DNA of 55,461 nt from a virus: IMG/VR virus record IMGVR_UViG_3300031653_000002, positions 1-55,461 of that record. The stretch is one strand, 5' to 3'. The stretch's first letter is position 1, and the number at the start of each line of letters is the position of its first letter. A program made the position numbers and the translations under genes. This document shows, piece by piece, positions 1 to 55,461 of the stretch. The notes under the pieces were generated by a model. That model was given only the letters and a program-made list of their open reading frames with translations. It did no database searches and was not told where the DNA came from.

Positions 1-10
1 CAATCTTCCC
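1..10. repeat. Terminal direct overlap, left copy
   Basis: CAATCTTCCC at 1-10 is identical to 55452-55461. Merging the two copies keeps the polymerase frame and places motif B the expected distance after motif A. The window is thus a closed circle, or a circularly permuted genome opened at an arbitrary point, of 55,451 bp. Confidence 0.9.
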
Positions 11-605
11 CGACTTAGACCCCGTGGACTTCAAGAAAAATCATCCAACGAAATATAAACTCGGTAAGACTTTGAACTTCCTCGTATTATTTAGGGGAGG
101 AGCAACGGCTTTTCAAAGTACGGCATTACAGGATGAGGGCATCGAGGTCGAACTCGATTTCTGCTACGACGCCATTAGAAAATGGGACGAGAAACATCAC
201 GTCTATAGAGCATGGCAGGAAAGGATGATTGCATTAGCCGCCGAACAGGGATACATCGAATTACCCACTGGATGGTCGAGAACCTTCGGCATCGGCCACA
301 CAAACGTAGACGCACAGGGAGGCGAAGTATGCAATTTCCTCCACCAATGTCCCTGTGCACAGGTCATGCACTCGATTCAGCAGAAGATTCAATTGGAATT
401 TTTGAGGCGACACCTCCGCAGTAGAATCTGTTTGGAAATCCATGATGCTATTTATATAGATACACACCCTGCGGAGGATGAAATAAGACATGAAATAGCC
501 CACGAAGCCTTGACGCATCCACCCTTATTACCTGTGTTCGAGAACTGGGTAGGTCGGACTATCCCGTGGCAATATGAACGAAAGGAATACGAAAATGAAA
601 TCTGA
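1..605 (+). CDS. DNA polymerase A family, C-terminal part (gene wraps around the window ends)
   Basis: This is the 3' end of the gene that starts at 53450. Through the 10-base terminal overlap the frame runs on without a break and ends at the TGA at 603-605. The fragment carries polymerase motif B (LGKTLNFLVLFRGG, with the Lys that contacts the incoming dNTP) and motif C (EIHDAIYID). The motif C aspartate is present, but the usual HDE triad reads HDA. Palm and fingers therefore lie here, while the UDG, exonuclease and motif A regions lie at the other end of the window. The GTG at 24 is an internal valine codon and not a start. The next gene overlaps the stop. Confidence 0.93.
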   Translation, partial: IFPDLDPVDFKKNHPTKYKLGKTLNFLVLFRGGATAFQSTALQDEGIEVELDFCYDAIRKWDEKHHVYRAWQERMIALAAEQGYIELPTGWSRTFGIGHTNVDAQGGEVCNFLHQCPCAQVMHSIQQKIQLEFLRRHLRSRICLEIHDAIYIDTHPAEDEIRHEIAHEALTHPPLLPVFENWVGRTIPWQYERKEYENEI

Positions 606-900
606 TTATGATAAAAAGAAATTTTATATGGACGAATACGGAAATCTATATCCCAAAAAGGGAAGTAAACACGGTTGGGTTATTGAAGTGACGCCTAAAA
701 ATAAACATTATTATGGCAAAGATCAATTATTCTATTCGATGAACGTATACTCTGATTATGCACTTCCATTAAATTGTGCTTACGTGATGCCTACAAGGGA
801 ATATGCAAGAGAATTGAAAAGCAACCATGGCCACGAAGTCGTAAGGAAAGTTATCTTAAACAGCAAAGGCGAACCTGTTGCGATTATCGGGAGAGGATAA
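595..900 (+). CDS. Hypothetical protein (101 aa)
   Basis: The ATG at 595 follows AAGGAA at a good distance and overlaps the polymerase stop by 11 bases, so translation is probably coupled. The product is soluble and basic, rich in Tyr and Lys, with no membrane segment or recognised motif. It sits between the polymerase and a LigA-like fragment, which suggests a replication-associated role, but this is position only. An in-frame ATG at 574 lies further inside the polymerase gene and lacks a better ribosome site. Confidence 0.7.
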   Translation: MKSDYDKKKFYMDEYGNLYPKKGSKHGWVIEVTPKNKHYYGKDQLFYSMNVYSDYALPLNCAYVMPTREYARELKSNHGHEVVRKVILNSKGEPVAIIGRG

Positions 901-1247
901 TGATTAGTTTCCTACTAATAAATTCGGACGTAGAGAACCTGCGGAGGCTACTGATTAAATATTGCTACTGGTACTATGTTAAGGCGGAACCTCTTATTAA
1001 TGACAGGGACTACGACTTGCATTTCGATTATCTTAAAGAGTTGGAGAAAACTAATGATGCTTGCTTCAAGCCTACGCCTGAGTCCCCAACACAAATGGTA
1101 TATGGAGATTTGGAGTCTCAATATCCGGATTGGGCTAAAAATAAAGATATACATACTTTATATAGTCCAGAGGAGATAGCGGAATATGAGAATAAAATGA
1201 ATATTCCTTTTAATCTTCATTCGATGTATTTTAGTTTTAGGAATTAA
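900..1247 (+). CDS. Stand-alone NAD+-dependent DNA ligase Ia-like domain (115 aa)
   Basis: The protein resembles only the N-terminal Ia domain of bacterial LigA, the part that binds the NMN half of NAD+. It has the order LRRLLIKYCYWYYV, aePLINDRDYD and TPESPTQMV, which match the conserved tyrosines, the DxxYD element and the SPT motif. The adenylation domain (KxDG), OB fold, zinc finger, HhH and BRCT domains are all absent, and no such ORF lies nearby, so it cannot ligate by itself. It starts at a TAATG overlap with the upstream gene. It may act with a host ligase or sense NAD(H); the family call is good, the function is inference. Confidence 0.75.
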   Translation: MISFLLINSDVENLRRLLIKYCYWYYVKAEPLINDRDYDLHFDYLKELEKTNDACFKPTPESPTQMVYGDLESQYPDWAKNKDIHTLYSPEEIAEYENKMNIPFNLHSMYFSFRN

Positions 1248-1249
1248 AA

Positions 1250-1408
1250 ATGAAAGTTCATTATCGCAAATATAGAATAATTAAAGGTAGTTGGCTCAGG
1301 ATGGTTTGTGGGCATTGGGTAGCATGGTATAATAGAGAACAGTATGCAAGGAGGAAAAAGGATGTGACCTGCAAGAACTGCCTTAGAGTTATAGGAGTAA
1401 AAAAATGA
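1250..1408 (+). CDS. Small zinc-ribbon-like protein (52 aa)
   Basis: This is a very short basic protein with CGH near residue 21 and a CKNC knuckle near residue 43, which together could hold one zinc ion. It starts two bases after the previous stop, and its own stop (ATGA) overlaps the start of the ERCC4 nuclease gene, which supports expression. It could be a nucleic-acid-binding adaptor for that nuclease. No family is recognised. Confidence 0.65.
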   Translation: MKVHYRKYRIIKGSWLRMVCGHWVAWYNREQYARRKKDVTCKNCLRVIGVKK

Positions 1409-1986
1409 TCCCGAAAAAAACTGATTTGCACTATCGGTATAAAATTCCAAATGTAATTACAATACAAATAGATTCGCGGGAGAAGATACCCCTGCTGTTT
1501 CCGGCTATGTTACAATGTGGTCATCCCGAATTGACCTATAAGACAATTCCGATAGCCGTGAAGCAGGAGGTTATCAAGTTGGACGCCGGGGATTATAGTC
1601 TAAAGGAATATCCGGAGTTGTGTATCGTTGAACGGAAAGCCTCTCAATTGGAATTGTATAAGAATCTCAACGAGTCACATGACAGGATTAGACAGGCGAA
1701 GGCATTTCGTAAATTAACATCCTCTTGTAAATATCCCTACATTCTAATAGAGGCATCCCCTGCCGAACTCCTGTCGGATAATCCACTGGCGAAACAACCG
1801 GAATTACTGTGTCACAGGCTCGGATTGGCATTGGCCAAGTATGATTTAAGGGCATTGTTCATCCCGTGGAAAAGCCGTTGTGCTAATACCAGACGTAAAA
1901 CTGGAACACTATTATTGCATTTAATGTTGGGGTGTGCATTAGCCGATACCTTCGATGCTATCCCCACCACCCTATTGGAGGATTGA
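1405..1986 (+). CDS. ERCC4 (XPF/Mus81-type) endonuclease domain protein
   Basis: The 193 aa product has the XPF nuclease signature: QIDSREK near residue 21, LDAGDYSL near 59 and IVERKAS near 74. The Asp-Arg, the GDY and the ERK acidic/basic residues form the metal site that cuts branched DNA such as flaps and forks. There is no helicase domain, so this is the short phage form of the family. It overlaps the 52 aa zinc protein by four bases and belongs to the same transcript as the polymerase. The likely role is removal of branched intermediates during phage replication or recombination. Confidence 0.88.
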   Translation: MIPKKTDLHYRYKIPNVITIQIDSREKIPLLFPAMLQCGHPELTYKTIPIAVKQEVIKLDAGDYSLKEYPELCIVERKASQLELYKNLNESHDRIRQAKAFRKLTSSCKYPYILIEASPAELLSDNPLAKQPELLCHRLGLALAKYDLRALFIPWKSRCANTRRKTGTLLLHLMLGCALADTFDAIPTTLLED

Positions 1987-1988
1987 AA

Positions 1989-2468
1989 ATGAAACCGGTA
2001 TATCAAACCAGATTTGGAAAACGAGAAAGTGAAGATACAAAAGGAGGCAATTGTTTCCAAGCAGCATTGGCATCATTATTGGAATTGCCTCTAAAGCGTG
2101 TTCCCGATTTTTGTAACATTTATCCCCTTGAGGGACGGGAATGGTATGATAGATATATCGAGTGGTTAAGGAGACGGGGACTATCGGTAATAACTCTACG
2201 TATAGGGGATAGATTCACGCTGAAGGATGAAAGTCTTAGGGATTGTTACCTATTAACGGGGGGACCCAATGCGGATGGGGTAAGACACATGACAATATAT
2301 CGGAATGGGGAATGTGTTCATAATCCTAATAAAAGATGCAAGGGAATAACTCCGGATTGTATTGATATTATCTTTCCTCTAAACCCCTTGATAAATGGGG
2401 CAAGGGAACTGGAGTGCCCAACTTGTAGGGAAAAAATCGAAATCGATGAAGAAGGGATGGTATCGTAA
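1989..2468 (+). CDS. Papain-fold (C39-like) peptidase-type protein with C-terminal zinc knuckle
   Basis: The pattern GGNCFQAALASLLEL near residue 20 followed by DGVRHMTIYRNGECVHNP near 105 matches small phage proteins of the papain-like/C39-like fold, with Cys and His as the candidate pair. The C-terminus ends with a zinc knuckle start, ELECPTCREKI. Whether it is an active protease, transglutaminase-like or a binding protein is not visible. The ATG at 1989 is chosen because it follows GAGGATTGAAA; the upstream in-frame codons run inside the nuclease gene. Confidence 0.7.
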   Translation: MKPVYQTRFGKRESEDTKGGNCFQAALASLLELPLKRVPDFCNIYPLEGREWYDRYIEWLRRRGLSVITLRIGDRFTLKDESLRDCYLLTGGPNADGVRHMTIYRNGECVHNPNKRCKGITPDCIDIIFPLNPLINGARELECPTCREKIEIDEEGMVS

Positions 2469-2581
2469 TGAAATCTATACTGAGCTTTATACTGGGAATA
2501 GCCTTAACCAAGATAGGTTGGCTGAAAATATGGTATGGAATTATTTTCCTTACTAACGAAATTAAAGAACTTTTCTCTTGA
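2468..2581 (+). CDS. Tiny membrane protein (37 aa)
   Basis: The TAATG overlap with the previous gene and one hydrophobic stretch over most of the first 30 residues suggest a single-pass membrane peptide. Its stop overlaps the -35 box of the small-RNA promoter at 2578. Function is unknown. Confidence 0.5.
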   Translation: MKSILSFILGIALTKIGWLKIWYGIIFLTNEIKELFS

Positions 2582-2606
2582 CTAATATGGACAAATCTGC
2601 TATAAT
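2578..2606 (+). promoter_or_regulatory. Sigma-70 promoter of the small RNA
   Basis: TTGACT at 2578-2583, a 17-base spacer and a perfect TATAAT at 2601-2606. Transcription should begin near 2612-2614, which is exactly the 5' arm of the RNA closing stem. Confidence 0.88.
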
Positions 2607-2611
2607 AACAT

Positions 2612-2755
2612 TATGGAAGAACGATAACACGACTATCGGCATGAGTGCCAAACAAATAAAGGTTCGGATCGCTATTGTCTTCCATAGCAATTATAACATG
2701 ACCTCCGCAGATGGGGGTGGCTTTAGCAGTAGCTTCTGTTGCCCCCTTCTTTTTT
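2612..2755 (+). ncRNA. Structured small RNA, about 145 nt, unknown family
   Basis: The segment has a consensus promoter at its 5' edge and an intrinsic terminator at its 3' edge, and no convincing ORF. Its 5' end TATGGAAGA (2612-2620) pairs perfectly with TCTTCCATA (2678-2686). Inside that stem are hairpins CGATA/TATCG (2623-2638) and GGCA-TGAG-TGCC (2638-2649). A copy of the CCTCCGCA motif lies between the closing stem and the terminator. The design is that of an independent regulatory RNA and not of an untranslated leader. I do not recognise a known class. Confidence 0.75.
2713..2755 (+). terminator. Intrinsic terminator of the small RNA
   Basis: GGGGGTGGC (2713-2721) pairs with GTTGCCCCC (2738-2746), using two G-U pairs, and is followed by TTCTTTTTT. 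Confidence 0.85.
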
Positions 2756-2772
2756 AACCAGAAAGGAAACCA

Positions 2773-3012
2773 ATGAGTGGTGCAATTCGTAAATTCAGGA
2801 AATCGCTTGGGAAAGATAAGCCCGTTATAATGATTCTCGGCGATGAGCAACAGACATTTCGGTTGGCGTCAAACAGGATATTCGATAAAATCGGAGAACA
2901 CGTTATAACCGTTACAGATAAGAAGATTTATAATCGATTCCTTGAGGGCGTCCGCCAAGCCCAGGCAACCAAACAACATAACGTGAAGGAGTTCAACAAT
3001 GCGAAATCCTAA
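2773..3012 (+). CDS. Hypothetical protein (79 aa)
   Basis: A clear ribosome site (GAAAGGAAACC) precedes the ATG just downstream of the small-RNA terminator. The product is a small basic alpha/beta protein with no recognised motif. It overlaps the next gene by 14 bases. A role in DNA metabolism is inferred from position only. Confidence 0.65.
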   Translation: MSGAIRKFRKSLGKDKPVIMILGDEQQTFRLASNRIFDKIGEHVITVTDKKIYNRFLEGVRQAQATKQHNVKEFNNAKS

Positions 3013-3325
3013 TAAAGGGGCATCCGAAGAAGTTCTGCGGAGGTTCAAAGAGGAAAGCTATGAACGATTCCGAATCGAATTATTCAACTCTGTAAAGGCA
3101 TTGATGGATGAATTCGATATGACATGGGACGACTTAGCCGAATCTTTGAAATGGGTTAAGTATCGTGGCGAGACCGTTCCTGTCGAGTATTATAGCGGGG
3201 ACGAAGTTATGAGTATTATCGGTGCGGGGAAAATCGATGATAGAAGGCTGAACGAAATAGCTCATTGTTTCTCTGCGGAGTGTTACTTGATATTCCGTCC
3301 CCGTCCTCCCTATACAAAAACATAA
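2999..3325 (+). CDS. Helix-turn-helix (XRE-like) protein
   Basis: The 108 aa product contains a likely HTH: MTWDDLAESLKW at about residue 40 followed by a recognition-helix region ending in DRRLNEIAHCF near 85. Such Cro-like domains bind operators. It lies directly upstream of the promoter at 3334, so it could control that promoter or the small RNA upstream. The fold call rests on pattern and not on strong identity. Confidence 0.6.
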   Translation: MRNPNKGASEEVLRRFKEESYERFRIELFNSVKALMDEFDMTWDDLAESLKWVKYRGETVPVEYYSGDEVMSIIGAGKIDDRRLNEIAHCFSAECYLIFRPRPPYTKT

Positions 3326-3333
3326 TTTTTCCC

Positions 3334-3362
3334 TTGACTTTACTTTCACGATTTGGTATAAT
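3334..3362 (+). promoter_or_regulatory. Sigma-70 promoter for the recombination operon
   Basis: TTGACT, a 17-base spacer, then TATAAT at 3357-3362. The first gene downstream starts at 3389 after a GAAAGGAAAAAG ribosome site. Confidence 0.87.
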
Positions 3363-3388
3363 ACAGAAAATCAATTGAAAGGAAAAAG

Positions 3389-4414
3389 ATGAACTTTGAA
3401 ACTATAGAACCAAAACCTGTTACTTGTAGACAGTCCTCAATATCATGTGCAATATCCTGCGAGAGGAAATGGTTTTGTAAAAATCTTTTAGGAATACGTT
3501 TGCGGGGAGGGCGTTTCTCAGAAGCCGCTTCTCTCGGTCGTATATACCATAAATTCCACGAATGTGGACAGGGCAACGAGCAGGAAGTTAAGAGATGGAT
3601 TCAAGAGCAACAAAATAATATCATGGCTCGTGTTGATAAAGGAGAGGACTTGGATGGATCATTAGCCCGACAAGCTACAGCCCTTACTGAATTATACCAC
3701 AAAGCCCTTGTTATGGCTCAAATATTTTGGGAGAAATATCCCCAACCGTCATATTTTAAGGTGATAGGCAAGGAAGTTCACCATACGATGCAGTTTGATG
3801 GACTAACTCTCGAAGGCACTATTGATAAGATATTATTAAACGAGCAGGATAATTCTATATGGATTCGTGACCACAAATCAACAGGCCGGACATTAGAAGT
3901 TATCTTCGGAGGAATTTCGTGGTCATTACAGGCTCGAATGTACCGCATTTTGGCACATGATTACCTATTAAATAACGTAGAGGCTTATAAGGATGCAGCA
4001 CCGAATATAAAAGGTTTCATCCTTGATGGAATTCTCAAGCCCGGTATCAAGATGTGCAAAACAGATTTGAAAAATGCCAAGGATTGGAATTGCACACAAG
4101 AAGAAGCCTACCTCCGCAGAGTAAAGGACTGGTACTCGGATAAAGGTGAGGAATCCATTATGTCCCGCGGGATTATATACACGGAGCATGTGTACCCTAC
4201 GGAGTTAAGAAATGTTTTTAGCCTGATGCGGAGACTCTCCGGCAGGGGCACCCATCCCGACCGCTATAACAGAGACGTTACGAGGAAGACATGCTTTGAG
4301 TATGAACGTCAATGTGAGTATCACGACCTGTGTTCGACAGACCCCGCCCAATGGGATTCGTTATTTGAAAACAAGTATGAATTCGCAGGGGGCAGTGATG
4401 AAGAAGAAGTATAA
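3389..4414 (+). CDS. PD-(D/E)XK nuclease with Fe-S cysteines (Cas4/RecB/AddB-like)
   Basis: The 341 aa protein has the RecB-family nuclease core: LEGTIDKI (Asp146), IRDHKST (Asp161, Lys163) and the QARMYR helix near residue 183. Cysteines at 13-30 (CRQSSISCAISC and C30) and near the C-terminus (CFEYERQCEYHDLC) resemble the split Fe-S cluster of Cas4 and AddB nucleases. Such enzymes make single-strand tails from DNA ends. It is the first gene after a strong promoter and is followed by a RecA-like ATPase and an SSB-like protein, so it fits a recombination pathway. Confidence 0.88.
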   Translation: MNFETIEPKPVTCRQSSISCAISCERKWFCKNLLGIRLRGGRFSEAASLGRIYHKFHECGQGNEQEVKRWIQEQQNNIMARVDKGEDLDGSLARQATALTELYHKALVMAQIFWEKYPQPSYFKVIGKEVHHTMQFDGLTLEGTIDKILLNEQDNSIWIRDHKSTGRTLEVIFGGISWSLQARMYRILAHDYLLNNVEAYKDAAPNIKGFILDGILKPGIKMCKTDLKNAKDWNCTQEEAYLRRVKDWYSDKGEESIMSRGIIYTEHVYPTELRNVFSLMRRLSGRGTHPDRYNRDVTRKTCFEYERQCEYHDLCSTDPAQWDSLFENKYEFAGGSDEEEV

Positions 4415-4517
4415 AAGCCAAAGAGATATGACCATGGCCGCCGTCAAAAATTGTCTGGGACGTGCGGCGGAAAAAACAGAATATTGGAATAATTTATTGA
4501 GGAGAACCAAGAAATGA
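4398..4517 (+). CDS. Small basic protein (39 aa)
   Basis: The ATG at 4398 lies behind AGGGGGCAG and overlaps the nuclease stop. The product is rich in Lys and Arg, without a motif. Its stop overlaps the start at 4514. The tight overlaps on both sides support it as a real gene. Confidence 0.55.
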   Translation: MKKKYKSQRDMTMAAVKNCLGRAAEKTEYWNNLLRRTKK

Positions 4518-5167
4518 AGATGTCAATTATAATTTTAGCAACGTTATTAACACTGGGCGGAGTAGGTTGTGTAGCCATATCGAGCTTGATAACCCCTGCG
4601 GAATTGGACACTGATGCGGTAAAGTATGTCGTAGCTGCGGAGGTTGCCGAGCCTAATGAGTACGTGGGTTATCCTAATCTCGCCAAAGCAGAAAAGTTGC
4701 AACAGGATGTGGAGATTGCTTATACTGTGACACAGTTTGATTTGCAGCAACAGGCAGAGCGAAATGAATTGGATTATAATATCTGTCTCGGAGCCACCAC
4801 CCAGAATGTAAAGATAGGCAAGCAACGCGAGGAAATGCTATTCGGAGAGAGCGGCTTATTGACACTTGGATTGGGTTTGGCTGGATTTGGCGGATTGACT
4901 GGATATATTGGCTTGATGCGTAAAAGACCACAGGATATTACTCCGCAGGAAAAAGAGAAACTGCTCGCCGATGTCCAAGATAAGACCACTGCGGAATTAA
5001 CTACTAAGGATAGACAAATCCTACAGTTAATTACCTCCGCACAGAAGTTTATAGACACCTATAAGACTAAGAACCCAGAGGTCGTTGCCGACTTCAAGCT
5101 CACTTGTAATACCGAACAAGATACCGATACTCAAATCAAAGTTGCACAGGTAAAAGCAACTATATAA
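4514..5167 (+). CDS. Membrane-anchored hypothetical protein (217 aa)
   Basis: There is a hydrophobic N-terminal segment (residues 3-26) that ends near a cysteine (GGVGC), possibly a weak lipobox. A second glycine-rich hydrophobic segment lies near residues 116-138, and a polar, probably helical C-terminal domain follows. It could be a two-pass inner-membrane protein. It is odd between a nuclease and a recombination ATPase. No family is recognised, and a spanin-type role is possible but not supported by a second partner. Confidence 0.6.
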   Translation: MKMSIIILATLLTLGGVGCVAISSLITPAELDTDAVKYVVAAEVAEPNEYVGYPNLAKAEKLQQDVEIAYTVTQFDLQQQAERNELDYNICLGATTQNVKIGKQREEMLFGESGLLTLGLGLAGFGGLTGYIGLMRKRPQDITPQEKEKLLADVQDKTTAELTTKDRQILQLITSAQKFIDTYKTKNPEVVADFKLTCNTEQDTDTQIKVAQVKATI

Positions 5168-5178
5168 GGGAGGTTAAT

Positions 5179-6093
5179 ATGACAACCGAACAAACACCTA
5201 ATACGAATCCAAGTGTGGATACGAAGCCTAACGCGGTCCCCATAGTTCCCGATGATTGGGCTTCCCTCGGTGCCAAATCGGGATACGATCCGAAATCCGC
5301 GAGCGACTTGCGGTTCCTTATCGTCGGGCCAAGTGGGGAAGGGAAAACTACTTTCCTGTCGAGTATGCCGGATAATTTGATACTGGATTTCGATGATGGT
5401 GCAAATGCCGTTCCGGGGAGCAACGCGGTTAGGATAACGATAAAGGATTTTGCACATCTGAAAAGTATTATCGAAAAGCTCTCCGCGGATACAACCTCCG
5501 GCAAGAAAAGATTCAAAAGGGTTACTATTGATACGATTGATGAATTAATTGCAATGATTAAACACCATCTTGAGGAGGAGAAAAAAGTAGAGGATATTAC
5601 GGACTATCGCTCCGAGGGATATGGGTATAACCTTATCCTGCAACGGTTCTGGTCTATAATACTTGATATAGAGCAGGGTGGGTATGCGTGGGCTATCATT
5701 GGGCATACAAGAACAAAGACAGAGGTAGACCCATCTACCAAGAAACCCGTTACCAGAATAAGGGATGCTGTTTATCCTATAATTTCTAAGAAAATCCTAA
5801 CTAAAACCGATTTCAAATTGACTATATACTGTATTCCAGAAACGGTTAAGGTGGAATTACCCCCTAAGATTATAAATACCCCCAATGGTAAAATTACCGT
5901 TCCCCAATCCGAGGAAAAAATCTCTCAGGTTTACTATGTTGATTCCTTAACAACAGATGCCCGTGGGACGAACAAAGGCCGGGGTGTACCTACAATGGAA
6001 AAGAAATTCAAAATCCCCCTTATAAATGGTTGGGGCGTATTCAAAGAGAAGTACGACGAGGCCGTAGCCCTCGCCAAAAAGAAATACCAGTAA
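5179..6093 (+). CDS. Sak4-like RecA-fold recombination ATPase
   Basis: The 304 aa protein has Walker A GPSGEGKTT (residues 50-58), a Walker B-like strand RVTIDTIDEL near 114-123 and AIIGHTRT near 175, the layout of phage nucleotide-binding proteins of the Sak4/AAA_24 group. These are single-domain RecA-like proteins that promote single-strand annealing. The next gene looks like the DUF669-type SSB that usually accompanies Sak4. An AAGGGAGG ribosome site precedes the ATG. Together with the 3389 nuclease this makes a compact annealing module. Confidence 0.85.
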   Translation: MTTEQTPNTNPSVDTKPNAVPIVPDDWASLGAKSGYDPKSASDLRFLIVGPSGEGKTTFLSSMPDNLILDFDDGANAVPGSNAVRITIKDFAHLKSIIEKLSADTTSGKKRFKRVTIDTIDELIAMIKHHLEEEKKVEDITDYRSEGYGYNLILQRFWSIILDIEQGGYAWAIIGHTRTKTEVDPSTKKPVTRIRDAVYPIISKKILTKTDFKLTIYCIPETVKVELPPKIINTPNGKITVPQSEEKISQVYYVDSLTTDARGTNKGRGVPTMEKKFKIPLINGWGVFKEKYDEAVALAKKKYQ

Positions 6094-6127
6094 CGTTACT
6101 TTATAATTTTAATTGAAAGGAAAAAAC

Positions 6128-6655
6128 ATGAGTGACTTGATGTTTGAGCAGCTACTTGCAGAGCACAACGATGCTTTTAAGAAAGCCGAAGTATTCGGCG
6201 AGGATTGGATGCCCCCCTTTGACACGTATTATGTAACAATTCTACATGTGAAGGAAGGAATCAAGGACAAAGACGGAAAGACATTCGGATGGTTCAAACC
6301 CGTTGGTAGAATCGAAAAACCAGAGGATGAGCAACTTAATGGAAAAGAATTCCCGTTGGGCTTCTTCAATACCAACGCACTTGGGTTCCTCAAGGGTTTC
6401 GCCAAGGGACTTAAAGGCGGCGAAGAACCGACCGACCTCCGAGAGGCAATCGAGACCATAAAGAATAGTCCCAACTTGGTACTATTAGTTAAGGTCGCAC
6501 CCTCAACAGGCAAAGACGGCAAGGAATATACCAACTGCTACGTCCAAGAGGTTGTTGCCACGAATACCAACGAGGCTGCCGAAGCAGATGCACCTCCGCA
6601 AGTTGATCCAAACGCCCCCCCGCAGGAAGAAACTGCCGGAGACCCGGTAGCCTAA
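6128..6655 (+). CDS. DUF669-like single-stranded DNA-binding protein
   Basis: The ATG at 6128 follows TTGAAAGGAAAAAAC; an upstream TTG lies inside that ribosome site and is rejected. The product (175 aa) has a beta-rich body (TYYVTILHVKEGI, FGWFKPVGRIEKP, NLVLLVKVAPSTG) like the OB-type DUF669 family, and a disordered Pro/Glu tail. Acidic C-terminal tails are how SSBs recruit partners. Its position after the Sak4-like ATPase matches known pairs. The OB fold is inferred. Confidence 0.7.
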   Translation: MSDLMFEQLLAEHNDAFKKAEVFGEDWMPPFDTYYVTILHVKEGIKDKDGKTFGWFKPVGRIEKPEDEQLNGKEFPLGFFNTNALGFLKGFAKGLKGGEEPTDLREAIETIKNSPNLVLLVKVAPSTGKDGKEYTNCYVQEVVATNTNEAAEADAPPQVDPNAPPQEETAGDPVA

Positions 6656-6678
6656 CAGATTTCTTTGAAAATTAAAGA

Positions 6679-6804
6679 TTGTATAAAAGACCTGCGGCGG
6701 TGCGTACTTCATTATACAAAGGTAAGGGTACGAAGTGTAGCTATCATCGCTTACCTAAATGTCAAGGGCACATTAGGACAAGACCGCTCTGCTACAAGGG
6801 ATGA
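6679..6804 (+). CDS. Possible small Cys/His protein (41 aa or shorter)
   Basis: The frame ends with a TGA overlapping the ATG of the next gene (GGATGA). It encodes KCSYHRLPKCQGH and a later LCYKG, which could form a zinc knuckle. The start is unclear: TTG at 6679 or GTG at 6700, neither with a strong ribosome site. A competing frame at 6665-6850 looks less protein-like. Confidence 0.35.
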   Translation: MYKRPAAVRTSLYKGKGTKCSYHRLPKCQGHIRTRPLCYKG

Positions 6805-7115
6805 GTTATCCTGTCCGCAAGTCTTTTTCTGGAATTATAAATATGAATAATTTATTCGACGACGAAGAAATAGATATTGTTCAGGACAAGTGCTTTCACT
6901 GTGGGGCAACTGTAGATGAGGGTGCCATACTACGGGAAGCACATTGTAGCCACGGACAGGGGTTACTACACTGTGAGGAGTGTTCTGATACCTGCGGAGG
7001 ATGTTTTCAAATAATATGTGATTGGGAAATGAGAAGTGTGTATTGTGGTGAAACGTATGGCATGGTTAAATTATGTGGTGACTGCGAAAAGGAATTAGGT
7101 AATGAGTCCAGATGA
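6801..7115 (+). CDS. Cysteine-rich zinc-binding protein
   Basis: The product has CFHCG, HCEECSDTCGGC and LCGDC knuckles spread over about 90 residues, enough for two or three zinc sites of treble-clef or RING-like type. The start is ATG 6801 if coupled to the upstream small ORF, or ATG 6843, where the conserved-looking part begins. It overlaps the next gene by 14 bases. Function is unknown; a nucleic-acid or protein adaptor is likely. Confidence 0.65.
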   Translation: MSYPVRKSFSGIINMNNLFDDEEIDIVQDKCFHCGATVDEGAILREAHCSHGQGLLHCEECSDTCGGCFQIICDWEMRSVYCGETYGMVKLCGDCEKELGNESR

Positions 7116-7377
7116 ACCCAAATACGTCTTTGTTGATAAGACTGGTAGATGCTTCGAGGATTTTCAAGCAACTAAAAATTGTAGCGAGTGTTTTAATAAC
7201 CATGAATGTGATGATTGTTTCCTCCGTGCATATAATGATGCGGTTGGAGCTATGATGCGTGTGGGTAAAAATTTTGGTGTGGGAGATATGATGGTATTCA
7301 AACAGGATTTACTCGATGCAGGTTTCGTTTGGGGGAAAGATTTTTACGTGAGGAAAATAGATGTTCAACCCGATTAG
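7102..7377 (+). CDS. Small cysteine-containing hypothetical protein (91 aa)
   Basis: Cysteines in the arrangement C-x9-C-x2-C-x5-C-x2-C (around CFEDF, NCSECFNNHECDDC) suggest one zinc site. The rest is a short mixed alpha/beta region. It overlaps the genes on both sides, as is typical of this operon. No function can be given. Confidence 0.6.
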   Translation: MSPDEPKYVFVDKTGRCFEDFQATKNCSECFNNHECDDCFLRAYNDAVGAMMRVGKNFGVGDMMVFKQDLLDAGFVWGKDFYVRKIDVQPD

Positions 7378-7819
7378 AATTCCGGTTAGTTTGAGTCCAC
7401 ATATAGTAAATGGTAAGCCGAGGGGGTACTATGTGTTGGCAGAACGATTATTTGCCAAAAACAAAAATCCTCATTTAGTGCGGAACCAATTTGTGGGCGT
7501 TGCAAAGTCCTTGGTGATTTCCGTAAGCCATAACTCCACATGGGATACACTATTGGAGATGAGTATTAGTATTCCCCATCTTCCGAGTGCTCCGCAACGT
7601 GCTAACAGGGTATACTGGTTGGATAAGGCTAAGTTATATCCAATCAATATGGGATTTCGTGCGTATGTACCGGGGTCGGTATTGAAACCAGAACCGGATG
7701 CGGAAAAAATAGAAACTATGGGGGAATTCAAACGATTCCAAATGGGGACAACGGATTTGTTTTATCTGGAAATCCCTATCATAACATTAGATATTCTTTT
7801 GGGAAAGGAAAAACTATAA
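7361..7819 (+). CDS. Hypothetical protein (152 aa)
   Basis: The ATG at 7361 follows GAGGAAAATAG inside the end of the previous gene. The product looks like a globular beta-rich protein without cysteines, membrane segments or known motif. It lies beside nucleotide-pool enzymes. Confidence 0.65.
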   Translation: MFNPIRIPVSLSPHIVNGKPRGYYVLAERLFAKNKNPHLVRNQFVGVAKSLVISVSHNSTWDTLLEMSISIPHLPSAPQRANRVYWLDKAKLYPINMGFRAYVPGSVLKPEPDAEKIETMGEFKRFQMGTTDLFYLEIPIITLDILLGKEKL

Positions 7820-8487
7820 TGAAAAGACCAAGAAAGTTAAGGTTCAAAAGGGGGGAAGAAGTTAGAATCTGTAAAGAAACTGACTTTGTTGGACCTAAGT
7901 GGAAAGATAATCCATCTATCGATGATCTTATAACAAATACGAAACTTATAAATGGAGGGTATGACTATTGGATAAGAGGGAGAGCTTTTCGAGATACTGA
8001 ACTCGAACCAGTGACAGAATCCTCCGCGAGCGAAAAGGATACGAACCCGAAAGACGCTATCGGAATCAAGAAAGTGCCGTTGTGGTTTATTCCTACGTTG
8101 CCTTTATGTGAAGTTGGGTTGGCATTTATGGAAGGCGGAAGAAAATATGGGGCTTTTAATTGGAGGGTTTCCGGTGTCCGAGCGTCCGTGTATTATGATG
8201 CAATTATGCGACACATGAACGCATGGAAAGAGGGACAAGATATAGACCCGGACAGTGGCATACACCATATATCCAAGGCCATTGCTTGCTTAATGGTTAT
8301 TCGGGATAGTATTGAGATGGGGAATTGGGAGGATGATAGGCCGGTCAAATATCCGGACGGGTTATCCATTTCTATACTGAATGAGAAAGCAGCCGGTATA
8401 ATTGAGAGGTATCCCGATTGTAAGAAACCTTTTACCCAAAATAATACATCTATAGACAGGACGAAACCTGTTCCGGGAGGTTATTAA
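7819..8487 (+). CDS. dATP/dGTP diphosphohydrolase-type protein (DUF5664 / MazZ-like)
   Basis: The central part shows the DUF5664 signature: NPKDAIGIKKVPLWFIP near residue 76, GGRKYGAFNWR near 107 and YYDAIMRHMNAWKEGQD followed by SGIHHISKA. This family, annotated as a dATP/dGTP diphosphohydrolase N-terminal domain, belongs to the all-alpha NTP pyrophosphatases and includes MazZ of phages with 2-aminoadenine DNA. An extra N-terminal region of about 70 residues resembles a small beta barrel. It starts one base inside the upstream stop. The HD phosphohydrolase two genes later makes a nucleotide-pool pair. Confidence 0.8.
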   Translation: MKRPRKLRFKRGEEVRICKETDFVGPKWKDNPSIDDLITNTKLINGGYDYWIRGRAFRDTELEPVTESSASEKDTNPKDAIGIKKVPLWFIPTLPLCEVGLAFMEGGRKYGAFNWRVSGVRASVYYDAIMRHMNAWKEGQDIDPDSGIHHISKAIACLMVIRDSIEMGNWEDDRPVKYPDGLSISILNEKAAGIIERYPDCKKPFTQNNTSIDRTKPVPGGY

Positions 8488-8760
8488 ATGTGGCAAGATA
8501 AGGTAAATGGATTGTTTGAACTCACCGGGGGCATTTTTATCCTGCTTAGTTGTATTAAACTCTATCGGGATAAGAAAGTACGGGGTGTTAGTTTTGTCCA
8601 CGTAAGCTACTTTACTATGTGGGGATACTGGAACATCCATTACTATATGAATCTCGCTCAATGGGTTAGCTTAATAGGTAGCTTATCCGTGACTATAATA
8701 AATACTATATGGTTGGGGATGATGATATATTATATTAGGAAGGAAAGACATGAAAGCTGA
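8488..8760 (+). CDS. Three-helix membrane protein, PQ-loop/SemiSWEET-like
   Basis: The 90 aa product has three hydrophobic helices with a GGIFILLSC start, a KLYRDKKVRGVSF turn, and a WGYWNIHYY middle. This layout is common in small phage membrane proteins and similar to half-transporters of the PQ-loop type. It sits between the two nucleotide-pool genes with stop/start contact on the left and an 11-base overlap on the right. Transport of a metabolite is possible but not shown. Confidence 0.65.
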   Translation: MWQDKVNGLFELTGGIFILLSCIKLYRDKKVRGVSFVHVSYFTMWGYWNIHYYMNLAQWVSLIGSLSVTIINTIWLGMMIYYIRKERHES

Positions 8761-9331
8761 TATAGTGACATACACCGGGAAGGCATTTAATATTTTCAAG
8801 CCCGACCCGAAGCTAATCTGCATCGAGGATATTGCCCATGCGTTGTCGAATATATGCAGGTATAATGGCCATACCAGAAACTTCTATAGCGTGGCGGAAC
8901 ATTGTGTCCGGGCATCATACCTAACAGTTGGGAAGCCGTTGATTAACCTACTGCATGACTCTGCGGAGGCTTACGTAGGAGATATGGTTTCCCCACACAA
9001 AAGGAATATGTTCTACTTTAATCCTTATCCTGTCAAAAATCCGATTGGGTTGACTCTTTTTGCAGAAACAGAAATGAGAATACTGGATATAATAGGGGTA
9101 GCATTGGGAGTTGATAATCTCTTTGAAAGGACAGAGCACCAAGATGTCCACAAGGCAGATATGATAATGTTTGTTACGGAAATTAGGGATTTGATGCCTG
9201 AATATATTGCTTTTGAACCTTGGGACGGAGGAATTATCGCGGATGCCAAGCGTATAGAGGGATGGGAACCTAAATATGCGGAACACGAATATTTACGAAG
9301 ATATAAGGAATTAAGCCATGAGCCTAAGTAA
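8750..9331 (+). CDS. HD-domain phosphohydrolase (YfbR/DatZ-like)
   Basis: The 193 aa protein has the HD metal site: SVAEHCVRA (His51), NLLHDSAEAYVGD (His69, Asp70, Glu73) and HKAD (Asp137). This arrangement is that of nucleotidases such as YfbR and of the phage dATP triphosphohydrolase DatZ. With the DUF5664 protein at 7819 it would reshape the dATP/dGTP pool. No PurZ gene is present, so a 2-aminoadenine genome is not implied. AAGGAAAG precedes the ATG. Confidence 0.82.
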   Translation: MKADIVTYTGKAFNIFKPDPKLICIEDIAHALSNICRYNGHTRNFYSVAEHCVRASYLTVGKPLINLLHDSAEAYVGDMVSPHKRNMFYFNPYPVKNPIGLTLFAETEMRILDIIGVALGVDNLFERTEHQDVHKADMIMFVTEIRDLMPEYIAFEPWDGGIIADAKRIEGWEPKYAEHEYLRRYKELSHEPK

Positions 9332-10226
9332 TGAACTAAAACATCAGATTTGTACTGGTTTACGTGCGGGATTAAGGCACAAAAAGATAGCTAAATTATC
9401 GGGATGCAATATAAGTACCGTGCGGCATTTATCATCGATACGTCCTACCAGGGTGTTACTCCTTTCCGACTCCCATTGCGGCAGTAATGTGGGCTTGACT
9501 CCCCCCGCATATCAGTACAGCTATATTGCTACGCCCCAATCCGAAGACCATAGGATCAGAAATAAGTGGTCTAAGTTACAAGAAGAATGTTGGAGTTGGT
9601 ACATAGCAACCTTGGAGCTTCTAAAACCTATTGATAAATGCTTCATACTGGGGGATATGATAGACGGGGATGGAAGTCGTTCCGGGGGGACTGAGCTTAT
9701 CGTTACGGATAGGAATGTACAGGTATCTATGGCTCTCGAATGTATACAACAGGTAGAAGCGGATTATTATTGCATGGTTTTCGGCACCCCGTATCATAAC
9801 GGCCAAGCCGAAGACTTCGAGATGAATATAGCAGAGAGGCTTGATTGCAAAATAGGTGGGCATGAGTGGGAAACCGTCAACGGTTGTATATTCGACTTGA
9901 AGCATAAGCAGGGTAACTGTATTAATCCCGCCACGTCCCTTTATAATGAGATACGCGATAGTAGAGAATGGTCATCTCTTGGGGAACAGCCCAGACCAGA
10001 CATTATAGTTAGAGCACATACCCATAGATATTGCAAATTTGAGATGGAGGAGATTACGGCATTATCTCTACCGGCCACCCAAGCCTACGGCACGAAGTAT
10101 GGCTCCAGACAATGCTCAAGAAAAGTCCAATTTGGACTTGTGGCTGTTGACGTATGGCCGGATGGATACGCGGTGCCGCTTGTACATATCGCAAAATTAA
10201 ATTCGCACAAAACCAAAACTAACTAA
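9318..10226 (+). CDS. Calcineurin-like metallophosphoesterase with N-terminal HTH
   Basis: Residues 1-40 look like a helix-turn-helix (GLRHKKIAKLSGCNISTVRHL). The rest has the metallophosphoesterase motifs LLLSDSHCGS (Asp51, His53), ILGDMIDGDG (Asp113), GTPYHNG in place of GNHD near 158 and RAHTHRY near 236. The family acts on nucleic-acid or nucleotide phosphoesters. The substituted GNHD-like motif keeps the His but loses the Asn. It is the last gene before the promoter at 10235. Confidence 0.83.
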   Translation: MSLSNELKHQICTGLRAGLRHKKIAKLSGCNISTVRHLSSIRPTRVLLLSDSHCGSNVGLTPPAYQYSYIATPQSEDHRIRNKWSKLQEECWSWYIATLELLKPIDKCFILGDMIDGDGSRSGGTELIVTDRNVQVSMALECIQQVEADYYCMVFGTPYHNGQAEDFEMNIAERLDCKIGGHEWETVNGCIFDLKHKQGNCINPATSLYNEIRDSREWSSLGEQPRPDIIVRAHTHRYCKFEMEEITALSLPATQAYGTKYGSRQCSRKVQFGLVAVDVWPDGYAVPLVHIAKLNSHKTKTN

Positions 10227-10234
10227 TTTTTCTC

Positions 10235-10263
10235 TTGACATCACATCTTGGATTTGATATAAT
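10235..10263 (+). promoter_or_regulatory. Sigma-70 promoter
   Basis: TTGACA at 10235-10240, 17-base spacer, TATAAT at 10258-10263. It drives the gene at 10310. Confidence 0.88.
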
Positions 10264-10309
10264 GCACTTGTTATAAAAAAAATGAATAACTTTTTTGAAG
10301 GGAAAGATG

Positions 10310-10663
10310 ATGAGTAAGTTCAATTGTAATGATGTTGTAATGGTACGGGAAGGAGCGTGGAGTAGAATTCTGAACGGAAGTGATACTAACTTAACTCCTC
10401 TTGAGAGGGTAGAAGCAAAAAATTATCAGAATGAGCGACGTGAGTTTAGGATTTTGGCCACTAACAGCAAGATAGAAATATTGCCCGATAAATTTGCTAA
10501 TACTTTAATACGTGCACTTGATAATGATGAGATTATTGCCATTAATGATTGCAATTTGTATCAGGAGCATAAAATCACAGTTGCATTTATGTCGAATGGC
10601 AAGGATGTAACGGCTGAAATGAGCGAAGAATCGAAACGGGCTGTATTAGAAGCCAATCTATAA
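10310..10663 (+). CDS. Hypothetical protein (117 aa)
   Basis: Two ATGs in tandem (10307 and 10310) follow GAAGGGAAAG; the second has the better spacing. The product is a soluble, mildly acidic protein with no known motif. It is the first gene of a short transcript with its own strong promoter, so it is likely well expressed. Confidence 0.68.
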   Translation: MSKFNCNDVVMVREGAWSRILNGSDTNLTPLERVEAKNYQNERREFRILATNSKIEILPDKFANTLIRALDNDEIIAINDCNLYQEHKITVAFMSNGKDVTAEMSEESKRAVLEANL

Positions 10664-10674
10664 GGAAAGGGAAG

Positions 10675-11553
10675 ATGATGAATTTTTCAATAGTACGTTA
10701 TCTGCCAGAAAAATATAATATTCAAGCTATCCCCGTTGACTCCCCGATATTCCTACACAGGGATGGGACTATACATACCCCTACAACCTGGACATTGGCC
10801 GATGGGGCTTGGAAGACAAGAAGGGAAGCACAGGAATTTCTCGACGAATGGCTACCCCAATCCGAGTGGCTAAGCCGTTCAGCTATTGGGAACGCTGCTA
10901 AAGAATCCGAAAAGGACGCCCTGTGGTATTCAATTCTGCATTGGAGGCAGATTATTATAAAAGGAATCGATGAATACAGGAAGGGCACAGCGGCAGGTAA
11001 AGTTGGGACATATAATAAATATTGTGCTATTTGTTTAAGATGTTGCCATAAGCATATAATATGTCCACTAAGAGGAAACATCTGCGGGGGAAGATGTATT
11101 GGTGAATGGGCCAACGCAAGGCGGGGTTTGACCTATGGGAGTCTTGATGGGGCTATCGGGCTTCACAATAAAATGGTTAAAATATATAACGAAAAGTATG
11201 AGGATAAGATTATGGAAGAAACAAAAATCGACGATGTAATAGTGGTTGACGGTGTAGGATATGATAAGGAAACAGTCAAGGCTGCAATGAAAGCCTATGA
11301 AGAACCTCCGCAGGTGTCGGATGCCGATGTTCCTTTCGATCCCTTGGATGTCGTAGATAATGGCATGGGGCTGAGGGTAATACTTTTTTCCGGAGATAAG
11401 TACCACGCAGTAGATTTGAAAGACGGGATTAGTGCGGCGGATTCCGAGGATGGACGATTCAAAGGCGTGGGGTATAAGAAAATCGGAACCCTTAGAGGCG
11501 GAAGTTTCCATTATGAGGACAACGTATCTTTCATAAGAAGGGTACAGTTATAG
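10675..11553 (+). CDS. Hypothetical protein with a central zinc cluster (292 aa)
   Basis: The N-terminal part is a compact domain with WYSILHWRQII near residue 84. The centre holds CAICLRCCHKHIICP and GNICGGRC, six to seven cysteines that could bind one or two metal ions. The C-terminal third, after an acidic linker, looks like a separate beta domain. I cannot assign a function. Downstream lies a copy of the iterated motif serving as a ribosome site. Confidence 0.68.
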   Translation: MMNFSIVRYLPEKYNIQAIPVDSPIFLHRDGTIHTPTTWTLADGAWKTRREAQEFLDEWLPQSEWLSRSAIGNAAKESEKDALWYSILHWRQIIIKGIDEYRKGTAAGKVGTYNKYCAICLRCCHKHIICPLRGNICGGRCIGEWANARRGLTYGSLDGAIGLHNKMVKIYNEKYEDKIMEETKIDDVIVVDGVGYDKETVKAAMKAYEEPPQVSDADVPFDPLDVVDNGMGLRVILFSGDKYHAVDLKDGISAADSEDGRFKGVGYKKIGTLRGGSFHYEDNVSFIRRVQL

Positions 11554-11571
11554 AAACCTTGCGGAGGAAAT

Positions 11572-11688
11572 ATGATGAGGACTAACTACAATATTGATCC
11601 CGAATGTGAGGAATTGGACGAGCTTGATGAATCATTTGAACTTGAACGGGATACCGATGAGTACGAACCCATCGATTGGGACGAATAG
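11572..11688 (+). CDS. Small acidic protein (38 aa)
   Basis: The ATG follows TTGCGGAGGAAAT, where the genome-wide motif itself supplies GGAGG. About half of the residues are Asp or Glu and there is a single Cys. Highly acidic small phage proteins sometimes mimic DNA or bind host DNA-binding proteins, but this is only an analogy. Confidence 0.55.
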   Translation: MMRTNYNIDPECEELDELDESFELERDTDEYEPIDWDE

Positions 11689-11749
11689 GTTATGTATATA
11701 CATTGTACTGATTGTAATGATTATACTGCTTAAATCTTTTCCCTTCACA

Positions 11750-11794
11750 CCTCCGCAGGGTATATCGACTTATTCTGCGGAGGCTTCCCTTTTT
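11750..11794 (+). terminator. Intrinsic terminator built from two inverted copies of the iterated motif
   Basis: CCTCCGCAG (11750-11758) and CTGCGGAGG (11775-11783) form a 9-bp stem with a 16-base loop, followed by CTTCCCTTTTT. Using an iterated motif pair as a terminator stem recalls the pairing of DNA-uptake sequences in some bacteria. Confidence 0.75.
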
Positions 11795-11817
11795 ATCTAT
11801 GGGGTAGAATTTTTTAC

Positions 11818-11846
11818 TTGACTTCGGGATGGGATTTTGGTATAAT
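11818..11846 (+). promoter_or_regulatory. Sigma-70 promoter
   Basis: TTGACT, 17-base spacer, TATAAT at 11841-11846, directly after the motif-pair terminator and upstream of the gene at 11897. Confidence 0.85.
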
Positions 11847-11896
11847 CGGGGGAATGAGAGAAAAGTTTTTTGACAATTAATTTGAGAGGATTGAAG

Positions 11897-12280
11897 ATGT
11901 GTTTAGAAACCGTATATCGCGGAAACGAAAAGCGTGAGGCGAAGAAAGAATTACCGGATGTTATTGTGGGCTATAAAGTTATTGATAGGCATACGAATAA
12001 AACAGAGTATACTGATATAGATATAAAAGAAGGAATTAATTGTTTCGCGTCTAATAGCTTAGCCAGAGGAGAGGATAGGTATATCGGTGGGAGTCATGTT
12101 TTTCTGAATGAGATGGATGCAACAAGGTGGATATGCGACAATAGCCGACTCAAGGTAATAAAAGTTTATGTTGCAAAGAAGGACATAAATTCGATTGGGC
12201 GGCAGGGTGAGTTTTGGAGTCGTGGATATACAATCACGGTTAAGAAGTTCACAGTTAAAAGTCTAAGGGGGATAGAATGA
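11897..12280 (+). CDS. Hypothetical protein (127 aa)
   Basis: The ATG at 11897 follows GAGAGGATTGAAG; nine upstream in-frame codons are not needed. The protein begins MCLETVYRGNEK and has a mixed alpha/beta body. Cys2 is conspicuous, but no other amidotransferase motif is present, so that function is not proposed. It is the last gene of normal composition, together with the next one, before the repeat region and the A+T-rich cassette. Confidence 0.68.
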   Translation: MCLETVYRGNEKREAKKELPDVIVGYKVIDRHTNKTEYTDIDIKEGINCFASNSLARGEDRYIGGSHVFLNEMDATRWICDNSRLKVIKVYVAKKDINSIGRQGEFWSRGYTITVKKFTVKSLRGIE

Positions 12281-12438
12281 AAAGGCGGATATTGCAGGGA
12301 TTAATGTTGCCGGTGTGGATATTTATTTTTACAGCTATTGGGATCGTGGCTGCGGTAGAATATGCCATTGATGGGGATTGCAGTAGTGCCAAGGAAGAAG
12401 CCCGGAATCTCTTTCACAAAATCAAATCGGGTGCGTAA
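12277..12438 (+). CDS. Single-pass membrane protein (53 aa)
   Basis: The ATGA overlap with the previous stop and a hydrophobic stretch LPVWIFIFTAIGIVAAV support a small membrane protein with a charged C-terminus. Function is unknown. Confidence 0.6.
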   Translation: MKRRILQGLMLPVWIFIFTAIGIVAAVEYAIDGDCSSAKEEARNLFHKIKSGA

Positions 12439-12483
12439 TTTTGTCAATGTGCCCAAGGGTTTGTTATGGGACTATGGAAATAC

Positions 12484-12574
12484 GTCCGATAACATGGGGC
12501 GATAGCCAGGCAGTCCGATAATGTTGCAGGTGTTATAGGACGTTGGGATGCTGGGATGTGGAAAGTCCGATAAC
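12484..12574. repeat. GTCCGATAAY repeat array, left side
   Basis: Exact direct copies lie at 12484, 12513 and 12565, with weaker relatives at 12602 (TATCGGGTA, reverse) and 12815 (GTCCGAT). The same 10-mer recurs on the far side of the cassette at 18286-18533. The stretch 12439-12849 has no gene; besides this array it holds the promoter at 12682. Confidence 0.82.
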
Positions 12575-12681
12575 TCAATCCCCCCTCGAATAGGATTTGA
12601 ATATCGGGTAATCATATTTTTTTCAGTTTTGATTATTATATCATATTAAGGGCGGAATGTAAAGAAATTTTTATTTTTTTC

Positions 12682-12709
12682 TTGCATTTAATTTTTTTTG
12701 TGTTATAAT
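12682..12709 (+). promoter_or_regulatory. Promoter of the cassette
   Basis: TTGCAT at 12682-12687, 16-base spacer rich in T, TATAAT at 12704-12709. It stands at the left edge of the cassette and could drive the genes to the terminator at 15634. Confidence 0.72.
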
Positions 12710-12849
12710 TTGTATAGTTTGGGCAAGCCCCTATGTTTGAGTATTTTTTTGGAGGGCGTCAAAATGACATACTAATGAAAAATTGTAATCGGGCATTGAA
12801 TATATATGTTTAGTGTCCGATTATGGTTTTTTGTTTAGGGGATATTAAA

Positions 12850-13026
12850 ATGAATTACACAATAACATTAGGGGATGTCAAAGTGGATTACACAATAACA
12901 TACAATTCAGACAATAGCATAACAATTAGCACAATACATAATGGCGTTCGACTTCATAAGCAGTATTATGGCTATACAGAGAAGCAAGCCGAAAAACAGT
13001 TTTATATATGGATTGCGTCACAATAA
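12850..13026 (+). CDS. Small hypothetical protein (58 aa)
   Basis: The ATG at 12850 follows TTAGGGGATATTAAA. The product is a short beta-rich protein with two similar strands at its start (YTITLGDVKVDYTITYN). No cysteines or motif are present. It is the first gene of the cassette. Confidence 0.55.
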   Translation: MNYTITLGDVKVDYTITYNSDNSITISTIHNGVRLHKQYYGYTEKQAEKQFYIWIASQ

Positions 13027-13046
13027 TTTTTGTTTAAGGGGTTAAA

Positions 13047-13118
13047 ATGCTATTCGATAATATATCAAATAAAGCAATGGTGCTATTAATCGTATTATCT
13101 TATATGGTTTTGTGTTAG
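13047..13118 (+). CDS. Very small membrane peptide (23 aa)
   Basis: TTTAAGGGGTTAAA precedes the ATG at the same spacing as at neighbouring genes. The product ends in a hydrophobic stretch (VLLIVLSYMVLC). The ribosome site is the main support. Confidence 0.4.
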   Translation: MLFDNISNKAMVLLIVLSYMVLC

Positions 13119-13129
13119 GGGGGTTTATA

Positions 13130-13393
13130 ATGATTTTAAGACAAACATTTAATGAGCCGATTAGTGGTTTTTGGGATGGTGGGGCAAAACGTGTTTTTGA
13201 CTGGTCAATCGACGGTACGCCACAACAAGACAGTAAAGGCAAATTTGTAAAAGTTGGTAGCTGGGCAGCCAATCACTGGTTTCATGTATCGTTGGGCAAA
13301 ACAGATAAACAAACATTGTCTTATGCTAAAACACGTTTGCAAACACTGGCGGATAAAGCTTGTAAAAAATGTATCTTTGAATTTATAGATTAG
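13130..13393 (+). CDS. Hypothetical protein (87 aa)
   Basis: TTAGGGGGGTTTATA precedes the ATG at 13130; six earlier in-frame codons overlap that site. The protein has a Trp/Gly-rich N-terminal half and a Lys-rich helical end with CKKC. I do not recognise it. Confidence 0.6.
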   Translation: MILRQTFNEPISGFWDGGAKRVFDWSIDGTPQQDSKGKFVKVGSWAANHWFHVSLGKTDKQTLSYAKTRLQTLADKACKKCIFEFID

Positions 13394-13400
13394 ATTTGAT

Positions 13401-13526
13401 ATGAAAACGCCAAAACGCAAGTATAAATACGAAACCTGGCTGGAATATCCAAAGGCAAGGAAAGTTAAAAAAGAGGATAAATTTGTTAATGAACAAGAAA
13501 AAAGAAATAAGAAATTTGATTTTTAA
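13401..13526 (+). CDS. Small basic protein (41 aa)
   Basis: The frame is Lys/Arg-rich with many charged residues and no motif. It lacks a clear ribosome site and probably relies on coupling to the gene ending at 13393. Confidence 0.4.
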   Translation: MKTPKRKYKYETWLEYPKARKVKKEDKFVNEQEKRNKKFDF

Positions 13527-13532
13527 GGGGGT
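13506..13532 (+). repeat. 27-base translation-leader repeat, copy 1
   Basis: The segment ending in TTTGATTTTTAAGGGGGT is repeated with one mismatch at 15420-15446. Each copy lies just upstream of a start codon (13538 and 15453) and contains the ribosome site. Confidence 0.75.
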
Positions 13533-13537
13533 TTAAT

Positions 13538-14689
13538 GTGGATAATGGGGATCAACAATTAGTATGTTATAATTGTGAAAGCGAAATAGACGGCTGCGAT
13601 TATCAAGAAATAGACAACGAGATATACTGCCAGAGCTGTTACGATGAACTGTTTTGTTGTTGCGATAATTGCAATGAAACAGTATCGATCGACAATACAC
13701 ACTGTATTAATGATGCATGTATTTGTGATGATTGTTTCGATAATAACTATTTTTGTTGCGATGATTGCAGGGAATATAATCATAACGATAGTGCTATTAA
13801 TGCAGCAAACGGGGACACCATTTGTGAAGGATGTTACGGGGAAAATTATTTTACTTGTGAAGGATGTTATGAAGTATATCATGTGGATTGCTCTTGTGAT
13901 GGGTATTGTAATTGTTGTTACAATCAAAACAATAGCGGATGTTTGCACAATTACACGTATAAACCCGATCCAGTTTTTTACGGTAATGAAAAGGATAATT
14001 TATATTTTGGTATTGAACTGGAAATAGAATCACAAAGCAATGATATTGACGATATTGTTGAAAATATGAATGAATATATGTATGCAAAAGAGGATAGCAG
14101 TCTTGACAATGGATTTGAGATTGTATCACACCCTGCAACCTGGGATTGGATCAATAGCAATAAAAATTTGTGGAATGATATTTTAAGGCTTAAAGACGGA
14201 GGATTTAGGAGTTATAATACCGACACTTGTGGTATGCACGTTCATTTGAGTAAAGAAGCATTTTCATCCTTACATCTGTATAAGTTTTTGAAAATGTTTT
14301 ATGAAAATCAAGAGTTTATATTGACAATAAGCAGACGTAGAAAACATAACCTGGATAGATATGCCAGTCTTGAAACAGATGAAAGTATTGTATATAAAGC
14401 AACAAAAAAGTGTAATGGCCATACCAAACGATATACCGCAGTAAACCTTGAAAATAGCGAAACGATAGAAGTAAGGATATTTAGAGGCACATTGTCTGAA
14501 AACGGGTTTTATAGAAATATTGAGTTTTGCAAATCTTTATTTGAATTTACAAAAGAGGCAAGTCTTAAAGATATTACTGTATCTAAATATTGTGATTATG
14601 TAATGGATAACGAAAATACATATCCGAATTTAGCGACGTTCCTAATTGATAAGGAACTAATATCAACATTATTTAGCAGGGGACAATAA
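13538..14689 (+). CDS. Putative amidoligase with N-terminal LIM-like zinc modules
   Basis: GTG start at 13538, five bases after TAAGGGGG; the overlapping ATG at 13536 opens only eight codons. Residues 10-135 contain repeated CxxC...CxxCY units (about four treble-clef, LIM-like modules). Residues 155-383 match amidoligase-type enzymes of the GCS/glutamine-synthetase superfamily: YFGIELEIES, SSLDNGFEIVSHP, TCGMHVHLS and IEVRIFRG. Such enzymes form ATP-dependent amide bonds on a carboxylate. The adjacent class II amidotransferase, itself with a zinc module, would supply ammonia or act on the product. The substrate is unknown; the zinc modules may recruit it. Confidence 0.82.
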   Translation: MDNGDQQLVCYNCESEIDGCDYQEIDNEIYCQSCYDELFCCCDNCNETVSIDNTHCINDACICDDCFDNNYFCCDDCREYNHNDSAINAANGDTICEGCYGENYFTCEGCYEVYHVDCSCDGYCNCCYNQNNSGCLHNYTYKPDPVFYGNEKDNLYFGIELEIESQSNDIDDIVENMNEYMYAKEDSSLDNGFEIVSHPATWDWINSNKNLWNDILRLKDGGFRSYNTDTCGMHVHLSKEAFSSLHLYKFLKMFYENQEFILTISRRRKHNLDRYASLETDESIVYKATKKCNGHTKRYTAVNLENSETIEVRIFRGTLSENGFYRNIEFCKSLFEFTKEASLKDITVSKYCDYVMDNENTYPNLATFLIDKELISTLFSRGQ

Positions 14690-15418
14690 ATGTGTGTTAT
14701 AATCTATAAACCCAAAAAAGCGTATATAACACGTGAAACACTATCCGAATGTTGGGATGAAAATCCAGACGGCGGAGGTTTCATGTACTCAAAGAATAAT
14801 GTTTTACAAGTACACAAAGGGTTTATGAGTTTTAGAAAATTTTATAAACAATATAGAAAATGTGAAAATGATAATGATAGTAATTTTGTAATCCATTTTC
14901 GTATTGCAACAAGCGGATTGATAGATAGTAACAATTCACATCCGTTTTACGTCAATAAGAGTTTAGGTTTCGTTCACAATGGTATATTAAATTGCGTGGA
15001 TGTGCCCGAAAAAAGCAACAGATCCGATACTGCTATATTCAATGAAACAGTATTAAAAAAATTACCTAAAACTTTTTTGAAACAAAAAGCATATCATATT
15101 ATGCTGGAATCTATTGCCAGACAACAATGCTCTAAATTTGCATTTATGGATAATAAAGGGACTTGTTATATATTCAATGAATGTGCGGGTGTTTGGCAAG
15201 ACGGAATTTGGTTTAGTAATCAGAGGCATAAATGGGACTCGGTATTTCCGTCCAAAAAAACGGAGAAAACAACAACAGTTATTATTGAAAACGAAAAATG
15301 GATCGAATGTTATTGTTGCGGAGACTTTTACCCTGTTTCAGAATGTGTTGGTTTTGGCAATGATTTAATATGTTCGGTGTGTGCAAACGAATGTGAAAAG
15401 GATTACATTTTCAAATAG
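14690..15418 (+). CDS. Class II glutamine amidotransferase with C-terminal zinc module
   Basis: The product starts MCVIIYK, so Cys2 becomes the N-terminal nucleophile after Met removal. Further family motifs follow: NPDGGGFMY (25-33), HFRIATSG (69-76, with Arg71), SHPF, FVHNGIL (94-100) and RSDTAIF (111-117). After about residue 205 it carries a treble-clef-like zinc unit (CYCCGDF and CSVCANEC) similar to those on the amidoligase. It begins directly at the amidoligase stop, so the two are co-translated. Together they probably make an amide modification, target unknown. Confidence 0.88.
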   Translation: MCVIIYKPKKAYITRETLSECWDENPDGGGFMYSKNNVLQVHKGFMSFRKFYKQYRKCENDNDSNFVIHFRIATSGLIDSNNSHPFYVNKSLGFVHNGILNCVDVPEKSNRSDTAIFNETVLKKLPKTFLKQKAYHIMLESIARQQCSKFAFMDNKGTCYIFNECAGVWQDGIWFSNQRHKWDSVFPSKKTEKTTTVIIENEKWIECYCCGDFYPVSECVGFGNDLICSVCANECEKDYIFK

Positions 15419-15419
15419 G

Positions 15420-15446
15420 AATAAGAGATTTGATTTTTAAGGGGGT
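15420..15446 (+). repeat. 27-base translation-leader repeat, copy 2
   Basis: Copy of 13506-13532 with one mismatch, upstream of the start at 15453. It points to duplication of a ribosome-site module inside the cassette. Confidence 0.75.
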
Positions 15447-15452
15447 AGTAAA

Positions 15453-15614
15453 ATGAAAAGGTATAGTAAAGAATATGTAAATCAACTGGCTATAAAATAC
15501 TACGAGATGTTTATATCCTGTTTTGGATTACCGAACGCGTTGAAAATACATGCACAACTTGGACGGCTGTTAAGAGTGGAAAAAAATAGACGCAAGGAAT
15601 TAAAAGATAAATAG
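15453..15614 (+). CDS. Small basic helical protein (53 aa)
   Basis: TAAGGGGGTAGTAAA precedes the ATG. The product is mostly helical and positively charged at its end (VEKNRRKELKDK). Its first residues (MKRYS) echo the gene at 17133. It is followed by a terminator, so it ends the amidoligase transcript. Confidence 0.55.
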   Translation: MKRYSKEYVNQLAIKYYEMFISCFGLPNALKIHAQLGRLLRVEKNRRKELKDK

Positions 15615-15633
15615 ACACTATCCCTCCTCACTA

Positions 15634-15685
15634 ATGGGGATGCTTTGACCGGATGTCTGGTATCCCCATATTTTGATTATTTTTT
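15634..15685 (+). terminator. Intrinsic terminator inside the cassette
   Basis: ATGGGGAT (15634-15641) pairs with ATCCCCAT (15662-15669), followed by ATTTTGATTATTTTTT. The loop is 20 bases. Confidence 0.75.
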
Positions 15686-15698
15686 AAGGATTGATAAA

Positions 15699-15872
15699 AT
15701 GAAAAAATGTAAAACTGTAAAAGAGCAGGTGCAATGGATTAAAAGAGTTTTTAACCGGATAAGGGATAGTTGGAGTATAACATACAACTGGTCTTTTGAA
15801 AAAAGTAGAGCGTATTGTATAGTACTCATCGACAGATTGAATGTTCTCCAAGACATAATAAAGGATAGATAG
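15699..15872 (+). CDS. Small helical protein (57 aa)
   Basis: TAAGGATTGATAAA precedes the ATG at 15699. The product is amphipathic and basic, with no motif. An upstream in-frame ATG at 15645 lies in the terminator loop and is unlikely. Confidence 0.5.
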   Translation: MKKCKTVKEQVQWIKRVFNRIRDSWSITYNWSFEKSRAYCIVLIDRLNVLQDIIKDR

Positions 15873-15873
15873 A

Positions 15874-15996
15874 ATGATTGAACCGGATTATATAGACAAT
15901 TTGATATGTGTACTGAATGAACAAGTGGACGAAGGGTATTTGTCAAAAGAGGACGCCCTGGAAATATTGTCGGAGGTTAAAGAAAATGAAGGGTAA
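15874..15996 (+). CDS. Small acidic protein (40 aa)
   Basis: The start touches the previous stop (TAGAATG), and its end overlaps the next start by 11 bases. The product is acidic and probably two helices (KEDALEILSEVK). Function is unknown. Confidence 0.5.
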   Translation: MIEPDYIDNLICVLNEQVDEGYLSKEDALEILSEVKENEG

Positions 15997-16333
15997 ATAT
16001 ACTAACCGTTGTATGGAATGTCCCATGTCGGAAAAATGTAAGCAAAAAGAATATATGCGTCCAGATACAGAAGCAGTGCAGGGATATGTCGGCAGTGCCG
16101 ATTTATGGTGTAATGAGCATAAACCAAAAGATGCTGAAAATATGGGATATTATCCCGAAATGGATTCGCCCGCTCATTGTGCTGAATGTGGACGCCCTTT
16201 GCAATGTACCTTAACAGATTATGGCGTCGAATATGTCAAAGAAGCGTTGCAAAATGACGGCTGTTGTTGCGAATTATGGGCGACGTTGTTTGCTGCACAC
16301 TTGGAGGTAAAAGAAAATGATAGTAGTATTTAA
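15986..16333 (+). CDS. Zinc-binding hypothetical protein (115 aa)
   Basis: The ATG at 15986 follows CGGAGGTTAAAGAAA. The protein has CMECPMSEKC near residue 9, HCAECGRPLQC near 66 and a CCCEL triplet near 95. The first two look like zinc knuckles. The upstream in-frame extension from 15917 lies in another gene and is rejected. Confidence 0.6.
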   Translation: MKGKYTNRCMECPMSEKCKQKEYMRPDTEAVQGYVGSADLWCNEHKPKDAENMGYYPEMDSPAHCAECGRPLQCTLTDYGVEYVKEALQNDGCCCELWATLFAAHLEVKENDSSI

Positions 16334-16505
16334 GTCTACGTATAATGATAAAGATGAACATTGTTGGGAAATATTAGGATTATATACTAACATAGAAAAT
16401 ATGCCCAAGGATGTAAGGGATTACCCTAATATGTATAGGATTGAAACCCGACTGGTGGATATAGATTATGTTGACTTTAATATGGGAATTGTGAATAAAT
16501 TTTAG
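16317..16505 (+). CDS. Small hypothetical protein (62 aa)
   Basis: The ATG overlaps the previous gene by 17 bases after TTGGAGGTAAAAGAAA. The product is an alpha/beta mini-protein (IVVFKSTYND at its start) without motif. Confidence 0.5.
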   Translation: MIVVFKSTYNDKDEHCWEILGLYTNIENMPKDVRDYPNMYRIETRLVDIDYVDFNMGIVNKF

Positions 16506-16514
16506 AGGTGTATT

Positions 16515-16577
16515 ATGGCTGAATTTGGGATTGTTGTTGTAATCATAGGGATTATTTACTATTGGATATATAAATAG
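16515..16577 (+). CDS. Very small membrane peptide (20 aa)
   Basis: AGAGGTGTATT precedes the ATG. Almost the entire product is hydrophobic (FGIVVVIIGIIYYWIY). A candidate phage membrane peptide, supported by ribosome site and composition only. Confidence 0.4.
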   Translation: MAEFGIVVVIIGIIYYWIYK

Positions 16578-16603
16578 GGTTAAGAAATTGTGGAGGTGTA
16601 AAA

Positions 16604-16909
16604 ATGAAAGTAGAAAATATGAAAAGTCCGAAGACAGGGATGGACATACCTAATCAGTTTATTATTATAGAAGATGTTGAAGAACAATTAGGGCATGAAG
16701 CATATAAACATATATTCTATGCTGAATATTTTCAATCCTACAATTCTATAATAGTTAAGAGATATAAAGGTATAGTTTATCTTGACAAAACGTACTGGAA
16801 TTATTCAAGGACAACGTCAAAATATCGCAATATCTTTTTAGGCGAAACAACAAAGGAAACACAAGCAAAGATTAATAGCGGTGAATATGTATTGACAGAC
16901 TTGAATTAA
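16604..16909 (+). CDS. Hypothetical protein (101 aa)
   Basis: GTGGAGGTGTAAAA precedes the ATG. The product is Tyr-rich and mixed alpha/beta, ending in a helix with TTKETQAKINSGEY. No family is recognised. It is the largest gene in the right half of the cassette. Confidence 0.6.
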   Translation: MKVENMKSPKTGMDIPNQFIIIEDVEEQLGHEAYKHIFYAEYFQSYNSIIVKRYKGIVYLDKTYWNYSRTTSKYRNIFLGETTKETQAKINSGEYVLTDLN

Positions 16910-16925
16910 AGTTGCGGAGGGGATT

Positions 16926-17117
16926 ATGTATTTTAATATGGATCATAAAGAGGGCTTCGAGCAGGTATATCAATGTCAATGCAAAGCGGTATTTCCGGAA
17001 AGCAGAGTAGAAACCATAAAGACACGCTGTGGGGATAGAATTTTGCGATGCCCTGTTTGTGGTAGTCAAGAGATTAGGTGTATTGGGGATAATAGGGATG
17101 CAATACTTGAAAAATGA
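16926..17117 (+). CDS. Zinc-ribbon protein (63 aa)
   Basis: Paired knuckles QCQCKAVF and RCPVCGS make a typical rubredoxin-type zinc ribbon. The start follows GTTGCGGAGGGGATT, the only copy of the genome-wide motif in the cassette, placed exactly as a ribosome site. Confidence 0.6.
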   Translation: MYFNMDHKEGFEQVYQCQCKAVFPESRVETIKTRCGDRILRCPVCGSQEIRCIGDNRDAILEK

Positions 17118-17132
17118 ATTGGAGGTTATGAA

Positions 17133-17282
17133 ATGAAAAGGTATAGATTCGCAGTAACACCAAAAGGATGTAATATTGCACAGATAGTAAGTGTACAAGC
17201 AGAGGATAAGTATAAGGCGTTAAGGATGGTAAAAGTGATGTTCAGGGATGCTAAATTTATAGTGCCAGTAAAAGAGAAATGA
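17133..17282 (+). CDS. Small basic protein (49 aa)
   Basis: GGAGGTTATGAA precedes the ATG at 17133; the ATG at 17128 gives only two codons. The product is beta-alpha with many Lys residues. No motif is seen. Confidence 0.5.
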   Translation: MKRYRFAVTPKGCNIAQIVSVQAEDKYKALRMVKVMFRDAKFIVPVKEK

Positions 17283-17291
17283 GGTGAAAAA

Positions 17292-17576
17292 ATGACAGAT
17301 ACTAATAAGCAGACGGAATTACATTTTAGACCAACGGCGTCTGAATGTCAAGGGATAATTTATGCCGATAGCGGCAGGGCTATTGCTATTCTGTATGATA
17401 GGACGGACGGATATGGTGAATTGTTTGCCGCTGCACCGGAATTGTTAGCCATTTGTAAAGATGGGTTAAAGTTTCTTGATAGTTTGCCCGCTACGTCTAA
17501 CACGTTTCAATTAGAAAACAGGACGTATCGGCGGAAACAGCTTGAAAGTATTATTGATAGGGCTGAAAAGAAATAA
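17292..17576 (+). CDS. Phage hypothetical protein of the APELLA type (94 aa)
   Basis: The segment GELFAAAPELLAICKDGLKFL is typical of a widespread family of small phage proteins with unknown function. GAGGTGAAAAA precedes the ATG. The C-terminal half is helical and basic. Its presence shows that the cassette is itself of phage origin. Confidence 0.65.
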   Translation: MTDTNKQTELHFRPTASECQGIIYADSGRAIAILYDRTDGYGELFAAAPELLAICKDGLKFLDSLPATSNTFQLENRTYRRKQLESIIDRAEKK

Positions 17577-17585
17577 GGGGATAAA

Positions 17586-17849
17586 ATGAATACGAAACCG
17601 ATTGCCAGAGAAATAACAGAAGATGAATACGAGGAGTATCTTAACGAAGCGTGGGGAATTGTAGATGTTTGTGGATTACCATTCGACGCGGGAACTATTT
17701 TAATGGAACTTGATCCGACGGCTTTTAGATGCGGGCTGGCTGATTATGAAAGCGAGCTTGAACCGATAGAATGGGAATGCGGCGTTTGTGGAACTGTTTT
17801 CGATAACGAAAGTGAAGCCGACGACTGTTGTTGTGATGATAATGAATAA
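17586..17849 (+). CDS. Acidic zinc-binding protein (87 aa)
   Basis: AAGGGGATAAA precedes the ATG. The C-terminal part has CGVCGTVF and a DDCCCDD cluster. The rest is strongly acidic. This could be an interaction module similar to the other zinc proteins in the cassette. Confidence 0.55.
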   Translation: MNTKPIAREITEDEYEEYLNEAWGIVDVCGLPFDAGTILMELDPTAFRCGLADYESELEPIEWECGVCGTVFDNESEADDCCCDDNE

Positions 17850-17874
17850 AGGGTAGAATAAAAGAGGTGAAAAA

Positions 17875-18129
17875 ATGAGTAAAGAAATTCAACTTGTTAT
17901 TAAAAAAGAGGATATATCTAATATTCCAGACTCAAAACAAATTAAAAATATTATCATTACCAAGTTGGTGAACGGGTATATTTATGATCGCCCAAAAAAG
18001 GATAGATTTATCCGATGCACAAGTTTTAGATTGCCCGATCCTATAGTAGATAAATTAGAGGAAATAAGTAAAAGTAATAAAATAGGGATAAGCAAACTAA
18101 TCCGGCACATGATAGGATTTGATTATTAA
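17875..18129 (+). CDS. Ribbon-helix-helix-like protein (84 aa)
   Basis: The C-terminal half (CTSFRLPDPIVDKLEEIS, then KIGISKLIRHMI) has the strand-helix-helix pattern of RHH DNA-binding proteins such as CopG and Arc. Residues 1-40 may be a separate dimer or ligand arm. It is the last gene of the cassette and sits next to the repeat-rich region, so it is a candidate binder of those repeats. Confidence 0.65.
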   Translation: MSKEIQLVIKKEDISNIPDSKQIKNIIITKLVNGYIYDRPKKDRFIRCTSFRLPDPIVDKLEEISKSNKIGISKLIRHMIGFDY

Positions 18130-18285
18130 CACAGTAGAAAAAAAGAGGGGATAAAATGAGTATTGAAACCGCGGATTGATTACACGGTAGAAAAAAGGAT
18201 GATAGTGTTTCGTGCTCATAATTTTCAAATAACAAAATAAACCTCCCACAATTACCCGTCATGCCGACGATCTGTCGCCCAACAG

Positions 18286-18533
18286 GTTATCGGACTCCAC
18301 ATGGCGGGTCATTCCTTATCCGTCCCGCATTATTATCGGACGTCCAGTCCTAATTACCACGTGTCCAATCGCTAAACCCAAGCCATTATCGGACTTACCA
18401 TTGGATTTACCCCAATTTCCAAAACCAATTCCCAGTTATTATCGGGTATTACCGCGTCCGATAACCGTTTCGTCCCATATTCAATCCCATTCGCGTCGCC
18501 TATCCACGTCCGATAACGTCTGAGTCCGATAAT
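18286..18533. repeat. GTCCGATAAY repeat array, right side
   Basis: Reverse copies at 18286, 18332 and 18385, a reverse variant at 18438 (ATTATCGGGT), and forward copies at 18456, 18508 and 18524. With the left array this gives nine exact copies in the genome region. The change of orientation makes the array roughly symmetric around 18450. Confidence 0.85.
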
Positions 18534-18671
18534 CCCCGCTCTGGCGTACCCCATGTCGCCCCCCAGGGTTGTTTGTTTTCATTGGTCAAAGGAAACATCT
18601 GTGCTAATTCGACCTAAAATCTCAGACCCTATATCCCATCCAACCCATACAATCCCTACAACATGAATTCG

Positions 18672-18957
18672 GTGTCCTATGGTGCCATTTGGTGTCCTAT
18701 GAATGTCCCTTCCAAACGGACACCGTTTTCCCCATTTCCAGCCTAAAAACCCACAATATGAACCCCGTGTCCTATGTGTCCTATCACTTCTTTATTTCTA
18801 TTTCCTACAAAAAGTATATAGGGAAGGAAAAAGGGAAATCTCATAGGACACATAGGACACCGATTTTGAATACTACCCATTTTCCCGCTTATTAGCCCAA
18901 AAAAGCCCTTTTTACGCCCAACCCAAAAAAGGTCTCATAGGACACCACATAGGACAC
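18672..18957. repeat. GTGTCCTAT iterons, four forward and four reverse
   Basis: Forward 9-mers at 18672, 18692, 18767 and 18776; reverse copies (ATAGGACAC) at 18843, 18852, 18937 and 18949. The two halves mirror each other around an A/T-rich core with a purine/pyrimidine switch. Two pairs are in direct contact (18767/18776 and 18843/18852). Such arrays are typical binding sites of replication initiators. Confidence 0.88.
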
Positions 18958-18959
18958 CA

Positions 18960-20318
18960 CTATGGGAGATAATCTCTTGCCTCTGCCCCGGACTTAAATT
19001 TAAGCCCATTGTAAACATAATACCTACTATCCCTACCGCCCATTCTCCGCTTCGTCGCCTTCGGGAACTGTCTTGCTACTTCCTTCCCGAATGTCTTGCT
19101 TGACATCACCATATACCCGTTATCCCGCCCCCACTTTTTATAGGTATCATATACCGTCTTGGTCCTTACCCCAAAGTGGTACGATTCATCCCACTCATAG
19201 CTCTCCGCGAGAAACATAGCCGCAGGGTTCGATTCCTCCTTATACGCTTCCCACAGCTTCTGACTGGCATCGGCTATCACAAACCTGCGATTAGCTTTCA
19301 AATCCTTCAATCCCTCAATAGCCCAGTTCAATATCCCCGGCAACTCCTCAATAAGCTTATTATCCAAATAAGGATCAACAATACTCGTATCTACCCTATT
19401 AAAAGGCACAACTACCAATCTCCTCCACGTACCCATGCTCTTATCGGTAAAACTGGGGAAATCATTCGACAAAATCAACAGCTTCGCCGTAGCCTCCGCG
19501 GTGAATCCATGCCCCCACTTCCTCTCATAATCAACGCCATCCTTACCCGTCCAAGCCTTAATTATAGCCTCAACCTGCGGAGTCAATTCCTGCTCGGCAT
19601 CTCCGGCCACATTCAATTTCTTCCCATACGTCATATACAACGCAAATTTATCGACGAACCTCCGCAGGGGCACATCGCTACAATTCTCTTTTCCGAGCAT
19701 AGCCTTCATTACCCTGGCAAACGTACTCTTTCCCGTAGCGGCTTCTCCCTTGAGTAGCAGGAAAGACTCATACTCCTGCGTAGGAATCAACAGGTATCCC
19801 GCCCATTGCTGCAACGTCCGTCGCAACTGAGCATCCTCCATCGTAACCTCATCCACGAATTTCATCCACTTGGGACACTCTGCGGAGGGATCGTACCCAT
19901 AGGGCATTTTATTAAGGGCAAAGAAGTCCGGGGTATTCTTTTGTATTTTGGTCTCTCCATTATCTTCAAACGTCACAATCGATTTATTCGTTACAATCGA
20001 ATTCTGAGGCTCGTTGTTGTCCCTAAACCACGTATCCGGCAATCTCTCACTCACGACATTGGATAATGCCTTCAAATTAAGCATGACATTCTCTATCAGG
20101 CTGGTCGAGCACTCCACCGATAATCCCGCAATATATCTAACCAATAGGGCTTTAAGGTCATCTTTCCCCCTCTTTCGGAATATCCCATCATCCCAGAAGT
20201 AGAAATCCTCACGCCAATATATCATAGACCTCTTACGGTCGTCTCCCCAGTCTATATGTCCAATTTCCATATAGAAAGAGTATGCAATCTCCGCCGGACT
20301 TGGTTTCCTCTCAGCCAT
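18960..20318 (-). CDS. SF3 replicative helicase / primase C-terminal protein (D5/P4 type)
   Basis: The 452 aa product has the superfamily 3 motor: Walker A GEAATGKST (191-199), Walker B-like KLNVAGDAEQE (234-244), the sensor strand KLLILSNDFP (279-288) and an arginine finger GTWRRL (296-301). A D5-type N-terminal region precedes it and a winged-helix end follows. The ATG at 20318 has GAGGAAAGAACTA in front; the upstream TTG at 20342 is rejected. It is the only minus-strand gene and reads away from its own promoter at 20455-20482 toward the iterons at its 3' side. It should load at the origin and unwind DNA for the PolA enzyme. Confidence 0.9.
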   Translation of the reverse strand: MAERKPSPAEIAYSFYMEIGHIDWGDDRKRSMIYWREDFYFWDDGIFRKRGKDDLKALLVRYIAGLSVECSTSLIENVMLNLKALSNVVSERLPDTWFRDNNEPQNSIVTNKSIVTFEDNGETKIQKNTPDFFALNKMPYGYDPSAECPKWMKFVDEVTMEDAQLRRTLQQWAGYLLIPTQEYESFLLLKGEAATGKSTFARVMKAMLGKENCSDVPLRRFVDKFALYMTYGKKLNVAGDAEQELTPQVEAIIKAWTGKDGVDYERKWGHGFTAEATAKLLILSNDFPSFTDKSMGTWRRLVVVPFNRVDTSIVDPYLDNKLIEELPGILNWAIEGLKDLKANRRFVIADASQKLWEAYKEESNPAAMFLAESYEWDESYHFGVRTKTVYDTYKKWGRDNGYMVMSSKTFGKEVARQFPKATKRRMGGRDSRYYVYNGLKFKSGAEARDYLP

Positions 20319-20342
20319 TAGTTCTTTCCTCTTGTTCCGCAA

Positions 20343-20448
20343 TCATTGTTTTAATAAAGCAGCGGGGGGCATAGAAAGATGAATTGGGAATGATTGCCAC
20401 CCCGCCGCACGGTTTTACGTTTTGGAATATTACAGTATTCATCTTTCT
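20343..20448 (-). promoter_or_regulatory. Structured 5' leader of the helicase mRNA, pseudoknot candidate
   Basis: AGAAAGATGAAT (reading the minus strand from about 20448) pairs perfectly over 12 bases with its complement near 20372-20383. The enclosed loop contains GCGGCGGGG, which can pair, with one G-U, to CCCCGCTGC just after the 3' arm. The two helices together form an H-type pseudoknot shortly before the start codon. This may be a riboswitch-like or autoregulatory element. Confidence 0.6.
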
Positions 20449-20454
20449 ATATAC

Positions 20455-20482
20455 ATTATACCATAAAGGCCGTTCATTTCAA
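20455..20482 (-). promoter_or_regulatory. Minus-strand promoter of the helicase gene
   Basis: On the minus strand TTGAAA (20482-20477), a 16-base spacer and TATAAT (20460-20455). The transcript would begin near 20448, at the first base of the leader stem. It diverges from the promoter at 20509. Confidence 0.78.
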
Positions 20483-20508
20483 CCATAAAATTTTATTTCA
20501 GAAAAGTC

Positions 20509-20537
20509 TTGACTTTTGCATACAATTATGCTACAAT
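20509..20537 (+). promoter_or_regulatory. Sigma-70 promoter, probably giving a leaderless mRNA
   Basis: TTGACT, 17-base spacer, TACAAT at 20532-20537. The ATG of the next gene begins six bases after the -10 box, so transcription should start at or next to the start codon. Confidence 0.8.
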
Positions 20538-20543
20538 AATAAT

Positions 20544-20867
20544 ATGAAAGATGGAACAAAATCAATCGAATTAATAGTCGTCGAGGTATGGCAACCCGAT
20601 GACAACCACGAATTAATATGTGCACGGGAGAAAAACGCTAAAGCTTGGCATCATTTTCACGTGAGAAAATCCCCGAAGGTCGAATTTGGGGATAAACTCC
20701 TATATACATCAATTGATAATAAGCTAAAATTATTTCGGAACAAGCTGCTGATGTTCAGTCTACGTGTGGTGGACATCCCCGATGACGTCTTAGATAATAT
20801 TTTAACCGATAATGCCTACGTAGATATGGACTTATCTCCATATAAAGGATGGGAAAATGGCTGGTAA
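20544..20867 (+). CDS. Hypothetical protein, probably leaderless (107 aa)
   Basis: The ATG is placed by the promoter, and the upstream in-frame extension to 20394 crosses the promoter and leader. The product is an OB- or barrel-like small protein (ELIVVEVWQPDDN at the start, VEFGDKLLYTSID in the middle). No motif is recognised. It opens the operon that leads to the terminase. Confidence 0.62.
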   Translation: MKDGTKSIELIVVEVWQPDDNHELICAREKNAKAWHHFHVRKSPKVEFGDKLLYTSIDNKLKLFRNKLLMFSLRVVDIPDDVLDNILTDNAYVDMDLSPYKGWENGW

Positions 20868-21000
20868 GGGTTCGAGAAGACGAGTAACGTTAGTAAGCCG
20901 AGGGGAATACGATCTGCGGTGGGCTTTGGCCTACGGTAAAATATCGTTTGATCGCTTCGAGGCTAAGATGAAAAAAATCAAACAGGAAAGGAGAAGATAA
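20857..21000 (+). CDS. Small basic protein (47 aa)
   Basis: It overlaps the previous gene by 11 bases after GGGAAA and ends in TAATG with the next. It is strongly basic (KGSRRRV at the start, KKIKQERRR at the end) and may bind nucleic acid. Confidence 0.55.
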   Translation: MAGKGSRRRVTLVSRGEYDLRWALAYGKISFDRFEAKMKKIKQERRR

Positions 21001-21254
21001 TGAAAGAATTACCAAGTCATAAAGAATGTCAAGATGCTGTTGAAGCTGGTGAAGATACAGCCCTCCACAAATTCATCTACGACCAAGAACCAGCAGGTAG
21101 AGAAGACGAGGAAGAATTTAGAAAAGGACTGTTGGACGTTATAAACGAGGGGAGGAAAGCCACCTTAAAGTGGGTAAAAAGGGAAGCTATTAGTTTAGAT
21201 GAACGTGGGGATATAAGTAGGAAAATTATTGATAGAGAAATAGAAAAATTATGA
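21000..21254 (+). CDS. Acidic helical hypothetical protein (84 aa)
   Basis: Preceded by GGAAAGGAGAAGATA and overlapping the next gene by four bases. The product is charged and helical (HKECQDAVEAGEDTALHKF), with no known motif. Confidence 0.6.
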   Translation: MKELPSHKECQDAVEAGEDTALHKFIYDQEPAGREDEEEFRKGLLDVINEGRKATLKWVKREAISLDERGDISRKIIDREIEKL

Positions 21255-21673
21255 AAATGCCTAAGACAATCGACCTCGGATTCGGAGACGTCGTAGAGGT
21301 CTCCTATCTTGAGGAAATATTCAAAATATCGAGACGCACCGCCCTGAAATATCTACAAGCTCTACGGATAGAACCGTTATACGTTGGCAGTGACGTTTAC
21401 TTCTCCCTCAATACTTTCAAAAGAATTATGTTCGTACTGTCCAAACCCAATTCGCCAGGGTTCGTATTTCCGGGGAGCAACAAGAAAAACAGTCCGAGAT
21501 ACCGCAAGGCTCCGACATCAATCGTTCGAGTGACAGACGAGATTCTTGCAGAAGCCGCTAAACCGGAAATACTATCTGAGATGGCTGGATCATCGGGTAG
21601 AAATGACGCCATCCTAAAACAATTTGTGACTAAGCCAGTTGGTAGACCCCCTAAGAAGGAGGAGAAAGAATGA
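21251..21673 (+). CDS. Helix-turn-helix protein with AT-hook-like tail (140 aa)
   Basis: Residues 17-60 look like a winged helix (VSYLEEIFKISRRTALKYLQ followed by a short wing), as in excisionases or MerR-type proteins. The C-terminus ends with PVGRPPKKEEKE, an AT-hook-like minor-groove element. Position upstream of the terminase makes a packaging-initiation (small terminase-like) or late-regulator role possible. Confidence 0.6.
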   Translation: MKMPKTIDLGFGDVVEVSYLEEIFKISRRTALKYLQALRIEPLYVGSDVYFSLNTFKRIMFVLSKPNSPGFVFPGSNKKNSPRYRKAPTSIVRVTDEILAEAAKPEILSEMAGSSGRNDAILKQFVTKPVGRPPKKEEKE

Positions 21674-21750
21674 GCTATATAGTATATGGAATGATTTGCT
21701 TCGGGGTCGGAATTTATTTGGGATTCCAAATCGCAAGGGGGAAAGAATGA
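21670..21750 (+). CDS. Very small membrane protein (26 aa)
   Basis: ATGA overlaps on both ends, ribosome site AGGAGGAGAAAG, hydrophobic centre (YIVYGMICFGVGIYLGF). Probably a single-pass membrane peptide. Confidence 0.55.
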   Translation: MSYIVYGMICFGVGIYLGFQIARGKE

Positions 21751-21917
21751 AAAGAATGATTGGGATATATTGTATAGACCCCGCCCCGTGGGGAATTAAC
21801 TACAGACTAATTGAAATGTTTGATACAGAAGAAGATGCAGAAAAAGTATTAAAGGTCTTGGAATCTGTAAATGTTAATTTCAAACGATATGAAATAGTAA
21901 GTTGGTCGGAGACATAA
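21747..21917 (+). CDS. Small hypothetical protein (56 aa)
   Basis: Coupled through ATGA to the previous gene, with AAGGGGGAAAG before the start. The product is alpha/beta (MIGIYCIDPAPW at the start, DTEEDAEKVLKVLESV helix). No function is recognised. Confidence 0.5.
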   Translation: MKRMIGIYCIDPAPWGINYRLIEMFDTEEDAEKVLKVLESVNVNFKRYEIVSWSET

Positions 21918-21918
21918 A

Positions 21919-22032
21919 ATGGCAAAACAGATAGAAGGATTACCCATAAATAAAAAAGTTTGTAATATCTTATGTGGATTTATACTTGCTATATTGATAC
22001 TGAGCTTGCTATGTTTCGTATTTTTAAGGTAA
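21919..22032 (+). CDS. Small membrane protein (37 aa)
   Basis: One long hydrophobic segment (ILCGFILAILILSLLCFVFL) in the C-terminal half. There is only a weak ribosome site, one base after the previous stop. Confidence 0.45.
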   Translation: MAKQIEGLPINKKVCNILCGFILAILILSLLCFVFLR

Positions 22033-22041
22033 AAAAGATAG

Positions 22042-22758
22042 ATGAATGAGATAGAAAAGACTTCCCCAGAGGATGCCCTCAATATGATTCTATCGTTCAA
22101 CGACGCCAACTTGGTGTCGATGTTGTTCGAGAAGTTGGGATGGTCTATCAACGAGGAGATTAAGGAAACCCTTACTGTTGCTCGTCAAAACGTCAACTTA
22201 GGAGCTAAGATGACGGCACTCAAACACCTTCGAGTTCTGTTAAAGGAGGCTGCGGAGGCATCTGGTTACTTAGCGAAGGTGTCCCAAACTTTTCCGGGGA
22301 CTGGGGGAGAACAAACGACATTTAGTGCGAGGAGAATTTCCTCTGTACTTAATCCACAAAAAGTAAAAAAAATAGAATCCAATCAAGGAGACTCAAATGG
22401 CAAAAGAGAACAAGAACCAAAACAAGAAACCGGAACAGCCCAGCATCGAGGAAGCTCTGGGAAACCGGGCGGGAGCACCCCCCCACATGACGAATCCAGA
22501 CCTGCTGAAACAGGCGAGAGACGACGCGAGAGTGGACAAGGTTCAAACGAATCTGGAAGCCCCTCATACAAAGACAGCTTCGAGTTTAATCCCTCCGCAG
22601 ATACAACCGATAACGGACGACGCTCGGACGAAAATCAAGACGGAGACCGCGAAGGAACTGGAACCGACAATCCCTGCGTCAACAGAAAAAAACCCACAAG
22701 AGGTGATGGCCTCTACCCCGGAGTCTCCGGCAAAAGTAGTAATTCCGAAGACGAATAA
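22042..22758 (+). CDS. Terminase-linked hypothetical protein with an unusual overlapping tail
   Basis: Residues 1-110 form a plausible helical domain (DALNMILSFNDANLVSMLFEKL onward) that might be a small terminase-like protein. After an eight-A run at 22365-22372 the frame continues for about 125 disordered residues wholly overlapping the next gene in another frame. One A fewer would create TAG right at the domain end and just before the ribosome site of the next gene. The tail may thus be a real dual-coding region, a slippage product or a homopolymer error. I trust the first 110 residues only. Confidence 0.55.
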   Translation: MNEIEKTSPEDALNMILSFNDANLVSMLFEKLGWSINEEIKETLTVARQNVNLGAKMTALKHLRVLLKEAAEASGYLAKVSQTFPGTGGEQTTFSARRISSVLNPQKVKKIESNQGDSNGKREQEPKQETGTAQHRGSSGKPGGSTPPHDESRPAETGERRRESGQGSNESGSPSYKDSFEFNPSADTTDNGRRSDENQDGDREGTGTDNPCVNRKKPTRGDGLYPGVSGKSSNSEDE

Positions 22759-23143
22759 TTTCACATCTGTAGTATGGACAGACGATAAAGAATCGTTGGG
22801 ATTAGTGCATGAAGACCCGGACGACATTAACCTGCGGAGGTTGAAAGACTATTTGAACGGAGAAGAATTTACTCCTTCATGGGTTATGATGCACTTGGCA
22901 CAGATAACATCTAATCCTAAGATTACTCCGAGGATTTCGTTATGGGACAAGCCTAACGAGATAGACGTTGTGGTTAAGGGGGTGTATAATGTGATGATGT
23001 CACCGGGATTTGTTGATAATACATGGCCTTATCTGAAAGTGGTTATGGGGTCATCGCGGGATAATGTCGTGTGGTGTGCCAATGTTTTGACCACCATAGC
23101 TTTGTTCGAGACAATTAAAATTTTACCCTTTATGGAAGGATAG
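22397..23143 (+). CDS. Hypothetical protein upstream of terminase (248 aa)
   Basis: TCAAGGAGACTCAA before the ATG is a strong ribosome site. Residues 1-115 are disordered and rich in Lys, Glu, Pro and Thr. Residues 118-248 are folded (FTSVVWTDDKESLG, DNVVWCANVLTTIALFET). The folded part could bind a packaging or replication partner through the tail. No family is recognised. Confidence 0.68.
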   Translation: MAKENKNQNKKPEQPSIEEALGNRAGAPPHMTNPDLLKQARDDARVDKVQTNLEAPHTKTASSLIPPQIQPITDDARTKIKTETAKELEPTIPASTEKNPQEVMASTPESPAKVVIPKTNNFTSVVWTDDKESLGLVHEDPDDINLRRLKDYLNGEEFTPSWVMMHLAQITSNPKITPRISLWDKPNEIDVVVKGVYNVMMSPGFVDNTWPYLKVVMGSSRDNVVWCANVLTTIALFETIKILPFMEG

Positions 23144-23146
23144 AAA

Positions 23147-23296
23147 ATGATTAGAGCACTAAGAGAAGCGGCGGATTTTTATGAGAGCATGTGGAATAAT
23201 TGTTCTAATATATTCAGCAAATTAGTTGGGTTCTTTATTGGTATTTTGCTCTTTCCTGTATTATTAGTCTGTATTTTGATAAGCCATTTATATTAA
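23147..23296 (+). CDS. Small membrane protein (49 aa)
   Basis: A hydrophobic helix covers residues 26-48 (GFFIGILLFPVLLVCILI). GGAAGGATAGAAA precedes the ATG. Function is unknown. Confidence 0.55.
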   Translation: MIRALREAADFYESMWNNCSNIFSKLVGFFIGILLFPVLLVCILISHLY

Positions 23297-23338
23297 AAAG
23301 AAGAAATAGAAATGAACCATGGAGCTTGAAAAGGCGGA

Positions 23339-25192
23339 ATGAAATTATATAGGCCATACCCATTATATCCTCTGCCGGAGGATTATGAATCACTTACCTT
23401 GCAGGGGAAGAAACAGGCGAGACTCGCTGCTTTGCGGAGACAAGATACGCCGGAGGACTTCGTATTAGCTTGGGATTTCTTCCGAAAGATTTATCTGGGG
23501 GGTTCTAAGGAGCAACCGTTCTATAAAGATGGAATGGTTTCGAGTCCTGATTTTCATTACGATATGGTTCATGCTCTCGCTAAATATGGTATGAACGCGT
23601 GGGCGGCTCCACGAGGCTCTGCTAAGTCTACTGTTATGATGGAAGTAGTTTTGCTACTGGCATTGACGCGGAAATTCTTTGAAACCATGATGTTGTTTTC
23701 TACGGATAGGCAAAAGAATCCCAGATTCGATACGTTGATGTTTCAGTTGCAAAGGAATGAATTAATCATGGAAGATTTTGGGGATATGGCTCCGAAGCGT
23801 GGCAAGGGTATGTGGTGCCATGAGCATCTTCAATTGAATAACGGGGCTATTATTACTGGTCAAAGTGTAATGGGTAAGAAACGTGGTGGCAGACCTAATC
23901 TTTTGTTCTTGGATGACCCTGAAAACGACCCCGATTCAGATTCGGAGACATCCCGATTGGCGGTACTTGAGAAATTCGAGACCATTCTGTTTAAGCAGAT
24001 GATTCCCATGCTTAAAAAAGGGTCTTCCCTGTTTTGGATTGGGACTCTAATAGATAGGAAATCATTTCTGTATCGAGCTACGACTGGGGATGACCCCAGA
24101 TTTGATTACTGGAATCGTGTTGTGCTTCGGGCAATTGCTTACGACCAAGAGGATAAATCGAAAGTTTCTTTACTGTGGCCGGAGATGTGGCCTCAAGATT
24201 TTCTTGAATCGAGAAAAGAAGCAATTGGTCCATCTGCTTTCGCATCGGAGTATTGTAATGAGCCTATTTCTGCACAGGACAGGATTTTGTATGTTGACCC
24301 CAGAAAGAATGAATATACTCTCGAAGGCGATTTTAATTTTGATAATCCACTTGCCAATACGAATATGGTTAAATGGGAAGAAAGGATATTTGGGGACGGC
24401 AACGACCATAGGACGTATGAGGAAAAACAGAAAAAATTCAATGAACTCGTAAGGCCGATGTTTAAGATAGCCTTATTCGATTACGCCTCCGGACTTACTT
24501 CATACCATGACTATTCCTGTATAGCAATTCTTGGGTTCGATACATTGGGGACTATGTGGATACTCGATGTTTGGCTTGGTCGTGGAAAGAAGGATACCCT
24601 GCTTCGATTGTTGTATGAAAAGGGGATGGCTTGGAATGTTAGGATTTTGGGCATCGAGGCCGTGAGTATCCAAAAAGATTTTGCGGAAGCCGCACAAGAG
24701 TATATGAATGAACGCGGAGCTACCAGTGGCGACCAGTGGAGGCCAAGAGTATTTCCAGTTACTTATCCGCAGAAGGATTCAAAGGCTTTGAGGATAGCAT
24801 CTCTTGAATGGCGATTCAACTCCGGTAGAATTAAGTATCCCGCCCATTTGAAGGATAAATGGCCATTCGACCAGGCGTATGCACAGACAGCGGACTTTAC
24901 GATGGATTTAGCCCTATTGCAACATGATGACGTAATCGATACCTTCGCCATGAGTAAATATGTGGTTAAGACCAAAGGCAAAAAATTCAGGAAAGAGGTT
25001 GGGAAGAACAGCCTACTGGAAAAAATAAAACGAGGCGACCGTGAGGAGCACGGGTTATCTATCTTATCCGGCGTACCGTTGAACCAGATTACGGAGGAGA
25101 TGACCAATATCATATCACAGCAAGCGAGGAAAAAAGGTGTGCGTCCAAGGAATAGGCATGTAAAAAGAAAAAAACCAAAAATAATTCATTGA
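23339..25192 (+). CDS. terL: Terminase large subunit
   Basis: The 617 aa protein has Walker A AAPRGSAKST (residues 89-98), Walker B NLLFLDDPEND (187-197) and a C-terminal RNase H-like nuclease with KIALFDYASG near 380, GIEAV near 440 and HDDVIDTFAM near 540. It cuts concatemers and drives DNA into the prohead. Length and motif order fit terminases of podovirus-like metagenomic phages. The start ATG at 23339 follows AAAAGGCGGA. Confidence 0.95.
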   Translation: MKLYRPYPLYPLPEDYESLTLQGKKQARLAALRRQDTPEDFVLAWDFFRKIYLGGSKEQPFYKDGMVSSPDFHYDMVHALAKYGMNAWAAPRGSAKSTVMMEVVLLLALTRKFFETMMLFSTDRQKNPRFDTLMFQLQRNELIMEDFGDMAPKRGKGMWCHEHLQLNNGAIITGQSVMGKKRGGRPNLLFLDDPENDPDSDSETSRLAVLEKFETILFKQMIPMLKKGSSLFWIGTLIDRKSFLYRATTGDDPRFDYWNRVVLRAIAYDQEDKSKVSLLWPEMWPQDFLESRKEAIGPSAFASEYCNEPISAQDRILYVDPRKNEYTLEGDFNFDNPLANTNMVKWEERIFGDGNDHRTYEEKQKKFNELVRPMFKIALFDYASGLTSYHDYSCIAILGFDTLGTMWILDVWLGRGKKDTLLRLLYEKGMAWNVRILGIEAVSIQKDFAEAAQEYMNERGATSGDQWRPRVFPVTYPQKDSKALRIASLEWRFNSGRIKYPAHLKDKWPFDQAYAQTADFTMDLALLQHDDVIDTFAMSKYVVKTKGKKFRKEVGKNSLLEKIKRGDREEHGLSILSGVPLNQITEEMTNIISQQARKKGVRPRNRHVKRKKPKIIH

Positions 25193-25216
25193 CATTTTCC
25201 GGTTTTATGGTATAAT
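25189..25216 (+). promoter_or_regulatory. Sigma-70 promoter, late operon
   Basis: TTGACA at 25189-25194 overlaps the terminase stop; 16-base spacer; TATAAT at 25211-25216. It drives portal and capsid genes. Confidence 0.87.
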
Positions 25217-25239
25217 AATAATAGACGAAAGGATAATAT

Positions 25240-25524
25240 ATGCTGAAATACGTATTTCTTGCAGTGTTGCTACTTGTAACTATTATGGGACTTATAGTAT
25301 TTTGCTTGATTTCCGCCCTTAACAACTCCACCCGCCAAATATCAAGAATCAATGAACAATTGCTTATCGTCTTGGGCACACGGGATGGGAACGACGCCAC
25401 GGGTAGGGCTTTGGTGGCCTCCGCAAAACAGCCAAAAAAAGATGTTCCGGGGATTGCCAATAAGAAACCTGCGGGGGAAGAAAAACCAAAAGAGGGATTA
25501 AGAATAACGGTAGGAAGTAGATAA
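25240..25524 (+). CDS. Single-pass membrane protein (94 aa)
   Basis: An N-terminal membrane helix (residues 2-27) is followed by a short coiled region and a disordered Pro/Lys tail. CGAAAGGATAAT precedes the ATG. It sits between terminase and portal; a lysis or packaging role is conceivable, but nothing specific supports it. Confidence 0.6.
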   Translation: MLKYVFLAVLLLVTIMGLIVFCLISALNNSTRQISRINEQLLIVLGTRDGNDATGRALVASAKQPKKDVPGIANKKPAGEEKPKEGLRITVGSR

Positions 25525-25525
25525 T

Positions 25526-27517
25526 ATGGGATACCAGTATCTATTGCCGAAAAATAAAGAGCAATCAGAGGATATTATTGCCAAATTGATCCTCGAGGGT
25601 AGGGCAAAAAGAAATCCACAATCGATTAGATGGTGGGTGGCAAATTTTTACCTCCAGGGGATTAGGGAATTTTCAAGCCTCGATTACACATCCGGTACAG
25701 TTTCTATCTCATATCTGAATGAATCCGGATTGGTTAATTTACGATATGAGGAAATCGTGGCCAAGTATCAATCACAACTGGGACGATTGATGTCCTTAGA
25801 TTTATCCCCCTTCGTGGATAAGAAGGGCGTGAGTCTGGATGGGATGCGTAAATCAAGTATAGCTCAAGTCGTGCTCGATGCCGCTATTCCACAGGATAAG
25901 GTGAAAAAGTTGGAACTGGATTTAATGCCCCCGCTCCTTATGTACGGGACTGTGGGAGTAGGAATCTGGATGGAAGATAAGGATAGCCAGGGAATAGAGG
26001 TTATTATGCCTTGGGAACTGTTGCCTATTCCGATTGATATTTCTGGCCCCACAGATGTTAGGGGTCTTATACGAATACGATTTGTGCCTGTTGAGTGGAT
26101 TAAGAACTTAAATATAACCCCCAAAGGAAATAAGGCCTATAGCGGCATGGACGATATTAAGGTCCCCGCGGGAAATATGCCGATAGATATTGATTCTAAC
26201 GGTAGTGGCCTCACAACGGCTACTGCTACGGGAGGTGGATTTTATATTAAATCTAACTCTGGCAATTGGAAAGGCAGTGGTGGGAAGAAAGTAAAAGACG
26301 AGCACGATGTCCCGGTTACACAGTTGATAGAGATTTGGACAGAGACCAGTGATGGCTATTTGGCTGAATACAGGATTTATGCCGGGATGACTAAGCTAAA
26401 GGAGCTTGCAAGATTCGACCATACAGCGTCCAAATATCACATGCCTATACGTACAATCAGGGACGTCACTATAGGTAGTTTCTGGGGCAGAAGTTATGTT
26501 GACCAACTTATCCCTTTGAATAATAAGATTGAAGAAGCATTATCGAGTATATTTGAATCGGTAGCTGATTTTGATTTATATGGATTACAGCTTTGGCCAG
26601 CTACCCTGGGAACTCCTCCCGAAGCACTTCGAGGACAGGATGGGATAAAGAGAATCGTATATGAACCGGACTATACCAGTCCGGACTTGAAGCCTGAAAA
26701 TATAATGCCAGCTAAAATGACGAATCCCCAACTACAGGCTCTCAACGTGGCGTCGGAGATGATGGATAAGATTGCTAATCAGCCGAGTTCCCTTATGAGC
26801 GGAGAGGCTCCGGGACGTTCTGATTCTGCCAAGGGATTTGGATTCTTATACGAAACATCCAGTATTCCACTTTCGCCCACGGCTAAAAGTATTGCATGTG
26901 GATTATCCGGAGTTTATAGGGCTTTGTTGCGTATTTTGAAGGATTCTTGGGATGATAAGAAGGTAGTCAATATCACGAGCCTTGATGATTCTCTTGCGGG
27001 GATTGTTCTCGATTCCGAGTCTTGGACACTTAGCCTGTCACAAAATGCAATTCCTTTCCCAGATGAGGTATCGGTTACGATTGCCTCCGAAGTTCCTATC
27101 TCTAAGGAACAGGAAAAAATGGAGATAAAGGAAGCCCTTGCAGAAAATAGGATTACGTTAGATGAGTTTAATTGGACTGTGAGGAAAAAAGGACTCAATC
27201 TACCTGTTGGGGACGAAGTAAGTTGGCAAAATTATCGTAGGGCGATGCTTGAAAATATTCAACTATTCGCGGATGGTCAAACTCCGGGGGACAATGTTAA
27301 GGTAGCCCCCAACGATTTACACCGAGTACATCTGATTGTATTGCAAGCGTTTGTTGCCCGACCTGAATTTTTTGCAGCCTCCGCAAATGTTAGGAATAAA
27401 TTTTATACCCATATAGACGAACATAAAGCTGCAATGGGACAAATGCCAGACCAGCTTCCATACATAGAAGATATTGCTGCAGCCTCGTTGGGGCAGCCTG
27501 TTCAACCAGAATTCTAA
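25526..27517 (+). CDS. Portal protein
   Basis: The 663 aa product is placed between terminase and scaffold and has portal features: an N-terminal helical wing (IRWWVANFYLQGIREF), a stem-like segment with RSYVDQLIPLNNKIEEALSS, and a long C-terminal helical region. Length matches portals of podovirus type. It forms the dodecameric ring at one capsid vertex through which DNA passes. Confidence 0.85.
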   Translation: MGYQYLLPKNKEQSEDIIAKLILEGRAKRNPQSIRWWVANFYLQGIREFSSLDYTSGTVSISYLNESGLVNLRYEEIVAKYQSQLGRLMSLDLSPFVDKKGVSLDGMRKSSIAQVVLDAAIPQDKVKKLELDLMPPLLMYGTVGVGIWMEDKDSQGIEVIMPWELLPIPIDISGPTDVRGLIRIRFVPVEWIKNLNITPKGNKAYSGMDDIKVPAGNMPIDIDSNGSGLTTATATGGGFYIKSNSGNWKGSGGKKVKDEHDVPVTQLIEIWTETSDGYLAEYRIYAGMTKLKELARFDHTASKYHMPIRTIRDVTIGSFWGRSYVDQLIPLNNKIEEALSSIFESVADFDLYGLQLWPATLGTPPEALRGQDGIKRIVYEPDYTSPDLKPENIMPAKMTNPQLQALNVASEMMDKIANQPSSLMSGEAPGRSDSAKGFGFLYETSSIPLSPTAKSIACGLSGVYRALLRILKDSWDDKKVVNITSLDDSLAGIVLDSESWTLSLSQNAIPFPDEVSVTIASEVPISKEQEKMEIKEALAENRITLDEFNWTVRKKGLNLPVGDEVSWQNYRRAMLENIQLFADGQTPGDNVKVAPNDLHRVHLIVLQAFVARPEFFAASANVRNKFYTHIDEHKAAMGQMPDQLPYIEDIAAASLGQPVQPEF

Positions 27518-27536
27518 TTAGTTAGGAGAAATACAG

Positions 27537-28541
27537 ATGGATAAGTTTTTACGAATGTTCAGTTTTTATCGGCCTTTAAGTTTTCTTTTTGATACCGACC
27601 CCAATAGCGACCCCAATAATCCAAATCCGGGCGGTGGAGATGACGACGGCTCTAAAGGGGGAAAAGGGGGAGACGGCGGTGGAGCCAAAAAGGAAGGCGA
27701 CGAGGGCAAAAAACAACCTGCGGAGGATTCTTATGAATTGACCGTTGATGGGGAAAAAAGGCGGGTAACTATAGAGGAAATGAAGACTCTGGCACAAAAG
27801 GCCAGCGGTGCCGAGAAGCGATTCGAGGAAGCAAATAAAATAAAAAAAGAAGCGGCTGATGCCGTCCGATTCTTGGACTTAGTTGAGCGGATGAAAGACC
27901 CCAACCATGTGCCTACTGAATTGGAAGTAAAGGAGCTTGCTGGTATGCTGGGAGCAGATTCAAACGAATTTATGGCAAAATTGCAAGATGGGGATGGTAC
28001 TCCCCCCGCAGGGAGTGGAAAAGGTGGAATTAAGTTGTCAAAGGAGGACTTGAAAGAGGCTTTGGGTTTCGATCCCGATGAGGCAAGGGTTTCATTGGAA
28101 TACTCTAAACAACAGCAAATTAACGCTGCAAGAGACTATATTATGGGCGAAACCAAAAAAGCTGTTGACAAAGATGAGATTTTTGGTAAAATGAAGATAG
28201 GAGAAGGTGGTGATGACCGCCTTCAAGTTATTAATGATTTGGTAGCAGAGGATGTTTTGAGGAAGATTCAGGATGGAAGCAAATTTGGGGCGGAACTTGT
28301 GGCGGCGAGTGTTCAAAAGATACGTGCCCACCTTACCAGGTTCGGTATCCCAAACAAGCCGGAACAATATCCCATCGCTTTGGGACTTGGGCCAGGCCAG
28401 ACGTTACCTTCGGAAGTTCTATCCGATAAACCAATTACACGGGTTGGTGCATTAGAAGAAGGTGCAGAAGAAAACTTCGTTAAAAGATATTCCCAGAAGG
28501 GGATACAGATGATGCGAAGTTTGATGAACAACAAGAAATAA
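27537..28541 (+). CDS. Scaffolding protein
   Basis: The 334 aa protein has a disordered Gly/Asp/Lys-rich segment at residues 20-65, then charged helices (EKRFEEANKIKKEAADAV), and no fold typical of enzymes. Its place between portal and capsid, with such composition, is that of a scaffold for prohead assembly. GTTAGGAGAAATACAG precedes the ATG. Confidence 0.75.
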   Translation: MDKFLRMFSFYRPLSFLFDTDPNSDPNNPNPGGGDDDGSKGGKGGDGGGAKKEGDEGKKQPAEDSYELTVDGEKRRVTIEEMKTLAQKASGAEKRFEEANKIKKEAADAVRFLDLVERMKDPNHVPTELEVKELAGMLGADSNEFMAKLQDGDGTPPAGSGKGGIKLSKEDLKEALGFDPDEARVSLEYSKQQQINAARDYIMGETKKAVDKDEIFGKMKIGEGGDDRLQVINDLVAEDVLRKIQDGSKFGAELVAASVQKIRAHLTRFGIPNKPEQYPIALGLGPGQTLPSEVLSDKPITRVGALEEGAEENFVKRYSQKGIQMMRSLMNNKK

Positions 28542-28579
28542 CCCGTAAAATTGGAGTCCTTTTTGCTATATGCGTTTGG

Positions 28580-28637
28580 TGTAACGTATGTTGCACTAAT
28601 ACTAAGTATGTAACGTGTATATTGAAAGGATGTAACG
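28580..28637 (+). repeat. Three TGTAACG direct repeats before the capsid gene
   Basis: Copies at 28580, 28609 and 28631, the last touching the capsid ATG. They could be operator sites or part of an mRNA leader. Spacing is 29 and 22 bases. Confidence 0.55.
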
Positions 28638-30209
28638 ATGACACAAGCTGTAGACTTGTTAAATGATATTACCCGCGAGGAACTCCCTCGAATGTTCATC
28701 GAACTGGAACCCGAAGTGGCTCCTGTTTTCGATAGAATTAAAAGAACATCGATGGGCGTTAAGTCGCAGGAAGGCTTGGGCAAGGGATATAAGGTTCTCC
28801 ACTTCTACGGTACTGGTATGGCTGGTTCGTTTGAGAGTGGTGATGCCCTTGGTCCGGGAATGTCGAGTATATCGGGAAATCAGGCTCAGATGCTTGCATT
28901 AGGTGATGCGGCCTCTAATTTATCTATATTCCCGAAAGCAACTGAGGTGCCCCACACCGGCGAAGTTAAAAGGGAATTAACTCTGCACAAAGTTAATGGT
29001 AACTATAGTGTTCCGGTGGCGTGGCGACAGTTGGATACTCTTAGTGCTTCACAGCTAAAGAAAATCCGTAGGGATTTGATGGCTGTGGCAAAACAAAAAT
29101 TGAAATACGAGGCTTCGAGTTTCTTTAGCCATGAGGTAGTTAACTCGTCAACTTATGTAAATCAGGTTCTTGGTAGAATATCTGCTATTGCAGAACATTC
29201 CGTATGGTCTGATTACATCGTCATTACACTCGATGAGCAATATGGTAGAATAGCTAACTTTGAAAAGGGTCAGCGTATCGATATTGTTGCGGATAGTAGT
29301 GGAACCCTTCAAAATGGTACAGCCACCACGGGTGCAGATGTAAGAAACTATGCGACATCAACAGCTAACTATATTATGCTGATTGTTGCAGATGTCGATT
29401 ACCTCGGCAAGAAAATTACACTGTGGCCTGTAGATACAGGTACAGGTGGATTGCCGGACTTTGATTCTGGTTATCGTACAAGCCCAACAGTTCCAGGTGC
29501 GGCTGATGACTGGATTTGTGCGGCAAATACAACGACTTATACCAGTGGTTCACGTCCACAATTCAGTTGGGGAATTAACAACTGGATTAAGGATTCTGGT
29601 TCAATCCTTGGCGGAGCAAACCTGGCAAGTGGTCTCGATCTTGATTTATACAGTATGTTCAAAAGTCAAGTAAAGGCCATAAATCAGTCTCTTACCGACG
29701 ATATACTTAACAACTATATCGGTGGTTACTTGGATGCCTACCCCGGCGAGACCTTGGATACCATAATCACAACTCAGGGTGTTCAGCAACAGTGGTTGAA
29801 ATCGGCGAGCCTGTATAACAATCGTCAAAATTATGAGAGAACTGGTAAGGCTCTTGCCCTCCGTGGCGGATGGTCTCAAATCTCTTATGAGTTTGGTGGC
29901 CGAGTTTTCGACTGGATTATGAGTCCGATGTGCCTGTCAAAGACACTGTACGGCATGAAATTCGGTGGGGACAACGTCAAGAGATATGGTCCGCCTCGGA
30001 TTGGTGGTACAGATGCCAACATGGGACCGGAACTTGAATTCTTGAATACCCTTGGTGGTTCTGGTGGTAATGTATTCTCTGTAGCTCACGATTCAAACGG
30101 TAGACCGATGGATTTACTTGAGGCTCCGTTCTGGTATCACCAGCTAATTTGTCCGGAAGACCCCAGAGGATTAAAATTCACAGGCCTCACGGAAGCCACA
30201 ATGACGTAA
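28638..30209 (+). CDS. Major capsid protein
   Basis: The 523 aa product starts with an HK97-type helical arm (VDLLNDITREELPRMFIELE) and is rich in Gly, Ser and Thr, with long beta regions. It follows portal and scaffold, and an intrinsic terminator comes after it, as usual for capsid genes. No copy of the genome-wide motif lies in it. Fold family is inferred from context. Confidence 0.8.
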   Translation: MTQAVDLLNDITREELPRMFIELEPEVAPVFDRIKRTSMGVKSQEGLGKGYKVLHFYGTGMAGSFESGDALGPGMSSISGNQAQMLALGDAASNLSIFPKATEVPHTGEVKRELTLHKVNGNYSVPVAWRQLDTLSASQLKKIRRDLMAVAKQKLKYEASSFFSHEVVNSSTYVNQVLGRISAIAEHSVWSDYIVITLDEQYGRIANFEKGQRIDIVADSSGTLQNGTATTGADVRNYATSTANYIMLIVADVDYLGKKITLWPVDTGTGGLPDFDSGYRTSPTVPGAADDWICAANTTTYTSGSRPQFSWGINNWIKDSGSILGGANLASGLDLDLYSMFKSQVKAINQSLTDDILNNYIGGYLDAYPGETLDTIITTQGVQQQWLKSASLYNNRQNYERTGKALALRGGWSQISYEFGGRVFDWIMSPMCLSKTLYGMKFGGDNVKRYGPPRIGGTDANMGPELEFLNTLGGSGGNVFSVAHDSNGRPMDLLEAPFWYHQLICPEDPRGLKFTGLTEATMT

Positions 30210-30268
30210 AAGCAATAACCTTCGTGGGATATTAACCTGCGGAGGGTGTTCTTTAACATTTGAATGAC

Positions 30269-30350
30269 AATGGGGAAGGCGTTATCATAGGTTCATTTTC
30301 TTTCCTCCTTTCTGGTTGGTTTGGTTTTTTTAGCCTTCCCCATTTTATTT
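30269..30350 (+). terminator. Intrinsic terminator after the capsid gene
   Basis: AATGGGGAAGGC (30269-30280) pairs perfectly with GCCTTCCCCATT (30333-30344), followed by TTATTT. The 52-base loop is T-rich and long, so another element may sit within it. Confidence 0.75.
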
Positions 30351-30386
30351 ACCATTAGAATAGTTTAGATTTAGAAAGGTAAAATA

Positions 30387-32468
30387 ATGGCAGCAACAAA
30401 TCCATTAAGAGTAAAAGATTTACTTCACAAATACGGTTGGGACTTTATGGCCCGACTTGCAAGTCTTGGCGTACAATATCAGGCAGAAGCTCAAATACTG
30501 TTTGTAGACAGTGGAGCAACTAATGCCTCAGACGTCGATGACGGCGAACACGGACATTCATTTGATGTCCCATTGGCAACAATTGATTATGCCATAGGTT
30601 TATGTACGGCGGACGAAGGTTCTGTAATACTTGTAGCTCCGGGACACAATGAAAGTTTGGCCGCGGCAACAATTGATTTTGATGTCGCAGGTGTCCGAGT
30701 AATAGGTCTTGGACAGGGGTCATTAACCCCAAGGATAGATTTTGACAATGCGGCTTCAAGTATTGATATTGGAGCTAATGATGTCAGTATCGAAAATATC
30801 AAACTACTTCCTTCAACAGATTCAGTCCTAATTGGAGTTGACGTTGAATCTGGTATAACTGGATTCAGAATGAAGGACGTAGAATTTATGATTGGAGAGG
30901 ACGGCTCTGGAGATGATGAATTCGTAAAAGCCATCGAACTCAAATCAGGAAACCATGATTGTATTTTTGAGAATGTGAAAATATTAGCACATGCCTCCGC
31001 GGCGGAAGCAACTCATGGAATTAATATCGCAGCTGCATCTGATAGGTTGACCTTTAAGAATGTCATAATTGATGGCCCTTATGCAACAGGCGGAATCGTA
31101 GAAGCTGCTGCGGGTGTCAATCATATTGTGGAAGATTGCTCGATTGATACAAGCGGAACAAACTATAGTTTCGACAACTCAAGTACGTTTGCAAAATATA
31201 CCAGAAATGTGGATGCTGGTGTAGATTCAGAAGATGCAGAAGCATTGATTGAAGTTGCACGTGGAACAGGAAATTATCCGACTGGAATTACCGATAATAG
31301 TATTCTGGCTTATATTCTTGGTAGTGGTGGGACAGCGAGTGCATCTACTTATAATAATACAACGGATAGCTTACAGGCTATAGCCGACGCTATCTCCGCT
31401 ATCGACAATACAACCAACTTGAATACCGCAGTATCAGCGACCCCTACGGCAAGATCATTACAGGATATTTTGGAAAAAGATGGTACAAGTGATTTTGATT
31501 GTTCAACGGACTCTCTTGAGGCAATAGCGGATGCCTTAGCAGCAGGAACAGGATGTACTGTCGCAATTGAGGCTGATGATTTAGACCACTTACTCACATT
31601 AGATGGTGCCACTCAAGTCTATCCTGAGAATTGTGCAACCGACTCAATCATCGCTAAGATTTTAGTTAAAGCCGACCCCGCAGTGCCGTCGGAATATGAT
31701 AATTCAACAGATTCGTTGGAAGCCATATCTGATGCACTGGCCGCTGGGACAGGATGTACGGTTGCGATAGAAGCAGACGATTTAGACCATCTGTTGAAGC
31801 TGGACGGGGCAACACAGGTATATCCTGAAAATTGTGCTACGGATTCAATTCTGGCCAAAATACTTGTAAAAGCTGATCCAGCCGTTCCCAGTGAGTTCGA
31901 TAATTCAACTGATTCGCTGGAGGCTATTGCCGATGCAATTGGTGTAGCACAGGCCGACTTGAATATTCTCACGGGGGCCAGCGGTGCAAATCTGTTAACG
32001 GCAACACAAGATTCTATTGACGCTATTGAAGCGGATACAGCCGTAATAGAGCCTGGAGCAAAAAGGATAGCCGTAAAAGCCACTGGCGACATGACTGGCA
32101 TGGATACCGGTGAAGTTTTATTCACAGTGACAGGAGCCGTTTTAGCTCGTGTTTGTGGTGTGGTCGGAACTCAAATTGATTCTACAAGCGGGACAACTAC
32201 CTTGGAAGTTGGAGTCGCTGGTAATACAGCACTTCTTTGTGTGCAAGATGCGGCAGACCATACAGCCTTCGATGCCAACTTCTGTTGGACAAAAACAGTC
32301 GCAGCGGATAGCGTAGGGGCAGAATTGGCCGATGAGTGGGTTGTCATCCCTGGTGGATTAGACATAATCCTTACCATATCCGCAGATGATTTAACACAGG
32401 GAACTATGGACTTCTATTGTGAGTGGATTCCGCTCAGTGCAAATGGAAACGTAGTTGCCACTCCGTAA
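30387..32468 (+). CDS. Virion protein: beta-helix followed by tandem 67-residue repeats
   Basis: Residues about 60-280 show a repeating beta-helix pattern (VRVIGLG, VSIENIKLL, LTFKNVIID), like pectate-lyase folds of phage surface proteins. Two nearly identical 67-residue units follow (31503-31703 and 31704-31904), plus partial copies of STDSLEAIADA on each side. A compact C-terminal domain ends it. Position next to the capsid suggests a decoration or neck protein. Confidence 0.7.
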   Translation: MAATNPLRVKDLLHKYGWDFMARLASLGVQYQAEAQILFVDSGATNASDVDDGEHGHSFDVPLATIDYAIGLCTADEGSVILVAPGHNESLAAATIDFDVAGVRVIGLGQGSLTPRIDFDNAASSIDIGANDVSIENIKLLPSTDSVLIGVDVESGITGFRMKDVEFMIGEDGSGDDEFVKAIELKSGNHDCIFENVKILAHASAAEATHGINIAAASDRLTFKNVIIDGPYATGGIVEAAAGVNHIVEDCSIDTSGTNYSFDNSSTFAKYTRNVDAGVDSEDAEALIEVARGTGNYPTGITDNSILAYILGSGGTASASTYNNTTDSLQAIADAISAIDNTTNLNTAVSATPTARSLQDILEKDGTSDFDCSTDSLEAIADALAAGTGCTVAIEADDLDHLLTLDGATQVYPENCATDSIIAKILVKADPAVPSEYDNSTDSLEAISDALAAGTGCTVAIEADDLDHLLKLDGATQVYPENCATDSILAKILVKADPAVPSEFDNSTDSLEAIADAIGVAQADLNILTGASGANLLTATQDSIDAIEADTAVIEPGAKRIAVKATGDMTGMDTGEVLFTVTGAVLARVCGVVGTQIDSTSGTTTLEVGVAGNTALLCVQDAADHTAFDANFCWTKTVAADSVGAELADEWVVIPGGLDIILTISADDLTQGTMDFYCEWIPLSANGNVVATP
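31503..31904 (+). repeat. Tandem 201-bp repeats with conserved protein and scrambled codons
   Basis: Two units of 201 bases encode 67-residue repeats differing at only a few residues (Thr/Lys, Ile/Leu, Tyr/Phe and one or two others), yet most codons differ at the third base. A third copy starts at 31905 and stops after about 13 residues. Confidence 0.88.
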
Positions 32469-32489
32469 CAATAACAATTAGGATTGAGG

Positions 32490-32527
32490 GGTAGCCCTTA
32501 CCTTTGGGCTACCTTTCTTCCTTTTTT
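32490..32527 (+). terminator. Intrinsic terminator
   Basis: GGTAGCCC (32490-32497) pairs with GGGCTACC (32506-32513) over a loop of eight bases, then TTTCTTCCTTTTTT. Confidence 0.9.
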
Positions 32528-32537
32528 GGAGAGTAAA

Positions 32538-33038
32538 ATGGGACAAAAGAATTATAAAAAGGATGAAGCAATTCGTATTCTTTACCGAGCTATTCCAGGT
32601 TCGGCATCTGTAAATATGGACGTCTATGACGAAACCGATACCCAAGATGCGGCACAATCTGGAGCGATGACCCAACTGGGTTCTTCCGATAGATGGAGTA
32701 AAGAATTCACCCCCGATGAAAATGGTAACTGGTCTGTCCATATTACTGATAGCAAGGGGGGGGATGTCATAAGGGATTATTCTATCGGGGACTACAATAT
32801 CTCAACGGTTGGAGCAACTGCTGCAAGCATAGAGGCAAAGGTGGACGACCTAAACAATATTTCACCTGCGGAGGTAAATTCTGAGGTGGATACCGCCCTT
32901 GGGGATTATGATGGCCCAACTAAGGCGGAGTTAGATTCCGCCGAGTCAAGTATCCGTGGTGCGGATGGGGACGATTTGAAATCTATCTCCGACCAGATAG
33001 ACGGTATTTCTCCAAGTTCTGCCCCAATGATTGGTTAA
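32538..33038 (+). CDS. Virion-associated protein (166 aa)
   Basis: The ATG at 32538 follows TTTGGAGAGTAAA. The N-terminal half is a beta sandwich-like domain (SVNMDVYDETDTQDA), and the C-terminal half is an acidic helical region of the AEVNSEVDTALGDYDGPTKA type, found in many phage structural and fibre proteins. Copies of related AIADA-like helices occur in the gene before. Probably a neck, fibre or decoration component. Confidence 0.65.
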   Translation: MGQKNYKKDEAIRILYRAIPGSASVNMDVYDETDTQDAAQSGAMTQLGSSDRWSKEFTPDENGNWSVHITDSKGGDVIRDYSIGDYNISTVGATAASIEAKVDDLNNISPAEVNSEVDTALGDYDGPTKAELDSAESSIRGADGDDLKSISDQIDGISPSSAPMIG

Positions 33039-33051
33039 TGTATGATTACTC

Positions 33052-33324
33052 ATGGCTATAAATATAGTCAATCAAAACGAGGGGAGTTATCGTTTATTTT
33101 ACTCCTCTAAAGGATTCTTGGAAGGCTTAAATGTCACCGGATATTTTATATTTAATGACGGAACCAAATCAGATATTTTCATCTTTGATGATATTGGGGA
33201 TGGAATCTATACTATCGAAAGGGACTTTGAAAAACAAAATAGTGCCCACATGGAGAAAATGGGAATTGTCGTAAAGGAAGATGGAAACATAAGTAAATTT
33301 GAGATGATTAATATTTTTAGATAA
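33052..33324 (+). CDS. Hypothetical virion-region protein (90 aa)
   Basis: A small beta-rich protein ([19 protein letters not shown]) in the structural block. The ribosome site is weak. No family is recognised. Confidence 0.55.
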
Positions 33325-33335
33325 AAGGTAATAAA

Positions 33336-34349
33336 ATGAATATACTAAAACCAAGTGATGGATGGCCGATTAATCATACCAATGCTGGTTCGGCTGCTTT
33401 TACTAAGTTAGCCGATTCTCCCGGTCCCAATCTTAGTTGGTATCTAACCGGATTCGTTATGTCAGGTGGAGGCTCCGCAGATGGGTTCTCTGTAATCAGA
33501 CGTGCCGCTGTTCAATTTGCAGAAGCCGCTGATTCCTTTACTGTATCAGATAACGCTGCTCTGGAACCTGCGGAGGAGAATTTCGCAATTGAGTTCGGAA
33601 TTAAAGCTGCTGCAACGGCTATTAGTGTAGCTAAGATTCTTCATAAGCATGACGGGTCACATCAAGGATATATTGTTGCTATTAACTCCGCAGGAAAATT
33701 AACAATTACAGTTGGGGATGGCACAGAATCCCATAACGTCACGATTACAAGTATCAATACCATAAACGACAACGTATGGCACCATGTAATCATAAATATC
33801 GAAGCTGGAGAAACGGATGGTCTTTCTATCTATATTGATGGTCAACTGGGGTCTGCCCAAGGGGACATATCCGGCGTAGGTTCTATCACAGGAGGTTCTA
33901 CCAATTTAACTATAGTCGGAGAGGCTTCAAAGACGTTCTCAATTAGTGCTTTGGGTCTCTATAAGGGACAGATTCTTTCTGCATCTGAAATAGCCACTCG
34001 ATATGCGGACGGTGCCGGTAGTAAATTTATTGGAACTGAAACGGGATTATCCGCAGCTTGGAACCTCGATGAAGGTACAGGAACAGCCCATGGAGATTTG
34101 GTAGGCTCTAATGATGGGACATCTTCAAGCACAGTATGGCTTGATGGCGAGGGACTTCCAATAGACCCTCATACATTAAAGGAAACAATTAAATATAATA
34201 CGGGTATATTGAATACAAATGGAGTAATACCTAATTCGGTCGTCGTTTTTCCCCATGCAATTAAAGTGGGTAGAAACAATCCAGTTCGTATTGCTGAAAC
34301 CGATGGGGCATTTGGACTCCAACTATTCGGTTATCCAGACAGAGCATAA
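33336..34349 (+). CDS. LamG/concanavalin-like virion protein
   Basis: Residues about 75-230 form a LamG-type jelly roll: [42 protein letters not shown] and [11 protein letters not shown] are in the usual order. This fold binds sugars or cell-surface ligands. The ATG is preceded by AAAAGGTAATAAA. It is likely a capsid decoration or host-adhesion protein. Confidence 0.8.
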
Positions 34350-34390
34350 AGATAGGTACTTAGTTATATAGAGAGAAAGTAGGTAGCATT

Positions 34391-34630
34391 ATGATAGTTA
34401 GAATTAGAAATAAAGATAAGGATTCAGATAGATTTTTTGACTGTGTTAGGTCTTGTGTAATTCCTAATACCGACGACCAAGGGGTCAGGTTAAAAGATTT
34501 TCTTCTCATAGTAGATTTTGGGAAGGTAAATCAAGATATTACATTTGTCTTGGATAAGGGAGACGAGATATACTATATGAACGATACAGGGAAAACAATT
34601 GCCACCGATATGAGAGCTAAGTATCAGTAA
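34391..34630 (+). CDS. Hypothetical protein (79 aa)
   Basis: A small protein with a beta-hairpin start (MIVRIRNKDKD) and two cysteines (DCVRSC). It could be a small capsid or regulatory protein. It has GAGAAAGTAGGTAG before the ATG. Confidence 0.58.
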   Translation: MIVRIRNKDKDSDRFFDCVRSCVIPNTDDQGVRLKDFLLIVDFGKVNQDITFVLDKGDEIYYMNDTGKTIATDMRAKYQ

Positions 34631-34674
34631 AACATAAAAACAAAATACTAAGTACCTATTTTTGGGATTATATT

Positions 34675-34869
34675 ATGAAAAAAGATAAATTTGATAAGCC
34701 GTCATTGATGGATAAGGTAATATTGTCTATTCTACGGGCGAGGAAGGGAAAGAAGAAACCCGTTAAAACGATGAGAACTAAGGCTATAGAAAGTTCGGCA
34801 AAAAAGAATTATGGTACTGATTTAGCATCCGAGCTTGCTAAATTAAGAAAGAAAGGACAAGGAAAATGA
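34675..34869 (+). CDS. Small strongly basic protein (64 aa)
   Basis: More than a third of the residues are Lys or Arg (RARKGKKKPVKTMRTK). It probably binds DNA or RNA or is a minor virion protein. It overlaps the next gene by four bases (ATGA). Confidence 0.55.
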   Translation: MKKDKFDKPSLMDKVILSILRARKGKKKPVKTMRTKAIESSAKKNYGTDLASELAKLRKKGQGK

Positions 34870-35087
34870 GTAAAGAAAAACCAACTAATCCAGTAAAACC
34901 TCCGCAGCCTCAGGGCATGGTAATTATGGCTTGCCCAAACGGGGCAAAGGCAATTCAATCTTTATGTGACGCGGCCCTAAAGATGGGGGGCTTGCAGAAT
35001 CTAAGAGCAATAAATACAATATTGATGTCGATACAACCACTGCCGGAAGCGAGACTTGGCGGGAGTATGAAACCTGCGGAGGAATAA
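34866..35087 (+). CDS. Hypothetical protein (73 aa)
   Basis: Preceded by GAAAGGACAAGGAAA. The product has a Pro-rich start and a helical centre. It carries two copies of the genome-wide motif (34899 and 35075) in different frames. Confidence 0.5.
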   Translation: MSKEKPTNPVKPPQPQGMVIMACPNGAKAIQSLCDAALKMGGLQNLRAINTILMSIQPLPEARLGGSMKPAEE

Positions 35088-35089
35088 TC

Positions 35090-35470
35090 ATGCTTGGAAT
35101 GACAAGTAAATTTAATCATAAAGAGCACACCTTTGTCGGGGGGGACATAGGAGCTTATATCAAGAGGTTGGGTAAGGAACACGATAGACACTTGGCGGTT
35201 ATCAGGTACAAAAAGTTAGGTGTCTTCTGCATTATAGAATTTCTAACTCCGCAACGAAATGTCTTTGTGGATTCTATGAATCTTGGGAAATCATTAGGTA
35301 ATTTTAACAGGGTTAAATCCGTAGAGTTAAGGATGAGATTGTTCCGGCCTCTTACGGCCAGAGAGACAAGTGTATCAATTGCTAACGCCGAGAGTGACTA
35401 CTATCACCGTAGGCAAGACGAAAACGAACAGGAGACCGAAAGATGGGCAAGAATAAAAATGGGCGAGTAA
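35090..35470 (+). CDS. Hypothetical protein (126 aa)
   Basis: CCTGCGGAGGAATAATC precedes the ATG, so the motif also supplies this ribosome site. The product is basic with a beta-rich start (GLFCIIEFL-like strands) and a charged helical end. It overlaps the protease gene by 28 bases. Confidence 0.6.
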   Translation: MLGMTSKFNHKEHTFVGGDIGAYIKRLGKEHDRHLAVIRYKKLGVFCIIEFLTPQRNVFVDSMNLGKSLGNFNRVKSVELRMRLFRPLTARETSVSIANAESDYYHRRQDENEQETERWARIKMGE

Positions 35471-36150
35471 CTACATGTACCCTCGTGGTAATATTGATCT
35501 TAACGATTTGTGTGGGGGTATTGTCATGTTGCATTGTCCCTTACCCAATAGATGAATTAAAAGGAAATAATGTTGTTGTTGAAGCAACTTATATCCTTCA
35601 TACCGGCGAGGAGCTACACACTGTAGGAAGCGGTGTTATTATTGATGCCAACGGTATAATTATTACGGCATTGCATGTAGTAGACGGTTCCATAAGCGCA
35701 AGAGTGATTTTTGATGATGGCACAATAGTTCCTGTTGTATGTGCATTTTTTGACCCTAACCACGATATTGCTATCTTAAAAGTAAATCATAAATCCGATA
35801 CTTGTGCCAACATAGATTTTATGGGTATACTAAATGATGGTGATAACCTGGTAAGTGTAGGCACCCCTATGGGTGTTTATGATGATGTTATCTCCAAAGG
35901 TAAAATATTAAAATTACAACTATACCGCCTTTGGTTTGACCCAGAGGTTCCATATATTATGACTGATATTGTAGTTTATGGTGGATGCTCAGGTGGGGGG
36001 GTATACTATAAGGATATGCTAATAGGGATAATGTGCAATGGACTTGGACAAGAGGCGTCATTCATATTTCCCATATATGATAGGGACATTTTAGATTTAT
36101 CTGGATTGATGGAATATAATTATGAAGATGGTATATTAATATGCCCCTAA
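35443..36150 (+). CDS. Membrane-anchored HtrA-like trypsin-fold serine protease
   Basis: The 235 aa protein has an N-terminal membrane segment (residues 11-32, ending in SCC) and a trypsin-like domain with His78 in IITALHVVDG, Asp108 in NHDIAILKV and Ser183 in GGCSGGGVYY. VGSGVIID and the order of triad residues match HtrA/Deg proteases; there is no PDZ domain. The signal or anchor implies action in the periplasm or cell envelope. It is followed by a holin-like gene, so an envelope or lysis role is plausible; virion maturation is another option. AGGAGACCGAAAG precedes the start. Confidence 0.85.
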   Translation: MGKNKNGRVTTCTLVVILILTICVGVLSCCIVPYPIDELKGNNVVVEATYILHTGEELHTVGSGVIIDANGIIITALHVVDGSISARVIFDDGTIVPVVCAFFDPNHDIAILKVNHKSDTCANIDFMGILNDGDNLVSVGTPMGVYDDVISKGKILKLQLYRLWFDPEVPYIMTDIVVYGGCSGGGVYYKDMLIGIMCNGLGQEASFIFPIYDRDILDLSGLMEYNYEDGILICP

Positions 36151-36302
36151 CAGGAAGTGTGTCTGAAAATATATCGGAGTTGTATCGCGATAACAAGCGT
36201 AAAGGCAAAGAACGTGGTGCAAATGGTAAGCCCCGAAGCAGGTCTCAGATAATTGCAATAGCAATAAGCGAAGCAAGAAAGAAGAAAAAACATGGCTCTT
36301 AA
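36141..36302 (+). CDS. Small basic protein of DUF6496-like type (53 aa)
   Basis: The motif SRSQIIAIAISEARKKKKHG is close to a widespread small phage protein family whose hallmark is RKQAIAIALSEA. It overlaps the genes on both sides by about ten bases. Function is unknown. Confidence 0.62.
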   Translation: MPLTGSVSENISELYRDNKRKGKERGANGKPRSRSQIIAIAISEARKKKKHGS

Positions 36303-36477
36303 TAATAAAGAACGAGAATGGATAGATTGTCACTTCACAAAATTAAACGATAGGATTACCGAATTACGTGTAGACATCGCCGGATTAAAAGTGAAAAGTT
36401 CTGTATGGGGATTATTGGGTGGAAGTATCCCGGTAGCTCTTACAATTGGTATTTATTTATTGACAAAATGGGTATAA
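36292..36477 (+). CDS. XhlA/holin-like membrane protein (61 aa)
   Basis: A short amphipathic helix (KLNDRITELRVDIAGL) precedes one C-terminal membrane helix (WGLLGGSIPVALTIGIYLL), the layout of XhlA-type holin partners. It would sit in the inner membrane and help release endolysin or disrupt the membrane. No endolysin is recognised next to it. Confidence 0.65.
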   Translation: MALNNKEREWIDCHFTKLNDRITELRVDIAGLKVKSSVWGLLGGSIPVALTIGIYLLTKWV

Positions 36478-36481
36478 TATA

Positions 36482-38050
36482 ATGATACATGTTCCCCCTT
36501 ATCTCGGTGACTATGCGGCAGGTGGCACAGTTTATTTATTCTGGAATACGTTTGGAGCATCCGATGAATCCATAACGCAATCCGGACTTGCCGTAACAGA
36601 TATTGAAGTATATAAAAATGGGTCTATGACGCAGAGAAGTTCCGACTCTGGATACGCGTTGCTCGATACAGACGGTATTGACGTGGATGGAGCTACAGGA
36701 TGTCACGGAGTATCTATTGATTTGAGCGATGATACCGATTCTGATTTCTATGCGGCAGGAAACGACTATATGGTTATGGTCAATGCTGTTACAGTAAACA
36801 GTCAAACCGTCCGATTCTGCGGAGGAACTTTCTCGATTCAAAATAGATATAACCAAGCAGGAGTAGGAGATTATGAAGTCACAATCACAATCCGTACAAC
36901 TGGAGGCTCCGCTTTGTCAGGAGTATCCGTTTGGGTTAATACAAGTAATGACAGAAGTGGCTCTGTCGCCGGAACCAAAGTTACAGACTCAAATGGACAA
37001 GTCACTTTCAATCTCGAATATACAACTTATTATATCTTCTGCCGGTTGGCCGGATACACCTTCGCATCTGCATACTTTACAGCCGCCGCAGGTTCAGTGT
37101 CCTTTACAAAAGACATAGCCTCCGCAGTAAGTTCGGGAAGTTCGTCCTTCTATTCGGATAGCTTCTTGTCGAGGGCGATAGCCGAGGTGAGAGAGGCGGT
37201 AGATGAGCCGAATGTTAGTGCCAAATATACTGATGCAAGAATAATAGAGCATCTTGAGAAGGCATATATTATTGTACTTAATGAGATAAATAGAAATTCA
37301 AAAACACCTGCGGTAGTTAAGCAGGAAATAACTATAGCAGCAAATACGACTGAGTATATCTTGCCCCATGTCATGGGTTCTTTGTATGCTGTTTATGATT
37401 TGTCTGAATCTGGATGCAAGGTATTCTACGATGGTAGGAGTAGGTATAATCCTTATGGGCAGAGGATATGGCTCGAAGGGAATACGTTGCATATCCAAGC
37501 CGTAGATACTCTTGGAGTCGGAACGCAACTCATAGCGGAATGGTTGCCATCTGGGATCGCAAGATTGCATAATGGAGTATGTACTATTAATAGTGACGGA
37601 GACGAGATTACTTTTGGAGCAACTCCAAATGCTGGTACTTTAGATACGCACCACCAAGCCTATGCTGGTGGTGTTGTGAGGATGCTTGGCGTTGACGGTT
37701 CGGTTATAACTGGAAACTATTTGCAGGAAAGAAATATAACTGATTATGATGAGACTACAAGGAAAGCAGTCTTGGATGTTCCTTTAAGTCCCATTCCTAC
37801 TACGGATGATGGCTATATTTATTATGAGATTGCACCTGCTATCCACAAAGGAATGGATATGGTTGTTGCCCTTTACACTGCATATAGATTAATGTCTACC
37901 GAGGGGAATAAGAAAAGAGCATCGACTATTCTTGATGCTTATAGGAATGAACTAAGGAATGTTCGATTGACGGCATACTATTCAAATATGACAGAGGCTC
38001 CAAGAGGTCGAATGGATTCATTTGATAATAAAAGATATAGACGTTTCTAA
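36482..38050 (+). CDS. Head-tail adaptor with N-terminal beta and Ig-like domains
   Basis: Residues 1-120 form a beta domain of virion type. Residues 128-208 look like an Ig/CNA-B fold (YEVTITIRTTGGSALSGVSV, VTDSNGQVTFNLEYT). From about residue 222 the protein looks like a gp4/gp11-type head-completion adaptor (SFLSRAIAEVREAVDEPNVS, DARIIEHLEKAYIIVLNEINR). Fusing surface domains to an adaptor is unusual. It starts five bases after the holin-like gene. Confidence 0.7.
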   Translation: MIHVPPYLGDYAAGGTVYLFWNTFGASDESITQSGLAVTDIEVYKNGSMTQRSSDSGYALLDTDGIDVDGATGCHGVSIDLSDDTDSDFYAAGNDYMVMVNAVTVNSQTVRFCGGTFSIQNRYNQAGVGDYEVTITIRTTGGSALSGVSVWVNTSNDRSGSVAGTKVTDSNGQVTFNLEYTTYYIFCRLAGYTFASAYFTAAAGSVSFTKDIASAVSSGSSSFYSDSFLSRAIAEVREAVDEPNVSAKYTDARIIEHLEKAYIIVLNEINRNSKTPAVVKQEITIAANTTEYILPHVMGSLYAVYDLSESGCKVFYDGRSRYNPYGQRIWLEGNTLHIQAVDTLGVGTQLIAEWLPSGIARLHNGVCTINSDGDEITFGATPNAGTLDTHHQAYAGGVVRMLGVDGSVITGNYLQERNITDYDETTRKAVLDVPLSPIPTTDDGYIYYEIAPAIHKGMDMVVALYTAYRLMSTEGNKKRASTILDAYRNELRNVRLTAYYSNMTEAPRGRMDSFDNKRYRRF

Positions 38051-38058
38051 GGTGAACC

Positions 38059-38802
38059 ATGCCGGAATTATTTGGAGTATCGGGGGAGTCAGAAGACCTC
38101 GGAATCTCCTCGCCCAATTTAACTGGAGACTTTATTGCAGGGATAGACCAACCCCAATCCGGTGATGGACTTGGTATAACAATCCCTTGGGGCGGTGGGG
38201 CGACCGCGAGAACTTATCAGGAATACGGACCATCTACCATAGCCTCCGGTAACGACAGGCTATTGTCGGATATAAGTAACTATTCCCTTAGTGGAGGCAC
38301 AAATCTAACATATAATTTAGAGGGTTTAATTGGACCCCAAGGACCTCCAGGTCCCCCAGGAGCACAGGGACTACAGGGTGTTCCAGGCACGTCTTTTGCA
38401 AACTCTAACTTTTTAGCATCTCTAAAGAGTACCCTTGAGTATATTGCCAACGAATGGACAAATTCTGATACTATACTATACGCGGATAGCACTGATATTT
38501 ACTGGGAAAAGACTTGGGAAAAATTAGATGTTGATGGCACCGTCAATTCGTGGAACGAAATCGACATGGACGAAGATGGTTCCTTTGTTATAATAGCCGC
38601 CGATGCAGGAATATTTGTATCAACTGATTCCGGAGATACATGGGCGGAAAAGAATCCAGATACGGAAGATTTTATTGCGGCGAGTTGTTCGGCCTCCGCA
38701 GGTAAAGCCGTGGTGTTGGGGGACGACAATCGTATAAATGGGAAGCTATGGGCTACAACCGATTACGGTGCTAATTGGGCTGAAATAACTATTTCAGAAT
38801 AA
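38059..38802 (+). CDS. Fibre-type protein with collagen-like and Asp-box repeats
   Basis: A short collagen-like run of Gly-X-Y triplets (GPQGPPGPPGAQGLQGVPG) lies near residue 92. It is followed by a helix and a beta-propeller part with Asp-boxes STDSGDTWAE and TTDYGANWAE, as in sialidases and ligand-binding fibres. It probably forms a trimeric stalk. The next gene contains more Asp-boxes, so the two may act as one fibre complex. Confidence 0.72.
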   Translation: MPELFGVSGESEDLGISSPNLTGDFIAGIDQPQSGDGLGITIPWGGGATARTYQEYGPSTIASGNDRLLSDISNYSLSGGTNLTYNLEGLIGPQGPPGPPGAQGLQGVPGTSFANSNFLASLKSTLEYIANEWTNSDTILYADSTDIYWEKTWEKLDVDGTVNSWNEIDMDEDGSFVIIAADAGIFVSTDSGDTWAEKNPDTEDFIAASCSASAGKAVVLGDDNRINGKLWATTDYGANWAEITISE

Positions 38803-38807
38803 AGAAT

Positions 38808-41800
38808 ATGGCCACTACTATAGATTCAGTTAAATTATGGTTATCGAGGGGGAGTACTGGAGCAGCGACTACTATCACGGTAGAGGTTCATGCTGTACGG
38901 GCATATACTGTTAGCCCTTCTACTGGAACTTTATTGGGCTACAAAACGATAGACGCAGCAGATTTGCCGGAGCACGGGAATTGGAATGAGGAGGTTTATA
39001 CTACTTTTACATTCGATACTCCAATCACAATAACTGATAGTGGATTCTATGGCTTATATATCTATGGGGCTGGAGACCAGTTCCAATTAACACAAATCCG
39101 CATATATTCTATTGGGGAAGGTGGCTGGATGGATGCCGACTGGGAGTGGTTCCAGCAAGAACCGTATTACCCAACCTCCGCGGAACGAGGATGGTTATAT
39201 ACATCCTCTTGGGCATCTGGTTATAGATACGGATACAGTTTAGATTGCACAGGTACTAATTATAATGACGCATCGGGGGCACTCACAGATGGATATACAT
39301 TATTTTATGCCGGTGGGGCAAGAAAATTTGGAATTAGAAGTTATATTGCGGCTCCCGCAATTAAACCAACAAATCCTACCCCCGCAGATGACGGGACATA
39401 TATAGACTTTTCCGATTTAACTCTCTCATGGGAGGATGGGGGGAATACCGATACATACAATGTTTATATAGGCTTGGAAGGAGACCTTCAACTTGTATCA
39501 TCTGCCCAGGAGGGGACATCATATGAAACATCTGCGGAGGAATTAGCCACAATATTTGGAGCATACCCAACCAATTCGGAAATTTTTTGGCGGGTGGATG
39601 CCGTCAATGACGTAGGTACAACTACGGGGGACGATTGGAATTTTGATCCTTTGCCATCTATAAATAATGCTTGTCTTGGAAGCGGTGGTTTATTTGTCGC
39701 TTTGGCTACAAACAAAGGAGTTTATTTATCCGCTAATTTTGGCACTTCTTTTTCTCAAAAATTACCGGATTCCGATTCTACAACGGATTGGGTTAAAATA
39801 ATTTGTAGCTCTGATGGTTCTTATATTATTGTTTGGGATTCGGTTGGAAATATATATCGGTCTGCAAATTCAGGAACATCTTGGGCTTCAATAGACCCTG
39901 CCGATGGGGATACATATTCCCCAAGTGACATAGCCATAAGTAGTGACGGATTAAATGTTATAATTGTAGGGACAAATTCTACAAATGCGTCTGAAAGTTG
40001 TTATGTATCCACCGATTACGGAGCTACTTGGACGGCGAAAAGTCCTTTATCGGAAAATGTTGCATGGGACGAATGTGATATATGCGATAATGGAAAAATA
40101 ATGATGGTTTCAAAATCATCTACAGATTATTTCTATATGTCCTTTACATCTGGCTCTACATGGTTGAAGCAATATATCCCAGCGACATCTGATATTAGAA
40201 GCCGATTAAGTATTTCAGGGGATGGCAAATTAGGAACGGTTGCCAATACAACGGACAATAATGAAATATTTATGAATACAGGCTGGTATTCTGAGGTCTC
40301 TGTTTCGGAAAATACGCTCACATCCTTTATTAGAGGATTGATGGAAGCAGAAGACGCTGGTACGGCATTATCAACCTTGGGAGGACAAACGCAGGGAGAC
40401 GTACTGGACGACCTAAATACGTTAGGAGCAGTAACCGGAAATGGGGACTTTTTAGTTGGAACTGCGGAGGGTATTTTTGCTTACGAATCCGGTAATACGG
40501 CGAGGACTTCTCTGGGATTAGGAACTGGGGATAGTCCCACATGGGTAAATAATACTTTAACCGGCTATATAGACATAGCTGAAATAGCTGAGCCTGCAAC
40601 TCCTGCTACTAATAAATTAAGATTATATGTCGAAGACATTCAGGGGTTTTCAGTATATAAATATCTTGATTCTGGTGGAATGAAACGAGAAGTATTGCGT
40701 GATAGTATGATTCTTGTTTATAATGATTCAGGAGATACAATACTTTCCAATAGAGTAGTTTATGCTTCTGGCAATTATAATAATTTTCCTACTATTGCAT
40801 TAGCTAAATCAAATTCAAGTACCACTATGCCAGCAATAGGTGTTACTATTGAAGATATTGCTAATGGTGCTTATGGCAGAGTAATGCAAGTTGGACTTTT
40901 AGAAAATATAGATACAAGCTCATTATCTGTCGGTGATATTTTATATGTGCATGATACTGTTGCAGGACTGGTTAGAATAACTCCTCCTTCTCATCCTAAT
41001 CTTACACAGGAAATAGGAACAGTTTTGGTTGATGATGCTTCTGTTGGAGCTATACAAGTTATAGCAAGAGGGCTAACAGGGGATGAGTACGGAACAGCAC
41101 AAAATAGTTTTACTATAGGGGACCAAGAGGCAGGAGCTAAGTCATTAATATTTGATAATGGTTTTTTAGGAACACTTTCGTGGACTCCTACGGCAGCAAG
41201 GACATTAACTTTGCCGGATGTCACAGGAACTTTAATAGCTACAGGAACTTCTGTATCTTTGACAAGTCTTGACTTAACTGGAATAACAGATGGTAATGTG
41301 CCGTATATGTCAGCAAGTGGTTTCGCTGATAGTCCAATCACAGTGGATTTAACTGCACCACCTACTCCTATTCCAAGTATATTGATTAATTCCAACGATG
41401 CAACAGGAAAGATTCAGCTTATTCTCACAGATATAAATACAGATGGTGCAGCTAAAAATTCCAGATTTGGTGCACTTCATTATGATACCAATGAAGAACC
41501 AGTGGCCGTATTTACTACTAATACCAATGTTACCACAAATACAATACAGATAGGTGGCGGCACAGCTTCTATGAACGCAGCTACATCTATTTATTTTAGA
41601 ACTGCGGCAAATAATACTACTACAAGTGGTACTACAAGGATACGTATATTTGCATCCGGTGGCATTACTATCGGTTCTGGAAATGTTGGAGACGGAGACG
41701 ACCCTGGCGACACAAATCTTGATGTTGAAGGAACTATTACAGGAAGCAATCTTAACATATCAAATTGGGATGATGCTTATACACATAGTCAACTTACTTC

Positions 41801-42338
41801 CGGTAATCCTCATTCCGTTACAGCAGATGATTTAGGATTTGGGACTGATGATACTCCTACACTAACCGGATTGGATTTATCAGGCGTGACAAATGGAAAT
41901 ATTCCGTATATGTCCGCAAGCGGTTTTGCTGATAGCGTATTAAGTTATGATGGATCTAAACTATATAGTACCCAAGACCTTGTGATGAGTAATAACCAAT
42001 TTCAACAGTGGAAAGACTCCGCAGGTGGTGGGCCATATTCCATCCTTGGAGTTAGCAATAACAATAAGACATATCTATTAACTATTGGAACAAATGATTT
42101 ATATATTCAGAATGGAAGTGGAAGTCCTTTAGTTTTCCTTGAAGGTAATACTGGATTAATGCAGGTTGAAGGCGATATTCAACCCATGACTGATAATACC
42201 TATTACTTAGGAAAAAATAATGATGATACTCCTTTTGCATGGAAGGGGATTATATTAAAAGACCAGGGAGGAACAGGTAAATATTATAGATTAGAAGTGA
42301 ATGGGGACACTTTACAAATAGTTGACCTTACGGATTAA
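38808..42338 (+). CDS. Large tail fibre / receptor-binding protein (1176 aa)
   Basis: N-terminal beta sandwich (residues 1-120), an Ig/FN3-like segment (NPTPADDGTYIDFSDLTLSW), Asp-box propeller blades (RSANSGTSWAS, STDYGATWTA), then a long fibre body with repeated YMSASGFADS units near residues 830 and 1030, and a beta-rich tip. The length and domain mix fit a host-recognition fibre. The body repeats correspond to 41276-41340 and 41873-41940. Confidence 0.75.
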   Translation: MATTIDSVKLWLSRGSTGAATTITVEVHAVRAYTVSPSTGTLLGYKTIDAADLPEHGNWNEEVYTTFTFDTPITITDSGFYGLYIYGAGDQFQLTQIRIYSIGEGGWMDADWEWFQQEPYYPTSAERGWLYTSSWASGYRYGYSLDCTGTNYNDASGALTDGYTLFYAGGARKFGIRSYIAAPAIKPTNPTPADDGTYIDFSDLTLSWEDGGNTDTYNVYIGLEGDLQLVSSAQEGTSYETSAEELATIFGAYPTNSEIFWRVDAVNDVGTTTGDDWNFDPLPSINNACLGSGGLFVALATNKGVYLSANFGTSFSQKLPDSDSTTDWVKIICSSDGSYIIVWDSVGNIYRSANSGTSWASIDPADGDTYSPSDIAISSDGLNVIIVGTNSTNASESCYVSTDYGATWTAKSPLSENVAWDECDICDNGKIMMVSKSSTDYFYMSFTSGSTWLKQYIPATSDIRSRLSISGDGKLGTVANTTDNNEIFMNTGWYSEVSVSENTLTSFIRGLMEAEDAGTALSTLGGQTQGDVLDDLNTLGAVTGNGDFLVGTAEGIFAYESGNTARTSLGLGTGDSPTWVNNTLTGYIDIAEIAEPATPATNKLRLYVEDIQGFSVYKYLDSGGMKREVLRDSMILVYNDSGDTILSNRVVYASGNYNNFPTIALAKSNSSTTMPAIGVTIEDIANGAYGRVMQVGLLENIDTSSLSVGDILYVHDTVAGLVRITPPSHPNLTQEIGTVLVDDASVGAIQVIARGLTGDEYGTAQNSFTIGDQEAGAKSLIFDNGFLGTLSWTPTAARTLTLPDVTGTLIATGTSVSLTSLDLTGITDGNVPYMSASGFADSPITVDLTAPPTPIPSILINSNDATGKIQLILTDINTDGAAKNSRFGALHYDTNEEPVAVFTTNTNVTTNTIQIGGGTASMNAATSIYFRTAANNTTTSGTTRIRIFASGGITIGSGNVGDGDDPGDTNLDVEGTITGSNLNISNWDDAYTHSQLTSGNPHSVTADDLGFGTDDTPTLTGLDLSGVTNGNIPYMSASGFADSVLSYDGSKLYSTQDLVMSNNQFQQWKDSAGGGPYSILGVSNNNKTYLLTIGTNDLYIQNGSGSPLVFLEGNTGLMQVEGDIQPMTDNTYYLGKNNDDTPFAWKGIILKDQGGTGKYYRLEVNGDTLQIVDLTD

Positions 42339-42340
42339 AA

Positions 42341-42574
42341 ATGAAAATAGAAGAAATAAATAGAATAGCTTTTACAAAAGGAGTTGACCCCGCAGGGAAA
42401 AATAAATTACAGATTATAAGGGAGATACAAAATAAGGAAGGATATGAGCCTTGTTATGGAACCAAAAAGTTTGAGTGTAAACAAACTGATTGCTTATGGC
42501 GAGAGGACTGCCAGGGAAAGGCAAAAATCATTAACGTAATTAAAATGGCATTGATAATGTTTTTATTGGGATAA
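42341..42574 (+). CDS. SAP/Rho-N-like small protein (77 aa)
   Basis: Residues 1-35 fit a SAP-type helix-extended-helix (IAFTKGVDPAGKNKLQIIRE), followed by CYGTKKFECKQTDCLWREDC, a four-cysteine signature common to small phage proteins of this type. It may bind DNA or RNA. It is squeezed between the fibre and tail-hub-like genes with two- and four-base gaps. Confidence 0.68.
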   Translation: MKIEEINRIAFTKGVDPAGKNKLQIIREIQNKEGYEPCYGTKKFECKQTDCLWREDCQGKAKIINVIKMALIMFLLG

Positions 42575-42578
42575 TAAG

Positions 42579-45221
42579 ATGGCAGAAGATCGTCCATATT
42601 TGAGTTACCCGTTCCGAAGTCCCGCGATGGACCAGTCTAAACCTCCTAACCAAGTTGGGGTTGGTTTTTTCGGAAGACTATCTGGAGTGGATGGTAGATT
42701 CAATGGTGGTTTGCGTAAATATTATGGCAACAAATCAGTTGTTGATTTGGATGGTGTTTCTGGTTTGGGGGATATAGATACTTATAATGGTCCAGACTTT
42801 ATCAAATATGTCACCTTCCAGAAACGCAATACATCAACTACCTACCAAGGCTTTGTAATCAGATGGGATAGCCAGAACGATACTACAAATCAACAGATAG
42901 ATTTAGTTTATACTTCTGATAATGGTAGCAACTGGTCGGTACTTGCTATATGGGCTGCTGGAAATGATATAACATCCAGTCTTGAAATCGACTGTGCTGT
43001 AGATGGTGCATTTCTTCTCGTTGCCGTTGATACTAAAGAAACTAAAACAATATACTGGACTGGTAGTGCTTTAGCAGCAGTATCTTCTGGACCAGGAAAT
43101 TTCAATGCAGAACTTGCCGCCGTAACCAAAAATACCTCCGCAGTTGATACGGACTACCAGCTTCGGGGCGATGGTACATATCAGGTAGCTTGGAGATTTT
43201 ACTCCTCCTCAAGGGGAATATATAGTGCTCTTAGTGCCCCCCTTACAGTACACCTCGACCACTTCAAAACAACCAAAGCCACAGGGACGATAAGCTTTTC
43301 CGCTGCGGGGGGTGATTCTGGTTTATTTGTGGACGGAGACGTTATAACAATAAATGGAAGAACCTATGAAGCCGATGACGATGACTCTTATGCAGGGGAT
43401 GTTCAGGTAGATATATCCGGCTTGTCTACTATTTCCGACCATTGCCAAGCTTTAGCGGATGCCATTAATGAGGATTCCTCCGCAGTTGTAACGGCTTCTA
43501 AGCAATCCGCAAGTGTATTTATTGAAGCCATAGTGAGAGGGACGGCTGGTAATGCCTATACTTTGACCAAGACAGAAAGTGGTGCCAATCAAGATGATAT
43601 ATCTGTTTCGGGAGCCACTTTAACTGGAGGAGGAGTTGTTACATCCGATCCAGAAACGCAGGTAAAAATAACAATAGATTTTCCAGATAATGATGCCGTA
43701 GTTTCTGGGGAGGAATATGCAGATTTCGCAGCCTTATTCGATACAGTTGATATATTCCGTACAATTGATTTGGGCGATTCCACCACAAGTTCTGGAGCCA
43801 TATTTTACTTGGAACAAACAATAGCTAAGACTGGAAATTGGGCTACATCTGGGGCATGGGATTCTCTGCAAGCCAATATAGGGACATTGGTGGATGAAGC
43901 CCTACCGTTTCAAACGATGTATGACCCGGAGAAAGATATTGTGAGTACGCCTCCGCAGAGTGGTTCGATTGGGAGATACGAAGACCAAACATATATGGCT
44001 CAAGCGGCATCATCTAATGGGGGGTATGATACTTTATTTAGCAGTGTTGAACATGCGTCCCCGGAATATTTTAGCACCTACAATGTACGAAAGGGAGACC
44101 CAGAGGACGGGAGGCCACTACGGTTTATACCTGCGGGGGAGTCAATGTTCCAACTGAGTCATAATTCTGTTGTGCATATTTTCAAATCAGGGAAATTAAA
44201 ACCGATCCAGTTTACAAGACTACATAGTAAGCGGGGATTGCTTGGTAAGGAAGCCGCCCATTCGAGTGGTAATAGTATCTTTATGATTTCCGGTGTGGGG
44301 ATGGTTATTCTCAACGCTACCGATGGTAGTATGGGAAGTATTACCACAGTGGACAGGGTAATTTTTGACGATTGGAAATCCGATTTAGCAGATGTTAAGA
44401 GCGGATACGATTCTCTTTTGAACGCCTCCTTTTTCCTTAATGTCTCGCGGGAGGAGATGATAATAATATGGCACTCTACAAAAGTGTGTACTATGCTGGA
44501 TGGGGCTAATTTTGTGGGTGTTACTGAGGGACAGGATATATCGACCGGCGACCATGACCGCGTATATTTTGTGACAAAAACGGGATTGATTGTGACTCCA
44601 GACGTATTAGAATCTGGCTCTGGAACGATGTGGGACATAAGTAGCTCATACACCTTGAACGGTACTGCGACCGCTACAAGTAGTACAACCCTTACAGACG
44701 CTAATGCCACCCTGAACGCAGATATGGTCGGCACAAAATTGTATATGACCACGGGGGATAACGCCGGAAGTGGCCGTACAATCGCTACAATTAATAATAC
44801 CACTAAAGTCATTACATTTGTAACACCATTCGATTATGATATTTCTACGGGGGATACTTATAGTATCAGCCCTGTTCCTTTCTCAGTCCGATGCTGGCCT
44901 CTCCAAGCTGAGCAAATATCAAGATTCAATCGGTGGATCGTCGCAGGGGTTTCATTGAAGGCCAGGAAGCTATCCGGGTTCGATGATAACGATTGTAACC
45001 AATGGAGGGTTGGAGCGTACCGAAACAGCAGCACATCCTTAGAAGCAGCGGTGGCCTATCTGGATATAGATTTAGACCCTAACGATTCTGCGGAGGCTTT
45101 GGGGCTGCATGGGATTGACCTTGAACCATATATTGAACAAATTTCATCTGGAGTAACTTTTGAGCTAACTGATGCAGAATTTAACCTCAGTTTGACCGAT
45201 TCACGTAAAGATAATAGTTGA
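42579..45221 (+). CDS. Tail-hub / stabilisation protein (gp10/TTPB-like), 880 aa
   Basis: The protein begins with a virion-type N-terminus (YLSYPFRSPAMDQSKPPNQV) and carries a propeller-like body. A domain near residues 225-350 (INGRTYEADDDDSYAGDVQV, TASKQSASVFIEAIVRGTAG) is found in many tail proteins. Order after the adaptor and before internal proteins matches podovirus tail tubular protein B or P22 gp10. The exact fold is inferred. Confidence 0.7.
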   Translation: MAEDRPYLSYPFRSPAMDQSKPPNQVGVGFFGRLSGVDGRFNGGLRKYYGNKSVVDLDGVSGLGDIDTYNGPDFIKYVTFQKRNTSTTYQGFVIRWDSQNDTTNQQIDLVYTSDNGSNWSVLAIWAAGNDITSSLEIDCAVDGAFLLVAVDTKETKTIYWTGSALAAVSSGPGNFNAELAAVTKNTSAVDTDYQLRGDGTYQVAWRFYSSSRGIYSALSAPLTVHLDHFKTTKATGTISFSAAGGDSGLFVDGDVITINGRTYEADDDDSYAGDVQVDISGLSTISDHCQALADAINEDSSAVVTASKQSASVFIEAIVRGTAGNAYTLTKTESGANQDDISVSGATLTGGGVVTSDPETQVKITIDFPDNDAVVSGEEYADFAALFDTVDIFRTIDLGDSTTSSGAIFYLEQTIAKTGNWATSGAWDSLQANIGTLVDEALPFQTMYDPEKDIVSTPPQSGSIGRYEDQTYMAQAASSNGGYDTLFSSVEHASPEYFSTYNVRKGDPEDGRPLRFIPAGESMFQLSHNSVVHIFKSGKLKPIQFTRLHSKRGLLGKEAAHSSGNSIFMISGVGMVILNATDGSMGSITTVDRVIFDDWKSDLADVKSGYDSLLNASFFLNVSREEMIIIWHSTKVCTMLDGANFVGVTEGQDISTGDHDRVYFVTKTGLIVTPDVLESGSGTMWDISSSYTLNGTATATSSTTLTDANATLNADMVGTKLYMTTGDNAGSGRTIATINNTTKVITFVTPFDYDISTGDTYSISPVPFSVRCWPLQAEQISRFNRWIVAGVSLKARKLSGFDDNDCNQWRVGAYRNSSTSLEAAVAYLDIDLDPNDSAEALGLHGIDLEPYIEQISSGVTFELTDAEFNLSLTDSRKDNS

Positions 45222-45245
45222 CAATTAGAGACTTTATGCTATAAT
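45218..45245 (+). promoter_or_regulatory. Sigma-70 promoter for internal virion genes
   Basis: TTGACA at 45218-45223, 16-base spacer, TATAAT at 45240-45245; ribosome site TAGGAGAATG follows. Confidence 0.85.
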
Positions 45246-45264
45246 GAATATAGGAGAATGTACA

Positions 45265-45456
45265 ATGTCTAATGAAGAAAAGCTGTTTGGACAACCCAAA
45301 TATGACGTTGAAAGCCTTGCAGATACTTTAATGAGGGCACAGGAAGCGGAATCTACAAAACCAGAGCTATATAAGGCGGCCTTAAAATTGCTTGAGAAAA
45401 GGCAAAAGGCAGTATCAACTATACTGGGTGCAATCGCAAGTAAGCGGAGTAAATAA
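45265..45456 (+). CDS. Small helical protein (63 aa)
   Basis: The ATG at 45265 follows AGGAGAATGTACA; an earlier in-frame ATG at 45244 is at the transcription start and is rejected. The product is helical and basic at its end. Its stop overlaps the next ATG. Confidence 0.6.
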   Translation: MSNEEKLFGQPKYDVESLADTLMRAQEAESTKPELYKAALKLLEKRQKAVSTILGAIASKRSK

Positions 45457-46565
45457 TGGCAGATAATACAACCAATACAACTAATATAACCCCACAATCT
45501 GGTGGTTTGAATTATGCCGATTATCAAAAGAAATTAGAGGAAACAGCAGCCAAAACAAGAAACGTGGCGGGGGCAAATCTTCCGGATTCAGCGATTAAGT
45601 CAGCAGCAGGATTAAAAGATAATTACAGGAATCTGGGGGAAACTGCAATGCAGAATTATCAAACTCAGATTGCAACCCAAAAACAACAGGCCGAAAAAGC
45701 AGCTACGGGTCTTGAGATGGCCGGGAGTGGAACCTCTCAGATTCTATCTAATTTAGAAGCCTTGCAGGGACAAGTTAAGACACAAGCCGCGAGTACAAGG
45801 GACGCGTTTTCGGCTGCGGCTGAGAAAGCGGATGATTATGTTCAGGCTGCTAAAGGTAGAGTGAGTGAAACATTAGACAAACTGGATGAAATAAATTCTC
45901 AAATTGCTAAAGACAGAGACTTTTCAAAAGCCCATGCAATGCAAGCCGCGGTGCAATCTTCACTTGGTTCTATGAAAGCCGAGGAACGTAATATTCTCGA
46001 AACGTATGGGACAGACAGCAAAGAGTATCAGCAATTCCAACAGAGTAAACAGGTCACACTTGCTACGATTCAGAGTAACATACATGCAACGTATCAGCAA
46101 CTTGCGGAGGAACAGGGAAAAACATATTTGAGTTTAGTTGAGGATGCGAATACAAAGTCTAATATGTATTTGGGGTATCAGGAACAACAGCACGTGGATA
46201 TGTTAAAGTATCGTGCCGAAGCAGAGGCTTCTTATAATATCCAAGTAGCCCAGTTCCAAACAGGATTAGAACAATTGAAAATGTCCGGGGTAGAAAATTT
46301 AGCTAACTGGATTATTGAAACTCCTACCTTCTCTATGGATGCAACTCCGCTTATTACGTTGTTGGCTGATTTGCAGCAGACTCAGACTATAAATGAACGG
46401 GAAGGGGCATTAGCAGCGGCACAAACTGATTTGACAACCGCACAAGCAGGACAGGCTGAGACTTGGGAAAAATATATGAAAACTGGGCAGAAACCTTACC
46501 AGTCAACAGGTTCCGCAAAGTCAGCAAGAATGTCCAATTCTGTTAGTGGAAGGAGTAAAAAATAA
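45456..46565 (+). CDS. Internal virion protein candidate, helical (369 aa)
   Basis: Almost the whole protein is Gln/Ala/Glu/Lys-rich helix with coiled-coil character (QTQIATQKQQAEKAATGLEM). There is no membrane segment. Such proteins in this position are ejected internal proteins in podovirus-type phages. The overlap TAATG with the upstream gene and the contact with the next gene support one transcript. Confidence 0.65.
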   Translation: MADNTTNTTNITPQSGGLNYADYQKKLEETAAKTRNVAGANLPDSAIKSAAGLKDNYRNLGETAMQNYQTQIATQKQQAEKAATGLEMAGSGTSQILSNLEALQGQVKTQAASTRDAFSAAAEKADDYVQAAKGRVSETLDKLDEINSQIAKDRDFSKAHAMQAAVQSSLGSMKAEERNILETYGTDSKEYQQFQQSKQVTLATIQSNIHATYQQLAEEQGKTYLSLVEDANTKSNMYLGYQEQQHVDMLKYRAEAEASYNIQVAQFQTGLEQLKMSGVENLANWIIETPTFSMDATPLITLLADLQQTQTINEREGALAAAQTDLTTAQAGQAETWEKYMKTGQKPYQSTGSAKSARMSNSVSGRSKK

Positions 46566-46566
46566 T

Positions 46567-47895
46567 ATGCCGAGAGGACAAGACAAACCCGTTCAATCCG
46601 GAGGTGAAATTAGTCCCTTCGTCCAGCAATCATTAGCCCAGAATAAGGACTTGGCAAATAATAGATTACTATCCGCTATGCAAGAAGCCGGTGCAACATC
46701 AAGGACTGTTATGCAAGAGCAAGGTGCCACTGATAGAACTGCAATGCAAATTCAGGGACAGCGACAGACTCAAGCGGCTCAAATAGAAGCAGATGATAGA
46801 CGAGCAGCCGAAGCCGAGAAGTCCCGTAGAGAGGACATGCAATTTACCAAGGCCATGACCGAGAGCAATCAATTATTTCAGGCGGAGCAAGCACAGTTGG
46901 AACGGGAATATCAGGATGCTTCAAAAGCAGACGATAGGGAATATCTTGAAAAACTTGATAAAAGGCGAGAATCCCTCCGCAGGTTTGAAATCGAAAGAAA
47001 TCTAACCGCTCAAGAACGCTCGACTAATGCTATGCTTACAATGATTAAAGGTTCTATGCAAAAAGAAACTGCACAGGAAAAAGCCGTAACTGTTTTGCAG
47101 CAGGAAGCCGAGAAATTCGATAAGGATAAAACGGTATATGAGAGAACTATCTCACGGGTAGAGGAATCTGTTAAGCTGGACAAGAGAATGGACTTGCCTA
47201 CCCCGGTTAGTATACGAGGAAGAATCCCTTCAAAAGGGAAAGTCATAAAGGATATGGTTACAGGTGTCCCTATATTAGAAGGGTATAAGCAATACAAAAA
47301 TATAAAATCCATAAAAGAGGATATTAGAGGCGGAGTTGCTAACCCTATGGGAGTTTTACAATCTCAATTGGATGAGCAGGAAACAGGAATTAGCGTCGAG
47401 GATATTTCCCCTGAGAACATACACAACCTGGAATCACAAATCCAAGAAGGCAAGGTATCTCCGGAAAAAATACGGGCGACTTTGGCAGCCCTGAATGGAA
47501 TGGCTAATCAACTGGATAAAAGATATACTTCTACATCGGAAACTGATGCTGATTTCTGGAAGGACTCTTATCGGGATACTATCCGGATGAGGGATGCGAT
47601 TGAGCGATTATCTAATAGCACTAAAAAATTAAGTGGAGATGAAAACAGGACTGTGGGTTCCATTATTAATGACTCCGTTGGTGTCATACATAATAGTTCT
47701 ATCGGTGGATTGGCTACTCGGTATAAAGAAATAGCCGGGGGAGACTTTAGTGCGGTTCTTGAGGAGATGACAAAGTCCCTACAGGTTCCTGCTCTATGGC
47801 CTACTGAGGGACTTGCTGGTTACGATTTGGAACTCCGAGAAAAGGAAAATGCAATGTATCAAAGATTATATCCTAACTTGGGAGGCACAGACTAA
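46567..47895 (+). CDS. Internal virion protein candidate, helical (442 aa)
   Basis: The ATG at 46567 is preferred over an upstream GTG at 46546, which lies in the previous gene. The product is helical with a Gln/Ala/Thr repeat region at residues 25-75 (QEAGATSRTVMQEQGATDRT) and a more globular C-terminal half. It is likely ejected together with the neighbours. AAGGAG lies 11 bases before the start. Confidence 0.65.
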   Translation: MPRGQDKPVQSGGEISPFVQQSLAQNKDLANNRLLSAMQEAGATSRTVMQEQGATDRTAMQIQGQRQTQAAQIEADDRRAAEAEKSRREDMQFTKAMTESNQLFQAEQAQLEREYQDASKADDREYLEKLDKRRESLRRFEIERNLTAQERSTNAMLTMIKGSMQKETAQEKAVTVLQQEAEKFDKDKTVYERTISRVEESVKLDKRMDLPTPVSIRGRIPSKGKVIKDMVTGVPILEGYKQYKNIKSIKEDIRGGVANPMGVLQSQLDEQETGISVEDISPENIHNLESQIQEGKVSPEKIRATLAALNGMANQLDKRYTSTSETDADFWKDSYRDTIRMRDAIERLSNSTKKLSGDENRTVGSIINDSVGVIHNSSIGGLATRYKEIAGGDFSAVLEEMTKSLQVPALWPTEGLAGYDLELREKENAMYQRLYPNLGGTD

Positions 47896-48344
47896 TGGCT
47901 ATTCCAGCAGCGGCACTAAAAATACCAGCCGGATTAAAGGCTCTATATAATTCTAAACATTTTCTTTCTCTACTTATCGCCTCCGGTCTGATTGGCAGTG
48001 AAGTATTGGGGCAAGCAGATAAAGCCGGGGAACGAAAAATAATGCGGGAGCGGTTAGGTTTAGAATCGCAGGTCGCAAAGTCTTCTGCGGAGGCTACCAA
48101 GAGAGCTACAATGGAATCGAGAGCAAGAGCCAAGGAGTATACCGAATCTTTGCTTAAAGCCAAAAGGGAAGAACGTGGAGAAGCAAGGGATACGATGGCA
48201 ATGCAATCCTTTATGCAGAGTCAGGACAGACAAATGGCTTTATTGATGGCCGCTCTACAGGCAATGTCAAATAGAAATATGGGATCGTCTACGCAGTCCC
48301 CTGTTAGTGGTGGTATGTTAGGATTGATGAGAGGAAGTATATAA
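47895..48344 (+). CDS. Internal virion protein candidate with hydrophobic N-terminus (149 aa)
   Basis: Residues 5-40 are hydrophobic and the rest is an Arg/Ala/Met-rich helix. It overlaps the previous stop by one base. Probably a minor virion or ejection component. No family is recognised. Confidence 0.58.
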   Translation: MAIPAAALKIPAGLKALYNSKHFLSLLIASGLIGSEVLGQADKAGERKIMRERLGLESQVAKSSAEATKRATMESRARAKEYTESLLKAKREERGEARDTMAMQSFMQSQDRQMALLMAALQAMSNRNMGSSTQSPVSGGMLGLMRGSI

Positions 48345-48701
48345 ATGGCTGATACACCTAAAATGTTTGATGATATAGAAGCCTTGGTTGGGGGTGGGAC
48401 TAAAACAAGTAAATTGGGGGGGATGATGCAAGGCCCCGGTGTCAAGCAAGCTGGACTGTGGCTAATGCTCCCGTGGTTAGCACAGAAATATTTGAACACC
48501 AGAAATAAATCCAAGATGAGAGATATTGAGATTGAGGGGATGCAGGGACAGGCCGAGGCTATGTCTCCGGAAAATCTTTACTACCAAGCATCTCTCCCAC
48601 AAGCACAACAAGAGGAGGAATCTGCTCGACAAGCACTAATGTCCCAAATTATGGGAGGTGTAATTGGACCATCATTAGCTCGTGGAGAAACACAAATATA
48701 A
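48345..48701 (+). CDS. Hypothetical small virion-region protein (118 aa)
   Basis: The start touches the previous stop. There is a weakly hydrophobic centre (GLWLMLPWLAQKYL) and a Gln/Glu-rich end. It lies directly before the largest internal protein. Confidence 0.55.
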   Translation: MADTPKMFDDIEALVGGGTKTSKLGGMMQGPGVKQAGLWLMLPWLAQKYLNTRNKSKMRDIEIEGMQGQAEAMSPENLYYQASLPQAQQEEESARQALMSQIMGGVIGPSLARGETQI

Positions 48702-48713
48702 TAAGGAGTATAC

Positions 48714-51700
48714 GTGCCGGAATCCTATGCCAACCTAAAAGGATATTCCCCAGATGAGGACTCTCAATTCGGGATTTCATCCACAAATTTTCCAATAACA
48801 TTCTACGACCGCCCATCTACAATGTTAGCTAATCTTCTACGGGGGGACGTAGATGGAATGACGAGAGCTATGCTTTCCCCAGACACCTTAACCCCCACCC
48901 AGGTAAAAAATGTCACGGATATGCTTACAAAGGGGAAGAAACCAAGTCCAGTTATGAAAACTATCCTGGATGTGGCCACTAATCCTTTGGTAATAATAGG
49001 TCTCATTATGAGTCTAAAATATCCAATGGGGTCTTCAAAAGTTCTTCTTGATATTAGAAAAGGATTATTACCAAAGTCAGCCGCTTTTGGTAAACTAACT
49101 GGTGGTATGCACGGTGCATTAATGAAACTGGCTACCGTCCCGGAAGCGTTTGAAACCTTATTTGGTATAACAAGAGAAACAGAAAAATACATGACTAAAT
49201 ATGGGTCTATGGCGGATGATATATTCAAGAGAGCCTCCGCAGGTAAAGCCGTTAGTAAATGGGACAGTTATCTTGTCGCGGCTCGATTAGACGGTTTACA
49301 TAAGCCGGGTCACTATATGGTGAAGGCTTTACAGAATGAGCCTGAATATATTGCTTTCATGGGCGGTAAGGATGTCCCCATAGCAGCTAATATTCAAAAT
49401 GCTATGGACTCCAGATTGATTAGTTTATCCGATAAATTAAAAGGATGGTATAAAGAGATTCGGGGGACAATCACATCTAATGAAAAGATGATGGAAAATG
49501 TTAATAAGGCTTTAGAGAAAAAAGGATGGAAGGCCGGTAAGGATATAGATGATTATTGGCCTCATAGAGGGGGATATAGCAAGTACCAAAAAACTAAAAT
49601 CAGGGCTATGAATAAGGATCAATACCATAAATTTGTTAAAAAAGATTTCAGGGATAAAGTCGGCAGGGAAGAAATAGACCGCTTGGGGGGTATGTTCCCA
49701 GAGGAAAATGCTCTTAGGGCATTAGAGGAAACCGGGGCAATAAAACCTGGATTCATGGATAATGTAATAAGACCGATTATGAATCGATGGGCGACCAGTG
49801 CATCTGTGGAGGCTGGTAAGATATGGGATGATGTTGTAAAGCTCAACCTCGATGAGGTAGCTCAACGCAGGGAGTTTACAAATAGGATGACCGAATACTT
49901 CAAACGCGGAGCCGGTAAGCATATTAACTTCTTGGGCCGTGTTGGTTCCGAAAAGACTGCAAGGGAAACTCTTGACGCAATGGCCATGTCACTACAAGAT
50001 GCCGGTGTAAAAGGAGGGACTGCTGTTCGGGATGAATTATTTGAAATAGGAAAAGTCTTATCCGCTCCTCCTGAATATTCAATGAATGTTTGGGAAACAA
50101 CACAGGGGTACTTAAATTCTGTTGCGAAGGATTACGCATGGCACGGCACAGGATTGGGGAATAAAATGGGAACTATAATAGATACTCCGGGCATCTTTAG
50201 ACATGCTCCTCATTTAGAATCCTACCTGGTGGACGGATTGCTTCCCCATATCCGGGGGTATAATAGTTACGCCCAAATGCAAAAGGTTATGAATGACTCT
50301 ACCTATAAATCCAAAATACTTAATTGGGTTAAAAGTCATCCTATGGTTGAACAGACTTTGGGGAAGAACCATAAAGAAGCTCTTGTGGATTGGTTATCAA
50401 AACCGGGAACATTGTCGTCACAAAGTATAGGTGGACAAGTGGCAAATTGGTTCCACCTCTCAACTCTTGGGCTTAATATGTCGGCGACCTCCGCAAACTC
50501 AATGCAGACTTTTATTACTACTATCAATCAAGTTGGTCCGAGAGGAATCTGGCGAGGATTAAAGGGCTACGCCGGGGAGCCTGGATTAATACAACGTGCG
50601 GAAAAATACATGGGACTTGTAGCTAAAGGGGCAAGTAAGCCAGAAGCATGGAAACAAGCCTTCCCGGAATTCATAGAAGAAATGGGGGAATGGAGTAAAA
50701 CTACTGAGCGATTACTTTCTGGGGATGTGGCACAATCTGGATTGTTAAAAATGTTTAAGGATAAGGGCGTATGGGAAAAAGTTAAAGGTGCAATGATGCT
50801 CCCCTTTAGTACCGCCGAGGCAGGAAACCAATTGCTATCCTTTTACTCTGGACGGTATCACCATCTCTACCAGAACGCGGGCAGAGTGGCTACGGAGGGA
50901 GCAAAGCTATCTGCGGAGGCTAATAAAGTCGGGGGGTCGTTATCATTATTGACTCAATTTGCCGGTGGTCCATTGGGGATACCGAGTGGGATTATGAATA
51001 TGAATCCCATGTGGCGACAGTATATGCACTTCCCCATGAGGTATTTGGCATATCTTCATGGGTCGTTAAGGATGGGCATTGATCCGAGCAAGATGGACTG
51101 GGGAACAATTGGACGTGCATTGGCGGGGTCTACGGCTATGTATATAGCAGGAAGAAATATGTTGGGTATGGATTTGAGCAGGGGACTTATGGTCGGGGCA
51201 TTACCCCTACCGGGATATGAGAAGGCTCCATTTTATCCATTCCCATTTGTACCTCCTGTAGCAGGAATAATGGGGGAACTCGGCAGGGCTGCATTGACAG
51301 GAGAGCCAAGACAGCTTAGTTCAGTGGGGGCAATGATGGTTCCGGGCGGCATAGCCCTGCAACGAGCATATAGAAGTATGTCCCCTAAGTATGCAGATTA
51401 TGAAAATCCAACACAAGAAGGACGAATACCTTTATATAATAGAGACAAGGCTTTAGTAGGTACTTTATCTCCTATGGAATTAACACTTAGGGCTGTTGGA
51501 CTGAGACCAATGGGGGTGACATCGGAACAAGGTGCGGCGAAATGGATACTATCGCAACGCGACAGGATAAGGAAATATCGGAGAGAATATATTCAGGCAT
51601 TATTTGAAAATGATACCCAGAAAGCAGAAAAAATAAATCAAGAATTCCAAAAAGTATACCCGGAGTTAGGAGAATTACAGGTTAAGAAAACAGATATAAC

Positions 51701-51875
51701 TGCCCTTGAAAACCGACGAGAGATGTCACGTATACATCGTATAACCCGTGGTATATCAAAGAGTTATAGGCCAATATTTGAACAGGTTATAGGCACGGCA
51801 ACTCTATCGAGATTATCAGAAGATATTGAGATGGGCGGAGCCGGGGCACTTGAAAATTATTTTCCAAATCAATAA
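48714..51875 (+). CDS. Large internal virion / DNA-ejection protein (1053 aa)
   Basis: GTG start six bases after AAGGAG. The protein has several amphipathic or hydrophobic stretches (for instance NPLVIIGLIMSL near residue 89, and the GSTAMYIAGRNMLGMDLSRG region near 805) within a mostly helical chain. Its size, position at the end of the late block and lack of enzyme motifs suggest an ejected internal protein that forms a channel across the envelope. It might contain a cryptic transglycosylase, but I see no ES...Q motif. Confidence 0.65.
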   Translation: MPESYANLKGYSPDEDSQFGISSTNFPITFYDRPSTMLANLLRGDVDGMTRAMLSPDTLTPTQVKNVTDMLTKGKKPSPVMKTILDVATNPLVIIGLIMSLKYPMGSSKVLLDIRKGLLPKSAAFGKLTGGMHGALMKLATVPEAFETLFGITRETEKYMTKYGSMADDIFKRASAGKAVSKWDSYLVAARLDGLHKPGHYMVKALQNEPEYIAFMGGKDVPIAANIQNAMDSRLISLSDKLKGWYKEIRGTITSNEKMMENVNKALEKKGWKAGKDIDDYWPHRGGYSKYQKTKIRAMNKDQYHKFVKKDFRDKVGREEIDRLGGMFPEENALRALEETGAIKPGFMDNVIRPIMNRWATSASVEAGKIWDDVVKLNLDEVAQRREFTNRMTEYFKRGAGKHINFLGRVGSEKTARETLDAMAMSLQDAGVKGGTAVRDELFEIGKVLSAPPEYSMNVWETTQGYLNSVAKDYAWHGTGLGNKMGTIIDTPGIFRHAPHLESYLVDGLLPHIRGYNSYAQMQKVMNDSTYKSKILNWVKSHPMVEQTLGKNHKEALVDWLSKPGTLSSQSIGGQVANWFHLSTLGLNMSATSANSMQTFITTINQVGPRGIWRGLKGYAGEPGLIQRAEKYMGLVAKGASKPEAWKQAFPEFIEEMGEWSKTTERLLSGDVAQSGLLKMFKDKGVWEKVKGAMMLPFSTAEAGNQLLSFYSGRYHHLYQNAGRVATEGAKLSAEANKVGGSLSLLTQFAGGPLGIPSGIMNMNPMWRQYMHFPMRYLAYLHGSLRMGIDPSKMDWGTIGRALAGSTAMYIAGRNMLGMDLSRGLMVGALPLPGYEKAPFYPFPFVPPVAGIMGELGRAALTGEPRQLSSVGAMMVPGGIALQRAYRSMSPKYADYENPTQEGRIPLYNRDKALVGTLSPMELTLRAVGLRPMGVTSEQGAAKWILSQRDRIRKYRREYIQALFENDTQKAEKINQEFQKVYPELGELQVKKTDITALENRREMSRIHRITRGISKSYRPIFEQVIGTATLSRLSEDIEMGGAGALENYFPNQ

Positions 51876-51883
51876 GATTTCCC

Positions 51884-51912
51884 TTGCTTTATCCTCACAG
51901 ATTTGTTATAAT
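51884..51912 (+). promoter_or_regulatory. Sigma-70 promoter for the replication block
   Basis: TTGCTT at 51884, 17-base spacer, TATAAT at 51907-51912. Transcription runs through the window ends into the polymerase and the early genes. Confidence 0.8.
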
Positions 51913-51949
51913 ACGAGAATAAATAACTAAACCTTTTTTGGAGACGAGA

Positions 51950-52270
51950 ATGGATACGTTCAAAAGTATAATTATGAAAGAACGAGGTGGTGGCAAGACA
52001 ACAGATGCGATAAAGTTATCCAGTGAAACAGGGTATATTATCGTTAAATCGACTGTGACGGGAGCAGTGGAAGTAGAGAGGCTCGCAAATAGATTGGGGA
52101 TTCCTATTCCCAAACCTATTTCCCTCGACCGACTCCAAGAGCACTGTGTGGGGCGTAAAGCTACTTATATTATAGATGATATTGTCCAGTGCTTCTGTCA
52201 CCTTCTTGGGGTAGGGTATGACCGAATAGCAGGGGCTACTATAACCTGCGGAGAAACATATCGAGAATAA
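51950..52270 (+). CDS. Small P-loop protein (106 aa)
   Basis: Walker A-like KERGGGKTTDA at residues 9-19 and a Walker B-like ATYIIDDI near residue 70 suggest a minimal NTPase. The ATG at 51950 follows TTTTGGAGACGAG; the TTG at 51938 is in the ribosome site. It might be a motor or kinase remnant. It is first in the replication transcript. Confidence 0.65.
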   Translation: MDTFKSIIMKERGGGKTTDAIKLSSETGYIIVKSTVTGAVEVERLANRLGIPIPKPISLDRLQEHCVGRKATYIIDDIVQCFCHLLGVGYDRIAGATITCGETYRE

Positions 52271-52288
52271 ATGATTGAAAGGGTAATG

Positions 52289-52540
52289 ATGAAAAAGTAT
52301 AGATTAAGATACAGAATTTGTATATGGGTTATTAGACACCTTAACCTTTGGGAGATTGGAAAGCTTTACTTCGAGTACCACAGAATAAGCGATAGAATGG
52401 ATAGGGACTATTCGATAGAAAAATACAAACAAGACATGGTGCCGGACAGGAGAACGAAAGAACCCTTTTACTGTCCATGTTGTGACCAAGAAATAGAAGA
52501 AAAATATTTTGATACCTATTTAGCCCACAGGTTAAAATAA
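52289..52540 (+). CDS. Small zinc-finger-like protein (83 aa, start uncertain)
   Basis: The end CPCCDQEIEEKYFDTYLAHRL carries CxxC plus His and could bind zinc. AAAGGG lies six bases before ATG 52289; ATG 52286 and ATG 52271, directly after the previous stop, are alternatives. The rest is basic and aromatic. Function is unknown. Confidence 0.55.
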   Translation: MKKYRLRYRICIWVIRHLNLWEIGKLYFEYHRISDRMDRDYSIEKYKQDMVPDRRTKEPFYCPCCDQEIEEKYFDTYLAHRLK

Positions 52541-52555
52541 CTGAACCTTTTTAGG

Positions 52556-53449
52556 ATGCAAAGAATAATGACCAAACATGCTTATATAAATAAAAGACTC
52601 ACATCCAGTAGTTTACACCTTATAGAAGTTGCTAATGAAATAATTGATGAATATAGCACAGAGGGGTATGATTTAACCTTGAGACAGTTGTATTATCAGT
52701 TCGTCGCAAGAGATATTATCTCCAATACAGAAAAGTCATATAAAAGATTGGGAGGAGTAATAAACGATGCTCGATTGGTAGGACTGATAGATTGGGAAGT
52801 TATAATAGATAGGACACGCTATCTTCGCAAAAATTCCCACTGGGATTCCCCCAGAGATATTATAGAAGCATGTGCTAATCAATTCCAATTAGATGTCCGG
52901 TCAACACAAAAAAATTATATCGAGGTATGGATAGAGAAGGATGCTCTGATTGGAATAGTAGAAAATGTGTGTTCAGATTTGGATGTTCCTTGCTTTTCCT
53001 GTCGGGGATACATAAGCCAGAGTGCCATGTGGCGTGCCGCACGGCGACATCTGGAAAAGGAAGCGTGCGGGGATAAAAATACCTATATTCTCCATCTTGG
53101 AGACCATGACCCAAGTGGAATAGATATGACAAGGGATATAGAAGACCGCATGTCTTTGTTCGGAAGCAATGTCGCAGTAAGAAGATTAGCATTAAATATG
53201 GAGCAAATAGATGAATTAAGTCCCCCGCCTAACCCTGCAAAGTTTACAGATAGTAGATATGCACGTTATATATCCCAATATGGGCATCAATCATGGGAAT
53301 TAGACGCCCTTGAGCCATCTTACATAGATGAATTAGTAACAACGGAAATTCAAAAATTAACCAACCAAAAAAAATATAAGGAACAGCTTAGGCTACAGAA
53401 AGAACATCGAAGGACTATTATGAAAATCACCAACGAGATGTGGGAATAA
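52556..53449 (+). CDS. Toprim protein resembling topoisomerase VI subunit A / Spo11
   Basis: The 297 aa product contains TLRQLYYQFV (residues 41-50), like the R-x-x-YY segment around the catalytic tyrosine of Topo VI A and Spo11. A Toprim site follows: EVWIEKDAL (Glu127) and LGDHDPSGIDM (Asp183, Asp185). The chain is shorter than cellular Topo VI A, and no B subunit is present, so it may nick or process DNA by itself. It stands directly before the polymerase and abuts it with TAAATG. ATG 52568 is an alternative start. Confidence 0.75.
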   Translation: MQRIMTKHAYINKRLTSSSLHLIEVANEIIDEYSTEGYDLTLRQLYYQFVARDIISNTEKSYKRLGGVINDARLVGLIDWEVIIDRTRYLRKNSHWDSPRDIIEACANQFQLDVRSTQKNYIEVWIEKDALIGIVENVCSDLDVPCFSCRGYISQSAMWRAARRHLEKEACGDKNTYILHLGDHDPSGIDMTRDIEDRMSLFGSNVAVRRLALNMEQIDELSPPPNPAKFTDSRYARYISQYGHQSWELDALEPSYIDELVTTEIQKLTNQKKYKEQLRLQKEHRRTIMKITNEMWE

Positions 53450-55461
53450 ATGATTGAATTCGAGAGACATTCTGATTGTACCCTGTGTTCCCTGCATGAA
53501 TCGGCTAAGAACCCCGGTATACCTACGAGACCTTTCTACCCTATTTTAGAAATAAATACTGATAGGGCGATATTGTTCGTAGGTCAATCCCCCGGATACA
53601 ATGAGGATAACAAGGGACAATCTTTTATTGGATATACGGGGAAGCTCTTGGAGTCTTTTTGTTTGGCATCTGATTTGGAATCTTATGCCGATATTTATTT
53701 TTCAAATTCATGCAGATGTAAACCTCCGCAGGGTGCCGATGAATCTCAATCCTGTATGCGAAGCTGTAGGCCGTATCTACAGGAGGATTTGGATAAACTG
53801 TACGAGCACTATAAGGAGGTTATCATCTTCAACCTCGGTGCAAAGGCCGTCTACAGTACGATGCACATAACATCTCTCAATGAAGCATTAAAGAAACAGG
53901 CACAGAAGACAGAGGTATTCACTCAGAAGCCGAGAGTATTTTCTACTTTCCATCCTGCCATACTTCACTCTACTCGGAAGCCGGGATTGGTACGTGCAGT
54001 AGAAGCCCATTTCTCTTTGGTCTTACGATATTTACAGGGACAATTTATCCCGAACGAATTGAAGATAGAGCCGGAACTCGGAGTGGATGTGCCGGATACG
54101 TTGCCCGATGAGGTCGCAGTTGATATAGAAACCTACGGGATATTATCCGGATGGGAGCAGACTGTATTTCATCCGATTAAATCCAAGATGATAGACAAAG
54201 TTGATTATAAGTATCAAGTGGTTACAGTTAGTTTTGCGTGGGAGGACAACAATGGTAAAATCAGAACCGCGGTCTATATCTATAACTGGAAAAAGCACAG
54301 GAAAAAAATCGTTTTGTGGTTTAAGCGAATATCCGAGCAGAAAAAGACCTGTCTCGGACAAAATATTAAATTCGATTTGCTCTACTTGTACTTATCCGGG
54401 AACCCTGAACTGTCCTATTGGATTGATCCCCGTAGATTAAGACTTGATGATACTCTGATACTAAGTTTTCTATTGTATGAACAACAACCGGAGAAGGGAC
54501 TCAAGGAGCTATCGACTTTATTCGGCATAACAGATTATTCCGGATTACGTGTCACTGGGAAATCTGGTACTGCTAAGTCCAATAGGGATAAGGACTTACA
54601 TTACTACAACTGCCTCGATGCAGCGGCGACACTTGTACTCGCTAAAGAGCTGCGGAGGAGAATTGAGGAGAGATTCGGGAAGAATTCTTATAAACTAAGT
54701 GACACTTGTGCATGGATGCGGAATACTGTATTGTGGGATACTTTCTTTTTGGAAAAAAATGGAAGTTCCTTTAACGTTAAGAAGTTAGTAAAATATCATA
54801 ACGAAGAAAAGAGAAAGTGTAATGACCTCCTCGAATCTGCATGGGACAACTTCGGCATTAAGTTAGCCGGTAAAAAGTCCGATGCCCCGTTGAGACAATT
54901 GATGTTGGATTGTGTTGACGAGGCTGGACTTATGGGAGACCCCAGAGTTGAGTGGTCTAAAAAAACAGGTAAAATTTCTATAGGAGTCGAAAATGTCAAC
55001 CTCATCAAATCAATACTTAGCGTCGGTAGAAATGCTGACATCATTTCCAATTTTCAAGAGTATAAAGAGCGGTCTAAGATTATCTCCACGTATACGGGAC
55101 CTTTACTCAAAAAGCCCCGACAAGGAATCGTCACTCGATGTCATGGTGGAAGAATTGGCACTGTTTTCCCTAATTGGTATCCTGTACCCCTCTATGCGGA
55201 TAGAGGAGGCGGGCGAGACGACAAAGCCGGAGGACAAATCCAAGGAAGATTCTCCTGCAAAAAGCCAGCCCGACAAACCGAACCTCCAAGAATCCGAAGA
55301 TGTCTCTGCTCAAGATGGCCAAACGGAAAAGTCGTAGAGTATGACATTAACCAAGACCACATAAGGATGGGGGCATTGTTATCAGGAGACCCCCATCTAC
55401 TTGGGGCATATCAAGAGGCGGGAATAAGCGTCCATGCCCAGACCGCATTGACAATCTTCCC
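53450..55461 (+). CDS. UDG-exonuclease-DNA polymerase A fusion, N-terminal part
   Basis: The frame is open to the window end and continues at base 11. Residues 1-195 form a family 4-type uracil-DNA glycosylase domain: CTLC at 10-13, VGQSPGYNEDNKGQSF (44-59), CRC at 88-90, C102 and C106, and FHPAILHS (167-174); the cysteines suit a 4Fe-4S cluster. Residues 220-420 hold a 3'-5' exonuclease (VAVDIETYG, LGQNIKFDLLYL, YYNCLDAAATLV). Motif A, VVEYDINQDHIRMGALL, lies near residue 638, with His where Glu is usual. SPO1-type polymerases have a similar UDG-PolA architecture. This is the replicative polymerase. Confidence 0.93.
   Translation, partial: MIEFERHSDCTLCSLHESAKNPGIPTRPFYPILEINTDRAILFVGQSPGYNEDNKGQSFIGYTGKLLESFCLASDLESYADIYFSNSCRCKPPQGADESQSCMRSCRPYLQEDLDKLYEHYKEVIIFNLGAKAVYSTMHITSLNEALKKQAQKTEVFTQKPRVFSTFHPAILHSTRKPGLVRAVEAHFSLVLRYLQGQFIPNELKIEPELGVDVPDTLPDEVAVDIETYGILSGWEQTVFHPIKSKMIDKVDYKYQVVTVSFAWEDNNGKIRTAVYIYNWKKHRKKIVLWFKRISEQKKTCLGQNIKFDLLYLYLSGNPELSYWIDPRRLRLDDTLILSFLLYEQQPEKGLKELSTLFGITDYSGLRVTGKSGTAKSNRDKDLHYYNCLDAAATLVLAKELRRRIEERFGKNSYKLSDTCAWMRNTVLWDTFFLEKNGSSFNVKKLVKYHNEEKRKCNDLLESAWDNFGIKLAGKKSDAPLRQLMLDCVDEAGLMGDPRVEWSKKTGKISIGVENVNLIKSILSVGRNADIISNFQEYKERSKIISTYTGPLLKKPRQGIVTRCHGGRIGTVFPNWYPVPLYADRGGGRDDKAGGQIQGRFSCKKPARQTEPPRIRRCLCSRWPNGKVVEYDINQDHIRMGALLSGDPHLLGAYQEAGISVHAQTALTIF
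55452..55461. repeat. Terminal direct overlap, right copy
   Basis: CAATCTTCCC identical to bases 1-10; see the left copy. It falls within the polymerase coding sequence. Confidence 0.9.

Follow-up and report, generated by a model that had tools for sequence, protein, structure and literature searches.

The window, the whole stretch of DNA analysed here, is an IMG/VR virus record of 55,461 bases that carries a terminase gene and, at its left end, genes for replication and recombination (DNA polymerase A, an ERCC4-type nuclease, a PD-(D/E)XK exonuclease and a Sak4-like AAA protein). The locus under study has a gene order common to its relatives: a nuclease gene, a promoter, an RNA, a terminator, a start codon, a small gene and an HTH-like gene. 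The phage is a member of an uncultured group. Among cultured phages the terminase found only distant matches, and neither the two nucleases (the exonuclease and the ERCC4 type) nor the DNA of the locus had a relative; a search of genome contigs gave none either.

The plus strand carries a sigma-70-type promoter at 2578–2606 (TTGACT and TATAAT separated by 17 positions, with the TG of an extended −10), which matches the consensus at 11 of 12 positions. Two sites in the window's first 6,000 positions reach this score, and the scan as a whole found 15 sites against 14.9 in shuffled sequence, that is, no excess. The other 11/12 site (3334–3362) lies before the exonuclease gene, where the untranslated leader is short and without such an RNA. 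A promoter-like site stands at the leader in all 15 members scored, 14 of them with the TG, when the best site is chosen in each, no control is run and L143 is left out.

Directly downstream, positions 2612–2755 (plus strand) encode a structured RNA whose terminated form would measure ~144 nt. Its computed folding energy is −42.2 kcal/mol, with z = −2.48 and equally good values in 3 of 200 shuffles. Its closing stem, P1, joins 2612–2620 to 2678–2686 in nine perfect pairs read from the sequence, with pair probabilities of up to 1.0. Within it, hand reading of alignments places P2 at 2630–2666 (2630–2633 with 2662–2666, a variable loop inside) and an unpaired, conserved AUAAAG at 2656–2661, directly 5′ of the P2 3′ strand. 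P1 is strong in the window and P2 weak (pair probability 0.04–0.08), P2 being clear in relatives such as L132. The RNA closes with an intrinsic terminator (2709–2755), a hairpin at 2709–2750 plus a U-run, built from a 3-bp foot, one unpaired base, a 9-bp stem, an internal loop, 3 bp and a tetraloop; from the foot through to the internal loop it is conserved in most members. A preliminary description of this DNA had read a consensus promoter, an intrinsic terminator and a structured RNA of about 145 nt here; all three stand, and the RNA is conserved in relatives. The two inner hairpins that it also named belong to the minimum-energy fold of the window, whereas the conserved inner structure is the 4–5 bp helix P2 beside unpaired AUAAAG. 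Its statement that the transcript holds no ORF fails literally, as a 38-codon frame (2641–2757) crosses the RNA, but holds in that this frame has no Shine-Dalgarno sequence and is not common to relatives. A coding reading was rejected: long frames occur in the window and in L002, but the relatives have no frame in common that carries a ribosome site.

Viral contigs yielded 4 loci in a search with the exonuclease protein, 19 with an ERCC4 nuclease alignment and 15 with an exonuclease alignment. Of the 19 contigs reached through the upstream ERCC4 nuclease alone, 18 have the element in this position; the remaining contig, L129, ends before the site. One DNA pattern scan added at least two new members (L072 and L097) beside known ones, and a further scan returned 28 stretches, the genuine matches among them all lying in records already known. 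Once near-identical copies were set aside, 16 distinct sequences remained, none more than 75% identical to its nearest neighbour. Most share the promoter-like site, P1 (its sequence differing, its pairing kept), a short P2 next to the unpaired AUAAAG, a linker (rich in U in the majority), CUCCGCA, the terminator hairpin, a Shine-Dalgarno-like sequence and the start codon. The P1/P2 domain is present in 14 of the 16; L004 and L143 are without it and keep the 9-mer, of which CUCCGCA is part, and the terminator. Across the 16 members the mean folding z is −2.4 for the P1/P2 part and −4.4 for the terminator part, against −0.24 for neighbouring control stretches.

The element is a conserved structured RNA with covariation beyond shuffled and slid controls. 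A covariance model built from three members (L142, L147 and L097) recovered every one of the 17 loci to which it was applied (E ≤2.2e-5), including 14 that had no part in its construction (L130 being a near copy of L128); the window copy scored E 1.4e-5 to 4.5e-6. In the 16-row alignment, which was fitted to the model and therefore favours the structure, 96.1% of pair cells are standard, compared with 68.0% after shuffling and 42–57% with slid partners. Both sides change in 25 of 29 pairs, and the covariation score of 0.646 was reached by none of 500 shuffles (0.192 in shuffles). Compensatory changes in the stem 2612–2620/2678–2686, anticipated in the preliminary description together with a covariance model search in related phages, are found in the equivalent helix, which is 94.9% paired with both-side changes in 8 of 9 pairs; P2 is 97.5% paired. 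The window, L139, L072, L004 and L143 align poorly in the P1/P2 part, and since the window's P1 is not aligned there, it rests on hand reading and pair probabilities. Weak model matches at L177:476-376, L304 and L305 were interpreted as 9-mer copies near hairpins rather than as members. This well-covarying leader RNA family is undescribed as far as Rfam and literature searches show: against Rfam release 15, the window gave 0 matches at the gathering score, L001, L003, L004, L005, L072 and L097 gave one unrelated weak match away from the element at E up to 3, and the literature matches listed included no report of the leader RNA. Its covariance model can be used to find this phage group in other data.

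Behind the terminator come a Shine-Dalgarno-like GAAAGG (2761–2766) and a 79-aa ORF (2773–3012, plus strand), aligned with relatives and weakly matching phrog_31934 (E 2e-4); this first gene differs in L132, L139, L147 and L143. The HTH-like gene that the preliminary description had placed next to the RNA, with early replication genes on the other side, is there, in second place. It encodes a 108-aa likely Cro/cI-type protein (2999–3325, plus strand), an assignment that draws on the structure predicted by AlphaFold2 (mean pLDDT 82) and on Foldseek matches that include ClgR, DdrO and 434 Cro, with a best E of 0.035, none below 0.001 and other folds with such a domain ranking beside the regulators.

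The spacing between U-run and downstream start codon is 16–29 nt in 14 of 16 members, 13 of these 14 with a Shine-Dalgarno-like sequence; in L128 and L142 the first ORF to qualify by rule begins at 70 and 94 nt, with nearer start codons visible. Because such a gap leaves no room for another promoter, expression of the next gene requires passage through the terminator, whether transcription begins at this promoter or at one further upstream, and this makes a cis-acting leader the simpler interpretation. This layout speaks against the independent transcript of the preliminary description, and nothing was found to favour any one of the antisense, decoy or RNA-polymerase roles that it had offered. 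A terminator between promoter and first gene is the order of an attenuator leader, judged here by sequence only. No conserved antiterminator emerged: exchanging the terminator arms weakened their computed pairing with the upstream RNA only slightly (172 of 5,000 permutations were as good as the native combination; 440 of 5,000 for the linker). The candidate pairing of CCUCC with the terminator arm was rejected as a conserved antiterminator, being possible in most members, weak in L126/L128 and small in cognate signal. A switch, if there is one, may therefore need a protein or ligand.

Between the P1/P2 domain and the terminator, in fixed place and orientation, stands CCTCCGCAG (2702–2710, plus strand); all 16 distinct members have its CTCCGCA. 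This CCTCCGCAG is one copy of a 9-mer found throughout the genome: the window holds 38 copies against 0.22 expected (685 per Mb), 16 and 22 on the two strands. Related records carry it on both strands without exception (13 of 13), the reversed word used as control being nearly absent; a strong excess on both strands is what uptake sequences display. Copies within coding genes are mostly private to one phage: in three genes compared across 7 members, 26 copies occupy 17 places, and the most shared place is common to 5 of the 7. Neighbouring copies in the window and the three records whose copy places are fully listed alternate in orientation (113 of 166 against 84 by chance; 0 of 5,000 shuffles as high), although taken singly neither the window nor G001 is significant. 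In the same set, facing (convergent) pairs lie a median of 417 bp apart and back-to-back (divergent) pairs 1,251 bp (Mann–Whitney p 3e-8), these phages being related and the statistics thus not fully independent. Among the bacterial genome matches listed none had such a 9-mer density, 10 genomes being counted and none coming near, and the literature matches listed for the 9-mer included none on phages. Two further observations concern repeated words in the window: at 11750–11794 two 9-mers form an inverted pair with a distance of 25 bp, and the terminator-like CTTCCCTTTTT comes after them; the 10-mer CATAGGACAC/GTGTCCTATG occurs in 7 copies where 0.06 are expected.

A distant relative, L324 (L324–L327, record G014), was found through the HTH-like gene; a search with its own gene for more relatives returned itself alone. 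Its record has no CCTCCGCAG and instead contains GCCCCGCAG 29 times, the expectation being 0.27. At the place that corresponds to the leader (L324 position 2610; covariance model E 0.012), GCCCCGCAG stands ahead of a hairpin. The 8-mer core of GCCCCGCAG in G014 alternates in orientation in 21 of 31 neighbours (217 of 5,000 shuffles as high), and its spacing medians of 801 and 1,912 bp follow the same trend (p 0.011). From this one relative and single event, the leader 9-mer appears to change with the genome-wide dialect. An exposed motif that would follow a genome-wide repeat dialect makes both the control of the operon and the reader of the repeat testable. The HTH protein was considered as that reader; members sharing one 9-mer differ in its likely recognition region, which speaks against the role and is not a test of it.

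We give a probability of roughly 0.5 to the element being a cis-acting 5′ leader with a premature terminator, an attenuator, for a small operon that includes the likely Cro/cI-type gene. Transcription would start near 2612, and the nascent RNA would fold into P1/P2 with AUAAAG unpaired; the CUCCGCA stretch would be exposed next, before polymerase reached the intrinsic terminator. Most transcripts would then stop near 2755, and the ORF at 2773 and the HTH-like ORF at 2999 would be expressed by read-through, their level set by terminator efficiency. Candidates for what alters that efficiency include a protein, of phage or host, that recognises the 9-mer as RNA or DNA, a ligand of P1/P2 and plain leakiness. 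We prefer a cis-acting leader on account of the start-codon spacing and of a second copy of the module of 9-mer plus terminator in the L005 record (L303, 1294–1401, minus strand; model E 1.5e-7), which again has the position of a leader, with a promoter-like site before it and a primase-like gene after it, and is without the AUAAAG domain. The gene order common to relatives, the covariation in both domains and the folded leader of the window's primase-like gene favour this reading too; counting against it are the lack of a conserved antiterminator, the two members without P1/P2, the differing first genes and the wider gaps scored in L128 and L142. Transcription attenuators, terminator riboswitches and protein-binding leaders such as the B. 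subtilis rplJL leader (described in PMC4538822) have the same succession of promoter, folded leader, intrinsic terminator, ribosome-binding site and gene; the present case differs in that no conserved antiterminator was found, no ligand or protein is known and the operon belongs to a phage.

The exposed CUCCGCA in 16 of 16 members and the strong terminator-like hairpin would also suit a stand-alone sRNA acting in trans, a terminated 144-nt RNA whose CUCCGCA, held between two folded domains, pairs with UGCGGAG in messages. Gram-positive bacteria have sRNAs with C-rich motifs, RoxS/RsaE. We regard this reading as unlikely, given that the start codon hugs the terminator and that the 9-mer is similarly common on both genome strands and so not apparently selected as a message target. 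Doubtful, too, is a plain promoter and terminator set combined with a DNA-level 9-mer (an uptake, Chi or protein-binding site), in which the terminator insulates, the genes downstream are expressed by leakage and nothing is regulated. The joint change of leader and genome-wide 9-mer in the distant relative fits that arrangement, as does the frequent position of uptake sequences at terminators (PMC2397512), but it leaves unexplained the covarying P1/P2 domain of 14 of 16 members and why the leader copy always points the same way. In HK022, putRNA antitermination works through the zinc-binding domain of the RNA polymerase beta′ subunit (PMC9378689). A put-like RNA that binds RNA polymerase on emerging and enables read-through of the terminator behind it would, like HK022 putL as described in PMC9378689, come just after the promoter with a folded domain before the terminator. 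We hold it highly improbable: no likeness in sequence or fold has been established, the P1/P2 domain is missing from L004 and L143 although both have the 9-mer and the terminator, and putRNA as presented in that source has two stems with defined bulges and acts on distant terminators. What the attenuator-like leader has in common with HK022 putRNA, likewise a phage leader with folded domains after its promoter, is position and otherwise nothing among the features given there (PMC9378689).

As described in PMC6776037 and PMC2397512, DNA uptake sequences resemble the 9-mer in being short, non-palindromic, present on both strands at hundreds per Mb, divided into group dialects and in some cases placed at terminators. 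Pasteurellaceae phages carry the uptake sequences of their hosts, in dialects, at up to ~750 per Mb (PMC6776037), and neisserial uptake sequences form inverted pairs in terminators (PMC2397512). What may set the present 9-mer apart is that convergent neighbours lie closer than divergent ones; among the bacterial genomes listed or counted, none came near its density. The account of Cluster A mycobacteriophage stoperators in PMC6550527 gives up to ~30 dispersed sites with a motif that differs between phages, a conserved site before the repressor gene and a Cas4-family gene nearby, where our locus has a PD-(D/E)XK gene. Stoperators, however, mainly keep one orientation relative to transcription (PMC6550527), whereas the 9-mer is alike on both strands: its copies split 16/22 while most predicted genes lie on one strand. 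That a single sequence-specific factor reads the 9-mer both across the genome, in facing pairs ~400 bp apart, and in the leader, where binding directly before the terminator would decide read-through into the HTH-like operon, strikes us as quite unlikely; if true, a single evolving 'dialect' would link a switch in transcription to the organisation of the genome, or to DNA exchange.

The primase-like gene of the window (18960–20342, minus strand) likewise has a leader (20309–20482, minus strand), in which a promoter-like site is followed by a folded RNA ending in a terminator-like hairpin. This leader forms a perfect stem of 14 bp; the 5′ arm of the terminator-like hairpin lies within the loop of that stem and the 3′ arm outside, a crossing arrangement. 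Not seen in L310, a similar layout in other sequence stands before the homologous primase-like gene in L303.

Follow-up and report, generated by a model that had tools for sequence, protein, structure and literature searches.

Many bacteria use a dif site to separate joined chromosomes, with the XerC arm forming the left arm of the site; one dif form with a GTCCNATAA-type arm reads GTCCGATAA-N6-TTATGTNAAC, while the actinobacterial XerC arm is GCCGATAAT. In the rows seen of the dif table of PMC2731167, GTCCNATAA is the XerC arm in five of the seven delta-proteobacterial entries. This table is the one useful match of the motif letters in the literature: of 5.39 million papers, 54 contain one of six spellings, and among the 40 listed, the titles point mostly to unrelated work or to primers. 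Among described phages, the IMEX phages CTXphi, VGJphi and TLCphi are comparable to those considered here in that they use the host XerCD, and TLCphi carries an attP that agrees with dif1 on the XerC side but not on the XerD side (PMC5357621). However, the IMEX phages are integrating filamentous or cryptic elements with one or two att sites, whereas the phages considered here are tailed, show no sign of integration and carry arrays of half-sites. The pdif/dif modules of Acinetobacter plasmids likewise have accessory genes flanked by Xer-type sequences; but pdif sites are full XerC/XerD sites, whereas the arrays of the window consist of half-sites only, and its block is not a pdif module. The CtrA sites of alphaproteobacterial phages (PMC9437464) offer another parallel as phage-borne binding sites of a host regulator, though they concern a different protein and are regulator sites as against the origin-side arrays found here. 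Among the papers listed by literature text searches, none describes phages with arrays of XerC half-sites.

The window, i.e., the whole stretch of DNA analyzed (55,461 nucleotides), is a complete IMG/VR record in which one gene spans both ends, with positions 53450-55461 and 3-605 matching a single gene in relatives. Hence, the window phage genome is circular or circularly permuted. It contains nine exact copies of GTCCGATAAY, all of which, as the sequence-only reading had it, are confined to two arrays: three on the plus strand at 12484-12574, and three on the minus strand followed by three on the plus strand at 18286-18533. When up to one mismatch is allowed there are 18 matches against 6.5 expected, a number reached by 0 of 100 shuffled sequences. 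Allowing any fifth base (GTCCNATAAY) adds 12463(-) and 12532(-), which we count to array 1, and two isolated sites at 22939 and 25282, so that the array sites of the window total only eleven. The features of the locus are:

12277-12438, plus strand: small membrane-protein-like ORF directly 5' of array 1
12463-12574: array 1, with GTCCNATAAY at 12463(-), 12484(+), 12513(+), 12532(-) and 12565(+)
12682-12709, plus strand: promoter-like TTGCAT-N16-TATAAT, found with our own pattern and absent from the consensus-scan hits
12781-12828, plus strand: terminator-like leader hairpin with a T run behind it, including the one-mismatch site GTCCGATTAT
12823-18129, plus strand: variable operon of about 13 small genes
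13538-14689, plus strand: predicted Amidoligase_2 family protein with a Cys-rich N-terminus (PF12224, E 6e-11; phrog_16683, E 6e-37)
14690-15418, plus strand: class II glutamine-amidotransferase-like protein (phrog_25883, E 7e-17; PF13230 below cut-off)
17875-18129, plus strand: ribbon-helix-helix (CopG/Arc-like) protein (PF12651 barely above cut-off; phrog_7325)
18186-18222, plus strand: GGTAGAAAAAA...GTGCTCATAAT element at the operon end, common to relative G039, with GTGCTCATAAT also in relative G043
18286-18533: array 2, six exact sites, three minus then three plus, partly alignable in relatives
18672-18957: eight copies of the origin-like iteron ATAGGACAC, with an AT-rich stretch at about 18804-18840 in their midst
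18960-20342, minus strand: D5/DUF5906-type SF3 helicase with a C-terminal RFX-like domain, its start more likely near 20315

The block between the arrays had been described as a cassette that differs in composition, and in the window it does: it has a GC content of 34.2% versus 42.5% for the rest, and nine of its ten 1-kb windows fall below the lowest window outside it (37.0%). It also lacks the genome-wide motif to which that description referred, most likely CCTCCGCAG, which occurs 38 times in the window and never in the block (P ~0.017 if copies were uniformly placed). The case for a different style of ribosome site is weak: AAGGGG is found upstream of 3 of the 13 genes in the cassette and of 1 of the 62 outside it, but 5 of the 13 cassette genes use sites of the GGAGG type. 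As for its edges, the 8-base inverted pair exists (12605-12612 and 18251-18258), yet it is within chance: the two flanks share three inverted 8-mers where 0.67 are expected, a level matched by 6.6% of random pairs of places, and by reading we saw no such conserved pair in G039, G040 or L170. The absence of a recombinase inside the block holds for the cassette proteins scanned, among which Pfam and PHROGs (not all small ORFs against both libraries) returned neither a recombinase domain nor a transposase, and the complete record has no tyrosine recombinase (PF00589). A transposon or integrase-borne cassette was rejected on these grounds. Rfam and tRNA scans yielded nothing useful.

Using terminase and portal alignments, we identified colinear relatives of the window phage, namely G024, G039, G040 and the fragments G043 and G045, along with the more distant G041, G042, G044, G046 and G047; no useful near-identical phages were found in INPHARED. 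G024 and G027 represent one phage, being 99.95-100% identical over stretches of 12.3 and 4.4 kb, and G027 covers the part that G024 lacks. G039, G024/G027 and, less clearly, G040 share with the window a frame of fixed order: array 1, promoter-like sequence, small-gene operon, array 2, origin-like iterons and a minus-strand helicase. In G039 array 1 lies at 42680-42746, array 2 at 46616-46885 and a D5-type helicase at 47650-49032(-); in G027, read in the orientation of the window, the arrays lie at 19179-19240 and 22276-22317, and an AAA_25/RepA-type helicase at 22602-23666(-). Both sides are visible in four genomes, the window included; three of these show the two arrays clearly, and the fourth, G040, only weakly, with array 2 at 36894-37049 and, for array 1, near matches and a single exact GTCCNATAAY at 31695. 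In each of the four (the window, G039, G040 and G027) a promoter-like sequence comes after array 1, and the distance from array to promoter-like sequence is roughly 90-200 bp in every relative showing both. Array 1 of G039 is also preceded by an ORF (42425-42655) resembling the one 5' of array 1 in the window by eye, a likeness that phmmer did not detect. A variant arrangement is seen in L170, whose helicase is ~60% identical: here a promoter-like sequence and small ORFs adjoin array 2 and face away from the helicase, the reverse of the operon direction in the window, G039, G040, G043 and G027; L170 is a single 8.2-kb contig in which the far end is not visible.

Within this frame the genes themselves turn over. 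Only one of the 13 cassette genes has a homologue in G039 and likewise one in G040, as against 41 and 34 of 59 genes elsewhere (Fisher's exact test, 5e-5 and 1.4e-3, respectively). The contrast is also seen among genes of 50-140 aa alone, with 1 of 11 in the cassette for either relative versus 13 of 26 (G039) and 9 of 26 (G040) elsewhere. When the threshold is relaxed and shorter ORFs are included, a small number of short genes prove to be shared, in scrambled order. The window operon codes for the predicted amidoligase, which scores 43.1 bits against the Pfam cut-off of 22 for Amidoligase_2 (PF12224), followed by the amidotransferase-like protein; the same two families lie near each other and in the same order in Mycobacterium phage LittleLaf and others, though these phages are unrelated and the proteins ~28-32% identical. 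The corresponding cassettes of G039 and G040 contain, respectively, a radical SAM protein with a partial match to the viperin profile and a DNA methyltransferase. Thus, relatives bearing other cargo at the same site do exist (G039, G040 and G024/G027), as the sequence-only reading had anticipated, whereas its other expectation, continuous arrays without a cassette, found no counterpart: we detected no empty site among the relatives. Low GC is seen in the cassettes of G039 (33.3 vs. 38.9% for its own genome) and G040 (39.6 vs. 44.0%), but is absent in G024/G027, where the G027 cassette equals its genome at 53.8%. To the left of array 1, none of the four genes at 10670-12460 has a homologue among ten relative records; therefore, the turnover extends beyond the inter-array block. 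To speak of an insertion between arrays of the same repeat is misleading, since two arrays around an operon are the usual state of the lineage and turnover also affects genes left of array 1. Since relatives retain the same frame with almost wholly different genes, the block is very probably a standing slot for a variable operon rather than an insertion into one array.

The arrays had further been taken as origin-like. This is half right: the ATAGGACAC iterons and their AT-rich stretch do lie between array 2 and the helicase, and comparable yet different repeats are seen by reading at the equivalent place in G039, G040, G043, L170 and G027. However, in G024/G027 the helicase is of the RepA/AAA_25 type instead of D5 and the origin-like repeats differ too, while the GTCCNATAAY arrays are kept. 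As the arrays persist despite the replaced helicase and iterons, we rejected them as replication iterons of the adjacent helicase. Used alone as IMG/VR queries, neither the helicase nor the amidoligase returned anything useful.

A scan of IMG/VR for three GTCCGATAAY copies with gaps of at most 30 recovered 43 contigs from several unrelated phage groups, against no contig for the complemented (equivalently, reversed) motif. Together with the window, these 44 loci fall into up to 17 gene-sharing groups, an upper bound as the loci are partial; apart from the group of the window, four of these have at least three members. Most of the 43 arrays (36) are irregular or on both strands. The same-strand spacings peak at 14-16, 23-27 and 33-36 with a best period of 9.2-9.7, not 10.5, so that helical phasing is no more than suggested. 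The largest accumulation, in L045, has up to 48 GTCCNATAAY within 12.7 kb. Triples were also present in 15 bacterial contigs, mostly in what look like coding or tandem repeats, and were used solely as handles to phyla. The motif, which we take to resemble gamma-delta res sites, was considered as a serine-resolvase half-site; this was rejected, as a search of 39 records detected PF02796 in no more than 7, the window not among them.

An XerC arm with GTCCNATAA, and with the same free fifth base as in the arrays, occurs in dif of some Desulfobacterota and Bacillota: the pattern GTCCNATAA-N6-TTATGNNAAC is found in 23 of 198 Desulfobacterota, once in each, and in 10 of 81 Bacillota, but in none of 200 Pseudomonadota or 79 Planctomycetota. 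A version with a looser XerD arm was absent from the 12 genomes behind the bacterial motif-triple loci. Position 5 of the 23 Desulfobacterota sites is G in 15, C in four, T in three and A in one. Further, five related array phages (L014, L029, L030, L032 and L050) each have a single dif-like core, GTCCNATAA-N6-TTATGT, of whose XerD arm only TTATGT is present; the sixth member of their group, L010, has none. Across 562 sites and offsets of 0 to 19, TTATGT occurs exactly 6 bases past the site and nowhere else, four of these hexamers being recounted at +20 from a site 14 bases upstream. The base after GTCCNATAA in the five cores is T, G, T, T and T, as in host dif, whereas the array sites have C in 76% and T in 19%, and host dif has C in 0 of 34, which argues that the preference of the putative array binder is not exactly that of dif. 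The arrays equal the Desulfobacterota/Bacillota arms over GTCCNATAA and depart from them at the next base, a comparison made with these phyla at large. They also depart from dif in being arrays of half-sites: GTCCNATAA-N6-TTATG, with the 6-base center and XerD arm of dif, is absent from the window, G024 and G039-G047, and the window lineage has no XerD arm.

Other searches bear on how far the likeness extends. No tyrosine recombinase was found in the window or the relatives searched, while 4 of 36 array contigs searched encode a Xer-like recombinase of roughly 295 aa that falls below the curated XerC/XerD cut-offs. Triples of the beta/gamma-proteobacterial XerC arm TTCGCATAA occur in seven contigs, mostly as short repeats and with at best one or two irregularly spaced cases; therefore, XerC arms do not form arrays as a general rule. 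No site is present in Myxococcus phage Mx8, although its host has the GTCCNATAA dif arm. A lineage-specific 880-aa protein of the window gave nothing useful in INPHARED and no match in 395 Desulfobacterota genomes, a search that had no positive control and is uninformative on the host.

Our best explanation of the locus as a whole, which we hold tentatively, is a permanent slot beside the origin framed by GTCCNATAAY arrays that would act as XerC-type half-sites. On its central element we incline modestly toward the prediction that the arrays bind XerC or a Xer-like protein; host-type binding is favored because certain Desulfobacterota and Bacillota have GTCCNATAA as the XerC arm of dif and because five phages have dif-like cores. 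The slot is very probably a permanent place for an accessory operon beside the replication origin, with the block as its present filling, and the arrays would be half-sites for the host XerC or a protein of equal specificity. Such a protein may load on both arrays and, near the origin of the phage genome, assemble them into a nucleoprotein complex. In the group with an array around a complete dif-like core, the array probably serves Xer recombination of phage genomes, in dimer resolution or similar, whereas in the coreless window lineage the arrays would act by binding alone, so as to bridge or loop the operon and to control its promoter. Cargo would probably be exchanged by ordinary recombination at the conserved borders. 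More speculatively, unrelated tailed phages may repeatedly have adopted XerC half-site arrays as an origin-side landing platform, where the host recombinase would have an architectural or licensing role and no integration would take place; a few would also retain a single complete dif-like core, and the platform of the window lineage would frame a fast-evolving accessory operon.

The strongest competitor, which we regard as rather unlikely, is that a regulator or replication protein encoded by the phage happens to recognize the XerC-arm sequence and binds the arrays, which would then be operators or accessory iterons serving the origin and the promoter of the operon. The regular placement of an array ~90-200 bp upstream of a promoter-like sequence, the specificity at position 10 unlike that of dif and the lack of a XerD arm in the window are all in keeping with this. 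However, the candidate binders, i.e., a conserved HTH protein (21251-21673), the helicase and the ORF at 20394, lie near arrays only in the window lineage, as far as the partial loci go; therefore, a separate binder of identical preference would be required in every lineage, and the five dif-like cores would be left unexplained. That the arrays are instead sites of pdif-like, Xer-mediated exchange, at which whole operons are swapped or inverted, would agree with their flanking a variable operon and with the reversed operon of L170, whose promoter end faces array 2. We consider it improbable: neither array has a 28-bp XerC/XerD site, the variability extends to genes left of array 1, the window and G039 differ in the orientation of their array 1 sites, and L170 is a lone contig with its far end not in view. 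It is highly doubtful that the arrays are decoys that titrate XerC and thereby block chromosome resolution in the host or rival elements dependent on Xer: half-sites without XerD arms may be many, as in L045, but they are ordered, with a ~10-base rhythm, and conserved in place beyond the needs of a sponge, and the window has just its eleven. An equally slim chance attaches to the original proposal of a mobile cassette inserted into one continuous origin array in the window lineage, which could draw on the AT-rich blocks of the window, G039 and G040 and the missing CCTCCGCAG, but is already largely refuted by G039 and G027, given the shared two-array frame, the want of any empty site, integrase (in the record), transposase (in the scanned cassette proteins) or significant terminal repeat, and the unremarkable GC of the G027 cassette.

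If XerC does bind the arrays, these phages would represent a second kind of Xer exploiter besides the integrating elements, and the motif would provide a sequence handle on uncultured phages infecting hosts with the GTCCNATAA dif arm. Even without XerC, a motif common to many unrelated phages and kept through changes of helicase, iterons and cargo points to a single partner shared by all of them. Accessory phage genes may be sought in the slot itself, such as those for the amidoligase/amidotransferase pair, the viperin-like radical SAM protein and the methyltransferase.

In G024, a colinear relative of the window phage, and in G027, which is the same phage as G024, the usual replication helicase has been replaced by one of the RepA/AAA_25 type (L067 991-2055 in G024), accompanied by new repeats (GGAAGGTCGCAAA); the arrays are retained despite this exchange of helicase and repeats. 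The operon adjoining array 2 in L170 (7200-8168), a locus with a helicase about 60% identical to that of the window, is directed away from the helicase, whereas in the other relatives it has the opposite direction. Further features of the window and its relatives are as follows:

Window 12781-12828: operon leader, where a long hairpin is followed by a T run
L144 4575-5186: radical SAM protein of the G039 cassette
G027 19708-20136 (L199), reverse strand: cassette ORF of alanine-rich repeats (AYADAKAA...)
Window 9318-10226: protein whose N-terminus resembles an HTH and is fused to a metallophosphoesterase-looking part, judged by eye
Window 413, 11305 and 22250, among others, both strands: copies of CCTCCGCAG/CTGCGGAGG

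Against the PADLOC viperin profiles, the radical SAM protein gave a partial match confined to residues 3-81 (E 6e-11). The phosphoesterase-like protein has a homologue in G039, and an unrelated-looking phosphoesterase occupies the matching position in G040. Xer-like recombinases of about 295 aa are encoded by four large array-bearing phages of 71-161 kb (L159, L160, L161 and L162), and two of these recombinases share the same amino-acid sequence.

The CCTCCGCAG/CTGCGGAGG motif is strongly over-represented in the window (38 copies versus 2.6 expected) and is likewise common in relatives, with 43, 23, 57 and 17 copies in G024, G039, G040 and G043 (a fragment), respectively. It contains a Shine-Dalgarno-like core, yet occurs on both strands. 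The leader hairpin contains a one-mismatch site, GTCCGATTAT, and could be an attenuator.

Follow-up and report, generated by a model that had tools for sequence, protein, structure and literature searches.

A zinc-array amidoligase paired with a class II glutamine amidotransferase: a candidate two-subunit amide synthetase of phages and mobile elements

Layout of the gene pair

Two adjacent genes on the plus strand of the window, the whole 55,461-nt stretch of viral DNA analysed here, encode an amidoligase (AL) preceded by an array of cysteine-rich zinc units and a class II glutamine amidotransferase (GATase) carrying a similar unit in its tail. The coordinates assigned to both open reading frames in an earlier note on this DNA, 13538-14689 and 14690-15418, are exact. 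The features of the locus are as follows.

13538..14689, + strand: zinc-array amidoligase (AL), 383 aa, GTG start; matches PF12224 (6e-11) and PHROG 16683 (5.7e-37)
13565..13639, + strand: zinc unit 1, C10-X2-C13-X17-C31-X2-C34, from Cys positions and a LIM profile match (FHL2 5e-5, PINCH 6e-5)
13661..13735, + strand: zinc unit 2, C42-X2-C45-X17-C63-X2-C66, from Cys positions and LIM profile; C63/C66 invariant in alignment A3
13757..13834, + strand: zinc unit 3, C74-X2-C77-X18-C96-X2-C99, from Cys positions and LIM profile; C74/C77 invariant in alignment A3
13856..13918, + strand: zinc unit 4, C107-X2-C110-X13-C124-X2-C127, from Cys positions and LIM profile; C124/C127 invariant in alignment A3
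13946..13978, + strand: linker from zinc array to AL core, HNYTYKPDPVF (consensus IHxYxYKPxPxF), conserved in alignment A3
14003..14557, + strand: amidoligase core with a GCS/glutamine-synthetase-like fold, from conservation and fold matches
14678..14692, + strand: AGGGG ribosome-binding site, AL stop TAA and in-frame GATase ATG, read from the sequence
14690..15418, + strand: class II glutamine amidotransferase (GATase) with C-terminal zinc unit, 242 aa, from Pfam, PHROG, profile and fold matches
14693..14695, + strand: Cys2, the expected N-terminal nucleophile after Met removal, invariant in 45 of 45 non-redundant GATases
14894..14917, + strand: glutamine-pocket motif HFRIATSG, residues 69-76, with R71 and T74 invariant
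14975..14983, + strand: HNG motif, residues 96-98, the expected glutaminase oxyanion hole, with H96, N97 and G98 invariant
15308..15382, + strand: GATase tail zinc unit, C207-X2-C210-X17-C228-X2-C231, from Cys positions

The ATG of the GATase abuts the AL stop codon in the same frame, with AGGGG lying 7 bases upstream, an arrangement that, read from sequence, is one of tight translational coupling. An AL-GATase fusion or stop-codon read-through was considered and rejected: the genes are often in frame, yet they are out of frame or overlapping in other lineages, and the adjacency therefore looks like coupling rather than fusion. The terminase encoded in the window shares only about 25% identity with its counterparts in Paenibacillus and Sporosarcina phages, and its Vibrio matches are more distant. 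PADLOC gave no match to a known defence system, and a search of NCBIfam returned nothing above cutoff. Elsewhere in the window, on the strand opposite to the neighbouring genes, 18960-20342 (-) encodes a primase-helicase-like protein with DUF5906, an RFX-type DNA-binding match (1.7e-10) and Pox_D5.

The AL matches Amidoligase_2 (PF12224) over residues 174-334 with 43.1 bits against a curated cutoff of 22, and its core resembles in fold YbdK (a GCS), GmaS (gamma-glutamylmethylamide synthetase), glutamine synthetase and PafA/Dop. Residues E160, E162, D186, E194, H234, R267, E311 and R313 are 100% conserved over 78 non-redundant AL sequences, and the GS/GCS-type catalytic motifs ExE, DxS, HxH and ExR are all present. 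Profile, fold and catalytic residues together bear out the earlier placement of residues 155-383 in the amidoligase superfamily, and the protein is predicted to be a GS/GCS-like amide ligase with its active site intact. The partner scores below the curated Pfam cutoffs (GATase_4 5e-4, 19.5 against 23 bits; GATase_6 17.1 against 27), yet matches PHROG 25883 at 7e-17 and a PurF/GlmS profile at 8e-6; its best fold match is the GlmS glutaminase domain (6.6e-6), with EgtC close behind (5e-5). Among about 45-46 non-redundant GATases, C2, R71, T74, H84, N97 and G98 are 100% conserved and D113 98%. Thus, despite the Pfam cutoffs, which are thresholds of score and not traits of mechanism, profile and fold place the protein as a class II glutaminase, as the note had proposed, with pocket and nucleophile predicted to be intact. 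The catalytic Cys is kept even where no ATG, GTG or TTG directly precedes it, the preceding codon being ATT in two related loci (L027 and L028) and ATC in a third (L017); apparently the former start at ATT, and the latter starts at ATC or has a short propeptide.

At the Cys frequency seen across the window's open reading frames, about 3 Cys would be expected in the first 135 residues of the AL; there are 26, arranged as four CX2C-X13..18-CX2C units ahead of the catalytic core. The unit in the GATase tail has the spacing of AL units 1 and 2, CX2C-X17-CX2C. Searched against the PDB, the family profile finds the LIM domains of FHL2 (5e-5), PINCH1 (6e-5), CRP1 and paxillin, and the array as modelled by AlphaFold weakly matches the LIM domains of LMO2, PINCH1 and TES in fold (E ~0.01). 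In a canonical LIM domain, two zinc sites are joined by X2, and LIM-like arrays are protein-interaction modules. The LIM spacing CX2C-X16..23-(H/C)X2C is found in AL units 1-3 (X17, X17 and X18) and in the GATase unit (X17), with unit 4 at X13; between the sites, 7 residues separate C34 from C42, and because of this spacer of 7 instead of 2 the units are named LIM-like rather than canonical LIM. The "about four LIM-like modules" first recognised on the AL therefore correspond to four zinc sites forming two double-zinc LIM-like domains, and the similar module noted after the catalytic part of the GATase is present.

As the two genes are in frame, the pair was modelled with AlphaFold as a single read-through chain, joined artificially. 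The mean pLDDT of this model is 87.5, and most of the zinc array exceeds 90. With a pTM of 0.59 in joined chains, the relative placement of AL and GATase is not confident, so a complex is not demonstrated by the model.

Recurrence of the pair in viral contigs and mobile elements

Scans of viral contigs with single window proteins returned no relatives, and alignments were therefore needed as queries, of which one of nine divergent GATases proved too diverse. An AL alignment found at least 594 relatives, from which 80 loci were kept, and a GATase alignment found 397, which contributed 79 new loci. Both sets are seeded by the window family and include many related sequences, and within them the linkage is strict: the GATase lies directly downstream of the AL in 78 of the 80 AL-first loci, the other two contigs ending there, and the AL lies directly upstream of the GATase in 76 of the 79 GATase-first loci by profile. 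Two more of the latter (L139 and L159) carry a divergent AL missed by the profile, bringing the total to 78 of 79, and the last begins at a contig edge. Recurrence had been named in the earlier note as a test of its proposal, and neither of the outcomes that it listed as fatal, no amidoligase placement or no recurring pair, occurred.

Clustering of neighbouring open reading frames over about 20 lineages shows that the AL and the GATase alone recur, with no third gene; replication and structural genes are common to loci only within related phages. Distances among the ALs correlate with those among the GATases (Mantel r 0.515, with 0 of 2000 permutations as high), a correlation that would also follow from shared inheritance of neighbouring genes. 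The idea that the small zinc proteins encoded at 15986, 16926 and 17586 serve as substrates, carriers or adaptors fares poorly: two have no relatives near any pair, and the third (17586-17849) has a single one among related loci, directly upstream of a zinc AL (L172, 7554-7748) in a contig binned as Lokiarchaeota. With two of three lacking a relative at related loci and the third having one, they are not general partners.

Several loci depart from the simple layout. Two tandem amidoligases precede one GATase in L017 (4340-6675), L019 (4443-6978), L028 (4547-7038) and L045 (5938-8819), and tandem amidoligases with one GATase are also present in L216, L223, L225 and L234; possibly these form a heteromeric ligase or serve two target specificities. 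Clostridioides phage AR1086-1 (L004, 4737-5849) has a related amidoligase with neither zinc units nor an adjacent GATase, and the 32 kb partial genome of Bifidobacterium phage BP742P1 (L010/L251) encodes a short GATase of the same family with no detectable amidoligase.

The zinc units are widespread and unevenly distributed. When lineages are defined as groups at 55% identity of the AL core, 28 in all, and counted in the same window-seeded sets with their many related sequences, both partners carry zinc units in 19, the AL only in 7 and the GATase only in 2. By CX2C count, units are missing from both partners in 1 of about 155 pairs, and the numbers of units on the AL and the GATase correlate weakly (0.21). 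One large AL group has lost nearly all Cys and retains the length and, in predicted structure, a similar strand pattern, which suggests that its N-termini are zinc-free derivatives of LIM-like units; they gave no LIM match. These cysteine-poor N-termini are seen in L039, L042, L044, L047, L051, L056, L081, L088 and relatives, where the GATase keeps its zinc unit. The proposal of a common target or scaffold on which the shared modules dock thus gains from the 19 lineages in which both partners are armed, and is weakened by those in which only one is and by the group without AL cysteines; with units one-sided in some lineages and cysteines lost in one group, common docking is only plausible.

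Among genome contigs, 167 relatives were found. The 80 loci kept are mostly from Oscillospiraceae; Ignavibacteriae, Allokutzneria and Lokiarchaeota bins contribute one case each, and some of these may represent viral contigs that were placed in metagenome bins. The AL of the Clostridia loci retains the zinc array, and its partner there is a different class II glutaminase, nearer to GlmS/PurF and without zinc units (in Oscillospiraceae, GATase_6 at 5e-11 and glmS at 3.5e-15). Among the 80 loci, serine recombinases are encoded in 48, integrases in 22 and relaxases in 20, all recognised by reading sequences. DUF960, named by profile search, lies near the pair in 32 of the 80 (within L171-L250, Clostridia), beside recombinases and relaxases. 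In one family, 100 genomes were sampled and only 11 of them have the AL gene; some isolates show five to seven matches, and some copies carry stops. A housekeeping gene of Clostridia is ruled out by the 11 of 100 genomes and the stop-containing copies; the pattern of these loci is that of mobile cargo. One GenBank entry labelled "Bacteriophage sp." (MT839723.1) carries the pair beside a prolipoprotein diacylglyceryl transferase-like gene; this contig appears to derive from the chromosome or a mobile element of an Oscillospiraceae bacterium.

Proposed function and alternative readings

The sequences establish the families, conserved catalytic residues, zinc units, two-gene linkage and spread of the pair. 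The interpretation that we favour, at a probability of about 55%, is a two-subunit glutamine-dependent amide synthetase with LIM-like docking and, as the leading guess, a cytosolic protein target. We infer that a single glutamine- and ATP-dependent amide-forming enzyme would have the AL as its synthetase subunit and the GATase as its glutaminase. The GATase, through its nucleophile Cys2, would release ammonia from glutamine, and this ammonia would pass to the AL within the complex. The AL would activate a target carboxylate with ATP, in the manner of glutamine synthetase, GCS and PafA, and join the ammonia, or possibly another amine, to it, while the LIM-like units would anchor the complex to its target or tie the two subunits to each other. 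The target would be a carboxylate of a host or phage protein in the cytosol, changed to the advantage of the phage or mobile element; a cytosolic protein is guessed because LIM-like arrays bind proteins and act within cells, and because the hosts differ strongly in envelope. The strongest argument that the partner supplies ammonia from glutamine is that one type of zinc AL occurs with two types of glutaminase. Counted against the synthetase are the fold score of EgtC, a gamma-glutamyl hydrolase, which almost equals that of GlmS, the lack of GATase zinc units in 7 of the 28 lineages, and the cysteine-free state of one large AL group.

A role at the cell wall has the longest history among the alternatives. 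Modification of the wall against superinfection was proposed for phage amidoligases, including those of phiEco32, in 2009 (Iyer 2009, as cited in passages of PMC10580990 and PMC11318856, both of which repeat it), and MurT-GatD, likewise a ligase with a glutaminase, amidates glutamate in peptidoglycan (PMC3267633); the pair might by analogy modify, for example amidate, precursors of peptidoglycan or other envelope material in the cytoplasm and, through an altered surface, block competing phages. However, the neighbours of the zinc pair include no recurring ATP-grasp, gamma-glutamyl cyclotransferase or envelope gene, and the hosts, among them Mycobacterium, methylotrophs, Ignavibacteria and an Asgard-labelled contig, have very different envelopes. 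Since LIM-like arrays, moreover, are modules of protein interaction, we regard an envelope substrate as rather unlikely.

The closeness of EgtC to GlmS among the fold matches of the GATase, together with the match of the AL to PafA/Dop, would also suit a pair in which the AL links an amino acid or amine by a gamma-glutamyl-type amide bond that the GATase, as an Ntn hydrolase, cleaves. EgtC removes a gamma-glutamyl group, and Dop reverses PafA. A ligase and a hydrolase with no intermediate step would nevertheless run a futile cycle, no third enzyme recurs, and the Clostridia partner is a glutaminase of GlmS/PurF/asparagine-synthetase type, which makes such opposed activities improbable.

One of the base-modifying enzymes of phage 9g is reportedly an amidotransferase. 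Although zinc units can bind nucleic acid and phage 9g makes a modified base, deoxyarchaeosine, with phage-encoded enzymes (PMC5567051), amidation of a carboxylated base in phage DNA or tRNA by the pair is very unlikely, as no base-modification gene recurs beside it and the units match LIM domains best, by profile as well as by fold, and not nucleic-acid-binding fingers.

Beyond the two-subunit amide synthetase as such, it is conceivable, if doubtful, that the pair is a mobile two-protein writer, with which selfish elements would act on a host protein of the cytosol by amidation or tagging; the protein, such as a component of defence or transcription, would be chosen through interchangeable LIM-like arrays. 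If true, this would be a prokaryotic system of targeted protein modification with its own glutaminase, present in phages and in conjugative or transposable elements; were the target of the synthetase a protein, mobile elements would have a new route for modifying host proteins. In any case, a compact two-gene class, distinctive in the anatomy of its zinc adaptors, is set apart here, which spans hundreds of phage fragments, mobile elements of gut Oscillospiraceae and contigs assigned to bins of other phyla. Consisting of no more than two genes, the unit lends itself to direct expression and testing, with the LIM-like arrays as a pull-down handle in the search for a substrate.

Comparison with known systems

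Phage amidoligases with amidotransferases have been noted since 2009, and no tested function for these genes was found in the literature. In the parts of the respective papers drawn on here, an amidoligase and a GATase are listed as auxiliary metabolic genes of the OM43 Methylophilales phages MEP401 and MEP402 (PMC10580990), amidoligase-GATase genes occur with ATP-grasp and GGCT genes in LUZ24-like phages (PMC3890496), and amidoligases are reported in Clostridium prophages (PMC11318856). Neither the same parts of these papers nor a text search of the literature yielded a description of zinc units on phage amidoligases; in UniProt, at least one such phage protein is labelled "LIM domain containing". 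The locus had been put forward as the best candidate in the window for an undescribed enzyme system. Pairs of amidoligase and amidotransferase were already predicted (Iyer 2009 via excerpts of PMC10580990 and PMC11318856; Marvin; MEP401/402), and the novelty narrows to the zinc-armed, self-contained two-gene form, for which these sources yielded no description: the kind of enzyme is known, and the free-standing zinc-armed cassette looks undescribed.

The closest parallels are phage gene pairs. Mycobacterium phage Marvin (cluster S) has an adjacent amidoligase and class II GATase, gp105 and gp106, which are 28% and 31% identical to the window pair by tblastn (2e-23 and 2e-15) and likewise have Cys pairs, placed ahead of the ligase core and in the tail of the GATase; unlike the window pair, they have fewer zinc units and are annotated only as glutamine amidotransferase domain proteins. 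MEP401 and MEP402 share the gene pair, with a GATase about 40% identical, but differ in an N-terminus of about 330 residues with one zinc unit and in a GATase tail without cysteines; the portion of PMC10580990 consulted makes no mention of zinc units. The clusters of phiEco32, LUZ24 and tf (PF12224, PF14395, GATase_6, ATP-grasp and GGCT; represented by StenR_269 and UFV-P2) combine an amidoligase and a class II GATase in the same region as well. In contrast to the window, these clusters are multi-enzyme, with ATP-grasp, GGCT and a second ligase, none of which is found among the window neighbours scanned or recurs at related loci. In StenR_269, no zinc units were seen, and the ligase reaches only 2e-7 against the AL profile.

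Other systems resemble the pair in part. The LIM proteins FHL2, PINCH1 and LMO2 have tandem CX2C-X17-CX2C units, but are eukaryotic and have an inter-site spacer of X2 against X7 here; to our knowledge, no LIM domain protein is fused to an amidoligase. MurT/GatD likewise divides one amidating enzyme into separate synthetase and glutaminase subunits, although it combines a Mur-ligase fold with a class I GATase and no zinc array, whereas the window pair combines a GS/GCS fold with a class II GATase. Finally, PafA/Dop belong to another sequence family and have neither a GATase partner nor LIM-like units, yet they share the GS-like ligase fold with the AL and act on protein carboxylates.

What the first reader, a model, noticed from the sequence alone, without database searches (positions are those of the whole stretch)
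18672..18957. Mirror-symmetric GTGTCCTAT iterons next to the helicase: likely origin
Four forward and four reverse 9-mers flank an A/T-rich core in a region without genes, and two pairs are in direct contact. The SF3 helicase gene ends at the last iteron. SF3 helicases of the D5/P4 type often recognise nearby origin repeats by their own accessory domain. The combination strongly suggests a bidirectional origin.
Basis: partly seen in the sequence, partly recalled or inferred. Interest (0 to 1): 0.75.

Follow-up and report, generated by a model that had tools for sequence, protein, structure and literature searches.

The report
Phage origin beside its helicase gene
Eight identical short DNA tags, arranged as mirror images around an easily melted stretch beside a viral helicase gene, are very probably where this phage starts copying its DNA, and the same layout turns up beside related helicase genes in many other phages and plasmids, including an archaeal plasmid origin that had been described as a hairpin.

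Summary
In detail: eight exact GTGTCCTAT 9-mers (++++----) lie at 18672-18957, against at most four clustered copies of any 9-mer in shuffled windows. They fill a convergent intergenic gap 2 bp beyond the stop of the only minus-strand gene, a 460-aa D5-type SF3 helicase with a C-terminal RFX-like winged helix. Best explanation: a replication origin at which the helicase binds the iterons through that domain and melts the 58-bp AT-rich core. Comparison supports this. A 60%-identical relative (L041) has the same mirror array and core, but its iterons have changed together to GTACCCTAC. Among 93 related helicase loci, an inverted pair of tandem 9-bp units is strongly enriched just 3' of the gene (score >=23: 20/92 vs 1/169 control regions), and a 9-bp period stands out. 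The layout is that of SaPI/PICI and P4 origins. It also matches the required pRN1 'stem-loop' (21-nt arms of tandem TGTCC units, 58-nt loop), which therefore reads as an iteron pair. Not shown: binding, initiation, direction. GC skew gives no support for bidirectionality.

The parts
18960..20342 (-). SF3/D5-type replicative helicase (initiator), 460 aa, no primase domain; the only long minus-strand gene
   Evidence: Pfam DUF5906 2e-15, RFX_DNA_binding 2e-10, Pox_D5 3e-6; PHROG primase families; AlphaFold pLDDT 92, best fold match SaPI5 primase-helicase Z 31.9
18993..19223 (-). C-terminal RFX/Pox_D5-type winged helix (aa 374-450), proposed iteron reader
   Evidence: Pfam; PDB RFX5 and RFX1 matches by sequence and by profile
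19419..19754 (-). SF3 AAA+ core (DUF5906, aa 197-308)
18672..18680 (+). iteron 1, GTGTCCTAT
18692..18700 (+). iteron 2, GTGTCCTAT
18767..18775 (+). iteron 3, outer unit of left inner tandem pair
18776..18784 (+). iteron 4, inner unit of left inner tandem pair
18785..18842 (.). 58-bp AT-rich core, proposed melting site; contains ATATACTTTTTGT (read on the minus strand), conserved in L041
18843..18851 (-). iteron 5, inner unit of right inner tandem pair
18852..18860 (-). iteron 6, outer unit of right inner tandem pair
18937..18945 (-). iteron 7
18949..18957 (-). iteron 8, ends 2 bp before the helicase stop codon
18287..18394 (-). second array, left half: GTCCGATAA on the minus strand at 18287, 18333, 18386
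   Evidence: motif conserved in L041
18456..18532 (+). second array, right half: GTCCGATAA at 18456, 18508, 18524
   Evidence: motif conserved in L041
12464..12573 (.). distant cluster of the second motif (3 exact, 2 with one mismatch); relation to the origin unknown
20455..20482 (-). predicted promoter of the helicase gene (11/12 consensus); no iteron nearby

Best explanation
The 286-bp element is the phage's replication origin, of the kind used by SaPI/PICI Rep and P4 alpha. The helicase binds GTGTCCTAT through its C-terminal winged helix. The abutting pairs on each side of the core nucleate two oppositely facing assemblies, the four outer iterons add initiator, and the SF3 motors melt the 58-bp AT-rich core so that phage polymerase and other proteins can load. 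Shown by sequence: the array, the protein's domains, the position, and recurrence of the layout in relatives. Inferred: binding, melting, double-hexamer assembly and fork direction.
For: Array far above chance. Helicase carries an RFX-type winged helix, and its best structural match is the SaPI5 primase-helicase. An IMG/VR DNA scan for two close iterons, made without reference to helicases, returned 33 loci; four have an SF3 helicase gene ending next to the iterons (L034, L029, L019, L014). L034 (33% identical) has GTGTCCTAT x2 at its very stop, a 60-bp AT-rich core and mirrored degenerate copies; L073 has three tandem GTGTCC units 6 nt after its stop and inverted GTGTCCCAT copies. L041 (60% identical) keeps array position, mirror layout (4 + then 3 or more -), 63-bp spacing and core, while its iterons changed together to GTACCCTAC. 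In 93 non-redundant loci an inverted pair of tandem 9-bp units lies 3' of the helicase gene: score >=23 in 20/92 vs 1/169 control regions, Fisher p 3e-9; period 9 stands out among 6-13. Inverted repeats chosen without regard to internal repeats match themselves at offset 9 (67%, and 74% in an outside set), against 18-35% at other offsets. Functional precedents: SaPI/PICI origins lie just 3' of rep with two iteron sets flanking an AT-rich region, and a Rep-ori segment drives plasmid replication; the C-terminal domain of the SCCmec helicase Cch2 binds direct repeats downstream of its gene; P4 crr is 3' of alpha, with annotated type 1 repeats 9 bp apart; Sfi21's annotated 302-bp origin abuts its SF3 primase gene.
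Against: No binding, replication or read-depth data for this phage. GC skew gives no origin signature. The dyad is detected in only about a fifth to a quarter of related loci, and core length varies widely. In pRN1 no sequence-specific binding of ORF904 to the origin was seen. Similarity of iterons tracks winged-helix similarity no better than ATPase-domain similarity (rho 0.21 vs 0.29), so that analysis does not single out the reader domain; the L041 co-change is one case.
Confidence: 0.84

Rival explanations
1. The inner inverted repeat (18-nt arms, 58-nt loop) acts as an extruded stem-loop or rolling-circle origin, as proposed for pRN1; the base pairing, not the repeat sequence, matters.
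For: The arms are perfectly complementary and the geometry is nearly that of pRN1 (21-nt arms, 58-nt loop). In pRN1 one stem mutation was tolerated only when the symmetric change was made.
Against: Four further iterons lie at unequal distances (20 and 75 bp on the left, 85 and 12 bp on the right) and cannot extend that stem in register. Arms in many loci are themselves tandem 9-bp repeats, which a stem does not need. No relaxase was seen among the proteins scanned (not every ORF was scanned).
Confidence: 0.07
2. The iterons are operator sites: the helicase or a regulator binds them to control transcription or its termination between convergent genes.
For: The array lies at the 3' ends of convergent transcription units; a small ribbon-helix-helix gene (17875-18129) is adjacent.
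Against: No promoter of a neighbouring gene lies there; the helicase promoter candidate is at 20455-20482 without iterons. Relatives keep the array 3' of the helicase whatever the neighbours. The terminator-like hit at 18671 is within chance (4 found, 3.5 expected).
Confidence: 0.05
3. The array is a partition (centromere-like) or packaging site.
For: Clustered short repeats in both orientations occur at centromeres and packaging sites; the second GTCCGATAA motif has two separate clusters.
Against: No ParA/ParB-type protein was seen in the proteins scanned; the large terminase gene is 4.4 kb away; association is with SF3 helicase genes.
Confidence: 0.03

Closest known systems
SaPI/PICI Rep-ori replication module
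   Same: Origin directly 3' of the SF3-type initiator gene; two iteron sets flanking an AT-rich region; C-terminal DNA-binding domain on the helicase; best fold match is the SaPI5 primase-helicase.
   Different: This is a 55-kb circular tailed-phage genome with terminase, polymerase and topoisomerase genes, not an island; the helicase lacks a fused primase; the iteron sequence is its own. The PICI paper states that no other known bacterial replicon shares the layout.
pRN1 family (archaeal plasmids), origin 3' of orf904
   Same: SF3-winged-helix gene followed by an inverted repeat; tandem TGTCC units 9 bp apart in each arm; 58-nt spacing.
   Different: pRN1 has only the inner pair, a fused prim/pol domain, and was interpreted as a stem-loop; specific binding by ORF904 was not detected.
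Phage P4 alpha with ori and crr
   Same: crr lies 3' of alpha and carries repeats in both orientations, one pair 9 bp apart; alpha binds origin repeats through a winged helix.
   Different: P4 uses GGTGAACA-type repeats, a primase-helicase fusion, and a separate ori 4.5 kb away.
Streptococcus phage Sfi21 302-bp origin
   Same: Non-coding origin 3' of an SF3 primase gene, with inverted tandem repeats around an AT-rich core.
   Different: Units repeat every 8 bp (TTAGTTAC) and are AT-rich.

Membership tests
SaPI/PICI-type Rep-ori module | origin immediately 3' of the initiator helicase gene | tested here: met
   last iteron ends 2 bp before the stop codon
SaPI/PICI-type Rep-ori module | two iteron sets flanking an AT-rich region | tested here: met
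   ++++ [58 bp, 69% AT] ----
SaPI/PICI-type Rep-ori module | initiator is an SF3/D5-type helicase with a C-terminal dsDNA-binding domain | tested here: met
   (domain by homology; binding not tested)
SaPI/PICI-type Rep-ori module | initiator binds its own iterons and drives autonomous replication | not testable with these tools
   needs binding and plasmid assays
PICI (the whole element) | small island lacking its own virion and packaging set | tested here: not met
   55.45-kb circular record with large terminase, exonuclease, Sak4-like protein, polymerase, topoisomerase
pRN1-type origin | about 20-nt inverted arms about 58 nt apart, 3' of an SF3-winged-helix gene | tested here: met
   18-nt perfect arms, 58 bp apart
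pRN1-type origin | prim/pol domain fused to the helicase | tested here: not met
   460 aa; only D5_N, DUF5906, Pox_D5/RFX matched
P4 alpha/ori | type 1 iterons of the GGTGAACA kind | tested here: not met
   iteron is GTGTCCTAT
RFX winged-helix proteins | sequence and fold of the RFX DNA-binding domain | tested here: met
   Pfam PF02257 above its cut-off; 1dp7 and 8zjr matched
RFX winged-helix proteins | recognition of X-box half-sites (RYYNYY) | tested here: inconclusive
   GTGTCC fits only the looser RYNNYY form; binding not tested

The most novel reading that the evidence does not exclude
One initiation signal, an inverted pair of tandem (mostly 9-bp) initiator sites around a core often near 55-70 bp, placed 3' of the D5-type SF3 helicase gene, is shared by tailed phages, bacterial plasmids, satellites and archaeal pRN plasmids, while the site sequence drifts together with the helicase. 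The published 'stem-loop' origins of pRN1, pRN2 and Bordetella phage BPP-1 are then iteron pairs, and the loop matters as a fixed spacer.
Probability: 0.5. Interest if true: 0.75.

Novelty: new member of a known kind. Interest (0 to 1): 0.6.

Why it matters
It gives a testable origin for an otherwise unplaced phage and a sequence signature (tandem 9-bp units, inverted, AT-rich core, 3' of the SF3 gene) by which origins can be predicted in many uncultured phages and plasmids. It also offers a concrete alternative reading of the pRN1 stem-loop and challenges the statement that the PICI origin layout occurs in no other known bacterial replicon. The pair window/L041, with one core and two iteron sequences, is a natural test of how such initiators change their recognition site.

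Tried and rejected
Single-protein scans of IMG/VR with the helicase and with the 663-aa protein at 25526-27517 found nothing; blastn against phages found nothing. GC skew as origin test: uninformative. Sfi21 scored at background in the 9-bp scan because its units are 8 bp and AT-rich; found by the unbiased inverted-repeat test instead. Most of the 33 iteron-pattern hits have no SF3 helicase in the fetched stretch and are probably chance; L017 is a coding repeat. pDL10, a Thermaerobacter plasmid, a Bradyrhizobium plasmid and pHTUR06 showed no dyad. L151 (36% identical helicase) has no array within 700 bp. No tRNA or Rfam family in the window. The Qiao 2022 SaPI helicase paper and Foley 1998 could not be read (the latter cited through PMC6356513).

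Full report
OBSERVATION. The eight GTGTCCTAT copies are exact and placed as reported. Reading along the + strand the start-to-start spacings are 20, 75, 9, then 67 across the core, then 9, 85, 12. The inner pairs abut and flank 58 bp. Eight copies within 300 bp compares with 3 elsewhere in the window and at most 4 in 60 shuffles of the whole window. The region is a convergent gap between the + gene 17875-18129 and the - strand gene 18960-20342. The record closes on itself: the ends share CAATCTTCCC, and the DNA polymerase ORF reads across in frame.

WHAT THE NEIGHBOUR IS. The 460-aa protein has the SF3/D5 core (DUF5906, weak D5_N) and a C-terminal RFX/Pox_D5 winged helix. Sequence searches of the PDB find RFX5 and RFX1 over that domain. 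An AlphaFold model (pLDDT 92) best matches the SaPI5 primase-helicase (Z 31.9, 336 residues, 3.3 A), then AsfvPrimPol and poxvirus D5/E5. It has no primase domain and is the only long minus-strand gene; its promoter candidate (20455-20482) has no iterons, so autoregulation at the promoter is not the obvious role.

RELATIVES. A DNA scan of IMG/VR for two close iterons gave 33 loci. Four have an SF3 helicase gene next to the iterons: L034, L029, L019, L014. In L034 the iterons overlap the helicase's last codons, followed by a 60-bp AT-rich core and mirrored, degenerate copies. A profile search then found L041, 60% identical, with further genes homologous to those right of the helicase here (e.g. 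60% over 139 aa). L041 has four forward and at least three reverse copies, not of GTGTCCTAT but of GTACCCTAC and close variants; the core retains ATATACTTTTTGTRGGA and the spacing is 63 bp. The wing of the winged helix differs between the two (GGRDSR vs GGHGSR). L073 (36% best segment) has three tandem GTGTCC units starting 6 nt after its stop and inverted GTGTCCCAT copies. L043 has a 4+4 mirror array of another sequence farther downstream, containing 8-bp spaced pairs.

GENERAL TEST. I collected 93 non-redundant related loci and scored, in 660 bp at the gene's 3' end, the best arrangement of two tandem units and two inverted tandem units. At period 9, scores of 24 or more occur in 17/93 3' regions, 1/83 5' regions and 0/87 distant 3' regions. 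Among periods 6-13 the excess over shuffles is concentrated at 9 (19/93 against 3 and 0), with a smaller signal at 10 (7). With other filters: 20/92 against 1/169, Fisher p 3e-9. Because the period was suggested by the window, a second test used inverted repeats chosen only by arm length (12 or more exact) and spacing (30-110): 20/93 3' regions and 7/169 controls have one, and the arms match themselves at offset 9 in 87/130 positions, against 0.18-0.35 at other offsets; in an outside set of plasmids, BPP-1 and Sfi21 it is 63/85. Loci share ancestry, so the p-value is indicative. The core was more AT-rich than its contig in 28 of 29 high-scoring cases (my count); core length ranged from 32 to 169.

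PRN1. The pRN1 origin, shown by deletion to be required and sufficient in cis with the rep operon, consists of 21-nt arms TTATGTCCATAGTGTCCAACT and inverse, 58 nt apart: two TGTCC units 9 bp apart on each side, the window's geometry and nearly its motif. pRN2, pHEN7 and BPP-1 show the same construction, as do plasmids of Streptomyces virginiae, Deinococcus sp. and Salinibacter. Published data fit spaced protein sites: eight 3-bp deletions in the pRN1 loop abolish replication, while the authors describe the loop as insensitive to single base-pair substitution. Against it, no specific binding of ORF904 was detected, and one stem mutation needed its symmetric partner.

KNOWN KIND. SaPI/PICI origins lie immediately 3' of rep, always two iteron sets flanking an AT-rich region; the authors considered this unique to PICIs. 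The C-terminal domain of the related SCCmec helicase Cch2 binds direct repeats downstream of its gene. P4 crr (3' of alpha) and the Sfi21 302-bp origin (3' of its primase) are further precedents. The window element works like these; as a replicon module it meets every defining feature I could test. It is not a PICI: it is a 55-kb phage. Hence 'new member of a known kind', with the wider unification as the novel case.

MECHANISM. Likely steps: winged helices bind GTGTCC-type sites (inferred from domain and precedents); inner tandem pairs seat two opposed assemblies (inferred from symmetry); the SF3 motors melt the 58-bp core (inferred from AT content and precedents); forks are then built, probably in both directions, which is untested. 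GC skew does not help: almost all genes are on one strand, and 4-fold-site skew shows no switch.

UNEXPLAINED. A second array, six exact GTCCGATAA at 18287-18532 in the opposite mirror order, sits beside the origin; the motif has another cluster at 12464-12573 and persists in L041 although the helicase iterons changed there. It therefore probably answers to another protein. Candidates are the ribbon-helix-helix protein at 17875-18129 and the DNA-binding-like protein at 21251-21673; neither was tested.

Noticed in passing
window 18287-18532 and 12464-12573: Second motif GTCCGATAA: six exact copies in mirror order (---+++) beside the origin and a second cluster 5.8 kb away; conserved in L041 although the helicase iterons changed there. 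Binder unknown.
   Followed up: partly
window 1-10 and 55452-55461: Ends share CAATCTTCCC and the DNA polymerase ORF reads across in frame: the record is probably a complete circularly closed or permuted genome of about 55.45 kb.
   Followed up: yes
window 18130-20342: Only minus-strand block and a compositional island: helicase 4-fold sites are G-rich on its own strand (70 G : 33 C) while the plus-strand genes are balanced. Opposite orientation to neighbours is kept in L041.
   Followed up: partly
L068 5084-5183 (pRN1), L070 (pRN2), L069 (BPP-1): Published 'stem-loop' origins have arms made of tandem units 9 bp apart; in BPP-1 the dyad lies about 470 nt beyond the rep stop, with annotated gene bbp28 in between.
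   Followed up: yes
L165 8516-8785 (Sfi21): The annotated 302-bp origin has inverted tandem repeats with an 8-bp period (TTAGTTAC) around an AT-rich core; L043/L045 also contain 8-bp spaced pairs.
   Followed up: partly
L014 2780-3030: GTATAGGACAC-type repeats in both orientations just 3' of a DUF5906 helicase gene fragment.
   Followed up: no
L005 5547-5909: Four forward and one reverse GTGTCCTAT copies around an AT-rich stretch; no SF3 helicase was recognised in the fetched stretch.
   Followed up: no
window 13538-15418: Amidoligase_2-like gene followed by a class-II glutamine amidotransferase-like gene, an unusual pair for a phage.
   Followed up: no
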